The notes beneath the pieces are model-generated. The model did no database searches. It was not told the origin of the DNA and saw only the letters and a program-made list of their open reading frames with translations. Source: a virus. Taken from it: a DNA stretch of 50,203 bases. Location: positions 1-50,203 of the IMG/VR virus record IMGVR_UViG_3300027782_000124; one strand, 5' to 3'. Both the position numbers and the translations under genes were made by a program. Shown here in pieces: positions 1 through 50,203 of the stretch (position 1 is its first letter; each line of letters opens with the position of its first letter).

Positions 1-41
1 TGTATGTCAGTGAAACAAGCAGCTCGTTTAAAAAATGCCAT
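1..41 (-). CDS. Possible 5' end of a minus-strand gene cut by the window edge
   Basis: Downstream of the sigma-factor stop, an ATG on the minus strand at 41-39 opens a frame that stays open to the window edge and begins MAFFKRAACFTDI. There is no clear ribosome binding site in front of it, and 13 codons are too few to judge coding character. Its position 12 bases after the preceding stop fits the close packing of this genome. It could equally be chance. Confidence 0.25.
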   Translation of the reverse strand, partial: MAFFKRAACFTDI

Positions 42-53
42 AATTTGAGTTTA

Positions 54-980
54 CTATTTTTTTTTAGACTCTGCAACTGTTAATTTTCCAGATGCTTTAT
101 ATTCTTTGTTTAATTCCTTTAGAGCGGATTTGCTGTAGACTTTAACCTCGCCATTTTGAGCAGTCATTCTCCTCTTTGCTGACACTGTCTCACTCTCATT
201 TTTGGCTTGTCGAGTGTAGCTTGGCATCATTTCATTCATCTCTAATATGTCATCACGAATATTTTGGTTTTTCTTCTCAATGTTTAATATCCTTGTGAAT
301 GAGTTTGTGATGGCTGCCGTGTAATAAGCAAAAGGATTTTCTGATTTAGATTCATCAAACTGCAAGCCAATCTGACTCAACTGCATCAGTGCCTGTGATC
401 TCATCTCGTCCACATAGGTATAACCTCTCCAGTTGCTCCGTTGGCTATATCTCTCCGCTAATTTCAAAAACATATTTGCCAGTGTAGGAGTGATCTTGCC
501 ATGATCATTGCCAAAATGTCCATTGTTCATACCACCGATCCAATGACTTTTGCCCACACAAACTGGTTGTCCTTTGTCGTTGATTCTATAATGTTGGAAC
601 GGAGGAAAATTAACTTTCGTGTGATGATCTGCTCGAGTTTTAGGATTTTTCTTTCTTTGGCTGTCCGTGGTGATATGATCAAACATCATTACTCGAAACA
701 CTAGATCGGTTTTTTTAATAGATCTTGGAGAAACTTCATAATCGGTCATTTTGATTCTTTTATTGCCTAACTTTTTAGCTGCTTCCCAAGCTCTTGCTGT
801 TAATCTTTTCGCTTGTATTTTTCTTGCCTTGCCGATATTGGCACTGTTGATCTTTTTAATGTCATTGACAATCATGTCATAATCGCTGTCTTCGGGACTG
901 ACATATGAGCAATAGGTATTCTTGCTCTTGTGTATCTCTGCTAGCAGATCGCGGTTATTTAAATAGTTCACTCTTTTCAT
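54..980 (-). CDS. gp55: Late-transcription sigma factor, T4 gp55-like
   Basis: This is probably the sigma-like factor that directs host RNA polymerase to phage late promoters (TATAAATA). The recognisable part lies at about residues 175-250: a NWRGYTYVDEM stretch, then LQFDESKSENPFAYYT and a helix with NSFTRILNIEKK. These parallel T4 gp55 (FNFSGYTQSWKQEM, FDETKYKNPHAYIT). At 308 residues it is much longer than T4 gp55 (about 185). The extra N-terminal 170 residues include a His/Gly-rich stretch around residues 130-165 and resemble the extended gp55 of marine T4-like phages, as I recall them. The ATG is preceded by AAGGA with a 6-base spacer. The gene is divergent from the baseplate genes, and a perfect late promoter lies in the gap between them. 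A possible TATAAT -10 element lies on the minus strand at 1022-1027. Confidence 0.85.
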   Translation of the reverse strand: MKRVNYLNNRDLLAEIHKSKNTYCSYVSPEDSDYDMIVNDIKKINSANIGKARKIQAKRLTARAWEAAKKLGNKRIKMTDYEVSPRSIKKTDLVFRVMMFDHITTDSQRKKNPKTRADHHTKVNFPPFQHYRINDKGQPVCVGKSHWIGGMNNGHFGNDHGKITPTLANMFLKLAERYSQRSNWRGYTYVDEMRSQALMQLSQIGLQFDESKSENPFAYYTAAITNSFTRILNIEKKNQNIRDDILEMNEMMPSYTRQAKNESETVSAKRRMTAQNGEVKVYSKSALKELNKEYKASGKLTVAESKKK

Positions 981-1048
981 AGTAATTCCTTGTTTTAAGT
1001 TGTCTGCTTTACTGCCTGGAGATTATAAAGTGCGCCTATTATGATGCC

Positions 1049-1056
1049 TATAAATA
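1049..1056 (+). promoter_or_regulatory. T4-type late promoter TATAAATA
   Basis: This is an exact match to the T4 late-promoter consensus TATAAATA, 59 bases upstream of the baseplate tube gene that opens the structural run. It lies in the 135-base gap behind the divergent gp55 gene, whose product would recognise it. T4 late promoters need no -35 element, and none is obvious here. Confidence 0.75.
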
Positions 1057-1115
1057 TTGTGTTAGTATACTGAATTTTATATGAAAAAACAACCTATTAA
1101 TAAACGGATTTAACA

Positions 1116-1997
1116 ATGGGACTATTTGATACAGCAGGTAAAATCATAGGCACCGTTGGTGCTGTTGGCAATGTTATTTCTTCTAATCCCACATTAAGTC
1201 GTTTATTTGGAGCAGGATTATCTAAAGGAGCAGAAGCCAATGATAAATTGCGTGCCTCGGCAAGATTTTCCACAAGGAATGGACAAACAGATTACAGAGT
1301 GAGAGTAGTATTACCTCCTAAAAGCGATCTTTGGAATGTTTTTTTCCAAGTATATAAAGATACAATAGATTCAGGAGAAGGTAGAGCCGCTAATAATATT
1401 TTAGAACCACTTGGTAATGCAGGAGGAGTAGTATTTCCTTTAACACCATCGATAATTATTCAGCACTCGGCTAATTACACACCATTGAATATGCCTCACA
1501 GCAACTATCCACATTATGCATATGGACATAGCGAAGTTCCATCATTTACAGTAACAGGAGAATTTCCAGTACAAAATCAAGAAGATGCTAGATATTGGGT
1601 TGCAATGTTACATTTTTTTAGATCAGTAACCAAAATGTTTTTTGGAGGAGAAGAGAATGATCCTTTAAAAGGTAATCCACCACCAATACTACATTTATCT
1701 GGATATGGAGATTATGTTTTTAATAACATACCAGTGGTTGTAACAAACTTTAACGTTGATTTGAGACCAGACGTGGATTATATTTGTACTTCACAAAGTT
1801 CAAGAAGTAGAAGTGATATTAATCCTAACATAGTATTGAACACAGATCAAAATAAAACATGGGCGCCTACATTGAGTACAGTAACATTACAATTGCAGCC
1901 AATTTATTCTAGGGATTCTGTGAAAAAATTCAGCATGAAAGATTTTGTTAATGGTAGATTAATTGGCAAAGACGAGAGAGGAATAGGTTATATCTAA
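1116..1997 (+). CDS. Baseplate tail-tube cap/initiator, gp48/gp54-like
   Basis: This is a probable tail-tube-fold protein that sits on the baseplate hub and starts the tail tube. The 293-residue protein begins with a hydrophobic glycine-rich segment (residues 1-40). It continues with a tube-like domain carrying YRVRVVLPPKSDLW, FPLTPSIIIQHSANYT, SEVPSFTVTGEFPVQNQ and a helix with YWVAMLHFFRSVTKMFFG. A C-terminal strand ends in LQLQPIYSRDSVKKFS. These blocks match what I recall of gp48/gp54 homologues in cyanophages and pelagiphages, though the sequence alone does not separate gp48 from gp54. It is the first gene after the late promoter and overlaps the next gene by one base (TAATG), which suggests coupled translation. 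Confidence 0.7.
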   Translation: MGLFDTAGKIIGTVGAVGNVISSNPTLSRLFGAGLSKGAEANDKLRASARFSTRNGQTDYRVRVVLPPKSDLWNVFFQVYKDTIDSGEGRAANNILEPLGNAGGVVFPLTPSIIIQHSANYTPLNMPHSNYPHYAYGHSEVPSFTVTGEFPVQNQEDARYWVAMLHFFRSVTKMFFGGEENDPLKGNPPPILHLSGYGDYVFNNIPVVVTNFNVDLRPDVDYICTSQSSRSRSDINPNIVLNTDQNKTWAPTLSTVTLQLQPIYSRDSVKKFSMKDFVNGRLIGKDERGIGYI

Positions 1998-2296
1998 TGG
2001 CTACATATAGTAATACCAGTCCATATTTTGGAACCACACAAAATAATATCAGTCTAGATTTACTACAACCTAGAACTATCACAGCAGAAAATGACGACGT
2101 CAGTTATACCATCGATAGAATATATGCTTATAGACCAGATCTTTTAGCCTATGACTTATATGGTACTCCGAGACTATGGTGGGTATTTGCTCAAAGAAAT
2201 CCTAATGTAATTGAGGATCCTATATATGATTTTTCAACAGGTAAAACTATACAACTACCTAAATTAAGTAATCTAAGAAACGATTTAGGTTTTTAA
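1997..2296 (+). CDS. gp53: Baseplate wedge subunit, gp53-like
   Basis: This is a small baseplate wedge protein of 99 residues. T4 gp53 joins neighbouring wedges into the ring. Residues 40-90 carry the family pattern: YRPDLLAYDLYGTPRLWWVF, a short NPNVI, then DPI-DF and a T-I-LP ending. This is the conserved LysM-like part of gp53. It is shorter than T4 gp53 (196 residues), as is usual in marine relatives. Its ATG shares one base with the upstream stop, and the next gene starts one base after its own stop. The position between the tube protein and the hub genes supports the call. Confidence 0.8.
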   Translation: MATYSNTSPYFGTTQNNISLDLLQPRTITAENDDVSYTIDRIYAYRPDLLAYDLYGTPRLWWVFAQRNPNVIEDPIYDFSTGKTIQLPKLSNLRNDLGF

Positions 2297-2297
2297 A

Positions 2298-4508
2298 ATG
2301 TCGGATTATACATTTAACTTAGACACAGCTAGAGGAATAGCAGAAACATATCAAAAAGATATTACTACCGATAGACAAGTAATATTAGATTCTGTTGAAA
2401 AAAATCAATTACATCAGTTTGCCACCTACAATTATATTTTTACATTGAGTGGTCTCAAAGAATCTGAAATAAGAAATCCTAAAGATTTTATGACAGCCAG
2501 TCCTCATGATATTATAGCTAGAACGGGCGGAATAGGAAATCCAGCATCGAGTAGTGTAACCACAGAAGCTGCCGAAGAAGCAAAAAAATTACTCAATGAA
2601 AGAGAACTAGCATCAATTGATAGAGCAAAGTCTATATTAAATTTAGGAAGAGATATATATTTTGAAAATGTTAACATGGATTCTATACATGGATTCAATT
2701 CAGAAAGACGAACGGGCTCAGTAACCAAGATTGTTATGAGATTAAACGAACCAGCCGGAGTAACTATATTAGAAAAACTCAAAGCCGCTGCCAGCAACAG
2801 TGGTTACAAAGACCATATCAGCGCACCATATCTATTAACTATTCAGTTTCGAGGATTTGACGAACAAGGAAAAATAACCACAGTAGATGCTCTAACAACC
2901 AAGAGATATATTCCAATTAAAATAGTAAAAATGAATATTAAAGTAAACACAGCTGGTGCAACTTATGATTTAGACTGCATACCTTACAATGAAGTACCAT
3001 ACCTAAATAGATATAATTTCATTAGAACTAATATGAAATTAGAAGGATCCTCAACCGGCGTTAGAACATTTTTACAAGATTTTAATAACAAACTAAACAA
3101 GATGACCGAAGATGAAGCAAAAAGAAAAGTATTCACTGAAGGCATGCAAGATACCTATCAAATAACAGTAGATCCTTCTTTTGCTGATGTACCTTTAAAA
3201 ACTAATGGAGATCAGGTAAAAAATAGTAAAACTGTATCTTTAAATGATTATGAATTTGATCCAGACACCACTGTTTTAAGAAATAACGAGACTCCTACCA
3301 CAGCATATAAATTTAATGTTGCAGGAGAATTAAATGCAAACACAGCAATTATAAAAGTATTAGAAGAAGCAATGACAAGTTTACAACCAATTCAAGAAGT
3401 TTGGCAGGATTGGTTTCAAAAAACAACCAACAATTTAAGAGAAAACACCGGCAAACAGATATTATCCAATGTAGATATAGCATCTTTAAACGAAGATGAT
3501 TTTAAAGTTAAGTGGTTTAGAATCAAAGCAGCGATAGAAACAGATGTCACTAGATTTGATAGATTAACGAAAACACACCCAAAGACAATAAAATTTCATA
3601 TAGAACCATATGATCTTCATATTTTTAGATTAGTAAAACCAGGATTGTCGCTGGGAGGACAAAACAAAGTTAAAGTAAAAAAACTTTATGATTATATATT
3701 CACAGGAAATAATACTGACATATTAGATCTAGATATTAATTATAAAGTAGCGTGGTACATAACAAAACTACCGCCCAATAATCCTCATAATAAAGATAGA
3801 ATTTCTTTTGAGGACGATGTGTCTTTACTATCTCAAATAGGAGCTGAAGATCAGATAGAAGAATTTTTACCAACACAATCAGCTCCCGGAACTGTAAGAA
3901 GTACTCGTAGCGGACTATTCAGCACAGAAAAGAAACAAGACGTAGATCTTTTTATGGACGTGTTGACCAACCCTACAGCAGATATGGTTAAAGTACAACT
4001 AAAAATTATCGGTGATCCTTCCTGGATAGGAGTTAGTCAATTCTTACCAATCAATGTAGAAAATACAGGAGCAGGAGTAGGATCTGATAAAAATATTAGA
4101 GATTTAGGATTTGTTGGGCAATGGAGCAATCAATATAAGTCTTTTAATACTGACATAGCAGATCCTGTAATACGTTTAAATTTTAAAATGCCATCGGATC
4201 TAGATGATGTAAAAGGAGTTTATGAATTAGGAACAACACAAAGTGCTGTGTTCTCAGGATTATACCAGGTATATAAAGTTGAAAGTAATTTTGCCAATGG
4301 AGCATTTACTCAGGTATTACATATGACTAGATTCAATAATCAATCAAATAGTGCAAAAACAAAAACTTTGACAGACATATATTATATTTTTCCAGACGGT
4401 CGTACTGTACCTGTACCTCAAATTTCAGATTATTTCTTATCAGCTCAAGAAGACACACCCAATACAAACAACAACCCCAATACAAATAACAACGGAGATA
4501 CTTTCTAA
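2298..4508 (+). CDS. Probable baseplate hub protein (gp27 position)
   Basis: This 736-residue protein lies directly before the gp5-like hub/spike gene and overlaps it by one base (TAATG). No enzyme motif is visible. The C-terminal part (about residues 640-710) has QSAVFSGLYQVYKVESNFANG followed by FTQVLHMTRFN. This pattern (F-GLYxVxxVxxxFxxGxFxQxLxxxR) is typical of hub or tail proteins of contractile phages. The tail end is low-complexity Asn/Thr repeats (NTNNNPNTNNN). By position it should be the functional counterpart of T4 gp27, the trimeric hub that carries the gp5 spike, but it is almost twice as long as T4 gp27 (391 residues). I infer the role mainly from context. Confidence 0.55.
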   Translation: MSDYTFNLDTARGIAETYQKDITTDRQVILDSVEKNQLHQFATYNYIFTLSGLKESEIRNPKDFMTASPHDIIARTGGIGNPASSSVTTEAAEEAKKLLNERELASIDRAKSILNLGRDIYFENVNMDSIHGFNSERRTGSVTKIVMRLNEPAGVTILEKLKAAASNSGYKDHISAPYLLTIQFRGFDEQGKITTVDALTTKRYIPIKIVKMNIKVNTAGATYDLDCIPYNEVPYLNRYNFIRTNMKLEGSSTGVRTFLQDFNNKLNKMTEDEAKRKVFTEGMQDTYQITVDPSFADVPLKTNGDQVKNSKTVSLNDYEFDPDTTVLRNNETPTTAYKFNVAGELNANTAIIKVLEEAMTSLQPIQEVWQDWFQKTTNNLRENTGKQILSNVDIASLNEDDFKVKWFRIKAAIETDVTRFDRLTKTHPKTIKFHIEPYDLHIFRLVKPGLSLGGQNKVKVKKLYDYIFTGNNTDILDLDINYKVAWYITKLPPNNPHNKDRISFEDDVSLLSQIGAEDQIEEFLPTQSAPGTVRSTRSGLFSTEKKQDVDLFMDVLTNPTADMVKVQLKIIGDPSWIGVSQFLPINVENTGAGVGSDKNIRDLGFVGQWSNQYKSFNTDIADPVIRLNFKMPSDLDDVKGVYELGTTQSAVFSGLYQVYKVESNFANGAFTQVLHMTRFNNQSNSAKTKTLTDIYYIFPDGRTVPVPQISDYFLSAQEDTPNTNNNPNTNNNGDTF

Positions 4509-6907
4509 TGAGTTTAAAAACACATTTAGGAGGAGATGCAGCAACGCCTTCGTTGCCTAAAGTTGATACAGGTTTAGGTAGTGTAGATTCTGGTCCTTAT
4601 ATAGGTATAGTAAAATCTAATCAAGATCCATTAAGAATGGGCAGATTGGGAGTTTATATACCCTCATTAGCAGGGTACGGAGAATCATCAACAGGAAAAT
4701 TAGTTACTTGCGAATATCTAGCACCATTTTATGGGGCTAAAACTACAAAATATTTGGGAGAAAGCGATCCTTACAATTATAAAGCATCTCAACATTCTTA
4801 CGGAATGTGGATGGTACCACCAGATATAGACACAAAAGTTTTAGTTATATTTGTTGAAGGAAAATCAGATCAAGCATTTTGGATAGGATGCATACAAGAA
4901 CCATTAATGAATCAAATGATTCCCGGTATAGGTGCTACAGAAAAAACCGGACTTGCAGACACTGGTTCAGAAACAGATAGTAAACAAACCATGTATGGCA
5001 CAGAAATATTGCCAGCTGGAGAAATTAACAGAGCAACATTAGATGTAGTAGGGGGCAATGCAGTTGATCCTATATTAAAAAGACCCATACATCCGTTTGC
5101 AGAAACGCTTAGGCAGCAGGGATTGATACAAGATGATGTGAGAGGCACTACCACGTCCTCTGCCAGAAGAGAAAGTCCAAGCAATGTGTTTGGGATCAGC
5201 ACGCCAGGACGTAGAGACACCAGTTCTTCTCCTAAAAATGTGGGAGTTGTAAATTCAAAACACGAAGAAGTTATTGACAGATTGTCCGGCCACACTTTTG
5301 TCATGGACGATGGTGACAACATCGGTGATAATCAACTTATAAGACTAAGATCCGCCTCGGGACACCAACTATTGTTGCATGATACCAAGGGAGTGGTATA
5401 CATAGCCAATGGGTCAGGAAACGTCTGGATGGAATTCAGTGCCAATGGTGCCATAGACATATATGCCGGCGGAGGTGTAAACATCAGATCTAGAGGAGAT
5501 ATGAATTTTCATAGTGATAATAACATTAATATGTTTGCTAGAAAACAAATAAAATTAAGTTCGGTAGGAAAATTAGTTATAGATGGGGGAGCAATACAAA
5601 CCTATGCTGATTATGATATACAATCGCAGGCTAGATATGGCAGCATCACTAATAAAGCACCCAATGGATCAATAGTTTCATATGCAGGAGAAACACAATT
5701 GCACATGGCCACAGGTCAAACTCATTTAACAGGTAGTCAAATACATTTTAATAGTATAGGTACTAGTCCCAACATCATAGCCACTTACGAAAGGACCATT
5801 GCGCAAGATCCCGCGGGCACAGGAACCAAGAGAGAAGGTATACCAGATGTTAATCCTTCCAACAAGTATACCTACGGTCCTATCAAGGTTGACCAAAATG
5901 CCAACATCACCATGTCAGGCATGCGTATCTGTACGCACGAGCCGTTCCCATTCCATTTTGACAAAGTTGTGAGCTTCAAGGGCACTAGCCCTGGCCCTTT
6001 GAGCAACGTGCCTGGCACGGCCGAGTTCATAGCTCAAAGAAATAGATTGTCTGATAATCCAAGTAGGAGATATATGCAGCTTGCAGCCGACATGCAGCAT
6101 GAATGCGAAAAACGAGGATTGGGACAGTTGCAATCATCAGTAAATAAAGTGTCAAATGTTGTCAAGCAGCCCACAGGAGACATACAAACGATTCAAAAAG
6201 TTTGCAATGAAATTGCCAACGATTATAATAAACTTTATGGTTTACCCGATGGTGGTCCGTTCAATATCTCTGCCATAGCAGAAGGAGTCAGCAGCACTAT
6301 TCAACAGACAGTGAGTGCCTTGACCGGGGAACAACAGGATTTCTTGGGCAAAACACTTTTTATAGATCAAGGAGGACTTCTATATACAACAGGCAATTTG
6401 ACCAAGGCCATATCATCACCACTGAATTTTACCACCGGCGCACTGAGCACAGTGAAAGACATTGTGTCCACCTCCGGCAGCGTGTTGGGTGCATTTGGTC
6501 AAGCCAAAGATAGATTGTTTGGAGTGGAAGGCATAGATGATCTAGGACAGGTAGGTATTGCCAACTCATTCATCGCCGGACCTGGTCCTTTCACAGGAGG
6601 AAATATTTTTGGTGATATATTCAACGCTGGATCGCCAAACATTGAAGGTATATTTTCAGGCATGGGGCAGATACCAGGAATAGGACAGATACCAGGATTT
6701 GGCCTAGCCAATCAGACCATTGGCACTGTCAACATGGTCAACAACATCTACAAGTCAGTGATGGGATCTGACATCACTGCAGTGACCGAGATAAGTAGTT
6801 TGGTGACGGATTTTGGCAGTGCGATTAGCTCAGAAATAGCAAGCATAGCCTCTAACCTTGGCAGTGTTTTTGGATTTGGAGGAGGATCAAGTTTCTTTGA
6901 TATATAA
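4508..6907 (+). CDS. gp5: Baseplate hub spike, gp5/VgrG-like, no lysozyme domain seen
   Basis: This is the central membrane-piercing spike, 799 residues. Residues 28-140 form an OB-fold-like start (GPYIGIVKSNQDPLRMGRLG, ending QAFWIGCIQEP) as in gp5 and VgrG. Residues 255-420 carry the spike: GHTFVMDDGD, IRLRSASGHQLLLHD, then a periodic Gly/Asp/Asn-rich stretch (GNVWMEFSANGAIDIYAGGG, NINMFARKQIKLSS) typical of the triple-stranded beta-helix. The segment between them is only about 100 residues, too short for the T4 lysozyme-like domain, and no such motif is visible. A 330-residue C-terminal extension ends in Gly/Ile-rich hydrophobic sequence with short IPGIGQIPGFG repeats. Codon use from about 5050 onward is visibly richer in G+C than in the flanking genes. 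Confidence 0.8.
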   Translation: MSLKTHLGGDAATPSLPKVDTGLGSVDSGPYIGIVKSNQDPLRMGRLGVYIPSLAGYGESSTGKLVTCEYLAPFYGAKTTKYLGESDPYNYKASQHSYGMWMVPPDIDTKVLVIFVEGKSDQAFWIGCIQEPLMNQMIPGIGATEKTGLADTGSETDSKQTMYGTEILPAGEINRATLDVVGGNAVDPILKRPIHPFAETLRQQGLIQDDVRGTTTSSARRESPSNVFGISTPGRRDTSSSPKNVGVVNSKHEEVIDRLSGHTFVMDDGDNIGDNQLIRLRSASGHQLLLHDTKGVVYIANGSGNVWMEFSANGAIDIYAGGGVNIRSRGDMNFHSDNNINMFARKQIKLSSVGKLVIDGGAIQTYADYDIQSQARYGSITNKAPNGSIVSYAGETQLHMATGQTHLTGSQIHFNSIGTSPNIIATYERTIAQDPAGTGTKREGIPDVNPSNKYTYGPIKVDQNANITMSGMRICTHEPFPFHFDKVVSFKGTSPGPLSNVPGTAEFIAQRNRLSDNPSRRYMQLAADMQHECEKRGLGQLQSSVNKVSNVVKQPTGDIQTIQKVCNEIANDYNKLYGLPDGGPFNISAIAEGVSSTIQQTVSALTGEQQDFLGKTLFIDQGGLLYTTGNLTKAISSPLNFTTGALSTVKDIVSTSGSVLGAFGQAKDRLFGVEGIDDLGQVGIANSFIAGPGPFTGGNIFGDIFNAGSPNIEGIFSGMGQIPGIGQIPGFGLANQTIGTVNMVNNIYKSVMGSDITAVTEISSLVTDFGSAISSEIASIASNLGSVFGFGGGSSFFDI

Positions 6908-6910
6908 AAT

Positions 6911-7318
6911 ATGGCATATGTAGATAAAAATTCAGCTAATAATAAGAGACAAATCTTCAAAGGATTTAGTTCTAGATCCAGTAATACTAATTTTAAACTG
7001 TATGATTTTGAATTAATTAAACAGGATTTGATCAATCGTCTCAGTGTGCGTAAAGGAGAAAGAGTAGAAAATCCTGAATTTGGTACAATAATATATGATT
7101 TAATATTTGAACCATTAACAGATGCTGTAAAACAAGCAGTAGCGGACGATATTGCACAAAATCTTAATGCTGATCCTAGATTAAGTACCAAAGAGATTAT
7201 AGTCAGTGAGACTGAGCACGGCATATCAGTACAAGCTACAATAGTATATGTGCCTTATAATATTACCGAAAAATTAGTGTTAAGTTTCGACGAAAACGCA
7301 GCTCTGCGCCTTTCTTAA
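6911..7318 (+). CDS. gp25: Baseplate wedge subunit, gp25/TssE-like
   Basis: This 135-residue protein is a close match to the gp25 family, which bridges the baseplate wedge to the sheath. The typical lysozyme-like fold pattern is present: YDFELIKQDLINRLSVRKGE, then RVENPEFGTIIYDLIFEPL (the family's R-x-x-P-x-F-G-x-x-x-D-x-x-F pattern), and a helix with VADDIAQNLNADPRL. Its length matches T4 gp25 (132 residues). It starts 3 bases after gp5 and precedes gp6, the same neighbour relation as in other contractile tails. Confidence 0.92.
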   Translation: MAYVDKNSANNKRQIFKGFSSRSSNTNFKLYDFELIKQDLINRLSVRKGERVENPEFGTIIYDLIFEPLTDAVKQAVADDIAQNLNADPRLSTKEIIVSETEHGISVQATIVYVPYNITEKLVLSFDENAALRLS

Positions 7319-7338
7319 TCTACGCACATAATAATATC

Positions 7339-7346
7339 CATAAATA
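7339..7346 (+). promoter_or_regulatory. Possible late promoter CATAAATA (one mismatch)
   Basis: In the 43-base gap before gp6, CATAAATA differs from the T4 late consensus at the first base only. It lies about 15 bases before the gp6 ATG. That would leave a very short leader, so it may be a weak site or a chance match. Confidence 0.35.
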
Positions 7347-7361
7347 TCCGTGTATTAAACT

Positions 7362-10300
7362 ATGGCCACCACTGACAGACAAAATCGCTTACTTGTAGCC
7401 GAGGATTGGCGTAAAATCTATACTGCCTTTCAACAAGCAGATTTTAAATCTTACGATTTTGAAACTCTAAGAAGAACCATGGTAGCCTATCTTAGAGAAA
7501 ACTATCCAGATGATTTTAATGATTTTGTAGAATCTTCTGAATATGTTGCACTAATAGATCTTATTGCTTACATAGCACAATCATTAAGTTTTCGAATAGA
7601 TTTGAATGCTAGAGAAAATTTTATCGAAACAGCTAGTAGAAGAGATTCCATATTAAGATTAGCTAGATTAATCAACTACAATGCTAAAAGAAATAAACCA
7701 GCTACAGGATTATTAAAATTAGTATCTGTTAGAACTACACAAAATGTTACTGACAGTTCGGGAACCAATTTATCTAATTCTACAGTTGTGTGGAATGATA
7801 GTACCAATGCCAATTATAGAGAACAGATTATTAATATATTAAATGCTGCCAATGTTGATGGACAACGTTTTGGCAAACCTCTAGAATTAGACAACATCGG
7901 AGGAATTAAGACAGAAATTTATACAGTCAATACCACAAACGTAGATGTTCCTATGTTTCAATTTACAAAAAATGTCAGTGGTATAACTAGAAATTTTGAA
8001 ATAGTACCAGCCTCTATATCCAATTCAGAATCAATATACGAATTGTCTCCAATACAAGGAGGAGGAATGACATATGTTTATAGAACCGACGGCGCTGGTG
8101 ATTCTAGTCCTAACACAGGATTCTTTTTCTTATTCAAACAAGGATCTTTAACTAGTAATACTTTTTCAATAAATCAACCCACAACCAATTATGTTAAAAG
8201 TATATCAGTTAATAATATTAATAATGATGATGTATGGTTGTATGAATTAGATGATTTTGGACAAATAGAAAAATTATGGACAAGGGTACCAGATCTTGTT
8301 GGAAATAATACCATTTATAATTCTTTATCTGCCGATGTAAGAGATATCTACAATGTTGTGACAAGGAACAACGATGCTATAGATCTTGTATTTGGAGATG
8401 GAAATTTTGCCAATATACCATCTGGAGCATTTAAATCTTATTACAGAATCAGTGACAACGCCAAATATTCTATACAACCAGCCGACATGCAGAATATACA
8501 ATTTAGCATGCAATATCAGGATACTAACGGTTCTTTACAAACATTAACTTTTACTGTGTCTTTACAACAATCTGTATACAATGCCGCATCTACAGAGAGT
8601 GATGATAGCATCAGGACCAAAGCACCACAGGTATATTATTCTCAAAACAGAATGATTACAGCAGAAGATTATAACATAGTGCCATTATCAGCTTCGCAAG
8701 AAATAATCAAAGTCAAAGCAGTGAATAGAAGTGCCAGTGGTATCAGTAGAGCTAAAGAAATTATAGACCCAACAGGTGCCTATAGTAATGTATCAACATT
8801 TGCTGATGACGGAATATTATACAGAGAAGAAAGTTTACCTCAATTTACTTTTACATTTACAAACAGAAATGAAATATTAGATGTAATTAATCGATTGATA
8901 GAAAGTAAATTGAATGAAGCATATTCAAGACAGTTTTATTATATAAAATATGGAACTAAAAATTTAAGTACATTAGCGGCCAGCTGGATCAGTACAACCA
9001 CAGGCACAAATACCAATACTGGATATTTTGAAGCAGGTGGACCTTTGGTTGTTGGAGATTTTGCTACAAGTAATTTAAAATATGCCGAGCCCGGAGCCTT
9101 AATTAAATTTACATCTCCAGATACACGAAAATTTTTAAATGGCAAATTAGTAACTGCAGGAACAGATCTTGGAGAAGATAGAAAATGGTGCAAAATATCA
9201 GCAGTAGTAGGAGATGGAGCAAACAGTGGAGAGGGTAATTTAGAGTCTGGTGTGGGTCCAATTACATTAAATGATATTGTACCACAAGGTGCAGTGTTAA
9301 ATGCTATATTTCCTAAATTTGTTACAATATTTGATTCAGCATTAAAGACAGATTTACAAGATAGAATAGAAACATATGAAGAATTTGGACTAAGATACGA
9401 CGAAGAAAATGCAGAATGGAAGATAATCTCAGCAGCCAATTTAGACACAGATACTATTTTTTCATTAGATAATGCTGGAGATAACACGTCAAGCAACCAA
9501 GATGCTAGTTGGTGGTTTAAATTTACTAATGACGGGAATACCTACACAGTTAATTACAGAGAAATGGATTATATTTTTGAATCAAAGGGTGATAATAAAT
9601 TTCATTATGATAAAACTGAAAGAATATATGATTACATTTCTGGAAAATCAGTTAAAGACACAGTAAAAATTCTTAAAAGTAATACTGCACCTAGCACAGG
9701 ATCACCTATAGGTTATCCAATTAATTGGCAGGTAGTTGATACAGTAGAAGAGGCGGATGGATACCAAGATAATAGGAAAATCAAAGTAGGATTTTACGAC
9801 GACGACGACGACGGAGTGGTTGATAATCCAGATATTTTTGATATTGTAGTAGATCCAAACACAAATATTAGCACAAAATTTATATTTTTTGAAAAATATA
9901 CTAGTTACGATAATATAGAAAGATATAGACCATATGCTTCTAGTAATTTTATAGTTAATGAAAACGAAAGTGCTATTATATTACCAGGAACATATGAAAA
10001 TGGACAACTATTTTATTTTTATGCCGATGACGAAAACGTTATTAAAAAATATAATACAGAGTCTGGATTGTTAGAAACAACAACAGATTATTATGCTAGA
10101 AGAGGTAGAGGATCTATAGAATTCCAATATAAACATAATGCTGGACAAGAAACAAGGATTGATCCATCGCAAACCAACATAATGGATGTTTATATGCTTG
10201 AAAGATCTTATGACCAATTATTTAGAACATGGTTATCGCAAGGAGGAGACCAGCCAACTCCTTCAACGTCGGACCAATTAAGAATTTCATATTCTGGAGT

Positions 10301-10847
10301 ATTAAATCCATTAAAAGGACTATCAGATCAAATTATATATCATCCAGTAAAATATAAAATTTTATTTGGCAATCAAGCAGACGAAGAGTTTCAAGCTACA
10401 TTTAAAATAGTTAAAAACGCTGCCACAAATGTAACTAATGCCGTAATTAAAACTAGAGTCATTAGATCTATTAATGAATTTTTTGCATTAAATAATTTTG
10501 ATTTTGGAGATACTTTTTATTTTACAGAATTGGCAGCATACATACACAACCAGCTGGCCCCAGATCTTCTTACGGTTGTAATAGTGCCAAATCAAACTGA
10601 ACAAGTGTTTGGTTCATTATTCCAAATTAGCAGTCCTGCAGATGAAATTTTTATCAGTGGCGCAACTGTTGATAATGTTATGATAATTGATGCTATAGGT
10701 GCTAATCAATTAGTAGCTAGTGGTACAGTAGTAACCAGCACCACAGGCACAACAACTAGCAATAGATCAAAATCAGCAGTATCTTCGACAACCACTTCAA
10801 AAAATGGATCAGGCTCCAATACAGGTAGCAGTGGAACGGGATACTAG
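7362..10847 (+). CDS. gp6: Baseplate wedge subunit, gp6 (baseplate J-like)
   Basis: This is the wedge protein that forms the inner ring of the baseplate and drives sheath contraction. Its 1161 residues compare with 660 in T4. The N-terminal 130 residues carry the gp6 signature: EDWRKIYTAFQQADFKSYDF, then NYPDDFNDFVESSEYVALID, IAQSLSFRIDLNARENFIET and RRDSILRLARLINYNAKRNK. A second conserved block around residues 415-460 (SIRTKAPQVYYSQNRMITAEDY) is the baseplate-J-type core. Residues 815-821 contain an acidic run of aspartates encoded by repeated gac. The last 40 residues are Ser/Thr/Gly low complexity. The extra length relative to T4 lies mostly between the core and the C-terminus, as in marine homologues. 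It follows gp25 and precedes the giant structural gene by 2 bases. Confidence 0.92.
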   Translation: MATTDRQNRLLVAEDWRKIYTAFQQADFKSYDFETLRRTMVAYLRENYPDDFNDFVESSEYVALIDLIAYIAQSLSFRIDLNARENFIETASRRDSILRLARLINYNAKRNKPATGLLKLVSVRTTQNVTDSSGTNLSNSTVVWNDSTNANYREQIINILNAANVDGQRFGKPLELDNIGGIKTEIYTVNTTNVDVPMFQFTKNVSGITRNFEIVPASISNSESIYELSPIQGGGMTYVYRTDGAGDSSPNTGFFFLFKQGSLTSNTFSINQPTTNYVKSISVNNINNDDVWLYELDDFGQIEKLWTRVPDLVGNNTIYNSLSADVRDIYNVVTRNNDAIDLVFGDGNFANIPSGAFKSYYRISDNAKYSIQPADMQNIQFSMQYQDTNGSLQTLTFTVSLQQSVYNAASTESDDSIRTKAPQVYYSQNRMITAEDYNIVPLSASQEIIKVKAVNRSASGISRAKEIIDPTGAYSNVSTFADDGILYREESLPQFTFTFTNRNEILDVINRLIESKLNEAYSRQFYYIKYGTKNLSTLAASWISTTTGTNTNTGYFEAGGPLVVGDFATSNLKYAEPGALIKFTSPDTRKFLNGKLVTAGTDLGEDRKWCKISAVVGDGANSGEGNLESGVGPITLNDIVPQGAVLNAIFPKFVTIFDSALKTDLQDRIETYEEFGLRYDEENAEWKIISAANLDTDTIFSLDNAGDNTSSNQDASWWFKFTNDGNTYTVNYREMDYIFESKGDNKFHYDKTERIYDYISGKSVKDTVKILKSNTAPSTGSPIGYPINWQVVDTVEEADGYQDNRKIKVGFYDDDDDGVVDNPDIFDIVVDPNTNISTKFIFFEKYTSYDNIERYRPYASSNFIVNENESAIILPGTYENGQLFYFYADDENVIKKYNTESGLLETTTDYYARRGRGSIEFQYKHNAGQETRIDPSQTNIMDVYMLERSYDQLFRTWLSQGGDQPTPSTSDQLRISYSGVLNPLKGLSDQIIYHPVKYKILFGNQADEEFQATFKIVKNAATNVTNAVIKTRVIRSINEFFALNNFDFGDTFYFTELAAYIHNQLAPDLLTVVIVPNQTEQVFGSLFQISSPADEIFISGATVDNVMIIDAIGANQLVASGTVVTSTTGTTTSNRSKSAVSSTTTSKNGSGSNTGSSGTGY

Positions 10848-10849
10848 TC

Positions 10850-13800
10850 ATGGCAGATTCTCCGATCAACACAAAAACAAATTATGAAGAAATCACTGAT
10901 GAAAATGGAGTGATATTAAGAAGATCGATAGCACATCTTCCTGCATTCTATAGAACCGATACAAATCATAGATTTTTATCTAGCACATTAGATCAATTAA
11001 TACAACCTGGTAGTTTAACAAGATTGGACGGATACATTGGAAGAACGTATGCATACACAAGAAATAACACAGACAAATATATAATTTCTTCGAGTGAGGA
11101 TAGAAATAATTATCAATTAGAACCCACTGTTACCTATACCGATAAGGATACTTCATCAATTAATCCAGAAGATCAGGTTAAATTTACAGCTACCTATGAT
11201 GATTACATCAATCAGATTAAATTTTTTGGAGGTAATGTTGAAAACCATGACAGATTAAACAGAGAAGAATTATATAGTTGGAATCCGGCAATAGATTTTG
11301 ACAAATTAATCAATTATAGAGAATATTATTGGTTGCCAGAGGGACCAAATTCAATATTAGTAACTAATAATGGTCCCAATTCAGTAACTGAAATAAAAGT
11401 AGATCATGTAGGACAAACAGCATATATTTTTAGCACACACGAAGAAAACAATAATCCCACAATGACTTTATATAGAGGTAATACTTATAAATTTATTTTA
11501 GACGCACCAGGTCATCCTTTCTACATCATGACGGAACCTTTTAAAACAGGATTGGCCGAAGACGATACTACTTCCGTAATTTATACTTCTGGAATCACCG
11601 GCAACGGAACAGAAAAAGGAACGTTAATCTTTACGGTGCCATCAGATGCTCCAAAAATATTGTATTATCAATGCGGAAACCACCAAGCAATGCATGGTAT
11701 ATTAACAATCAAAACTATTTCTACAACTACCAACATAGATGTCCTACATGAAATTGTTGGAACAAAAAATTATACCTTATCCACAGGAACCAAACTAAGC
11801 AACGGAATGAAATTAAAATTTGTAAAAAATGTAGTAGATTCTGCTTACAGCGAAAAAGAATTTTATGTGGAAGGAGTAGGAGATTCAATCACTTTAACAG
11901 ATACAGCAACATTAATAACTCCAGAATCTTATGCAACAGAGACTACAGAGTTATACGATACAATTGTTTATGACACACGTCCCTATGCTATCAGCTTCTA
12001 TAGACCAGAGACACCAGACTACATCACAATAAAGAGAGATAGTCTAGACGGAAATGCATGGAGTCGATACAACCGATGGTTTCACAGATCGGTAATAGAA
12101 GCCACAGCAGAAGCCATTGGAGGATATACTCCAAATTTACTAGAATCGGACCGAGCAAAAAGACCCATAATAGAATTTGATTCTGGATTAGGATTATATG
12201 ATCACGGAACAACAGTAAAAAAATCAGTGGCATTAGTGGATACTGTTACCACAGATGCTTTTTCAGACATAGTGAAAAAAACAGGATATATCATTGATGG
12301 TATCCCTGTAGCCAATGGTATGAGAATATTATTAACAAATGATAGAGATCCTTTGGTTAATAACAAAATATACAAAGTAAGTTTTGTAACTATAGTAGGA
12401 GAATCCGTTACAACATTACAATTAACGCCAGACAATGAAGTAACACCGCTAGATGGAGAAACAGTATTTGTTGAACTTGGAGTGGAAAATCAAGGAAAAA
12501 CTTTTTATTACAGTGCTGTCGAAGGAACATGGATAACAGGGCAATTAAAAACTAAACTAAACCAACAACCACTGTTCAATCTATATGATGACAATCTTGT
12601 GCCATTACATGAACCGGCAACTTATCCTAATTCTACATTTCATGGATCAACTGTTTTTTCTTATAAAATTTCTGATTCTGCACCAACCGACACAGTGCTA
12701 GGATTGAAGGTAAAATATAGCACAATTAACAATGTTGGTAACATGTTATTCTCAACAGACATATCATCTGGATCTTTTAGTTATAAAAGTGGAGAACAAT
12801 TTATTTCTAAAAATTTTGCTACAGCACAAGTAGCATATAATAAAAAAAATGGAACAAAAGAATTTAAAACATCATGGATAAAAAGAAAAGAGCAAAGTAA
12901 ACAACGAGTTATTAAAACCTTTCTTGTTACTGCCGACGAATTAAGAAGATTTCCCATAGATGTTTATGCCAATAGTGCGAGTTTAAACGATTTAGAAATT
13001 ACTGTAGATGTTAATCATCATACACAAAACTTAGATATAGATTATGAATTAGTTAATGGAGCTACAAACAAATATGTGAAATTCACTTATGATCTTGCAG
13101 TCGACGATTTAGTAAAAATACAATGTTACAGTTCAGTTAATAAAATTAAAGGAAAAGGTTTATATCAAATACCAGAAAATCTTTCAATAAATCCATTCAA
13201 TGAACAGATTTCAGAATTTACTTTTGGACAGGTATTAAATCATGTCCACGATATTAATGAAAAAAATACAGATCTAGTCGGAGATACTCCAGGAAATAGT
13301 AATTTAAGAGATCTTCCTGATGTTAGATTACAGGGAGGCACAATACTACAACACTCTGCTCCTTTGGCACAAGGAATATTTTGTTTAATAGATCAAAATA
13401 GCAATGCTATCAGCGCCATTGAATATTGCAATTTAGAATATCAAAAATTTAAAGAAAATTTTTTAACATATTCAACAAACTCATCATATGAAGGAACAAT
13501 TGCTGATAAGGTAGATTCCGTAATTAAAAACATAGCCAGTGATAGAGATAATAGTTTTCCATTTTTTTATGAAGATATGATAGGATATGGCGAAAAAGCC
13601 ACTGTTAGAAATTACACAGTTCAAGATAGTTCAGAAACGCAATACGCTATTGATTCTCAATTTAATACTACAAAAACTAGTAATAGAGCAGTTTACGTTT
13701 ATCTAAATGATACACAATTAATACAGGGGTATGATTATACGTTTAGTGATATCGACGATAGCGTGAACATTATAACTGACTTGTCCGAGGGTGATGAAAT

Positions 13801-16800
13801 AATAATCAAAGACTATGATAATACCGCGGGTAGTTTTGTTCCTCCCACACCTACTAAATTGGGAATATACCCTAAATTTAAACCAGAAAAAATTATTGAT
13901 AATACCTATCTAACTCCCACAGAAATAATTGTGGGACACGATGGAAGTAAAACTGTAGCTTATGGAGATTATAGAGATGATTTTTTATTAGAATTAGAAA
14001 AAAGAATTTATAACAATTGCAAAACTTCTTATGATCCAACATTATTAAGTGAAAACGAAGTTAAACCATCGGCATTTATTAATGGAGAATACACGTTAGC
14101 AGAAATTAACAATATTTTAAGTTATGATTTTTATTCATGGGCAGGCAGAAACGGAATAGATTATCAAAATAATAACAATTATGATGAATCAGATGCATTT
14201 ACTTTTAATTACAGTAGCAATAAAGATGTATTAAATGAAGAATATCTACCAGGACACTGGAGAGGCATATACAATTATTTCTATGACACAGATCGACCTC
14301 ACACTCATCCATGGGAAATGTTAGGCTATAGTGAAAAACCCACTTGGTGGGAAGATACCTATGGACCAGGACCGTATAGCTCGGGTAACGAGTTGTTATG
14401 GAACGATCTTGCAGCAGGTTTTGATCACGGAACAAACGAAACCATTGAAAGATATATAAGATCTGATCTTTTAAATTATTTGCCCGTAGATGAAAATGGA
14501 AATCTTTTATCACCAATAGAAATAGGATTAATTGATCAATATAATCAACAAGGCACTAATAAAACTTGGAAGTTTGGAGATCATTCACCTGCTGAAACAG
14601 CATGGAGAAGAAGTTCTCAATATCCCTTTTCTGTAATAAAATTATTAGCATTAACGAGACCAGCAAAGTTTTTTGGATTATTTTTAGATAATAGTAGATT
14701 ATCTAATAATCTAGCTGGAAATGTTATAGATAAAGACACAGGAGTAGCTCAATCATTAAAAGAAGCAAAATATCATTTAGAAATAGTTACTGATTCTGCA
14801 ACAGGAGCAGAGACACGTTATACAACAGCAGGGTTTCAACCATTTATAGTTAATCATCTTATAAAAAATAATTTAGATCCTGCAGTATTTTTCTATGACA
14901 AAATGAAAAATCTTAACGTACAATTAGCATACAAACTAGGAGGATTCACCGATAAACAAAATTTAAAAGTTTTAACAGATAGCGTAAGTCCAGGATCAAC
15001 AGCAGGATCTCAATTTATACCTGATGAAAATTATAAAATTTTATTTAGATCTAGTAATCCTATTAAAACATTTGAATATTCCGGAGTATTAATAGAACTT
15101 AATAGTAGTACAAAGAACGATGGAAGTACATTAGAAGGAGGATACAAAGTAATTGGTTACAACACAATCAAACCATATTTTAAAATATTCGAGCCGTTCA
15201 AAAACAGTAGCAATTATGCAATTGAAGCGGGCAATGCGAGAGCTATAGTTTATAAAGATTGGAAAAAAATAGAAAAAATAATTACCTATGGTACTGTATT
15301 CAAAGACATACAATCGGTTATAGATTTTTTAATTGGATATGGAAAATATTTAGAATCTCAAGGATTTGTTTTTGACAGATTTAGTAATGAATTACAAGAA
15401 ACAACAAATTGGGAAATGTCGGCAAAAGAATTCCTATACTGGACCAGACAAGGCTGGGCACCGGGTTCTGCAATTACACTGAGTCCAGCAGCAGAAGGAT
15501 TTAGTTTAAAAACAGTAGACAGTGTTGTAGGAAGATTACAAAATTTACAAGGCGAATATACGGTGTTGGATTCTAGTGGAAAAACGATCGATAGCCAATT
15601 GATCAGTACCAAGAGAGTAGGAACAATATTTGAAATGGTTAGTAAAAATCTCGAGATTGGAATTTATAATGTTACTATGAACGCCATACAAAAAGAACAC
15701 ATTCTTTTGTTTGATAATATAACTGTGTTCTCTGATATCATATTTCAATTAGCTACAGGATTTAGACAACAAAGACTTAAATTAATTGGTTGGAAAACCG
15801 GAGACTGGAATGGAGATTATTATTCTCCTGGATTTATATTTGACGAAGCAAAAATTAACATATGGACAGCAAATACAGATTATCAAATTGGTAATACTGT
15901 AGAATATAATGCCAAATTCTACGTAGCAAAAGTTAATCATAATTCGGGAAATACATTTAATGCTGAATATTGGCAAAATAAAAATAATAAACCAGCAGCA
16001 CAGTTAATACCTAATTTTGATTATAAAATTTCACAATTTAATGATTTTTATAATTTAGAGAGTAATAACTTTGACGAAGGACAACAAAAGTTAGCTCAAC
16101 ATTTAATAGGATATCAATCAAGAGATTATTTAGAAAACTTATTTGTAAACGATGTTTCCCAGTATAAATTTTATCAAGGTTTTATTAGAGAGAAAGGCAC
16201 ACAAAATGCAATAGACAAATTGCTGAAAGCCAAATTTTTAGATGAAAATATTAATTTAAGCATTTATCCAGACTGGATGATAAAAACAGGAGAGTTTGGT
16301 AATGTTGAAGGAAGAAATGCTGTGCAAATTAGAATGTCTAATGATACTTTTACAAACAACGTACAGAGTATAGAATTAATAGATAATCCCGTTGATGAAA
16401 TAAGCTGGACGAAATCTGTTACTGTATTAAAAGAAGAGTTATATCAACGCCCGTTGGAATACACTGCAGCAGAAACTTTTTTAAAATATGATTACACAGA
16501 GGAAGGCGTTGACAGAGACACAGTTCAAAAATTTAAAACAGCAGGATATCCTAGATTGTCGGATGTGCAACACACAGCATTTAATGAAGAAGAACTGTTA
16601 AATCTTGATATAAATCAAGTAGAAAAAGACGAGCTTGTGTGGATAGCAAAAAAGACCAATCACGAGTGGGACGTGAGAAGATTAACGTTTACAGGATTAA
16701 AAATTATTTCAATATCAGCTATAAACAATGTTGGAAGGATATTAATTAATTTATCTAGAGTGCATTCTTTATCAACAGGAGATTATATTGCAATATCAAA

Positions 16801-19800
16801 CAGTCAATTTAGTAATTTAAATGGTGTTTATAAAATATTTTCAACGCCTTCGAATACAAGTTTTATTATTTCTTTTACTCAAATCAATACAATAACACGT
16901 AGCGGAATATCTGTGGACGGCTCAACACAAGATAGCTATGGTAACGTTTATAATTTTATCAGTGTAAGATTAGATTCCATGGATAATGTCAATGATTTAA
17001 TTTCTTATAATGATTATAGAGAAAAAGACGAACCAAACAAAATACCAGGAGATAAAGTATTTGCAGATAATTTAGGAAATAAATGGAAAATTTATGAAAA
17101 GACTAATCCTTATGAAAACACATTATTGCCATCGCCAGATTCTGATAATAATCAAGAATTTGGTTACAAAATTGTGAGTCGAAATGATGGAAAATTTTTA
17201 GCAATTTCGGCTCCAGGCATGGAACAAGGTACTATACATTTTTTCTATAGAGCAGAAAATTCTCCAGTAGTACCATTTAACATAGTGAGCAGTGCAACCA
17301 TGACCGATAACAACGATAATACTTCTAGACTAGGTGAAAGTTTGGCCATCAGCACAGACGAAAATCTTATTGTTGCCGGAGCACCGTATGCTAATACTAT
17401 ATCACCCGATGGCAGCACCAGACACGAGAATGCGGGATTAATTAAAACCTATATCTGGAATAATGCTACCAAAAATTATGACTCATTAAACTCAATTATA
17501 CCGCCATCAGATGACAGCTCTTTATTAATGAATTTAAATTTTGGATGGTCTGTTGCTGCGTCAGAACCAACATTAAACAGTACTAAAAATACTGCACCAA
17601 AATATCTCTTTGTTGGTGCTCCGGGATATAACAATAACAGTGGCATAGTCTATGTATATGCATGGGCAATAGGAGAAGATGGTAGTACATATGGAGGATG
17701 GACGCAGGATTCTTCAATACAAAGCAACGATTCAGGAACAGGTAAAAGATTTGGTCACAGGATTGCAGCAAATGACAACGGAGATATATTAGCAATCAGT
17801 TCAATAAGTACAGGAACAGCAGGAAAAGTAGAAATATTTACTAGTAATCATCAATATAATGATGGCAGCACCACATTAACATTTGTACATAGACAAACAT
17901 TATATGGCACCAGCGTTGATGGCAGCTCACTTAACACTAATTTTGGAGAAAGTATTGCAATGAGCAAAGACGGAGAGACATTAATCATTTCTTCTCCTGG
18001 AGCAGATAATGTTGAACAAGACGATGCAGGAGCAGTATATTATTACAAATGGAACGCAGATGCATCTACAAACACTTATACTTTACAACAAACAATACTA
18101 GCACCCGAATCAGACACTAATATGAGATTTGGATCATCTATCAGCATCAATCAAGAGGCAAATAGGTTAGTAATAGGAGCAGAAAAATTTTCTAATAAAA
18201 GAATTATAAGATTTGATAATGGAGCAACCACATTCGATTTACAGGATACTCATATAGTAGACCTTAACATAGGATCAGGCGGAGTTTTTACTGCTACAAA
18301 ATATAATACAAAATTTGTTATTGATCAAAAATTAGTGACCAGCAGAGTTAGCACCAACGATAATTTTGGAAAAGGTGTTTGTGTGATAGACACAACTGTG
18401 TTAGTAGGAGCTCCCGGAGATTCCATCCTACAAAACGACGGATCAACGGTTGGAATAGATAACGGAACAGTAACAGTATTTGATCTTAAAATTCCAAACA
18501 AATATGCTTGGCAAGAACAGGTAACTGAAGAGGAGTTAATTGATAAAGACAACATAGAATCAGCATTTATATTTGATACTGCTAAAAATCAAATAACCGA
18601 TTACTTAGATTATTATGATCCAGTCAAAGGTAGAATTTTAGGAATAGCAGATAGAGAAATCAATTATAAAACAGAATGGGATCCAGCAGTATACAACATA
18701 GGAATCTCAGGAAAAACGATCAGCGCAAACACAGCATGGGGAGAAGAACATGTAGGAGAAGTTTGGTGGAACATGAGTCAAGTAAGATGGTTGTGGTATG
18801 AACAAAACGGACAAGAATATAAAACTAAAAATTGGGGTAAGTTATTCCCAGGATCAACAGTAGAAATTTATGAATGGATAGAATCTACATACTTGCCATC
18901 AGAGTGGCAGTTGAGAGCCGATACAGTTGACGGATTATCTAAGAGAATATCTGGAACACCTCTGCACCCAAATAACACTGTTCTCACAGTTAAACAAAAA
19001 TACGATTCTAGAGCTAACGGATTCGTAAATTATTATTATTATTGGATTAAAAATTCTGTTTTCTTGCCACCAGAAAATAAAACTGTTACAATAAGAAAGA
19101 ACACCACAGCATATATTGCAAATATTATAACAAACCCTCTAGCTAGCGGCATAAAGTATTTTACTATATCGGAAAAAAATTCAATTATAACATTTAATGT
19201 TAAGGATAGTTTGGTTAATGGAAATACGGTTTTAAATGTTACATATAGAAAAAACAAAAATGAATCAGATATACATGCTGTATGGAAAATTTTTAAAGAA
19301 GGAGACAAAGACGATCGTCCTAATGAAAGAACAGAGAAAAAGTGGTGGGATAGTTTAATTGGAAAAGACGATTTAGGAAACGAAGTACCAGACATAACAT
19401 TGCCATTGAATCAAAGATATGGTAATAATATTAGACCAAGACAGAGCTGGTACGTGGATAGATTTGCTGCTCTAAAACAGATAATAGATTATAGCAATAT
19501 TATATTGAAAAAAAATCAATTGGCCAATAATATCAATTATATAAATTTAAATTCAGCAGACCCAGAACCCACACAATCATCTGGAGAATGGGATATTATC
19601 GTGGACACGTATTCAGATCTAACTTATGTCAATACTAGAGATATTAGTGGAACACTTAATGCACTTGTAAGAGCAGACGAAGAGAATAGTAATGGTTATT
19701 GGGCAATATATAACTGGTCAGGCACAGAATGGAATAGGTTTAAAGTACAAACTTACAAAACAAACAATTATTATAGCTTAATTGATTGGTATGTTGACGG

Positions 19801-22800
19801 AGTAGACTCAAATGTATTAATTGATAAGCAGTTAACTTATCAATATGAGCTAGATACCTTAACGGACATAGAATTAGAAAAATATGTTAAAGTTTTAACG
19901 GCCGACACAGGAGGTTGGAAAATATTTCAAAAAACCTCAGATGGATTTAAAAATGTAGCTACACAAAATGGTACTATACAATTATCCACAGCAATCTATA
20001 ATTATGAAATTAATAATTCTGGATTTGAGGGAGGCAATACTTTTGACAATGGTTTCTTTGATCAGCAACCTTCTATAGAGACTAAAAAAATATTAACAGC
20101 ATTGAGAGATGATATTTTTGTAGGAGATTTAAAAATAGAATACAACAACATATTCTTTATTGGATTGAGAAGAGTTCTTGAAGAACAGCTATATGTTGAT
20201 TGGTTATTTAAAACATCATTTATAAATGTAACCAACAGTTTAAGACCTTTAGATCAACGAAAAACATACAAAGTTGGCACAGATGATTATGTAGAAAGTT
20301 ATATTAATGAGGTTAAACCTTTCCATACTAAAATAAGAGAATACAAATTAGGTTACACAGGACTAGATAACGAGGACGGGATTTATACAGACTTTGATTT
20401 GCCAGCATTTTATGATGGAACAAAAATTAGAAATGTGAACACAACAACAGACATAGCTGTAATGTCCACATATCCATATCGTTTCTGGAAAGACAACTAC
20501 AAAAAATATGTGTCTAGCATCACTGTTACCAATGGAGGTAGTGGTTATATAACAGAACCCACGGTTAAATTGGTTGGGGGAACAACAACAACAGTAGGAC
20601 CTTTTGCAGCATTGGGTAGAAGTAATAGAGGAACAACATCTGGACAATCAGGATATTTTTATCCATTATACACTGCAGCTGCCGATGCTGAATTAGCAGA
20701 CAGTCAAGCCGGAGGATCTGGCATTAGTGAATTATTCACATTTGATGAGTATGAAGATGTAGAATTTTATATGCCATTAACAGGACAAAACACATCAATA
20801 TCTGATAGACCCGCAGATTACACTATCTATACATTGTCAGACACTACACAAGCCACGGCTAAAGCTATTATTAAAAATGGATCTGTGAGTAAAATTATAG
20901 TCTTAACATCTGGATCTAATTACACAGCAACACCCAGAGTCGTACTAATCGGAGGAGGCACCAATAGAATCACACCAACGGATACTGCCAGAGCCTATGC
21001 TAATTTGCAAAATGACCTGGTTAGAGATATATCAACAACAATTAAATTTGATAGAGTTAAAAGTACTGCAACCGTGTTAGAATGGACAGCCAATACAACA
21101 TATGCTTATAATGATTTAATTAGACACGATACCCAATTCTATAAAGTTTTGGTAGGATTTACCAGCACAGAAAATTTTGATGATGGATTAGATAATCTAC
21201 AAAAACTAAGAGGAGATGAACCATATATCACAGCAGCAGAACGAACATTAGGATTATATGCTCCCGAAGCAGGGATGCCAGGCAACGAACTCTCTCAACT
21301 AATGACCGGGGTAGATTATGGTGGAGTAATGGTGACGGGACTAGCATTCAATAGTAGCCAAGGATGGGATCGATCATTATGGTATGAATCTCCGTGGGAT
21401 AATTATGGTCTAAGCAGAGTCAAAACATTTTATGGAGACGGAAGCAGTGTTAATTTTACTTTTTCAACAGCTCCTTTAGCAACAGATGTTTATACAGTTT
21501 ATGTAAATGGTATAAGACAAATATCTTTAGTTTTTAGAGGAGATGGATCTACCAAAACATTCACAGTTGTACCAGAGGATAGTTCGGTAGTGGGTAATGG
21601 TGATAAGATAGAATTTATACCATTTGATGATGACGGGGTGCTGACTCCCACAGATGATCGTACACTCGATACATTAATTAGTGGAGGTCTTTTTGGATCA
21701 GCAGTGGGGATATCGCCAAATGATATCATACTAGAAGGAGATGGGTTCGTAACACCAGAAACCAGCTACGCTCCAGAAGAGAATGTGCCAGGATCCATGT
21801 TTGACACCGTGGATATCAAAGTTTACACCTCTCCAGAATCCGGAGTGCCATTTATTATAAACAAAAATTATATTGGAGATGGTAATACAAGAGTTTTCAG
21901 TATTGGTCAAACACCAGGTACACAAGCATCTGTTATAGTCACGCAAGATGGAGTTACATTACAATCGGAAGATGTAGGAGACAGTTCAAATGCTACACAC
22001 ATTGTAGATATAAAAAATCAAACAATAACATTTTTTGCACATGTTGTGCCACCAGTAGGAAGCAAAATATCTATTAAAAGTTTTTCAATATCAGGCAGCA
22101 ACTACATGGTCCTGGACACATTCACAGGGGATGGATCTACAGCATCATTCACAACATCAGCAAGAGAATCATTCCAGTTAGACAGTGCAGCAAGTCAGTT
22201 ATATGTCACGGTAGATGGCGTGCCAGCAACTTATGGGTTTAATTCAAATTCATATCCTAATTCATATGTGTTTGCCTACAATTATAATGTTAATGGCAAA
22301 TTAATTACTGTTAATTTTTTAAGTCCCGATGGTTCGTCATATCAATCAGTGCCTAATGGAAAATCCATTCAGATAGCAGCATTCAATCAAGCCAGTGTCA
22401 GTGGTAGAGCCTACGCAGAAATTAGATCCCAACAGATCAGTTATGATGGCAGCACCAACAGATACACCCTAACATATCCTCCAGGAGCGATAGGCCCATT
22501 CTCTGGATTAACTCTATTAGAATTAAATGGCAAAATATTAAGAGGACCGGACAACACTTACTATGCTGGCGATGGCAGCACCACAAGTTATAATTTAGGC
22601 ACAGACCCTGCCAACACCGTAACCACAGCCGACCAAGTCGAAGTGTATGTGAATGGTTCTAAAAAATATCTGTTCACAGATTACACAGTGAACACCGGCA
22701 CACAAAAAGTAGAGTTTGCGTCAGCACCAAGTGCTTTAGATGTCATTGCCGTATCGGTGTTATTGGATAATCACTATTATAACGAAGGATTGGATGTGAT

Positions 22801-23785
22801 ATTGAGACCAACACAGATCACAGCAGATGGTATGTCTCTATCAGCCGCAGATACTCTTACTGCAATCACATTTAACAATGCTGAAGGAATGAATCAAAGA
22901 AGAGAAGTGTTTGCTGGTGTAACATCTGGAGAATTCTATTTACAGAACACACCACTTAACAGTGATTATGTGTTTGTATGGCTAAATGGAGATTCTTTAA
23001 CAGCAGGATACAATTTCCTTTTAAACGGAAACAAAATAACCATAGGTGGTTTAACATTATCACCCACAGATAAAATAGACATAATGTATTTTGCTGTGGA
23101 GAGTGCCACCAACGCCACAGGATTCCGCATATTCAAAGATATGTTGAACAGAACCTTCTTTAAAAGAATCAGTGCTGACAATACCACAACATTGGCCGCA
23201 GCACTGGCAGAAGATGCTACCTCGATCACAGTGGCAGATGGCAGTGTATTAGCATCTCCTCCGGGAGGTTCGGTGCCAGGAGTTATATTCATAGACAAAG
23301 AAAGAATTGAATATTTTATTAAATCAGGTGATACTCTGTCTCAATTGAGAAGAGGCACATTAGGAACAGGTATAAGAACACATGCGGCAGGAACTCAAAT
23401 AGTGGACGCTTCAGGTTCTCAAACTGTGCCCTACGCAGAAACAATTTACACAAAAACATCCATGGGAGATGGTAGCACCAATATGTTCCCTACCACAATT
23501 GCAGCAGCAACACCACATGAATTAGATGTGTTTGTGGGAGGCCGAAGATTGCCGTACATGAGCGAAGATGGCAGCACAACAAATTACACAGTAGATGGAA
23601 GCACCTCGGGCGTGGTTCTTTCTAACATTCCTGAAACAGATGTGCAGGTGAAAATTGTGCAAAAACGTGGTAGAGTGTGGTATACAGCAGGATCTGGTAC
23701 TGCAGCCAACGGTAAAGGACTGCAAAAATCAACAACTAACCAAGCTAAATTCATAGCAGGAGAACCAACAAATGCACCCGAATAA
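10850..23785 (+). CDS. Giant virion structural protein (4311 aa), probable baseplate/peripheral protein
   Basis: This single open frame is about a quarter of the window, with no internal stop. The position directly after gp6 is where marine T4-like phages carry very long structural proteins, perhaps in place of gp7. Visible modules are as follows. Residues 204-295 are cupredoxin-like, with candidate copper ligands H222, C275, H278 and M281. Two short W-x-x-x-x-x-Y-x-x-x-D/N-x-V segments lie near 1671-1710 and 3412-3440 and resemble small carbohydrate-binding folds. Residues 2104-2546 are FG-GAP repeats (ISAPG, VAGAPYA, FVGAPGYNN, ISSPGADN, VGAPGDS), forming a probable beta-propeller. About 3525-4260 are repeated GDGS(T)xxF modules with a VYVNG strand. 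Conserved blocks such as LPAFYRTDTNHRFLSSTLDQ (N-terminus), HPWEMLGY near 1155 and KPFHTKIREYKLGYTG near 3150 resemble other marine phage structural proteins. A role in host contact is inferred. Confidence 0.7.
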   Translation: MADSPINTKTNYEEITDENGVILRRSIAHLPAFYRTDTNHRFLSSTLDQLIQPGSLTRLDGYIGRTYAYTRNNTDKYIISSSEDRNNYQLEPTVTYTDKDTSSINPEDQVKFTATYDDYINQIKFFGGNVENHDRLNREELYSWNPAIDFDKLINYREYYWLPEGPNSILVTNNGPNSVTEIKVDHVGQTAYIFSTHEENNNPTMTLYRGNTYKFILDAPGHPFYIMTEPFKTGLAEDDTTSVIYTSGITGNGTEKGTLIFTVPSDAPKILYYQCGNHQAMHGILTIKTISTTTNIDVLHEIVGTKNYTLSTGTKLSNGMKLKFVKNVVDSAYSEKEFYVEGVGDSITLTDTATLITPESYATETTELYDTIVYDTRPYAISFYRPETPDYITIKRDSLDGNAWSRYNRWFHRSVIEATAEAIGGYTPNLLESDRAKRPIIEFDSGLGLYDHGTTVKKSVALVDTVTTDAFSDIVKKTGYIIDGIPVANGMRILLTNDRDPLVNNKIYKVSFVTIVGESVTTLQLTPDNEVTPLDGETVFVELGVENQGKTFYYSAVEGTWITGQLKTKLNQQPLFNLYDDNLVPLHEPATYPNSTFHGSTVFSYKISDSAPTDTVLGLKVKYSTINNVGNMLFSTDISSGSFSYKSGEQFISKNFATAQVAYNKKNGTKEFKTSWIKRKEQSKQRVIKTFLVTADELRRFPIDVYANSASLNDLEITVDVNHHTQNLDIDYELVNGATNKYVKFTYDLAVDDLVKIQCYSSVNKIKGKGLYQIPENLSINPFNEQISEFTFGQVLNHVHDINEKNTDLVGDTPGNSNLRDLPDVRLQGGTILQHSAPLAQGIFCLIDQNSNAISAIEYCNLEYQKFKENFLTYSTNSSYEGTIADKVDSVIKNIASDRDNSFPFFYEDMIGYGEKATVRNYTVQDSSETQYAIDSQFNTTKTSNRAVYVYLNDTQLIQGYDYTFSDIDDSVNIITDLSEGDEIIIKDYDNTAGSFVPPTPTKLGIYPKFKPEKIIDNTYLTPTEIIVGHDGSKTVAYGDYRDDFLLELEKRIYNNCKTSYDPTLLSENEVKPSAFINGEYTLAEINNILSYDFYSWAGRNGIDYQNNNNYDESDAFTFNYSSNKDVLNEEYLPGHWRGIYNYFYDTDRPHTHPWEMLGYSEKPTWWEDTYGPGPYSSGNELLWNDLAAGFDHGTNETIERYIRSDLLNYLPVDENGNLLSPIEIGLIDQYNQQGTNKTWKFGDHSPAETAWRRSSQYPFSVIKLLALTRPAKFFGLFLDNSRLSNNLAGNVIDKDTGVAQSLKEAKYHLEIVTDSATGAETRYTTAGFQPFIVNHLIKNNLDPAVFFYDKMKNLNVQLAYKLGGFTDKQNLKVLTDSVSPGSTAGSQFIPDENYKILFRSSNPIKTFEYSGVLIELNSSTKNDGSTLEGGYKVIGYNTIKPYFKIFEPFKNSSNYAIEAGNARAIVYKDWKKIEKIITYGTVFKDIQSVIDFLIGYGKYLESQGFVFDRFSNELQETTNWEMSAKEFLYWTRQGWAPGSAITLSPAAEGFSLKTVDSVVGRLQNLQGEYTVLDSSGKTIDSQLISTKRVGTIFEMVSKNLEIGIYNVTMNAIQKEHILLFDNITVFSDIIFQLATGFRQQRLKLIGWKTGDWNGDYYSPGFIFDEAKINIWTANTDYQIGNTVEYNAKFYVAKVNHNSGNTFNAEYWQNKNNKPAAQLIPNFDYKISQFNDFYNLESNNFDEGQQKLAQHLIGYQSRDYLENLFVNDVSQYKFYQGFIREKGTQNAIDKLLKAKFLDENINLSIYPDWMIKTGEFGNVEGRNAVQIRMSNDTFTNNVQSIELIDNPVDEISWTKSVTVLKEELYQRPLEYTAAETFLKYDYTEEGVDRDTVQKFKTAGYPRLSDVQHTAFNEEELLNLDINQVEKDELVWIAKKTNHEWDVRRLTFTGLKIISISAINNVGRILINLSRVHSLSTGDYIAISNSQFSNLNGVYKIFSTPSNTSFIISFTQINTITRSGISVDGSTQDSYGNVYNFISVRLDSMDNVNDLISYNDYREKDEPNKIPGDKVFADNLGNKWKIYEKTNPYENTLLPSPDSDNNQEFGYKIVSRNDGKFLAISAPGMEQGTIHFFYRAENSPVVPFNIVSSATMTDNNDNTSRLGESLAISTDENLIVAGAPYANTISPDGSTRHENAGLIKTYIWNNATKNYDSLNSIIPPSDDSSLLMNLNFGWSVAASEPTLNSTKNTAPKYLFVGAPGYNNNSGIVYVYAWAIGEDGSTYGGWTQDSSIQSNDSGTGKRFGHRIAANDNGDILAISSISTGTAGKVEIFTSNHQYNDGSTTLTFVHRQTLYGTSVDGSSLNTNFGESIAMSKDGETLIISSPGADNVEQDDAGAVYYYKWNADASTNTYTLQQTILAPESDTNMRFGSSISINQEANRLVIGAEKFSNKRIIRFDNGATTFDLQDTHIVDLNIGSGGVFTATKYNTKFVIDQKLVTSRVSTNDNFGKGVCVIDTTVLVGAPGDSILQNDGSTVGIDNGTVTVFDLKIPNKYAWQEQVTEEELIDKDNIESAFIFDTAKNQITDYLDYYDPVKGRILGIADREINYKTEWDPAVYNIGISGKTISANTAWGEEHVGEVWWNMSQVRWLWYEQNGQEYKTKNWGKLFPGSTVEIYEWIESTYLPSEWQLRADTVDGLSKRISGTPLHPNNTVLTVKQKYDSRANGFVNYYYYWIKNSVFLPPENKTVTIRKNTTAYIANIITNPLASGIKYFTISEKNSIITFNVKDSLVNGNTVLNVTYRKNKNESDIHAVWKIFKEGDKDDRPNERTEKKWWDSLIGKDDLGNEVPDITLPLNQRYGNNIRPRQSWYVDRFAALKQIIDYSNIILKKNQLANNINYINLNSADPEPTQSSGEWDIIVDTYSDLTYVNTRDISGTLNALVRADEENSNGYWAIYNWSGTEWNRFKVQTYKTNNYYSLIDWYVDGVDSNVLIDKQLTYQYELDTLTDIELEKYVKVLTADTGGWKIFQKTSDGFKNVATQNGTIQLSTAIYNYEINNSGFEGGNTFDNGFFDQQPSIETKKILTALRDDIFVGDLKIEYNNIFFIGLRRVLEEQLYVDWLFKTSFINVTNSLRPLDQRKTYKVGTDDYVESYINEVKPFHTKIREYKLGYTGLDNEDGIYTDFDLPAFYDGTKIRNVNTTTDIAVMSTYPYRFWKDNYKKYVSSITVTNGGSGYITEPTVKLVGGTTTTVGPFAALGRSNRGTTSGQSGYFYPLYTAAADAELADSQAGGSGISELFTFDEYEDVEFYMPLTGQNTSISDRPADYTIYTLSDTTQATAKAIIKNGSVSKIIVLTSGSNYTATPRVVLIGGGTNRITPTDTARAYANLQNDLVRDISTTIKFDRVKSTATVLEWTANTTYAYNDLIRHDTQFYKVLVGFTSTENFDDGLDNLQKLRGDEPYITAAERTLGLYAPEAGMPGNELSQLMTGVDYGGVMVTGLAFNSSQGWDRSLWYESPWDNYGLSRVKTFYGDGSSVNFTFSTAPLATDVYTVYVNGIRQISLVFRGDGSTKTFTVVPEDSSVVGNGDKIEFIPFDDDGVLTPTDDRTLDTLISGGLFGSAVGISPNDIILEGDGFVTPETSYAPEENVPGSMFDTVDIKVYTSPESGVPFIINKNYIGDGNTRVFSIGQTPGTQASVIVTQDGVTLQSEDVGDSSNATHIVDIKNQTITFFAHVVPPVGSKISIKSFSISGSNYMVLDTFTGDGSTASFTTSARESFQLDSAASQLYVTVDGVPATYGFNSNSYPNSYVFAYNYNVNGKLITVNFLSPDGSSYQSVPNGKSIQIAAFNQASVSGRAYAEIRSQQISYDGSTNRYTLTYPPGAIGPFSGLTLLELNGKILRGPDNTYYAGDGSTTSYNLGTDPANTVTTADQVEVYVNGSKKYLFTDYTVNTGTQKVEFASAPSALDVIAVSVLLDNHYYNEGLDVILRPTQITADGMSLSAADTLTAITFNNAEGMNQRREVFAGVTSGEFYLQNTPLNSDYVFVWLNGDSLTAGYNFLLNGNKITIGGLTLSPTDKIDIMYFAVESATNATGFRIFKDMLNRTFFKRISADNTTTLAAALAEDATSITVADGSVLASPPGGSVPGVIFIDKERIEYFIKSGDTLSQLRRGTLGTGIRTHAAGTQIVDASGSQTVPYAETIYTKTSMGDGSTNMFPTTIAAATPHELDVFVGGRRLPYMSEDGSTTNYTVDGSTSGVVLSNIPETDVQVKIVQKRGRVWYTAGSGTAANGKGLQKSTTNQAKFIAGEPTNAPE

Positions 23786-24452
23786 ATACAACGCAATGAC
23801 AGAACCAACAAATAACGAAAACATGAAAAAAGAAGAAAAGAAGCCCCAGGACAATAGCGGTATCAAAGTTGAGGGTCATATCAAGATATGGGATCCTGCC
23901 ACAGGAGAAGTTATTGTGGACAAAAGAAATGCAATACATTATGAGAACATGAGTATAGCACTTGCCAACAGTCTTGCAAACAAAAGCACAGGATTTATAC
24001 ATGAGATGGCATTCGGCAATGGAGGAACATCTGTAGACCCCACAGGAATTATAACCTACCTAACACCAAATACCACAGGAACAAATGCTACATTATATAA
24101 TAAAACTTATTATAAAGTAGTAGATGACAACTCAGCATCTAACAAAGACACCACTAGAAACAAAATGGAAGTTAGACACACAGCTGGTAACAAATACACA
24201 GACATTGTAGTTACTTGCACATTAGACTACGGTGAACCCACAGGACAAGAGGCCTTTGATAACACAACTAATTTTAATGATGATTATGTATTTGATGAAT
24301 TAGGTTTAGTATCATGGGAAGGTACAGAAGATGGCGACAGCAATAAATTGATAACACATGTAATATTCCATCCTGTGCAAAAAAGTTTAAACAGATTAAT
24401 ACAAATTGATTATACATTAAGGATACAATCATTAACAACATTTACGGAATAA
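23772..24452 (+). CDS. Virion structural protein, unknown role
   Basis: This 226-residue protein has a hydrophilic Lys/Glu/Asn-rich N-terminus (residues 1-30) and a compact globular part: GHIKIWDPATGEVIVDKRNA, IHYENMSIALANSLANKS, MAFGNGGTSVDPTGIITYL, and a C-terminal FHPVQKSLNRLIQIDYTLRI. I recall this pattern from unassigned baseplate or tail proteins of cyanophages and pelagiphages. The start at 23772 overlaps the end of the giant gene by 14 bases and is preceded by AGGAG at 23758-23762 with a 9-base spacer. Later ATG codons at 23796 and 23823 lack such a site. It sits between the giant protein and a fibre gene, consistent with a tail location. Confidence 0.6.
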   Translation: MHPNKYNAMTEPTNNENMKKEEKKPQDNSGIKVEGHIKIWDPATGEVIVDKRNAIHYENMSIALANSLANKSTGFIHEMAFGNGGTSVDPTGIITYLTPNTTGTNATLYNKTYYKVVDDNSASNKDTTRNKMEVRHTAGNKYTDIVVTCTLDYGEPTGQEAFDNTTNFNDDYVFDELGLVSWEGTEDGDSNKLITHVIFHPVQKSLNRLIQIDYTLRIQSLTTFTE

Positions 24453-24457
24453 TATAA

Positions 24458-25684
24458 ATGCCATACACTGTTAATAAAACTAATCCCGCAGCATCTCCCA
24501 ATCAATACATTGTACAAGATTCCATTCTTAACACACAAACCGATGTGTCGTTTGTAGGAAAAGGTTATGCAGGATATGGAGAAGTCATAGCAGAAAATTT
24601 TTTAAATCTATTAGAAAATTTTTCTAATACCACAGCTCCTACAAAACCCATTAAAGGACAGCTTTGGTATGATGAATCAAGTAATAGATTAAAAGTTTAC
24701 ACAGGAACATCATTTCAGCCATCGAGCGGAGTTAGCTATACCAGTGTAACACCAGGTGGTTTAATTGCTGGAGATTTATGGATTGATTCCAACACTCAAC
24801 AATTATATTTTAATAATGGTGCTAACAACGTATTAGTAGGTCCTCCAGCAACATCGGAAGATGGAGCCCAAAATGGTTTTATTTTTGAAACCATAGCAGA
24901 CGCCACCGATGTCAATCAAAACATAACTTCGTGGTATAATGATGGAAGTAGAATAGCAATAATCAGTGAAGATTCATTTACTCCTAAAATAGGTATAATA
25001 GGATTTACAAATATTACAAAAGGTATAACTCTTTCAACAGCCATAGCTGGTTTAAAATTTGCCGGAACAGCGACAGACGCAGATAAATTAGGAGGAATTT
25101 CAGCTACTGATTTTTTAAAAGCAGACATAGACGAAACCACCACAGGAACATTTAGTGTAGTCAATGATTCAGGTATAACAGTAGGAATTGATAGTGATTT
25201 AAAATTGCAAGTAGATGGATCTGGAGCAGTAATACAGAATTTTGTCACAGACGGAGATATAACTTTTAAAGTTAACGACGGTGGTATTCCAGGAGTGAGT
25301 GTTATAACTATTGATGGATCAACTTCTAGAGTAGGTATAGGCACAATCAATCCAACCACAAAATTAGACGTTGCTGGAACAGTAAACGCCACAGCATTAA
25401 CAGCCACAGAAATTACAGGAGTATTACATTCTTCAGCAATCAACGTATTAACCAATGGATATATCAGTTTTGAAGGATCATCAAATGATGATTACGAAAC
25501 TGTTTTGTCAGTTGATAATCCCACAGCAGATAGAACAATAACTTTACCAAATAGATCAGGTACAGTAATAACCACGGGAGATACAGGCACAGTTACATCA
25601 TCGATGTTGGCTTCAACAGTGACTTTACAAATATTAAATTCTAGCGGTACTGTTTTAAAAACAATCTACGGTGCAGGCGTCTAA
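24458..25684 (+). CDS. Tail-fibre-like protein, paralogue 1 of 3
   Basis: This 408-residue fibre-type protein shares its N-terminal module with the genes at 31672 and 35646: a MPYTVNKT start, then VGKGYAGYGEVIAENFLNLL, PIKGQLWYDESSNRLKVYTG and GDLWIDSNTQQLYF. The N-terminus is probably the virion-attachment domain. The middle has shared blocks ATDFLKADIDETTTGTF and VNDGG, and a VGIGTINPTTKLDVAG segment typical of fibre shafts. The C-terminus, LPNRSGTVITTGDTGTVTS and beyond, is a common short ending of marine phage fibres. It lacks the long C-terminal domains of its paralogues. It is read from the same strand as the baseplate genes, with a small hairpin after its stop. Confidence 0.65.
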   Translation: MPYTVNKTNPAASPNQYIVQDSILNTQTDVSFVGKGYAGYGEVIAENFLNLLENFSNTTAPTKPIKGQLWYDESSNRLKVYTGTSFQPSSGVSYTSVTPGGLIAGDLWIDSNTQQLYFNNGANNVLVGPPATSEDGAQNGFIFETIADATDVNQNITSWYNDGSRIAIISEDSFTPKIGIIGFTNITKGITLSTAIAGLKFAGTATDADKLGGISATDFLKADIDETTTGTFSVVNDSGITVGIDSDLKLQVDGSGAVIQNFVTDGDITFKVNDGGIPGVSVITIDGSTSRVGIGTINPTTKLDVAGTVNATALTATEITGVLHSSAINVLTNGYISFEGSSNDDYETVLSVDNPTADRTITLPNRSGTVITTGDTGTVTSSMLASTVTLQILNSSGTVLKTIYGAGV

Positions 25685-25687
25685 TAC

Positions 25688-25707
25688 ACAATGAAAATCA
25701 TTGTTTT
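25688..25707 (+). terminator. Weak hairpin followed by T run
   Basis: Just after the fibre paralogue 1 stop, ACAATGA and TCATTGT form a perfect 7-base stem around an AAA loop, and the 3' arm runs into TTTT. The stem is AT-rich, so it would be a weak intrinsic terminator or attenuator. The next gene starts 50 bases later. Confidence 0.4.
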
Positions 25708-25756
25708 AATTGACATTGTTTCCAAACACATTTATAATATAACAAAAGTATAAAAT

Positions 25757-26740
25757 ATGGCAGTTCGTAAACCACTATATTATGACAGCGGAAATCTTAG
25801 AGAGATGTCTGACGCACAGATCGCACAGATCAAAGCCAGAATGTTTTGGTTATATGTGCAAAATCCATCGGTAGAACTATCAGTGGTATCGTCTGGCGGC
25901 AGTCTAGGAGCAATCAACGATACAAGACTACAAGCTGGAGCAGCAAATATCAGTGTGTCGGCAACTCCTACGGAGACCGAAACAGAGGAACCATCGATTG
26001 TCACAGTATCTAATTCTAAAATTAATCAAACAGTTGCCTCAGATATTGAACCAGGCACTGTAAATTTTATCACATTTCCTGTTTATTACACAGCAGATGG
26101 CAATGTAAAATCAATGACATTACAAGACATGTATGATACATTCGCATATGATGTTTTTAATGGTGGATGGATAACATCTGATGGATCAACAGTATTCTCA
26201 GAATCATTAATAGGTGGAGGAGTTGTTTACACAGTCTCTAGTTCAAGTAGTATAACAGATTACACTGTGGTGCCAGGGCCAGATGGTAGCACCATAGTTC
26301 CAATATATTCGGACACCAGAGCAGACCCAACACAATATTCTGCTGGAGGTATAACAGAAACACAAGATCAACCAATAACTATACAAAATTATTATTTGCA
26401 CAAAAGAGATTCTATTTCTACAGCATACACGGTACCAGTTAGACTTACTGCATTAACTAATATAGAAACACCCACAACTACAGTAATGGATACTGTGCTT
26501 TCTTCGGTGGTACGATATCTAGCACAAAATGAGACTAGTTACAAAATAAGATATGCATGGGGTATAAATGGCAGCGGCACAGGCAATGTTTGCGGTTCTG
26601 CAATGACCGATAGTCGATTAGACGGAACAGGAAATTATCAAACTCTTTTTGTGGGAGCAGATGATTACAGGGCACAAGAGTTTCCGGATGGATCAGCACA
26701 AGTGATCAATGTTTACACATTAAAAGTAAGAGCAGAATAA
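25757..26740 (+). CDS. Virion structural protein, unknown role
   Basis: This 327-residue protein begins MAVRKPLYYDSGNLREMSD, with ELSVVSSGGSLGAINDTR and LQAGAA following by residue 62. I recall this start from structural proteins of T4-like cyanophages and pelagiphages that lie near the fibre and wedge genes. The middle part (residues 95-180) has TVNFITFPVYYTADGNVKSM and FNGGWITSDGST, and a short GPDGSTIVPIYSDTRADPTQ. No catalytic motif is seen. It follows a 72-base gap with a possible terminator and overlaps the next gene by one base (TAATG). A tail or fibre-connector role is inferred from context. Confidence 0.55.
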   Translation: MAVRKPLYYDSGNLREMSDAQIAQIKARMFWLYVQNPSVELSVVSSGGSLGAINDTRLQAGAANISVSATPTETETEEPSIVTVSNSKINQTVASDIEPGTVNFITFPVYYTADGNVKSMTLQDMYDTFAYDVFNGGWITSDGSTVFSESLIGGGVVYTVSSSSSITDYTVVPGPDGSTIVPIYSDTRADPTQYSAGGITETQDQPITIQNYYLHKRDSISTAYTVPVRLTALTNIETPTTTVMDTVLSSVVRYLAQNETSYKIRYAWGINGSGTGNVCGSAMTDSRLDGTGNYQTLFVGADDYRAQEFPDGSAQVINVYTLKVRAE

Positions 26741-27228
26741 TGATATTAAAAAATGGAAAATTTATCAACGCTGTCTTCGCTAGTAGTAAGAAAGATTTAA
26801 TACTAGCTATTTGGTATGATGAATTGTCTAAACAACATCATGAAATTGCTATAACAACAGATCTACATAATAAAATGTATGTAAAACTTTTAGAAACTTT
26901 TACTACAGATGAGATTTCTACAATGACTGATCAAAAACGCAAACATGCAGCAAAAAGTTGGGAATTAATAGTTAAAGATGTTGCTGAAAAATATGGTTTG
27001 ATATACGACCCCACAGCAACCAATCCTCAAGACAAACTCGTTATTGATCATTTATTCAATCCTCCAGAAGGAGAAGCAGGCATGGAGTTGTTATTCAATA
27101 CTAAACTAAAAATATTTGATCTATCAGCAGTAACTCAATCCACTAACACAGAGTTAAAGAAAAAACTCAGAGAAGCAAAAACTCCTTTAGAATCTCTGTA
27201 TATTGCTGGAAAATTTCTATACGAATAG
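26740..27228 (+). CDS. Conserved-looking hypothetical protein
   Basis: I do not recognise this 162-residue protein. It is hydrophilic with mixed alpha/beta character, has no signal peptide or membrane segment, and contains no clear motif apart from a Lys-rich helix (NTELKKKLREAKTPLESLY) near the C-terminus. It is translationally coupled to the upstream structural gene (TAATG overlap) and so is probably expressed late with it. Its last 12 bases overlap the end of the convergent minus-strand glycosyltransferase-like gene, which leaves no room for a terminator between them. Confidence 0.6.
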   Translation: MILKNGKFINAVFASSKKDLILAIWYDELSKQHHEIAITTDLHNKMYVKLLETFTTDEISTMTDQKRKHAAKSWELIVKDVAEKYGLIYDPTATNPQDKLVIDHLFNPPEGEAGMELLFNTKLKIFDLSAVTQSTNTELKKKLREAKTPLESLYIAGKFLYE

Positions 27229-27915
27229 ATTATATTTTGCCCAATCATGCGGATGATTATCCATGTGGGTAAAATGAATAAATTTAATTTCAGGATAAAA
27301 TTCATTTCCCAAGAACATATAAGGATTACCAGTAACTTCTTGATAACGACGATTTAACATTGTTAAAGTGTGTCGAGCAAACGGTCTTTCTCGAGCTTCC
27401 ATCCTACAAAACCATGCTTTGGGCAGTGTTATGAGTTTTAATTGTTCTCTCACAGAATCTTCTATAAAATGCTGTTCTCCATTAACAGGACCAGATGTGT
27501 AGCCTTCTTCAATGTATTTTTTTTGCCAATGCTCGGGTTGGCTCATAAACTTTTCATATATGTAATGACAATCACGAGGATAGTATTTGTAGAATCCACC
27601 ATTAATGGTGAATCTTTCTTTTTCTTCACCTTTAAGATCTCTCCACCAACCAGGTGCTGCTAGAAATTCTCCAGGTTGTAGGGGATATTCAAATATTTTT
27701 TTATAATCGTTAATTAATAATATATCTATATCTATAACACAAACAGGTTCATCTTGCTCCAGTGTCATGCCATGCATTTTATTCCATTGCAGTTTAATAT
27801 TATCTGCCATGGCTTCTCTAATCCAATGAAACTCATACTCGGGCAACTTAGATTCTAAATACTTCTCATATTCAGGACCATATCTATCACCTATTCTAAC
27901 AGCTATTATCTTCAT
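27217..27915 (-). CDS. Glycosyltransferase-like protein
   Basis: This 232-residue protein is organised like a GT-A fold nucleotide-sugar transferase. It has an N-terminal MKIIAVRIGDRYGPEYEKYL strand-helix, a central CVIDIDILLINDYKKIFEY whose D-I-D would be the metal-binding DxD, and a later FTINGGFYKYYP block, similar to acceptor-site segments of GT8-like enzymes. The C-terminal stretch (FIHFTHMDNHPHDWAKY) holds several His and Asp residues, one of which may be the third metal ligand. It is the last gene of the minus-strand cassette and overlaps the methyltransferase stop by 4 bases (ATGA). It shares the N-terminal layout (I-x-V-K/R-x-G-D-x-Y) with the cassette's other glycosyltransferase-like gene at 29072. 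Donor and acceptor are unknown. Confidence 0.6.
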   Translation of the reverse strand: MKIIAVRIGDRYGPEYEKYLESKLPEYEFHWIREAMADNIKLQWNKMHGMTLEQDEPVCVIDIDILLINDYKKIFEYPLQPGEFLAAPGWWRDLKGEEKERFTINGGFYKYYPRDCHYIYEKFMSQPEHWQKKYIEEGYTSGPVNGEQHFIEDSVREQLKLITLPKAWFCRMEARERPFARHTLTMLNRRYQEVTGNPYMFLGNEFYPEIKFIHFTHMDNHPHDWAKYNLFV

Positions 27916-29072
27916 TTAATTTTTCTTATTGCTACTTGATTACTTCTAGGTAATTCTAGAACTTCTATTCTGTGCCAGTTTGTATTAATAAAAGCATCCA
28001 CAGCCGGTCTAGGAGTTAGTGTGATATCGTCGCTGATCTCATTTGTAACGTAATTTTTAAATTTCCATCCAGCAGCATCATCAATCAATATAATACCGTT
28101 GGCATTCAATAGATTAAATGATAATACCAAATCTTCCAGCACAGCAGATGCCATATGATGTCCATCGATGTAAATAAAATCAAATTTTTCTTTTTTAGAA
28201 AGTAAATCTACCAACACATTAAGAGACGTATCTTTATAAAAATGTATACTATTTTTATCTTTGCATAATGATAAATTTTCACGCCAATTCTTTTCTATTT
28301 GTTCAAAATAAGTTTCATCGATACCATATACACCAGCATCAAATGGGTCTATGGTGTGTATTTCTATATCTTTATAGTTGTCAGCTAACCATAAAGAATA
28401 CCGTCCTTCAAACGTGCCTATTTCCAATACTCTTTTAGGTGCTGCATATTTTTTAAACAGATGAATGCTGTTTTCTTTAGCTGGACCGGTCCAATCTCGA
28501 TTAAACATATATTGTTTAAATCTTTCTTTATATTCAGCCATGGTCATTTTAGGTTGTTTAAAATGTTTAATGTCTCCTCTATAATAAATGTATCTCCAAC
28601 TGTAGGCGTCTTCTGGATTTTTTCCTACTAGATATAAATTGTTATCATCATTAACCCAGCCTGGTTGTTTTGGAAACAATGGTTTGTTTATGGTTTCTCC
28701 TGGATTCCTAGATATAAAATAAAAATCGTATTTTTTTAAACCTTCTACGTCACTGTCTATTAATATATTACACGTGGTTAGATACATTTTTTTAAAAAAA
28801 GATATAGGTGTTTTTTTAGTAAACTTAGGATGAGCAAAAATTTTAGTGCAACATCTCAGTATGTTCGAGGGATATTTGCCACCATTCACAGCAGTAGCGG
28901 AGTATGCTGGTTCCTCATCAATGAGAGCACACATAAAATATTCATCGCTGCTGTCTTTTATTGCTTTTTTAGCATCTAAATTCTTTGCTAACGTTTGTAG
29001 ATATTCAAACTCTGGAAATGTTTTATCTGAGATTAAAAATCTTACACCATCTCGTTCTAATTCAAAATACAT
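27912..29072 (-). CDS. SAM-dependent methyltransferase with an extra N-terminal domain
   Basis: The C-terminal half (about residues 205-345) is a class I methyltransferase: RVLEIGTFEGRYSLWLADNY (motif I, SAM binding), IHTIDPF (motif II acidic residue), FDFIYIDGHHMASAVLEDL and ANGIILIDDAAGW. This layout matches the Methyltransf_24 group often found in sugar or surface-polymer modification. The N-terminal 180 residues form a separate domain with MCALIDEEPAYSATAV and YFISRNPGE, possibly GNAT-like, but I am not sure. I set the start at the ATG at 29072, which shares one base with the upstream stop (TAATG). A TTG four codons earlier is possible but less likely. At 386 residues it is much longer than a bare methyltransferase. 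Confidence 0.75.
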   Translation of the reverse strand: MYFELERDGVRFLISDKTFPEFEYLQTLAKNLDAKKAIKDSSDEYFMCALIDEEPAYSATAVNGGKYPSNILRCCTKIFAHPKFTKKTPISFFKKMYLTTCNILIDSDVEGLKKYDFYFISRNPGETINKPLFPKQPGWVNDDNNLYLVGKNPEDAYSWRYIYYRGDIKHFKQPKMTMAEYKERFKQYMFNRDWTGPAKENSIHLFKKYAAPKRVLEIGTFEGRYSLWLADNYKDIEIHTIDPFDAGVYGIDETYFEQIEKNWRENLSLCKDKNSIHFYKDTSLNVLVDLLSKKEKFDFIYIDGHHMASAVLEDLVLSFNLLNANGIILIDDAAGWKFKNYVTNEISDDITLTPRPAVDAFINTNWHRIEVLELPRSNQVAIRKIK

Positions 29073-29740
29073 TATTCTATCCAATAATCTTTAACCCAAG
29101 AATCGATTTCTTGTTGTTTACTACCATGATTAAGTATACAAACTTCATAATCATTTCTTAATTTTTCCGGTGTAGTATCTTTTTTAAATCTGACTCCTTG
29201 CCAGTAAGAATAAGCAATAGATGTGGGTAATAAATCAACCTGTACAGGCTCATTAAAAAGATATCTATCTATGCCTTGATATTTGAACAATATTACTTCT
29301 TTGTTCTTTTGGAAATAATTATAAACTTCGTGTCCTTGTGTGCCTTCCCATTTCATTATGGAAGAATTGTACAGTGTTGGAAATCGTTCAGTGGCCCTGG
29401 GTGAAACATATCCTTCCTTCCATTGAGAGTATAGAACAGAGAGAGTTCTTGTTTTTATTGAGAATAAACGTTCTAAAGGATTGAGTATTACTAGATCAAG
29501 ATCAAATAATATATTCTCTCCTGTGTCGAATAATTTTAAAAGATCTAACTTTAACCACCAATGTGTAAGATCAGTTTCAATTTTTACTATATTAATTTCT
29601 TTTTTAATGTCTTTGGGATTATCAGTATAACAATAGAAATTAATAGACTTTCCACAACAATTCTTTAATAACATGGAATACAATTTATTAACGTATTCAG
29701 CAGAATACTTGTCTCCCCATTTAACACACAATATGTTCAT
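29072..29740 (-). CDS. Glycosyltransferase-like protein
   Basis: This 222-residue protein starts MNILCVKWGDKYSAEYVNKL and carries the candidate metal site ENILFDLDLVILNPLERLF (DLD as DxD, residues about 95-100). It also has a WWLKLDLLKLFD helix just before it. The TLYNSSIMKWEG and YQGIDRYLF blocks further on are like those in small GT8/GT32-type phage glycosyltransferases. It is similar in plan to the gene at 27217 but clearly divergent in sequence. In the cassette it lies 22 bases downstream of the QueC-like gene and one base into the methyltransferase start. Substrates are not predictable. Confidence 0.55.
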   Translation of the reverse strand: MNILCVKWGDKYSAEYVNKLYSMLLKNCCGKSINFYCYTDNPKDIKKEINIVKIETDLTHWWLKLDLLKLFDTGENILFDLDLVILNPLERLFSIKTRTLSVLYSQWKEGYVSPRATERFPTLYNSSIMKWEGTQGHEVYNYFQKNKEVILFKYQGIDRYLFNEPVQVDLLPTSIAYSYWQGVRFKKDTTPEKLRNDYEVCILNHGSKQQEIDSWVKDYWIE

Positions 29741-29762
29741 GACTTTATTATAACAGTTTGGT

Positions 29763-30566
29763 TTAAGAATTAAAAGAATATTTTGTGGAATCTTTTACTC
29801 CTGATTTTGAAAAAGCATACTTTCTTTGCACGCAATTTTTACATTTACCACAATGTATATCATTCTCGTTGGCATCACACGAGGTGGTTTCTTTTAATTC
29901 GTTTTTTGTATCTATTTTGTTATACAATTCCATTATTTCATGAAATTCTAAATTACGTAAAGGTCTTACATTACCAAGATAATCATTTTTTATAAATTCA
30001 AAACTTTCAGCATCACTAGTGAAATAAATTGGACAACCTAAGTTTTCTACGTAATAACTTAATTCTTTATATTTTTTTGAATTATTTTTTAAATATTCTG
30101 GCAATTGTCCTTTTGTAACAAGTCCTTGCTCCCAACCAGCATCGGTTAACATATTAATAGACTCTTCGTGTATATTACTATGTCCAGAAAAAACGTATTT
30201 CAATGTATTAAACTTAGAAAGTAATTTTTTGATAGCATAAGAAGCAGTCGGTTCATGACGACTGAACATTTTATTATTAATATCCAACGTATGTTTTCCT
30301 TCTATTCTTTTTATACCATTTTCAAAATTTCTTTTAGTACAAGCTAATTTTTTCTTATTATTTTTAAAATTAGAAAACTGTTCCATGGTAATCAATAAGA
30401 ATACTATGTTATCTATGCCATATATTTCTTTAGCAATTCTAGCAACCAATGATGATTTTATTCCTCCTGTATAAAGTATACCAACTTTATCTCCAGGATT
30501 AATTGCAGGAAATTCTGCAAGTTCAAATAATTTTTTATTTTTTCCTAAAGTATAAGAACTATCCAT
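29763..30566 (-). CDS. PP-loop ATPase, QueC-like
   Basis: This is a probable ATP pyrophosphatase that activates a substrate by adenylation. Residues 27-40 have the PP-loop: VGILYTGGIKSSLVA, with TGGIKSS in place of the usual SGGxDS. The C-terminus has C-x8-CGKCKNC followed by VQRKYAF, which corresponds to the QueC zinc site and its R-x-x-AF tail. At 267 residues it is a little longer than QueC (about 230). True QueC makes preQ0 from CDG for tRNA or DNA 7-deazaguanine. No QueD, QueE or FolE partner is visible here, and the Lys in place of the PP-loop Asp argues for a different substrate. The ATG has a strong AAGGAG and overlaps the upstream radical SAM gene by 8 bases, so the two proteins are probably made together. 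Confidence 0.65.
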   Translation of the reverse strand: MDSSYTLGKNKKLFELAEFPAINPGDKVGILYTGGIKSSLVARIAKEIYGIDNIVFLLITMEQFSNFKNNKKKLACTKRNFENGIKRIEGKHTLDINNKMFSRHEPTASYAIKKLLSKFNTLKYVFSGHSNIHEESINMLTDAGWEQGLVTKGQLPEYLKNNSKKYKELSYYVENLGCPIYFTSDAESFEFIKNDYLGNVRPLRNLEFHEIMELYNKIDTKNELKETTSCDANENDIHCGKCKNCVQRKYAFSKSGVKDSTKYSFNS

Positions 30567-31590
30567 TATTAACTTCTCCTTCTGTGTAATGCCACAGTGT
30601 TTTTTGTGGTATCTTTATTCCTCTTGATTCAATTACGTGAACCTGTGATCCTGTGCATCTTTGATGACATATAGATCCTAGGTCTTCGTACATTGTTTTT
30701 AACCAATCATTGAACACTTCGTCATTTAATATTTCAAAAATACCTCTATGATGCAATGATATAGTGTATTTATCTTTGTGTATTTTCCAGTTATTTGATT
30801 TATAAAATTTTGATGCAGTCCAACAACAAGGGAACAATCTACCCCACGAATCCACATAAATCTCTTTTCTGTGTTTATGAAGACAGATCAGCGGTCCGCG
30901 ATGTTGCATGTGCTCTATGTTAAATCTATCTGCTGTGGGAGGATAGATTGATTTCTTTGTATTGTTCTCGTCTTGATACAGGAAAGGTTTTTTAAAATCT
31001 TTAAATCGAGCAGATATTTTTAAAACAAAATCAGAGAAGCCCATCTCTTTGGCAATTTGTTCAGCTTCTTCCACCTGATGTTCATTGTGGAAGAAAGGTA
31101 TAAAGAACCATTTAGCATTGGCACCTGTCTTTATAAATGCTCGAGCATTGTCCATTAGTTTATTCCATTTTACTCCGATACGATATAGATGATTAGTATC
31201 TTCCAATCCATCGATATGAAATTCCACAAAAGAATTAGGAGTCTTCCTATAAATTTCTCCCAGCTCTTGCCAAAATTCTGTGCTCCTTATACCCCCATTG
31301 GTGCTGAGTGTTATCAATATATCAGGATTTGATTCTAGTACATATTCATGTATTTTTATGAGATCTTTAGCCACAGCAGGATCCCCAAAATTGCCACAAA
31401 ATTTAATTTTTTTTAGTTGAGAAATAAAGTCAGATGTGAAGAATTTTTTAAAATTTTCAAAGGAGATCTCTGATTGATTATCCAGTATAATAGGGTTGTT
31501 GGTTCTAGAACACATAGGACATTTAGCGTTGCAACGACTGGTTAATTCTATGTGTACAGAGTCTATTTTATCCATAGTAATATTATACAT
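30559..31590 (-). CDS. Radical SAM enzyme with C-terminal SPASM/twitch-like cysteines
   Basis: This 343-residue protein has the radical SAM 4Fe-4S motif CNAKCPMC (C20, C24, C27) after IELTSR. The SAM-binding segment is FCGNFGDPAVAKD, in place of GGEP. ITLSTNGG follows. The C-terminal part has PLICLHKHRKE, YVDSWGRLFPCCW and SICHQRC, a cysteine pattern like SPASM/twitch domains, which hold auxiliary iron-sulphur clusters in peptide- or sugar-modifying enzymes. It is the first gene of the minus-strand cassette and overlaps the PP-loop gene. It is not close to the five radical SAM paralogues at 41488-47965, which carry their auxiliary cysteines at the N-terminus. The start could also be the ATG at 31575. 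Confidence 0.8.
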   Translation of the reverse strand: MYNITMDKIDSVHIELTSRCNAKCPMCSRTNNPIILDNQSEISFENFKKFFTSDFISQLKKIKFCGNFGDPAVAKDLIKIHEYVLESNPDILITLSTNGGIRSTEFWQELGEIYRKTPNSFVEFHIDGLEDTNHLYRIGVKWNKLMDNARAFIKTGANAKWFFIPFFHNEHQVEEAEQIAKEMGFSDFVLKISARFKDFKKPFLYQDENNTKKSIYPPTADRFNIEHMQHRGPLICLHKHRKEIYVDSWGRLFPCCWTASKFYKSNNWKIHKDKYTISLHHRGIFEILNDEVFNDWLKTMYEDLGSICHQRCTGSQVHVIESRGIKIPQKTLWHYTEGEVNNG

Positions 31591-31604
31591 TTATATATGG
31601 GCAA

Positions 31605-31620
31605 CAGCAAGTGATTGCTG
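31605..31620. repeat. Perfect inverted repeat in the divergent promoter region
   Basis: CAGCAA and TTGCTG flank GTGA, giving a 6-base stem and 4-base loop. It lies between the start of the minus-strand cassette and the late promoter of the plus-strand fibre operon. No T run follows on either strand and no gene ends here, so it is more likely a binding site or RNA leader structure than a terminator. Confidence 0.4.
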
Positions 31621-31657
31621 GACTAATATAGTCATATAAACTAAAAGACAGTGTTTG

Positions 31658-31665
31658 TATAAATA
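31658..31665 (+). promoter_or_regulatory. T4-type late promoter TATAAATA
   Basis: This is an exact late-promoter consensus, 6 bases before the ATG of fibre paralogue 2. It re-initiates late transcription on the plus strand after the inverted five-gene cassette. The leader would be very short if initiation occurs at the usual distance, so the ATG may lie close to the transcript 5' end. Confidence 0.65.
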
Positions 31666-31671
31666 TAGAGT

Positions 31672-33150
31672 ATGCCATATGTAGTTCAAAAAACAGACGG
31701 AACATCGATAGTAACTATTGCAGATAATGCTTTAGATAACACCACAACGCTGACGCTTTTTGGTAAAGGATATTCAGGATATGGAGAAATTTTAATAGAA
31801 GATTTAATTAAATTATTAGAAAATTCAGCATCAAGTGCCCAGCCAACAGCACCATTAAGAGGGGAAATTTGGTTTGATACATCAACTAATCAATTAAAAG
31901 TATATGATGGCACATCATTTAAACCCACAGGTGGAGCCAAAGCACAAGCTACACAACCTACATCTCCTTCCGCGGGAGATCTATGGGCAGATACCGACGA
32001 TGACCAATTATATCTATATACTGGATCAGGATGGCAATTAGTAGGACCGGTTTATTCTAAAGGACAAACAACATCAGGTTTCAAAATAGAAACCATTAAT
32101 GATAATTCAGCAATTAGTAGAGTGGTTGCTTCCATGTATTCCGGCAACACAAGAGTTGCAATATTAAGTGCAAATGGATTTACACCAGGAGCACCGATAA
32201 CAGGATTTGCCACAATTTATGCAGGAATAACTTTAAATTCTACCTTGGGTGCTCAATTCGTTGGAACCACAACAGCAGCCACTCAATTAGACACATCTTC
32301 AAGTTATAATAATTCAGGAGATCTAATCGCTGGTAAAAATTTCATGAGAAAAGATGTTGCACAAACTACACAAGGTGCAATAACAATAGCAACTGATAAC
32401 GGATTAATATTAGGTACAGGATCAGATTTAAGATTATCAGTGTCAGGCATTGATGCAACCATAGCTAATGTTAGCGAAGATGGAGATTTATCTGTGTCGA
32501 TAAATGATGGGGGAGTTCCAACAAATGCTATTAAAATTGATGCATCTAATTCTTATTTAGGAATATGGACAGATTCTCCAACAGCTCCTTTAGAAATTAC
32601 TGGCAATGTAAAAATTACAGGAAATTTAAGTGTGTCTGGAGAATATGCCAACACCACAAGTAATATTAATGTTATAGATGACAACTGGTTAAAATTAAAC
32701 ACAGGCAATTCACAAGCAGATGCTGGTATCATAGCAGAAACAGATTCGTTGACCGATGATGCTAGATTATTTTGGTCAGTTTCTAATAGTTACTGGTCAG
32801 CTGGCAGCAATGCTTCTTATTCTCAAATAATTAGATTAGCTGATGCTGTCACAGACGGCGATGCAAATAAAGAAAAAGTTTTAAAAACCACAGTTGCAGG
32901 AAATGTTAAAGTTACAAGTTTAACTCTAGGTTCTGTAGGTTCAAATATTTCTACGTCAGACACATCAAATTTAAATGTTCCTACCACAGGACAAGTAGCG
33001 GAATCTATCAAGAGATGGGGAGGTAGTTATATTACACCTGATGCTGGTTCTACAGGTAACACTGTTGCTGGCAATAGATATGTTGAGACCGTGGCCCCAA
33101 CTAATGGTCAAGGCGTAGACGGGGATCTTTGGTTCGTTAGGGAGGCATAA
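31672..33150 (+). CDS. Tail-fibre-like protein, paralogue 2 of 3
   Basis: This 492-residue relative of the genes at 24458 and 35646 shares the N-terminal module (MPYVVQKTDGTSIVTIADNA, FGKGYSGYGEILIEDLIKLL, LRGEIWFDTSTNQLKVYDG, AGDLWADTDDDQLYLYTG). The middle part has the shared block KNFMRKDVAQTTQGAI and a VSINDGG motif. A KITGNLSVSGEYANTTSNIN and WLKLNTGNSQADAGIIAET region follows, typical of fibre shafts that switch to a receptor-binding end. The C-terminus (NTVAGNRYVETVAPTNGQG and DLWFVREA) differs from both paralogues. It opens the second plus-strand structural block, directly behind a perfect late promoter, and is followed 5 bases later by the glycine-rich gene. Confidence 0.65.
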   Translation: MPYVVQKTDGTSIVTIADNALDNTTTLTLFGKGYSGYGEILIEDLIKLLENSASSAQPTAPLRGEIWFDTSTNQLKVYDGTSFKPTGGAKAQATQPTSPSAGDLWADTDDDQLYLYTGSGWQLVGPVYSKGQTTSGFKIETINDNSAISRVVASMYSGNTRVAILSANGFTPGAPITGFATIYAGITLNSTLGAQFVGTTTAATQLDTSSSYNNSGDLIAGKNFMRKDVAQTTQGAITIATDNGLILGTGSDLRLSVSGIDATIANVSEDGDLSVSINDGGVPTNAIKIDASNSYLGIWTDSPTAPLEITGNVKITGNLSVSGEYANTTSNINVIDDNWLKLNTGNSQADAGIIAETDSLTDDARLFWSVSNSYWSAGSNASYSQIIRLADAVTDGDANKEKVLKTTVAGNVKVTSLTLGSVGSNISTSDTSNLNVPTTGQVAESIKRWGGSYITPDAGSTGNTVAGNRYVETVAPTNGQGVDGDLWFVREA

Positions 33151-33155
33151 TCATC

Positions 33156-34607
33156 ATGCCAACTATTACTAAAACATTCACATACACAGGCACAACTCAG
33201 CAGGTCACAATTCCAGCTGGAGCATCTTCAGTAACTTTCTATATATGGGGTGGTGGTGGTGGAGGCGGAACAGGTGACCGAGCAGGCTCGGGTAGATCTG
33301 GAGCAGCAGGACATCATGTTTCAGGAGTGATTGACCTTACATCTCATGTGGGATCAACTTTAACATTAGGGGTTGGCGGAGGAGCTGGCGGAAAAAGCAA
33401 TGGTAGAGGATTGACAGGATATTCAGGTGGTGTAGGTGGAAATTCAGGACCTTCAGGATCGTCAGGATCAGGTGGGGGAGGTGGAGCAGCAACAGTAATA
33501 AGAATTGGAGCCACAGATATGGCCATAGCCGGAGGCGGAGGCGGCGGCGGAGGAGACGGATTAAACAGTGTAGGAACAGATGGAATTAACAGTAATGATC
33601 CCACATTAGCCGTACCAGGCACACTGGGAGAAAACGGAGCTGACCACTCGGGAGATGGAGCAGGAGCAGGAGCAGGTGGCGGTGGAGCAGATGGAGGAAG
33701 AAGCGGCAATGGACCAGGTGGAGATGATGGAGCCACTGGAGGATATGCAGGCTCAAATTTAGTACCAGGCGGTGGATCACAGAACAACGGTTCGGGCACA
33801 ACACCATACACAGGTTCGGGCTATTATCAATCAGATATAGCAATAGGCGGAACATCAGGTTCTGCAGGCGGTAATGGTCTCGCAATATTAATATTTAACA
33901 TCAGTGTGGAATCAAAAGTTAAGGTTAGCAATGCTTGGAAGACTATCTCAGCAATGAAATTTAAAAAAAATGGCGTGTGGAAAGATATCACAGGAGCCTA
34001 TATCAAAATAAACGGAGTATGGAAAGCAATATTTAATTCAGGAATAAATTTTGCAAGCACTGTTGCAGGTTTTGGAGATAGTACAGGCAATCCATCATCA
34101 GGAACACCAGGATCAGGAGGCACAGGTGGAGGTGGTGGCGGTGGATGTTCTATTATCTGTACTAAACTTCATGAACTGGGCTATCTATCAGATGAGATCT
34201 ATCAGGCAGACGAGATGTTTGGACACTGGTTGAGACACACAGATCCCAATGCCTATTATGGATACCTCAAATGGGCACGAGTGGTTGTGGATTGGATGAG
34301 CAACGAAGGTCCACAATGTATGTTCTGGATACAAAATAGAATTGAAAGAAATGCTCGTCAAAAAACTATGGCAGTAAGATGGGCAAGAAGAATTGCCACT
34401 CCATGGGCACAGCACATGGCTTATAAAATGGGAGTGCTAAAAGAAGACAATCGAGCAGGCAGATATATAATGAATATAGGAATCGCAGTGAGTAGAATTA
34501 TAGGAAAATTTGTTAAACACACCAACCAGCCTACTAAAAATGTAGCCATAGGTTACGCCATGTGGGCAATGTTTGGATTATTATACATGATAGCAGGAGT
34601 GAAATAA
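33156..34607 (+). CDS. Glycine-rich adhesin-like protein with C-terminal helical domain
   Basis: The 483-residue protein has three parts. Residues 1-245 begin with strands FTYTGTTQQVTIPAGA and a FYIWGGGGGGG block, then run as glycine-rich loops; such polyglycine sandwiches form host-binding tips in some T4-like phages (gp38 adhesins). Residues 250-300 hold the repeat WKTISAMKFKKNGVWKDI and GAYIKINGVWKAIF, a common linker in marine phage tail proteins. Residues 330-483 start with CSIICTKLHELGYLSDEIYQ and form a helical domain rich in Trp and Arg, ending in a hydrophobic helix (AIGYAMWAMFGLLYMIAGVK). It sits between fibre genes and overlaps the next gene by one base. I infer a fibre-tip or fibre-assembly role. 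Confidence 0.6.
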   Translation: MPTITKTFTYTGTTQQVTIPAGASSVTFYIWGGGGGGGTGDRAGSGRSGAAGHHVSGVIDLTSHVGSTLTLGVGGGAGGKSNGRGLTGYSGGVGGNSGPSGSSGSGGGGGAATVIRIGATDMAIAGGGGGGGGDGLNSVGTDGINSNDPTLAVPGTLGENGADHSGDGAGAGAGGGGADGGRSGNGPGGDDGATGGYAGSNLVPGGGSQNNGSGTTPYTGSGYYQSDIAIGGTSGSAGGNGLAILIFNISVESKVKVSNAWKTISAMKFKKNGVWKDITGAYIKINGVWKAIFNSGINFASTVAGFGDSTGNPSSGTPGSGGTGGGGGGGCSIICTKLHELGYLSDEIYQADEMFGHWLRHTDPNAYYGYLKWARVVVDWMSNEGPQCMFWIQNRIERNARQKTMAVRWARRIATPWAQHMAYKMGVLKEDNRAGRYIMNIGIAVSRIIGKFVKHTNQPTKNVAIGYAMWAMFGLLYMIAGVK

Positions 34608-35440
34608 TGGGAATATCAGTTGAACAATATCTACATGATAGACAGGCCTGTGCCCAATGTAAGGAGCATGGAGATGAAGAGCATTGTGTGTCTACTCTAT
34701 TAAGTCGTGAAGACAATTGTATATTTTATAATTCAATTCTAGCATATCATCTACCCACTAGAACAAAGACAACGCCATTTACACCAGATGAGGACAATGC
34801 AGCAGCACAGGCTGACTTTGCTCTATTACAAGCATTCAGAGAATATATCAATGAAGATAAAATGGTAGAATATTATGTAAGAGCAGAAAAAATAGTAACA
34901 CAGATCAGAGGCATACATCAAAATGATAGAAGCATATGGAAAGGCTACTACGAGAGATATGTTAAAGATATTTTAGATGCTTTAACAAATAATAATAAAA
35001 GCACTGCAGTGGTAAAAACTGTGGAAATGTTAGAAGCATTAGAATACACCAATGGCAGAGTCATATGCACTTGGTTAAGGAATAATAGTTTATTTTCTGC
35101 GGAAGATCTTGCAATTGATACTCAATTCAGTGTACAATATTTGAGTGATAACACCAAAATAGGTTATTGGTTATGGGCTTGTCCACTAGTGGAGCATATG
35201 GAAAGAAATTATAGAAATAATACTAATTCTTTTTTTATAAAAACAATCAGAATCATTGCTCAGGCTAGAGCCAACGAGATTGCATATCAAACAGGAGCAA
35301 GAACTAACAGTGATCTTTTAGGCAAATTAGTTAGAATAGTAGGAGAGAGTGCTTGTTTTGTATTGGGATCTATCGCTAGACCCTTTATAGAAGAAAAATT
35401 TAAACATTGGCTGGCTATTTACAGTCCAAAAATAAGATAA
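34607..35440 (+). CDS. Uncharacterised protein with N-terminal Cys motif
   Basis: I set the start at the ATG at 34607 (277 residues). It shares one base with the upstream stop and has AGGAG in front; an in-frame GTG at 34562 would add 15 residues and lacks support. The N-terminus has C15, C18, C27 and C38 with H21 and H26 between them, a possible metal site. The rest is helical and charged. Its C-terminal third (KTIRIIAQARANEIAYQTGA, LVRIVGESACFVLGS) recalls the end of the upstream protein (RWARRIATPWAQHMAYKMG, then a hydrophobic helix), so the two may share a fold. The function is unknown. The coupling suggests that it works with the glycine-rich protein, perhaps as a partner or assembly factor. 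Confidence 0.55.
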   Translation: MGISVEQYLHDRQACAQCKEHGDEEHCVSTLLSREDNCIFYNSILAYHLPTRTKTTPFTPDEDNAAAQADFALLQAFREYINEDKMVEYYVRAEKIVTQIRGIHQNDRSIWKGYYERYVKDILDALTNNNKSTAVVKTVEMLEALEYTNGRVICTWLRNNSLFSAEDLAIDTQFSVQYLSDNTKIGYWLWACPLVEHMERNYRNNTNSFFIKTIRIIAQARANEIAYQTGARTNSDLLGKLVRIVGESACFVLGSIARPFIEEKFKHWLAIYSPKIR

Positions 35441-35459
35441 TTAATAAGGAGATATAAAA

Positions 35460-35639
35460 ATGGCAATAACAAAACAACAGGTGGCAGACTACATTAATGC
35501 TAATTATCAAATTGCATTATCAGAACAAGACTTGGTTAAAATTGATCAAGCATTGACTCCTGAGTTAGCAGCAATATTGATTAAATTATTAGGAGATGTT
35601 AGCTTTTTAGTACACGTTAGAGACAACGAAAGCAACTAA
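35460..35639 (+). CDS. Small protein, 59 aa
   Basis: A strong Shine-Dalgarno (AAGGAGAT) lies 6 bases before the ATG. The frame encodes 59 residues starting MAITKQQVADYINANYQ and ending in HVRDNESN. It looks like two or three amphipathic helices with no Cys and no membrane segment. It lies in the 200-base space between the Cys-motif gene and fibre paralogue 3, with 6 bases to the next ATG. The function is not recognised. The good ribosome site and tight packing argue that it is real. Confidence 0.65.
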   Translation: MAITKQQVADYINANYQIALSEQDLVKIDQALTPELAAILIKLLGDVSFLVHVRDNESN

Positions 35640-35645
35640 TAACGA

Positions 35646-37244
35646 ATGTCGTACACCATTAATAAAACAGATGGAACAAGATTAATAACCTTGAAAGATG
35701 GTACTGTAGATATTGCTTCTACAGATTTAGCTCTTTTTGGAAAAGGTTATGCAGGGTTCGGTGAACGATTAAATGAGAACTTTGTTAAAATATTAGAAAA
35801 TTTTGCTAAAAATACAGCACCTGTTAATAAGATCAAAGGACAGTTATGGTACGACACTGTAGCAAATCAAATCAAAGTATGGAATGGTAGTAAATTTAAA
35901 CCAGTGGGTAGTAGCACTACAGGAACTACACAACCAACTAATTCAAACACTGGAGACATGTGGTTTGATACAAACAATTCTCAATTGTATGTTTATAATG
36001 GAATAACATGGACATTAATTGGTCCAACCTCAGTTGCAGGATCAGGGGTAACACAAGTGTCATCAGAATCTATAAGAGACAATGTAGGCGTAAACAAATC
36101 TATATTGCGAATGATAACCAATGATGCCACTGTTGCTATTGTTAGTGCAGATCAATTTGTACCACAAACACCTGTTACGGGATTCTCTACAATATACAAA
36201 GGCATAACTTTATCTACAACAGTAAGCGGTAACAAATTTGTCGGTACTGCCACAGATGCAGACAAATTAAATGGTGTGGCTGCAGCAAATTATCTTAGAT
36301 CAGATGAAAATGATGCAACAACAGGTGCTTTTTGGATATTAAATGATGCTGGATTAAATGTAGGATCGGGTTCAGATCTTACTCTATCAGTGGTAGGAGA
36401 TAATATAGAAATAAGAAGTAACGCAGTTAATGGAGATATGGAATTCTATGTTAATGATGGGGGACTAGATACTAGAGCAATGTATATTGATGGAGGAACA
36501 GGCACAGTTATTATAAACAAATTACAAGTGACCGGATCTTCTACAGTGGTTAGCACAGGAACATTACTAGTTGAAGACAATATAATAGAATTAAACACAG
36601 GAATAACTTCTTCAGTTTCCATGCCAAATTTTACAGGATTAAAAGTCAACAGAGGGTCAACAAGCTCACCCACAGAACAGGATCTATTTTGGGTGTGGGA
36701 TGAAACTTTTGCAGATGATCTAACCACAACTTATGGCAATGCTGGAGGTGCTTGGACGGCGTTCAAGTCAGGCGGTGGCGACAATCCGTTATCAGCTCCC
36801 ACATTAGTAGATATCAGAGCTAACATAATTCATGCCACATCCACATCAGCACAATACGCAGATTTAGCAGAGAGATATGCAGGTGATCAGCACATGGAAG
36901 CGGGCGATGTGGTAATACTAGGAGGACCAAAAGAAATAACCAAGAGCACAGTGGATCTAGATCATAGAGTATTTGGAGTAATTTCAGAAAAACCAGCTTT
37001 TTTAATGAACAGCGAAGCTGGAAATAATGACAGTCATCCCATGGTAGCTCTCAAAGGTCGTGCCAACGTCAAAGTAAAAGGCACAGGCAGTGCAGGAGAT
37101 CGCATAGTAGCAAGCGATGAAACGGGAATTGCTAGGGTAGCGACTCTAGCGGAATGCACAGCATTCAATGTGTTAGGTCGTTTACTAAGCGATAAATACT
37201 CTATAGAAACGGAATTATGCGAGTGCGTAATAGGAGTTAAATAA
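35646..37244 (+). CDS. Tail-fibre-like protein, paralogue 3, with Peptidase_G2-like C-terminus
   Basis: This is the longest of the three fibre paralogues (532 residues). It shares the N-terminal module (MSYTINKTDGTRLITLKDGT, FGKGYAGFGERLNENFVKIL, NKIKGQLWYDTVANQIKVWN) and the middle blocks AANYLRSDENDATTGAFWIL and VNDGGLDTRAMYIDGG. The C-terminal 140 residues differ: AQYADLAERYAGDQHMEAGD, VVILGGPKEITKSTVDLDHR, VFGVISEKPAFLMN, then a beta-rich end with GDRIVASDETGIARVA. This resembles the Peptidase_G2/intramolecular chaperone ends of tail spikes and collar proteins, which trimerise a fibre and may then self-cleave. I cannot identify a catalytic residue, so cleavage is uncertain. Confidence 0.65.
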   Translation: MSYTINKTDGTRLITLKDGTVDIASTDLALFGKGYAGFGERLNENFVKILENFAKNTAPVNKIKGQLWYDTVANQIKVWNGSKFKPVGSSTTGTTQPTNSNTGDMWFDTNNSQLYVYNGITWTLIGPTSVAGSGVTQVSSESIRDNVGVNKSILRMITNDATVAIVSADQFVPQTPVTGFSTIYKGITLSTTVSGNKFVGTATDADKLNGVAAANYLRSDENDATTGAFWILNDAGLNVGSGSDLTLSVVGDNIEIRSNAVNGDMEFYVNDGGLDTRAMYIDGGTGTVIINKLQVTGSSTVVSTGTLLVEDNIIELNTGITSSVSMPNFTGLKVNRGSTSSPTEQDLFWVWDETFADDLTTTYGNAGGAWTAFKSGGGDNPLSAPTLVDIRANIIHATSTSAQYADLAERYAGDQHMEAGDVVILGGPKEITKSTVDLDHRVFGVISEKPAFLMNSEAGNNDSHPMVALKGRANVKVKGTGSAGDRIVASDETGIARVATLAECTAFNVLGRLLSDKYSIETELCECVIGVK

Positions 37245-37247
37245 AAT

Positions 37248-38375
37248 ATGGCTTATTCAGCAGGTGATAAGATATTAATAGATCAGTACAATCAATTTCT
37301 AAATGGCACATCCTCAGGAAACTATGGAATCAACCATATAATCGGCACGGGCACAGGCAATCTAGGTATGGGACAAACCACACTTGGCACGGCTGTGAAC
37401 ACTGGCGAAATAATCACAGCAGCTCAGTGGAATTCTCTGTTCTCGGCAATGGATAACCTTGCCAATCATGCCAATGTGGCTCTAGCCGTTAGCACCAGAC
37501 AAAGGACTGCTGGAGAAATAATTGCGGTGGTAGCTTCATTGAACTCAGATCTTCAAACGTTGGCATCATCTGTGCAGGGAGGTTGCGTCAACGCCACAGC
37601 ATTGACTACAGGTTCTCCTACTAATTCTCTCACCACAGGTGTTTGGGATACCAGTCATATCGCAGAATACTCCTATACCTTCACAGGTGGAGATCAGGCT
37701 CGATGGTTCTTTAATGCAGGAGGAAAATTAAGGATCAGTTTTGCTAACACACAACAAAACAGCACAGGGTTGGACACTGTAGTAACAGTATTAATGAATA
37801 ATATAGGAAATTTTGATATTGGAGCCACGGTTTCTACATGCTCTGGCAACATGAACGATGACTCATCTGAGGGTGATTCAAATCAGGCAGGCTCTGCAGC
37901 AGGACCAAATCCCAATGTGGATGGTCGAACATTGGGTTATTATGACCTTACTACAGAATACTCAACACTATTAGATTATTATGAATCATCTGGCACTTAT
38001 GATTATTCCTATGATGGGTTGGTATCCATCAGAGTGGAAGCCAAAACTAACGCAGCACACGGAGATGGCCGAGGCAACAATGGAAATGTAATCACTGTGA
38101 GAGTTTCTATGGTAAACACCGATGTGGGCTATACCAAAGGCGGTAACTATCCTACTATAGCAGGCACTAAAGATTATGACGGTAAAACTTCCAAAATAAA
38201 AGAAAATTCATGTGGACCCACCACAATATCTTTCAATTCGAGATATCCCGACAACAGTGAAGGTTTATCCACTAGCCTAGGTAGTATAGCACCAACTGTT
38301 GCTAAAGTGGCTGCTTCTTACACTGAAGACATAAGCACCAGCTCAACTCCTAACAGATCTACCACTTCTATTTAA
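37248..38375 (+). CDS. Virion structural protein, fibre-associated
   Basis: This 375-residue protein begins MAYSAGDKILIDQYNQFLNG, followed by a helix ITAAQWNSLFSAMDNLANHA. This start is like that of accessory fibre proteins in marine T4-like phages. The rest is beta-rich and Gly/Asn/Ser/Thr-rich (GGDQARWFFNAGGKLRISFA, NITGNFDIGATV-like strands, GYYDLTTEYSTLLDYYESSG), consistent with a jelly-roll or fibre tip. The last 40 residues are Ser/Thr-rich. It starts 3 bases after fibre paralogue 3 and is the last structural gene before the enzyme block. The exact place in the virion is not known. Confidence 0.55.
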   Translation: MAYSAGDKILIDQYNQFLNGTSSGNYGINHIIGTGTGNLGMGQTTLGTAVNTGEIITAAQWNSLFSAMDNLANHANVALAVSTRQRTAGEIIAVVASLNSDLQTLASSVQGGCVNATALTTGSPTNSLTTGVWDTSHIAEYSYTFTGGDQARWFFNAGGKLRISFANTQQNSTGLDTVVTVLMNNIGNFDIGATVSTCSGNMNDDSSEGDSNQAGSAAGPNPNVDGRTLGYYDLTTEYSTLLDYYESSGTYDYSYDGLVSIRVEAKTNAAHGDGRGNNGNVITVRVSMVNTDVGYTKGGNYPTIAGTKDYDGKTSKIKENSCGPTTISFNSRYPDNSEGLSTSLGSIAPTVAKVAASYTEDISTSSTPNRSTTSI

Positions 38376-38423
38376 AATTTTACCATCGTTGATTTTTTCC
38401 ATAATTAATTGTATAATTCAGTT

Positions 38424-38744
38424 ATGGATCTAGAATCTTTAAAAAAAACTGCAGATCTTATGCATGATATCGCAGTCAGTAAACAGAATGCTCTGGAAAG
38501 AATGAAAAGTAGACAGATATTGGTCTATAATGATCATGTATTTAGAGCTGACGCAGAAACAATAAATTTAGTAAACATATTAAAACAGAATCAACAAGAT
38601 AAAACAATTTACATGATAGACAGCAACAATAATCCTTGTGAAATTAAAGATCCCTCAGAATTTTTAGCCAAATTATTAGAACGCAATCAAGAAAGTATTA
38701 ATGCTTATCATCAATTATATCAAACTTTTAGAAAAAAAGGTTAA
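38424..38744 (+). CDS. Small helical hypothetical protein, 106 aa
   Basis: The start is taken as ATG 38424 (MDLESLKKTADLMHDIAVSK). A TTG five codons earlier lies in the AT-rich leader, which holds a TATAATT sequence at 38412-38418 that could be a sigma-70-type -10 element. The protein has an N-terminal helix, a short beta part (ILVYNDHVFRADAETINLVN) and a C-terminal helix with LLERNQESINAYHQLY. It has no signal peptide and no catalytic motif. It precedes the first glycosyltransferase-like gene by 2 bases and may be the first gene of the enzyme operon. The function is not recognised. Confidence 0.55.
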   Translation: MDLESLKKTADLMHDIAVSKQNALERMKSRQILVYNDHVFRADAETINLVNILKQNQQDKTIYMIDSNNNPCEIKDPSEFLAKLLERNQESINAYHQLYQTFRKKG

Positions 38745-38746
38745 GC

Positions 38747-39493
38747 ATGACCACAGGAGTGTTGATATATAGCTTTGATACACCAACTACTGCTTATTCT
38801 AAATTAACAGAGAGATGTATCTCACATGTTAACTTACATTTAGGACTACCTATCACTGTGGTCAGTGATAATAAACATTTTGAGGGTGCAGACAACATAC
38901 ATATAACACCAAATACCAACAATTGGAGACGTTACAACAATCAAACAGTCCCGTGGTATAATGAGGAGAGAACGAAAGCCTATAATCATAGTCCTTATGA
39001 TACTACGATATTAATAGATTGTGATTATTTTGTAATGTCTGATTATCTTTTACAGCTTAGTAGAGCAGCAGATGATATTCTTCTCCATACTAAATTACAT
39101 GACGTAACAGGAAGAAACAATATTTTTCATACCAGAGAAGCATTACTACCATTGGTGTGGGCAACAGTGGTTATTTTTAAAAAAAATAATTTTGTTGAAA
39201 AAGTTTTTAGCATGATAGAACACATACAAAATTATTATCAACATTATAGAAATCTATATAGAATAGCACACATACCTTATAGAAATGATTATGCATTTGC
39301 TATAGCACTGCATCAAATGTATGGACAAAATTTTAAAGATTATAGTATACCCACACCAATGAACATGATAGGAAAACATGGAAAAGTTTTAGAACTTACT
39401 ACACAATCTATGACATTCAGCTGGAAAGAATCTTGGGCAAAAATATGTAATCAAGATATTCATGTTTTTGATAAGGAGTTTTTCAATGTCTAA
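38747..39493 (+). CDS. Glycosyltransferase-like protein
   Basis: This 248-residue protein has a GT-A-like layout: an N-terminal GVLIYSFDTPTTAYSKLTER strand and helix, ITVVSDN, and then TTILIDCDYFVMSDYLLQL, where DCD would be the DxD metal site (residues about 87-89). Further on are LPLVWATVVIFKKNNFVEKV and YRNDYAFAIALHQMYGQNF, resembling the acceptor side of glycosyltransferases in marine phages. No membrane anchor is visible, so it is probably cytoplasmic. It overlaps the following gene by 8 bases. The sugar and acceptor are unknown. Confidence 0.6.
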   Translation: MTTGVLIYSFDTPTTAYSKLTERCISHVNLHLGLPITVVSDNKHFEGADNIHITPNTNNWRRYNNQTVPWYNEERTKAYNHSPYDTTILIDCDYFVMSDYLLQLSRAADDILLHTKLHDVTGRNNIFHTREALLPLVWATVVIFKKNNFVEKVFSMIEHIQNYYQHYRNLYRIAHIPYRNDYAFAIALHQMYGQNFKDYSIPTPMNMIGKHGKVLELTTQSMTFSWKESWAKICNQDIHVFDKEFFNV

Positions 39494-40283
39494 AGGTTTT
39501 TTATGGATTGCTCAGAATAATTCTAACACCGATTATATAAAACTAAGTGTAGAATTGTGTAAAAGTATAAAAAAATTCTGTAGAATTAATCAAGTTTGCA
39601 TCATTGTAGATCAAAACACCAAAGTTCCAAACAATGTTTTTGACAAAGTGGTTGTGCTTGAGCACGACGAAAGCAAAAATGTTGAATGGAAAATGGGAAA
39701 CGAGTGGAAAGTTTTTAATCTTTCTCCTTTTACTCACACTATTAAATTAGAAGCAGATATGTTATTTCCTTGTTCTGTTGATTGGTGGTGGAATTTTTTG
39801 TGTCAACACGATATGATTTTTTCTTATCATTGTAGGGATTATCAAGATAGCATAGTAACAGATTCACCTTATAGGAAATTACATCAACAAAATTCTTTAC
39901 CAGATGTTTACAACGGTCTTCATTATTTTAGAAGGAGTGTTTGGGCTAATAAATTTTTTAATATTTGTAGATCTATAATAAAAAATTGGGAATATGTTAA
40001 AGAAAATCTTTTGATTAATTGTCATGATAATGTGCCATCGACTGATGTGGTTTATGCATTAGCTAACAAATTACAAGATCCTATACAACAATACAAAATA
40101 AAATATGATTGGTTCAATTTTATTCATGGTAAACACGGAATTAATCAAATACCAGGAAATAGAAATTTTTACAATTATTTAAGTCCATTTAATGTTGATA
40201 ATGAAATATACCTAGGAGGTTATAGAATAACAAGACCATGGCATTATCATGAAAAAAATTTATTAGAAAAAATTTATGTCTGA
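39486..40283 (+). CDS. Glycosyltransferase-like protein
   Basis: The start is ATG 39486 (MSKGFLWIAQNNSNTDYIKL, 265 residues), chosen because AAGGAG lies 7 bases before it; the ATG eight codons earlier has no such site. The plan is like a GT-A enzyme: a nucleotide-binding-like N-terminus (VCIIVDQ), then HTIKLEADMLFPCSVDWWW where EAD takes the place of DxD, and a GLHYFRRSVWANKFFNICRS helix. The C-terminal part is Asn/Tyr-rich (NFYNYLSPFNVDNEIYLGGY). The missing first Asp of DxD leaves activity uncertain. It overlaps both neighbours by 8 bases, so it is part of the coupled operon. Confidence 0.5.
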   Translation: MSKGFLWIAQNNSNTDYIKLSVELCKSIKKFCRINQVCIIVDQNTKVPNNVFDKVVVLEHDESKNVEWKMGNEWKVFNLSPFTHTIKLEADMLFPCSVDWWWNFLCQHDMIFSYHCRDYQDSIVTDSPYRKLHQQNSLPDVYNGLHYFRRSVWANKFFNICRSIIKNWEYVKENLLINCHDNVPSTDVVYALANKLQDPIQQYKIKYDWFNFIHGKHGINQIPGNRNFYNYLSPFNVDNEIYLGGYRITRPWHYHEKNLLEKIYV

Positions 40284-40626
40284 ACTAATCAAATCTCTTG
40301 AACAATTTGCTATTAGACCTAAAAAAAGATATTTTATCACAGTAGAAAATGAAAAAATATTAGAAATTGGCAAAGGAAATAAAGAAAATAGTATAGAGAT
40401 ATCATTAGAAAACTTTAAAAAACTTCAAGAAAGTGGAGAAGAAAATTTTTTATATAAAAAGGGAAAATTTATTCGTATTCTAAAAACAACAACAACAGTG
40501 ATAGAACCAGAATTAAAAAAGAATAAAGAACAAGGCTATGAATTATTAAATCATAATCCTTTTTGGCCTATTTCTTACAAAGAAAAACAAGAAAATTTAT
40601 ATTCATGGCAGATAAAATCAGAATAA
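40276..40626 (+). CDS. Small Lys/Glu-rich hypothetical protein
   Basis: This 116-residue protein starts MSELIKSLEQFAIRPKKRYF and is rich in Lys and Glu, with no Cys. Short strands (YFITVENEKILEIG, FIRILKTTTTVIEPE) suggest a small beta domain. The C-terminus NPFWPISYKEKQENLYSW is aromatic. It overlaps the genes on both sides (8 and 22 bases) and is therefore likely translated with them. I see no known family. It could be a partner of the adjacent glycosyltransferases or a substrate of the enzymes downstream, but nothing in the sequence decides this. Confidence 0.5.
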   Translation: MSELIKSLEQFAIRPKKRYFITVENEKILEIGKGNKENSIEISLENFKKLQESGEENFLYKKGKFIRILKTTTTVIEPELKKNKEQGYELLNHNPFWPISYKEKQENLYSWQIKSE

Positions 40627-41501
40627 GTGATTTAGATTTTGTATTCATTAGCTACAGAGAGCCCAATGCTGATGAAAATTATGCTGACCTATTGAATATA
40701 GTTCCATGGGCCAAACGAGTGCATGGTGTAAAAGGATTTGATAATGCACACAAAGCTGCTGCCGACAAGGCAGAAACAGAATTTTTTATATCTATAGATG
40801 GAGATAATCGCATAGATCCTTCATTCCTATTGCAAACACTGGATTGGACCAAAACTAATCCTGCTGCAGTACATAGATGGAGAGCAAAAAATATTATTAA
40901 TGGATTGGTGTATGGCAATGGGGGTGTTGTGGGATGGCCTAAGAAAACATGTTTAGGAATGAAAACACATGAAAATGCAGTAGATGAGAAAGCAAAAATA
41001 GATTTTTGTTGGACAGTACCACATGAAAATTTACACAATGTTTATTCTACAACATATATTAATCATACTCCAGAGCAGGCTTTTATCGCTGGATATAGAG
41101 AAGGTGTTAAGATGAGTCTAGACAGAGGAAAAAAAGTTGACCCGGCAAGTTTTATAAAGATTATACCTAGAATAAATTTACAAACATTAGTAATTTGGAT
41201 GAGTCTAGGAGCAGATGTTGAAAACGGAAAATGGGCAATGTTAGGAGCTCGATGTGGTTGTTATATGTCTACTTTAGATACAAATTATGATATTACTTTA
41301 ATTAGAGATTTAGAATTCATGGGTGATAAATTTTCTAAAATGATGTACGATATAGAGTCTGATATGGGTGCTTATGGCAACAGTTTAAGACAAAGACTAG
41401 GATTACCTATTGCAGATTTTGATGCAAGAGAGAGTCAATTCTATAAATTTTGTCAACGTCCTCACATTAACAAAGGAGTTCAAGATCGTGAAACTAAGTG
41501 A
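40605..41501 (+). CDS. Glycosyltransferase-like protein (GT2-type)
   Basis: The start is ATG 40605 (MADKIRISDLDFVFISYREP, 298 residues); a TTG 14 codons earlier is less likely. The pattern DFVFISYREPNADENYADLL, WAKRVHGVKGFDNAHKAAAD and FFISIDGDNRIDPSFLLQ is one I recall from marine phage proteins annotated as glycosyltransferase. The DGD in IDGDN is the candidate metal and nucleotide-sugar site. A VYGNGGVVGWPKK block and an HTPEQAFIAGYREGVKMSLD helix complete the catalytic part. The C-terminal 100 residues are helical. The last 14 bases overlap the first radical SAM gene of the array, so it is coupled to it. Confidence 0.65.
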   Translation: MADKIRISDLDFVFISYREPNADENYADLLNIVPWAKRVHGVKGFDNAHKAAADKAETEFFISIDGDNRIDPSFLLQTLDWTKTNPAAVHRWRAKNIINGLVYGNGGVVGWPKKTCLGMKTHENAVDEKAKIDFCWTVPHENLHNVYSTTYINHTPEQAFIAGYREGVKMSLDRGKKVDPASFIKIIPRINLQTLVIWMSLGADVENGKWAMLGARCGCYMSTLDTNYDITLIRDLEFMGDKFSKMMYDIESDMGAYGNSLRQRLGLPIADFDARESQFYKFCQRPHINKGVQDRETK

Positions 41502-42885
41502 TTATAAGAATGATGCAGACTTTGCAAAAAAACAGTTAGATGAGGTCAGTGATAGTTTTTGCCTAGCAAAGTGGAATCAGGTGTCATTGCACCTGCCCAC
41601 AGGGCTGACCAATTCCTGCTATCATCCGCCATTGCATGAGATAGATGCAGAGGTACTTGCAAAAAATCCAGCAGCACTGCACAACACAGAAGAAAAGATC
41701 AAGGAGAGACAACAAATGCTGGCAGGTGAACGACCTAAAGGCTGTTCCTATTGTTGGAAGATGGAAGACACAGGCGAGATGAGTGATCGCCACTATCGTT
41801 CTGGCGAGCCCTGGGCCATGATAGATTTTGAAAAGATTCGAGACAATCCCCTGGACAGAACCCATGTGCCTCGTTATGTGGAAGTAAACTTTAATAATGC
41901 TTGTAATTTTAAATGCAGCTATTGTTCACCACAATTCTCCACAGCATGGGGCAAGGAAATAGAAATACACGGAGCGTATCCTACTAACCCTGGACACAAT
42001 GCGCCGGAGCATTTCGTCGGCAGGAGGAAGCCTATACCCAACAGAGAGACTAATCCCTACGTGGAAGCATTTTGGCGTTGGTGGCCGGAATTATATAAAA
42101 ATTTAAAACATTTCCGCATGACCGGTGGAGAACCTATGATGGATGTGAATACCTATCGAGTGTTTGACTACATTATAGATCATCCTAAAAAAGATTTGCA
42201 CTTAAATGTTACATCTAATATGTGTCCTCCGGATGTTAAATTAAAAAACAAGTATTTTGATCAAGTCAAAAGGATATGTTTAGATGAAAAAGTGGAACAT
42301 TTTATGCAATTTGTATCTGTAGATGCTCATGGCCCACAAGCAGAGTACATAAGGAACGGATTAAATTATAATCAATTTATGGACAATGTGAATGAGTTCC
42401 TACACAGCATACCTGTGCGTAATTCTGTCACATTTATCATTACCTACAATAATTTAAGTGTTACTTCACTGGATAAATTACTCAAGGATATACGTTTATT
42501 AAGATCAGAACATTCAAAAACCTATCAGCGAGTGTGGTTTGATATACCTTTGCTGCGTCAACCGCTATGGCAACAGATTACTCTACTGCCAGAATCATAT
42601 CAACGTATACATGAAGATAATATCAAATGGATGATAGAACATCAAGAGCAGATTGGTCCTAAACAAGTGACAGAAACTAGATTAGATTTCTCATTGTTCA
42701 AAGACTTTGAGATACAAAAGATGCAGCGTAATCTTGCTTACTGGCGTAAGCATGCAGAACAAGATAATATGCAAAAAAAGAATTTTTACACATTTTTTGC
42801 AGAACACGATCGCAGAAGAGGCACAAATTTTGAACAAACATTTCCTGAGATGCAGGAATTTTGGCAACATTGTAAAAACCTATAA
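41488..42885 (+). CDS. Radical SAM protein with N-terminal twitch-like domain (array member 1)
   Basis: This 465-residue enzyme starts at GTG 41488, supported by AAGGAG 9 bases upstream. The N-terminal 90 residues carry C25, a Gly at 39, C44 and the pair C86/C89 (GCSYCWKMEDTG). This is a four-cysteine, twitch-like pattern that would hold an auxiliary iron-sulphur cluster. The radical SAM core follows: CNFKCSYC (C139, C143, C146) and TGGEP (212-216), plus the conserved VSVDAHGPQAEYIRNG block. The C-terminus ends FEQTFPEMQEFW. It is the closest sibling of the next gene (shared HPPxHxxDA and LHNT motifs). Codon use in the first part is more GC-rich than in members 3-5. The substrate is unknown. 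Confidence 0.8.
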   Translation: MKLSDYKNDADFAKKQLDEVSDSFCLAKWNQVSLHLPTGLTNSCYHPPLHEIDAEVLAKNPAALHNTEEKIKERQQMLAGERPKGCSYCWKMEDTGEMSDRHYRSGEPWAMIDFEKIRDNPLDRTHVPRYVEVNFNNACNFKCSYCSPQFSTAWGKEIEIHGAYPTNPGHNAPEHFVGRRKPIPNRETNPYVEAFWRWWPELYKNLKHFRMTGGEPMMDVNTYRVFDYIIDHPKKDLHLNVTSNMCPPDVKLKNKYFDQVKRICLDEKVEHFMQFVSVDAHGPQAEYIRNGLNYNQFMDNVNEFLHSIPVRNSVTFIITYNNLSVTSLDKLLKDIRLLRSEHSKTYQRVWFDIPLLRQPLWQQITLLPESYQRIHEDNIKWMIEHQEQIGPKQVTETRLDFSLFKDFEIQKMQRNLAYWRKHAEQDNMQKKNFYTFFAEHDRRRGTNFEQTFPEMQEFWQHCKNL

Positions 42886-42894
42886 TTAGAACAT

Positions 42895-44244
42895 ATGAAT
42901 CCAGATCTTGAATATCGTAAAAAAATATTAGACTCCTTATCTCCTAGTTTTTGTGGTGCAAAATGGTACAATGCTACCATATGGTTAGGATCTGGCATGT
43001 CTACTAGTTGCCATCATCCACCTGCACATAGGGTCGATGCAAAAAAATTAAAAAATAATCCTAAGTTATTACATAACACTCCCCAAAAGAAACAGGATCG
43101 TGCCAAAATGATTGCTGGAGAAAGACCTGCAGGCTGTGAATACTGCTGGAAGATAGAAGACATGGGCAGAGATGCTGTGAGTGATAGAGTATACAAAAGT
43201 AAAATTTATTCAGATGCAGATCTAGAACGAGCATTCAATACACCTATTACAGAAGATGTAAATCTTAAAACCTTAGAGATTGCCTTTGATAAAACATGTA
43301 ATTTTGCTTGTTCTTATTGTAATCCTGCATTTAGTACCACATGGGCAAAAGATATAAAACAAAACGGTCCTTATAAAAATTTAATATCAGATGGTAGAAA
43401 TCATTTCACTCATTCACATGATAGTGCTCAATTATACAAATTAGAAGAAATTAATCCATACGTAGAAGCATTTTTCAAATGGTGGGAAACAGATCTACAT
43501 AAGACACTGGATGAATTAAGGATCACAGGAGGAGAACCCATGATGTCACCTTCTCTGTGGAGATTGTTGGATTGGTTTGAAACACAGGGAGAACGAATTA
43601 ATCCCAATATGAGATTGGCTATTAACTCTAACCTGGTACCCAAGGCAGAATTATTTGAAAAGTTTATAGAAAAATGTAAACGAATAAAAAATCTACATAT
43701 CTATACTTCCAACGAATCAACGTATGCTCACTCAGATTATATTCGAGATGGTATAGATTATACTCGTTGGTATGTAAATTTTGTTAATGTGATTAATCAA
43801 ATAAAACCTGCAGGATTGCACAACATGTGTACCATAAATGCCCTATGTCTAGAATCATTGCCTCAGTTTCTAGATGTCATTGTGAGAAATAAATTAGATG
43901 CTAAAAGAGTTTATGGAGTAGATGTAAACTTTACTTTAAACATACTGAGATTTCCTAGTTTTCAATCTCCTTTAGTATTGCCAGACTATCTAAGAACAGA
44001 ATTTCGAGATAACCTATCTCAATGGTTAGACATAAACATAGCTCATTGCGAGCTTATGGAGGTTGCTCATGTGCAGAGATTAATAGATTATCTAGATATA
44101 GTTAAAACACCGCATTCTGAAGCATTTGATTTACCACGACTAAGGGCCGACTTTAAAAATTTCTATAAACAATATGATGAGAGAAGAAATAAAGATTTTA
44201 CAAAAACGTTCGCAAGAATAGGAGAGTGGTACCGTGGCTTATGA
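42895..44244 (+). CDS. Radical SAM protein with N-terminal twitch-like domain (array member 2)
   Basis: This 449-residue paralogue has the same architecture as member 1. The N-terminal cysteines are C20, C39, C81 and C84 (SFCGAKWYN, STSCHHPP, GCEYCWKIEDMG), and the core motif is CNFACSYC (C135, C139, C142) with TGGEPMM. It differs at the block that reads S-x-D-x-x-G-x-x-x-E-Y in the other members. Here it is YTSNESTYAHSDYIRDG, so the Asp after Ser is missing. This may change the substrate or the activity. It begins 9 bases after member 1 and overlaps member 3 by 11 bases. Confidence 0.8.
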   Translation: MNPDLEYRKKILDSLSPSFCGAKWYNATIWLGSGMSTSCHHPPAHRVDAKKLKNNPKLLHNTPQKKQDRAKMIAGERPAGCEYCWKIEDMGRDAVSDRVYKSKIYSDADLERAFNTPITEDVNLKTLEIAFDKTCNFACSYCNPAFSTTWAKDIKQNGPYKNLISDGRNHFTHSHDSAQLYKLEEINPYVEAFFKWWETDLHKTLDELRITGGEPMMSPSLWRLLDWFETQGERINPNMRLAINSNLVPKAELFEKFIEKCKRIKNLHIYTSNESTYAHSDYIRDGIDYTRWYVNFVNVINQIKPAGLHNMCTINALCLESLPQFLDVIVRNKLDAKRVYGVDVNFTLNILRFPSFQSPLVLPDYLRTEFRDNLSQWLDINIAHCELMEVAHVQRLIDYLDIVKTPHSEAFDLPRLRADFKNFYKQYDERRNKDFTKTFARIGEWYRGL

Positions 44245-45517
44245 GTATGGGGCTAAAGAGCCCGAAAAATTAAAAATTAAAGATATGACTTCAAAGCAGA
44301 AAGAACTGCTATTAGATAGCGATACTTTTTGTATGATGCCATGGTTACACATACACGCTTTTCCTGATGGAAGAGCCTATCCTTGTTGTTTTGGACTGGA
44401 TCAGCATCCTGTAGGAAATCTTAATAAAAATTCTATGGAAGAAGTGTTCAATGGCAAAGACATGCGAGAGATGAGATTGAACATGTTGTCTAATAAAACT
44501 TCTCGACAATGTGGGAAATGTTATGATCAAGAGAAATCAGGATTTTTTAGTTTAAGATTAAGTTCTAACAAGCATTTTGGACACAATATAGGTATGATTG
44601 ATAACACGAAAGCAGATGGCACTGCTGATTTTGTAATCAAATATTGGGATATACGATTTAGTAATCTTTGCAATTTTGCCTGTCGTAGTTGTGGCACATG
44701 GTTCTCATCCAATTGGTACGAAGACCATAAAAAATTAACTGGCAAACCACCAGATCATGCCAAAATAATGAAAGTAGGCCGAACAGCAGATGATATTTGG
44801 AATCAGATGTTAACACAGTTTGATCATGTGGAGCAATTCTATTTTGCAGGGGGAGAACCTCTTATAATGGAAGAACATTATAAAATTTTAAAAGAATTAG
44901 ATCGTAGAAAGATGTATCATGTGAGACTAATTTACAACACCAATTTTAGCAAATTAACTTTTAAAGACATGGATGTACTAGAATTGTGGAACAAGTTTAA
45001 TTCTGTTAGTGTAGGTGCTAGTCTAGATGCAATGGGGCCAAGAGCAGAATTTATGAGAAAAGGTACAGTATGGACAGATATAGAAGCAAATAGAAAAAGA
45101 ATGCAAGAAGTTTGTCCAAAAGTAGATTTTTACATAAGTGCCACAGTAGGATTAATTAATGCTTTGCATGTAGTAGATTTTCATAGAACGTGGTCAGAAC
45201 AAGGTTATATAAAACCGCAAGATTTTAATTTTAATTTATTACAATTTCCTTTTTGGCAAAGGATCGATTTATTACCAGAATCAATGAAACAACAAGTAAA
45301 AGAAAAATACGAGAAACATATCGAATGGTTAAAACCAAAAGATCATCTAACAAGAGCAACCAAGGGCTTTCAGTCAGGATTAGATTATATGATGAGAAGA
45401 GATAATTTTATACATATAGATCAATTTAAAAAAAATATGAAAAAAATAGATGATATAAGGAATGAAAATATATTAAAAACTTTTCCAGAATTAACAGAAT
45501 TATATGAAAAGAATTAA
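44234..45517 (+). CDS. Radical SAM protein with N-terminal twitch-like domain (array member 3)
   Basis: This 427-residue member starts at GTG 44234, with AGGAG 9 bases upstream. Its twitch-like part is FCMMPWLHIHAFPDGRAYPCC, with C33, G46, C51 and C52, then C93/C96 (QCGKCYDQEKSG). The core has CNFACRSC (C146, C150, C153) and AGGEPLI, then GASLDAMGPRAEFMRKG. The PWxHxxxxxxG and PCC forms here are closer to known SPASM/twitch domains than those of members 1 and 2. The C-terminal segment LKTFPELTELY matches the family ending. It overlaps member 4 by 14 bases. The substrate is unknown. Confidence 0.8.
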   Translation: MAYEYGAKEPEKLKIKDMTSKQKELLLDSDTFCMMPWLHIHAFPDGRAYPCCFGLDQHPVGNLNKNSMEEVFNGKDMREMRLNMLSNKTSRQCGKCYDQEKSGFFSLRLSSNKHFGHNIGMIDNTKADGTADFVIKYWDIRFSNLCNFACRSCGTWFSSNWYEDHKKLTGKPPDHAKIMKVGRTADDIWNQMLTQFDHVEQFYFAGGEPLIMEEHYKILKELDRRKMYHVRLIYNTNFSKLTFKDMDVLELWNKFNSVSVGASLDAMGPRAEFMRKGTVWTDIEANRKRMQEVCPKVDFYISATVGLINALHVVDFHRTWSEQGYIKPQDFNFNLLQFPFWQRIDLLPESMKQQVKEKYEKHIEWLKPKDHLTRATKGFQSGLDYMMRRDNFIHIDQFKKNMKKIDDIRNENILKTFPELTELYEKN

Positions 45518-46811
45518 ACCTAACGAAGGCAATAATAAATTTTGTATGGCTCCCTGGACTCATACCTATCTTTCCCCTCAAACTGAAAGACGTATGTGCT
45601 GTGCATCTAGAGAATCAGCAAGAAGTTTTAAACAATATATTGATCGCTCAGGAGAATTAGTCAAATATGATCCCCAAACTCTAGAACAACATTGGAATAG
45701 TGAACATATGAAGAGCGTAAGACTAAGAATGTTAGCCGGAGAAACATTACCAGAATGTGAGGTATGTAATAATAAATTATTAAACACAGATGTTTATAGA
45801 GATTATTTTACAAATTTATTTAAAAACAAAATAAATCAAGCATTTGAAAACACAGACGATAATGGAGCAACTACAATGCGACCTGTAAGTTTTGATTATC
45901 GTTTTAATAATCTTTGTAATTTTAAATGTCGTCAATGTGGGGATATGTTAAGTTCTAGTTGGGAATCAGAACAAAAAAATCATAATATGTGGTCTGAAAC
46001 TAATCAGCCATGGATGGCATCACCATTACGAGAACAAATCAAACAATTTCAAGACACTCAAATAGTCAAAGAGTTTATGAATGCTGTGGAAGATCGTAGT
46101 ATTGAAGAGATATATTGGGTAGGTGGCGAACCTTTAATGTGGGATATACATTGGGATAGCATGTCTAGAATAATAAAATTAGGATTTCAAGATAAAGTAT
46201 ATGCTCGATATAACACTAATTTAAGTAGAATTGATTTTAAAGGTAAAAATTTATTTCGAGATATTTTAAGCAAATTTAAAGATTGGCAAGTATGTGCATC
46301 TATTGATGGAACAGGAATAGTAGGAGAGTATATTCGCACAGGATTAAAATATAATCAATTCTTAGATCATTTTACGCAAGGATTAGCGTTTGCTCGACAC
46401 AAAAGACAGATGCAATTAGATTTCACAATTACTATGCCAGGTTTATTAGAATTAAAAAATATGTTTGATCTTAGTCAACGATTAAATGCCAAACTATTAA
46501 CTAAAGTTACATTTGCTTTTGATGCTAGGCAATTAATGAGTCCTATGTGTTTACCTAGACAATTATTAAACACTATTATTGATGAAAATTTAGAATATAT
46601 TAAAAAGAAGTCTACACCATTGCAACAGAGTCTAATAGATGTATTAGAAAATATGAAAAACAGACCAACATTTGAGGAAGAATATAAAGATCCAGAACAA
46701 ATTAAGCAAGGCAAAAAAAGAATTGAAAAGATTGATATTATTAGAAAAACAGATATTAAAAAAATATTAGAGCAAGATAAAAGGATGTTAGAATGGTGGA
46801 AAAATATATAA
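45504..46811 (+). CDS. Radical SAM protein with N-terminal twitch-like domain (array member 4)
   Basis: This 435-residue member has N-terminal FCMAPWTHTYLSPQTERRMCC, with C14, C32 and C33. The glycine seen in members 1-3 and 5 is missing here. The pair is C85/C88 (ECEVCNNKLL), and the W/E-D-x-G tail after it is lost. The core has CNFKCRQC (C138, C142, C145) and VGGEPLM. The conserved block is CASIDGTGIVGEYIRTG. An insertion between CxxC and the core contains YRDYFTNLFKNK. The C-terminus (KKILEQDKRMLEWW) keeps only part of the TFPE ending. It overlaps member 5 by 19 bases. Auxiliary cluster binding looks possible but is less certain than in its siblings. Confidence 0.78.
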   Translation: MKRIKPNEGNNKFCMAPWTHTYLSPQTERRMCCASRESARSFKQYIDRSGELVKYDPQTLEQHWNSEHMKSVRLRMLAGETLPECEVCNNKLLNTDVYRDYFTNLFKNKINQAFENTDDNGATTMRPVSFDYRFNNLCNFKCRQCGDMLSSSWESEQKNHNMWSETNQPWMASPLREQIKQFQDTQIVKEFMNAVEDRSIEEIYWVGGEPLMWDIHWDSMSRIIKLGFQDKVYARYNTNLSRIDFKGKNLFRDILSKFKDWQVCASIDGTGIVGEYIRTGLKYNQFLDHFTQGLAFARHKRQMQLDFTITMPGLLELKNMFDLSQRLNAKLLTKVTFAFDARQLMSPMCLPRQLLNTIIDENLEYIKKKSTPLQQSLIDVLENMKNRPTFEEEYKDPEQIKQGKKRIEKIDIIRKTDIKKILEQDKRMLEWWKNI

Positions 46812-47965
46812 AATCTAATATATGTGTGTTACCATGGACGCATTTAGAAGTAGATGTGAATGGTTCAGCATCACCTTGTTGTCTTTATAAAGGAGAAATA
46901 GCAGATTATAAGGTTTATAAACATAAACTTGACGTCATACAAAATTCAGAATACATGAACGATTTGAGAGATCAATTTCGTCAAGGAGAACGTCCCAAAG
47001 GTTGTAGTAATTGTTGGCAAGAAGAAGATGCCGGCAAAACCAGTAAAAGAATGAATTCTATCTATAAAATGAAAAATAGTTTACAGGATTGGACTCCCAA
47101 AACAACGCCTACTTTAAAATTTATTGATTTCAAACTGGGCAATGTGTGTAATCTAAAATGTCGTATATGCGGCAGTTGGAGCAGTTCAAAATGGGCACAG
47201 GAAGAGATTGCTTATGGACCAAATCCTCTAGCAAAGAAACAATTAGATGAAGGACAATGGCCTAAACGGAATCCTGCGTTCTTTGAAGATATTAAACCTG
47301 TATTAAAAGATGTAGAATATTTTGAGTTTACAGGCGGCGAACCTTTCATGATAGAAAATCATTTTAAGATACTAGAACATTGTGTAGAGCAAGGATATGC
47401 TCGCAATCAAGACATACATTATAATACCAATGGCACACAATTGCCTGATCGAAGAGTGTTTTGGCTATGGAGCCAATTTAAACATGTAGAGATTGCATTC
47501 AGTATAGATGACACAGGAGCAGCATTTGAATATCAACGACATCCTGCTCAATGGGATCAAGTTAACGAAAATTTAAAAGAATTCAATATAAGATCCACGC
47601 TCACAGGCAATACCGATTTTCAAATTTGTTCCACAATTAGTATCTTTAATATATTAAATTTAAACACTTTAGTTAAATGGGTAAAAGAGTTCAATCCCAA
47701 ATTCCTGTACATTAATACTCTATTTGATCCTGAATACTTTAATGTACAGACCTTACCTATAGAATTAAAAAAAATAATAACAGAAAAGTATCGAGATATA
47801 AAAGAATTAGCTACTATAATCAGTTATATGAACAGTGCAGATCGATATTCTGATGCTGTACATGAGCAAAGGAAGAAAAGAATACTGCAAGCAGATCAGT
47901 ACAGAGAAGAAAATTTTGCTGCAGTTTTTCCAGAGTTAAATAAATTTTTAAAGATATATGAATAG
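46793..47965 (+). CDS. Radical SAM protein with N-terminal twitch-like domain (array member 5)
   Basis: This is the shortest member, 390 residues, because its N-terminal lead-in is only 10 residues. The twitch-like part is ICVLPWTHLEVDVNGSASPCC, with C11, G24, C29 and C30, then C71/C74 (GCSNCWQEEDAGKTSKR). The core has CNLKCRIC (C119, C123, C126) and TGGEPFM. AFSIDDTGAAFEYQRH matches the shared block. The ending is FAAVFPELNKFL. The start codon has AAGGA in front, and the gene overlaps the SGNH-like gene by 8 bases. Pairwise it looks most like member 3. Confidence 0.8.
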   Translation: MVEKYIKSNICVLPWTHLEVDVNGSASPCCLYKGEIADYKVYKHKLDVIQNSEYMNDLRDQFRQGERPKGCSNCWQEEDAGKTSKRMNSIYKMKNSLQDWTPKTTPTLKFIDFKLGNVCNLKCRICGSWSSSKWAQEEIAYGPNPLAKKQLDEGQWPKRNPAFFEDIKPVLKDVEYFEFTGGEPFMIENHFKILEHCVEQGYARNQDIHYNTNGTQLPDRRVFWLWSQFKHVEIAFSIDDTGAAFEYQRHPAQWDQVNENLKEFNIRSTLTGNTDFQICSTISIFNILNLNTLVKWVKEFNPKFLYINTLFDPEYFNVQTLPIELKKIITEKYRDIKELATIISYMNSADRYSDAVHEQRKKRILQADQYREENFAAVFPELNKFLKIYE

Positions 47966-48761
47966 AACATTATTAGCAGGGGGTTGCAGCTTTACTTTTG
48001 GACACGAATTATCTGATGATATACAAGGACAAAAACCATCAGAAAATTCTTGGGCTGCTTTGTTAGCAAAAACAGAAAAATTAGAATATAAATCTGTCAC
48101 TTATCCCGGGTCAGGAAATTCTGGTATAGCAAGGAGAGTTTTTGAATATATAACATCTTCTGAGTATAAGAACACAACTGTTGCAGTGATGTGGACTTTT
48201 ACCTCAAGATACGATTGGGCAATGCCTAGAAACATAATGTTAGAAAAATCTAGGTGGACATCAATTACCCCATGGGACACAACAGATAGACAAGTAGAGG
48301 CAGAAACATCTTTCTCTATGAATGAATCTCATTTAGTGACCTGGAAACAACGTAGAGATAATATGCAACTTACAGGAGTAGGACCATTCGCTGATTCTAT
48401 ATATCGTTATGCCGCTAACCAGTATCATGAGACATATCTTAGTTGGAAAAGTATAATTTGGTTGCAAAATATATTGGAAAAGAAAAAAATACCTTATTTT
48501 TTTACCTTAGCTGACAATGTGCTATTTTATGATGAGTTAAAACCTCTTAAAGAGATTGATACATTTCTTAATGGATTGTATAATGAAATTAATTTTAATA
48601 ACTGGTTTTTTTTCGGAGAAAGAAATATGGGATTTAATCAATGGGCACTACTAAACAACTATCCACGTGGTACAACACATCCTTTAGATGAAGCACATAA
48701 AGATGCAGCTATTTTAATGAAAGACAAATTTTCAGCAATTGTTAAACAAAATAGGAGATAA
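47958..48761 (+). CDS. SGNH/GDSL-like hydrolase
   Basis: This 267-residue protein begins RTLLAGGCSFTFGHELSDD, where Ser in GCSFTFG is the candidate nucleophile of an SGNH-type esterase. A second block, SVTYPGSGNSGIARRVFEYI, provides the Gly/Asn of the oxyanion site. The C-terminal TTHPLDEAHKDAAILMKD region could contain the catalytic His. Such proteins act on acyl or other ester groups of glycans and lipids. No signal peptide is seen, so it should be cytoplasmic or virion-bound. It follows radical SAM member 5 with an 8-base overlap and precedes the small cationic peptide by one base. The true substrate is unknown. Confidence 0.65.
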   Translation: MNRTLLAGGCSFTFGHELSDDIQGQKPSENSWAALLAKTEKLEYKSVTYPGSGNSGIARRVFEYITSSEYKNTTVAVMWTFTSRYDWAMPRNIMLEKSRWTSITPWDTTDRQVEAETSFSMNESHLVTWKQRRDNMQLTGVGPFADSIYRYAANQYHETYLSWKSIIWLQNILEKKKIPYFFTLADNVLFYDELKPLKEIDTFLNGLYNEINFNNWFFFGERNMGFNQWALLNNYPRGTTHPLDEAHKDAAILMKDKFSAIVKQNRR

Positions 48762-48762
48762 T

Positions 48763-48867
48763 ATGATAAAATGGATTAAATCTATAATCACAAAAATTAA
48801 AATAGAAATTCAATATCGTAAGAGATTGAAAGAGTTAAAAAAGAAAGATCCTTTCATCTACAAATAA
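48763..48867 (+). CDS. 34-residue cationic peptide
   Basis: A small frame starts at ATG 48763 with AGGAGA 5 bases upstream and ends 1 base before the carbamoyltransferase ATG. It encodes 34 residues: an amphipathic Ile/Lys-rich first half (MIKWIKSIITKIKIEIQY) and a Lys/Arg-rich end finishing DPFIYK. Net charge is about +9. There is no Cys, Ser-rich core or leader-like region typical of a modified peptide. I recall similar short proteins in marine phages, but no function. It could be a membrane-associating peptide, a partner of a neighbour, or a substrate. The evidence is limited to the ribosome site and spacing. Confidence 0.6.
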   Translation: MIKWIKSIITKIKIEIQYRKRLKELKKKDPFIYK

Positions 48868-48868
48868 A

Positions 48869-50203
48869 ATGAGAATATTAGGAATCAACTGTCTAAATCA
48901 CGATGCTGCTATGGCTGTGGTTGAAGATGGAGAAATTCTATGGGCAGCACACGCAGAAAGATACAGCAAAGATAAAAATGATCATTATCTTAATTGGCAA
49001 ATAGTAAATGAGGCTCGTGAATACGGACCATGGGACAAAGTAGTTTATTATGAGCGACCTTTACTAAAAAAAACTAGACAAGCCTATGCTGGTCAATGGG
49101 CTGAAGTTTTCTCTAGGTCAAATATACCACAAAATTATTTAAATGCTTTTGGAATAAAAATAGATGAATATGTGAGTCACCACGAATCTCATGCTGCCGG
49201 GGGATTTTTTACATCTCCGTTCCATGATGCTATGGTGCTAACAGTGGATGCCATAGGAGAATGGGACACCACTTCAATATGGCAAGCCAAAGGCAATCAA
49301 TTAGATCTATGCTACAAAATTAAATATCCTCATTCATTAGGAGTGCTCTATTCAGCATTTACACAGCGGGTAGGACTCAAACCTGCCGAAGAAGAATATA
49401 TTCTAATGGGCATGGCAGCATATGGAGAACCTAGGCATGTAGCAGAAATTTATAGAGATTTATTATGTAGAGATGGAGATTTTACTTTAAAGAAGAATTT
49501 ACATAAAGGATTGGGTAATTGGCTGCCTGAAGCTGATCCCGTGGATCTAGCAGCCAGCATACAACAAGTTACGGAACAAGAATTAGAAAAATTATGGCGT
49601 AAGGCACGACAGTACATACCCGCAGGTCAGATAGCAGTCAGTCGGTACGGCAACAAAAGAAATCTAGTGTATGGCGGAGGCGTGGCTCTAAATTGTGTTG
49701 CTAATAGCAAATTAGCCAATTTAGGATTGTTTGATAACATATGGATCATGCCCAATCCAGGCGATGCTGGCAGTTCCATTGGTTGTATTGCTGCTGCCGA
49801 ACGAAAACATATCAATTGGAGACACCCTTTCTTAGGACATAATATACAAGGCGAATATCCTGTGGATCACGTGATAAAAGAATTAGAAACCAATCGCATG
49901 GTAGGGGTGGCAAACGGTAGAGCCGAGTTCGGTCCCAGAGCTCTTGGTAATAGATCACTGCTGGCAGATCCTCGAGGAGATGATATCAAAGATTTGGTAA
50001 ATGGCATCAAGCAAAGACAGGAATTTCGACCATTTGCACCCGCTATACTAGAGGAGGATTTACACGAGTATTTTGAGGTGCCTAAGTGTGTTGTAAACAC
50101 CCCCTATATGCAATTTATAGGCATTTGTAAGCATGGTAAAGACTTCCCTGCCATTGTGCATCATGACGGGACAAGTCGTGTGCAAACAGTGAATAAAACG
50201 CAG
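48869..50203 (+). CDS. Carbamoyltransferase, NodU/CmcH family (3' end beyond window)
   Basis: The first 445 residues are visible and the frame is open at the edge. This family transfers a carbamoyl group from carbamoyl phosphate, through carbamoyl-adenylate, to hydroxyl groups of sugars or natural products. Visible features are a GINCLNHDAAMAVVEDGEIL start, a YVSHHESHAAGGFFTSPF metal site, VLTVDAIGEWDTTSIW, YILMGMAAYGEP, and VYGGGVALNCVANSKL of the N-terminal ASKHA-like domain. FGPRALGNRSLLADPR, the family's strongest signature, opens the C-terminal YrdC-like part. NodU-type enzymes are usually 550-620 residues, so roughly 100-170 residues are missing. It is downstream of the SGNH-like hydrolase and the cationic peptide and fits a glycan- or metabolite-decorating pathway. 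Confidence 0.88.
   Translation, partial: MRILGINCLNHDAAMAVVEDGEILWAAHAERYSKDKNDHYLNWQIVNEAREYGPWDKVVYYERPLLKKTRQAYAGQWAEVFSRSNIPQNYLNAFGIKIDEYVSHHESHAAGGFFTSPFHDAMVLTVDAIGEWDTTSIWQAKGNQLDLCYKIKYPHSLGVLYSAFTQRVGLKPAEEEYILMGMAAYGEPRHVAEIYRDLLCRDGDFTLKKNLHKGLGNWLPEADPVDLAASIQQVTEQELEKLWRKARQYIPAGQIAVSRYGNKRNLVYGGGVALNCVANSKLANLGLFDNIWIMPNPGDAGSSIGCIAAAERKHINWRHPFLGHNIQGEYPVDHVIKELETNRMVGVANGRAEFGPRALGNRSLLADPRGDDIKDLVNGIKQRQEFRPFAPAILEEDLHEYFEVPKCVVNTPYMQFIGICKHGKDFPAIVHHDGTSRVQTVNKTQ

Follow-up and report, generated by a model that had tools for sequence, protein, structure and literature searches.

The radical SAM (rSAM) family NF033640 (N_Twi_rSAM) combines an N-terminal twitch domain with a radical SAM core, and it is so far a name without a known function. 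In the T4-related Campylobacter phages CP220 and CPt10, five radical SAM genes, an amidinotransferase and nucleotide-diphospho-sugar transferases form an interchangeable module (Timms et al. 2010, PMC2853527). In pelagimyophages the host recognition cluster is a single island behind the baseplate genes, where radical SAM cassettes and GT8 glycosyltransferases accompany the tail fibres (Zaragoza-Solas et al. 2020, PMC7029224), and the marine T4-like genome TARA_ERS488813_N000010 carries 12 radical SAM genes (Nishimura et al. 2017, PMC5332604). In earlier reports the radical SAM genes of phage host-recognition islands appear as hypervariable, unexplained cassettes.

The stretch of viral DNA analysed here, referred to as the window, is 50,203 nucleotides long. 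A preliminary description of it had noted five consecutive radical SAM paralogues with an N-terminal twitch-like domain, and five complete open reading frames on the + strand were confirmed at 41488-47965:

41488-42885, + strand: rSAM1, N-terminal-twitch radical SAM enzyme; signature TG..NSCYHPPLH; NF033640 322 bits
42895-44244, + strand: rSAM2, sister group of rSAM1; signature SCHHPP.H; NF033640 288 bits
44234-45517, + strand: rSAM3; signature AYPCC; NF033640 414 bits
45504-46811, + strand: rSAM4; signature ERRMCC; NF033640 305 bits
46793-47965, + strand: rSAM5; signature RPCCL; NF033640 374 bits

The start codon of rSAM1 is GTG, preceded by AAAGGAG. Genes within the array overlap or are 9 nt apart.

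The NF033640 matches of the five proteins scored 287.6-413.6 bits (E-values from 1.6e-85 to 8.8e-124) against a curated cut-off of 170 bits and were near full length, reaching from model positions 1/2 to 395/398. With scores above the cut-off over the full model, a four-cysteine twitch and a CxxxCxxC core, all five belong to the family. Identity to rSAM1 was 22-34% in the alignment of the five, in which the twitch cysteines (C25, C44, C86 and C89 in rSAM1 numbering), the CxxxCxxC motif (139/143/146), GGEP (213-216), S277 and R289 were invariant. Across about 555 non-redundant relatives from the five groups, conservation of the seven cysteines, GGEP, S277 and R289 was likewise 98-100%, and each paralogue group has its own invariant signature there. 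The Cys motifs and GGEP of the preliminary description were thus confirmed, and the mutated core cysteines that it had named as counter-evidence were absent. Its conserved S-[VIL]-D-x-x-G block, described as mostly present, reads S-N-E in rSAM2. The AF2 models of rSAM1 and rSAM3 were confident (pLDDT 94.5 and 95.3, respectively). Chance is excluded because of the E-values and the preservation of the array in more than 100 contigs. Judged by the conserved cofactor ligands, all five enzymes appear to be catalytically intact.

The distribution of the array was determined by scanning IMG/VR with rSAM1, rSAM3 and rSAM4 as queries; the remaining four genes were found beside the query in the resulting loci. 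All five orthologous groups stood side by side in 122 of the 136 non-redundant loci, a fraction inflated by the preselection for at least 4 rSAM hits, though the presence of five distinct groups was not a criterion. The gene order was 1-2-3-4-5 in 39 loci and 1-2-3-5-4 in 75, and 8 more contained one duplicate. Orthologues of rSAM1, rSAM2 and rSAM4 were detected in 71/71 long loci, and those of rSAM3 and rSAM5 in 69/71. In a tree of 117 proteins (quick search, SH-aLRT support only), the window proteins branched with their own orthologues from other phages, with support values of 99 for rSAM1, 100 for rSAM2, rSAM3 and rSAM4, and 91-93 for the rSAM5 group. The rSAM1 and rSAM2 groups formed one deep clade, with groups 3, 4 and 5 elsewhere, and bacterial sequences (Bdellovibrionota and other MAG) were placed within or next to groups 1, 2 and 3. 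The duplication is therefore ancient, with exchange with bacteria. Independent imports from different non-phage clades, the other counter-evidence named in the preliminary description, apply in part.

Five groups with their own signatures in that many loci indicate that the divergence predates these phages and that purifying selection has been strong. The dN/dS values against close relatives, where they could be estimated, were about 0.03-0.15, which are rough figures since some pairs have almost saturated synonymous sites. Recent tandem duplication was ruled out by the tree and by the orthology in more than 100 contigs, and degenerate paralogues by the cysteine conservation and dN/dS. Identities along rSAM1-5 were 93, 94, 77, 75 and 78% in one relative (L063) and 79, 92, 77, 75 and 93% in another (L010); such unevenness between phage pairs is a sign of recombination within the cassette. 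From these comparisons, the cassette is an old set of five distinct, related enzymes and not a recent tandem expansion. The earlier view of divergence rather than redundancy was upheld by the five non-redundant groups, whereas its lineage-specific five-fold expansion was not. That the five copies serve gene dosage, or are paralogues drifting apart with no separate roles, would agree with the extra copies in some relatives and with the jumbo records that contain 7-16 family members; it is barely credible, however, given that more than 100 loci keep the five groups distinct and in order, each with an invariant signature.

The array is part of a longer operon, and the window contains these further features:

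54-980, - strand: T4 gp55-like late sigma factor (phrog_12791, 3.7e-81)
31658-31665, + strand: T4-late-promoter-like TATAAATA, 14 nt upstream of the first fibre gene
31672-38375, + strand: tail-fibre-type structural genes at the operon head (weak Mtd_N/phrog_15511 matches); c8/c7 conserved upstream
38424-38744, + strand: small fibre-associated protein c6, putative role in tail-fibre assembly; 54/66 loci
38747-39493, + strand: second c2 glycosyltransferase-like gene, sharing its cluster with 39462-40283
39462-40283, + strand: glycogenin-like (GT8-type) glycosyltransferase (profile A7 against glycogenin, E 4.8e-6); c2 in 62/66 loci
40276-40626, + strand: 116-aa ORF c11, fibre-region protein; 36/66 loci, with positional equivalents c16/c20 in others
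40605-41501, + strand: cluster c0, GT-A-like protein with a DGDN motif, putative glycosyltransferase, immediately upstream of rSAM1
47958-48761, + strand: SGNH/GDSL-type hydrolase (profile A11 against GDSL/TesA, E 1.1e-5)
48869-50203, + strand: carbamoyltransferase of the NodU/CmcH/TobZ type (PF02543 2.4e-47, PF16861 2.3e-34), cut by the window end

From 31672 to 50203 all genes run in a single direction and partly overlap, with a largest intergenic gap of at most 107 nt. The window has just two copies of TATAAATA, at 1049 (before baseplate genes) and at 31658, compared with 10.1 +/- 3.2 copies in shuffles. The motif is also rare in the 136 loci, with 35 copies where base composition predicts about 434, and in relatives those close to a gene start lie mostly before fibre genes, including c8. 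Sigma-70-type promoters were not found above chance. The TATAAATA site, the gap-free operon and the gp55-like sigma factor make it likely that the array is expressed late, together with the fibres. Short of proof, such timing makes a target on the virion more plausible than an early remodelling of the host.

The gene content around the array is that of a sugar-tailoring island. Of the 71 loci that extend for 12 kb or more downstream, 70 carry the carbamoyltransferase, 49 a DegT aminotransferase, 45 a sugar epimerase and 22 an amidinotransferase. The c0 cluster was found in 123/136 loci, and the window copy has an alternative TTG start at 40563; searches of Pfam and PDB with c0 gave no match, and no useful hit came from PDB profile searches with c0, c3 or c4. 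Several relatives carry fusions. Four distinct sequences of 837-852 aa (L034/L041/L054/L057) join rSAM3 and rSAM5 with two complete N-twitch domains, and in L152/L171 an extra rSAM is fused to rSAM4. In L077/L122 rSAM2 follows an SGNH-type domain, which matches stand-alone SGNH genes with an E-value of 9e-64, and in L195 rSAM3 precedes such a domain. From these fusions we infer that the rSAMs and SGNH hydrolases serve one common substrate. The five enzymes probably act jointly.

The orthology and co-conservation of the five genes, their intact cofactor ligands and purifying selection, the fusions, the operon structure and the late-promoter-like site are best explained, in our tentative reading, by an old assembly line of five functionally linked radical SAM enzymes in a host-recognition (tail-fibre) operon. 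Acting in sequence, these enzymes may make or modify an unusual glycan. The pelagimyophage fibre island with its GT8 genes and rSAM cassettes is a published precedent for the location. Each enzyme is predicted from ligand conservation to bind a [4Fe-4S] cluster that cleaves SAM and, in the N-terminal twitch domain, a single auxiliary cluster, and each would perform one radical step: a dehydrogenation, an epimerisation or a cross-link. The rSAMs would work with the GT8-like glycosyltransferases, the SGNH hydrolase and the carbamoyltransferase in making and tailoring the glycan, to which route many relatives might add the epimerase, DegT aminotransferase and amidinotransferase. The product would be made late in infection and most likely be attached to the tail fibres or the virion surface.

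With the same glycan chemistry, the product could instead be placed on the host LPS or capsule and serve for receptor masking, for superinfection exclusion or for keeping progeny from sticking to debris. In the cultured relative Vibrio phage K566, four N-twitch rSAM genes are interspersed among glycosyltransferases, which supports the glycan chemistry in either case. One of these is an LPS galactosyltransferase-like gene and the cluster is near PagP- and LpxC-like genes, which speaks for the host surface, and Zaragoza-Solas et al. (PMC7029224) favour O-chain modification as the role of the GT8 genes of such islands. The operon of the window, however, opens with tail-fibre genes behind a late-type promoter, no further TATAAATA follows up to the window end, and superinfection exclusion would be served less by late timing. 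A product on the host surface is thus considered somewhat unlikely.

The structural comparison leaves room for other substrates than glycans. The N-terminal segment aligned with the C-terminal twitch of BtrN (4m7t 184-256, E 1.5e-6), so the auxiliary domain lies at the opposite chain end here. In structure and sequence, the cores were nearest to the peptide enzymes CteB, SkfB, SuiB and anSME and to the small-molecule and sugar enzymes viperin, BlsE, BtrN twitch, AprD4 and DesII, being about equally like peptide, nucleotide and sugar enzymes. No solved structure matches the chain over its full length, the TM-score to the query reaching 0.39 at most, and the substrate class is therefore read from gene context. 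The glycan substrate of the assembly line is opposed by this equal nearness to peptide enzymes, by the family genes on Bdellovibrionota chromosomes, which lie mostly outside glycan clusters, by the Elusimicrobia homologues fused to TPR domains, and by the unannotated c0, c3 and c4. TPR domains more often bind proteins.

Direct modification of a protein, either a tail fibre or the small c6/c11, by epimerisation or by thioether or aryl cross-links as in the SPASM/twitch maturases of RiPPs, would suit the SkfB-, CteB-, SuiB- and anSME-like cores and the TPR-fused homologues. The fibres and the two small conserved proteins also share the operon with the array, and the short upstream c6/c11 proteins are possible substrates. 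We regard protein modification as rather improbable nevertheless: the conserved partners are carbohydrate enzymes, c11 is not universal (36/66), the array leaves no room for precursor genes, and neither a precursor peptide gene nor an RRE-type match in the five proteins was found. The PF13186 SPASM matches precede the core in rSAM3 (residues 33-97) and rSAM5 (residues 11-75) and are therefore N-terminal, unlike the C-terminal SPASM/twitch domain of the RiPP maturases. A viperin- or QueE-like activity towards nucleotides or nucleic acids, in counter-defence or DNA modification, is very unlikely. The viperin models were weak secondary hits for rSAM2-5 (19-28 bits, below the NF038283 cut-off of 180), and a QueC-domain gene is present at 29763-30566 on the - strand, but it belongs to a separate minus-strand unit and no nucleotide or DNA-modification partner was found among the conserved neighbours of the array.

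The carriers of the cassette are uncultivated, aquatic T4-superfamily jumbo phages of bacteria. The baseplate protein of the window was nearest to those of the jumbo phages Phosso, SCTP-2, Atu_ph07 and PA5oct, and the related IMG/VR records, which reach 357 kb, each have 7-16 matches to the family, in part weak ones. No close relative was found in INPHARED. The cultured Vibrio phages K566/K567 offer a laboratory entry: they have four N-twitch rSAM genes among glycosyltransferases, but these share about 24% identity, do not represent the five orthologous groups and exceed the NF033640 cut-off in 2 of 4 cases, with 2 below. A carbamoyltransferase is not annotated in the stretch read of K566/K567, in contrast to the window.

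The family name, the many rSAM genes of marine T4-like genomes, the rSAM cassettes beside GT8 genes and fibres, and the Campylobacter five-rSAM module were already known. The literature search returned no description of the five-orthologue cassette, its fusions, the carbamoyltransferase link or the family function, which is weak evidence since subscription papers were mostly outside its scope. The decoration of a sugar-based surface structure by such a set of enzymes is a chemistry not known to have been assigned to phages. A new multi-step radical pathway, with N-terminal-twitch enzymes working as a complex towards a new modified glycan or glycopeptide on tail fibres, and thus a virus-encoded surface chemistry without bacterial counterpart, is conceivable but doubtful. 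The cassette, about 6.5 kb long, would show by what means lytic phages assemble a complex surface chemistry, and for what reason so much sequence is devoted to it.

In comparison with the described systems, NF033640 shares the N-terminal twitch and radical SAM core with all five proteins, but its definition does not include five co-conserved subgroups, a fixed order or fusions. BtrN and other SPASM/twitch radical SAM enzymes carry the auxiliary domain C-terminally, whereas it is N-terminal in the window proteins. The CP220 amidinotransferase is homologous to cluster c14 of the relatives; membership of the array in the CP220 five-rSAM module was ruled out, as the rSAMs there are without N-twitch and the N-twitch profile matches only one of them, weakly, in the core. 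The window contains a second rSAM, separate from the array, at 30559-31590 on the - strand, and several rSAMs of the CP220 module are homologous to it (E 3.8e-16). The array structure and rSAM family of TARA_ERS488813_N000010 were not described in PMC5332604. The pelagimyophage island of fibres and GT8 genes lies between the baseplate end and neck gp14; in the window, baseplate genes are followed by fibres and GT8-like genes, and the neck side is beyond the window end. The phages here have jumbo-type baseplates and records of up to 357 kb. The pelagimyophage cluster was described as hypervariable, with no fixed five-enzyme cassette reported (PMC7029224). Against this background, the fixed, ordered set of five orthologues across two jumbo phage groups, sometimes fused to each other or to SGNH domains, recasts an NCBI family that had not been characterised as a pathway open to testing.

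The identities of the five consecutive N-twitch radical SAM genes (rSAM1-rSAM5) with those of the loci L063 and L010 shifted from neighbour to neighbour in the range of 75-94%. Such jumps among adjacent genes suggest homologous recombination inside the cassette. A tRNA-Lys was called by ARAGORN in antisense at window 42872-42952 (-), spanning the rSAM1/rSAM2 junction. The call is probably spurious and not a genuine gene, since the tRNA was absent from the viral relatives checked.

In the loci with rSAM5 before rSAM4 (the 1-2-3-5-4 group), a protein of the c3 cluster is encoded immediately 3' of rSAM4:

L172:11250-12326, c3 protein, 359 aa; cluster present also in 80 other loci

The c3 protein had no match in Pfam or PDB and was missing from the window.

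Family members were also detected in bacterial assemblies. The contigs L224-L228, filed under the MAGs Pelagibacter, TMED41, TMED56, MED606 and Flavobacterium, carry parts of the window-type phage locus and therefore look like misbinned phage DNA; the fibre-to-rSAM stretch was present in four of them, and L228 carried rSAM genes and a few others. One 2.9-Mb Elusimicrobia MAG (G017) gave 84 family matches; in its loci L232 and L233, TPR-repeat proteins that carry fused N-twitch radical SAM domains are encoded in tandem arrays.

Between the baseplate and fibre genes of the window lies a single ORF, the product of which is probably a very large virion protein:

10850-23785, ORF of 4311 aa

An additional radical SAM gene belongs to a second operon, separate from the array:

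27217-31590, minus strand, second operon
30559-31590, minus strand, radical SAM gene

This operon also holds a QueC-domain gene, a GT-like gene and a methyltransferase. Three rSAMs encoded by Campylobacter phage CP220, which carries a different five-rSAM module, are homologous to the radical SAM protein of this operon.
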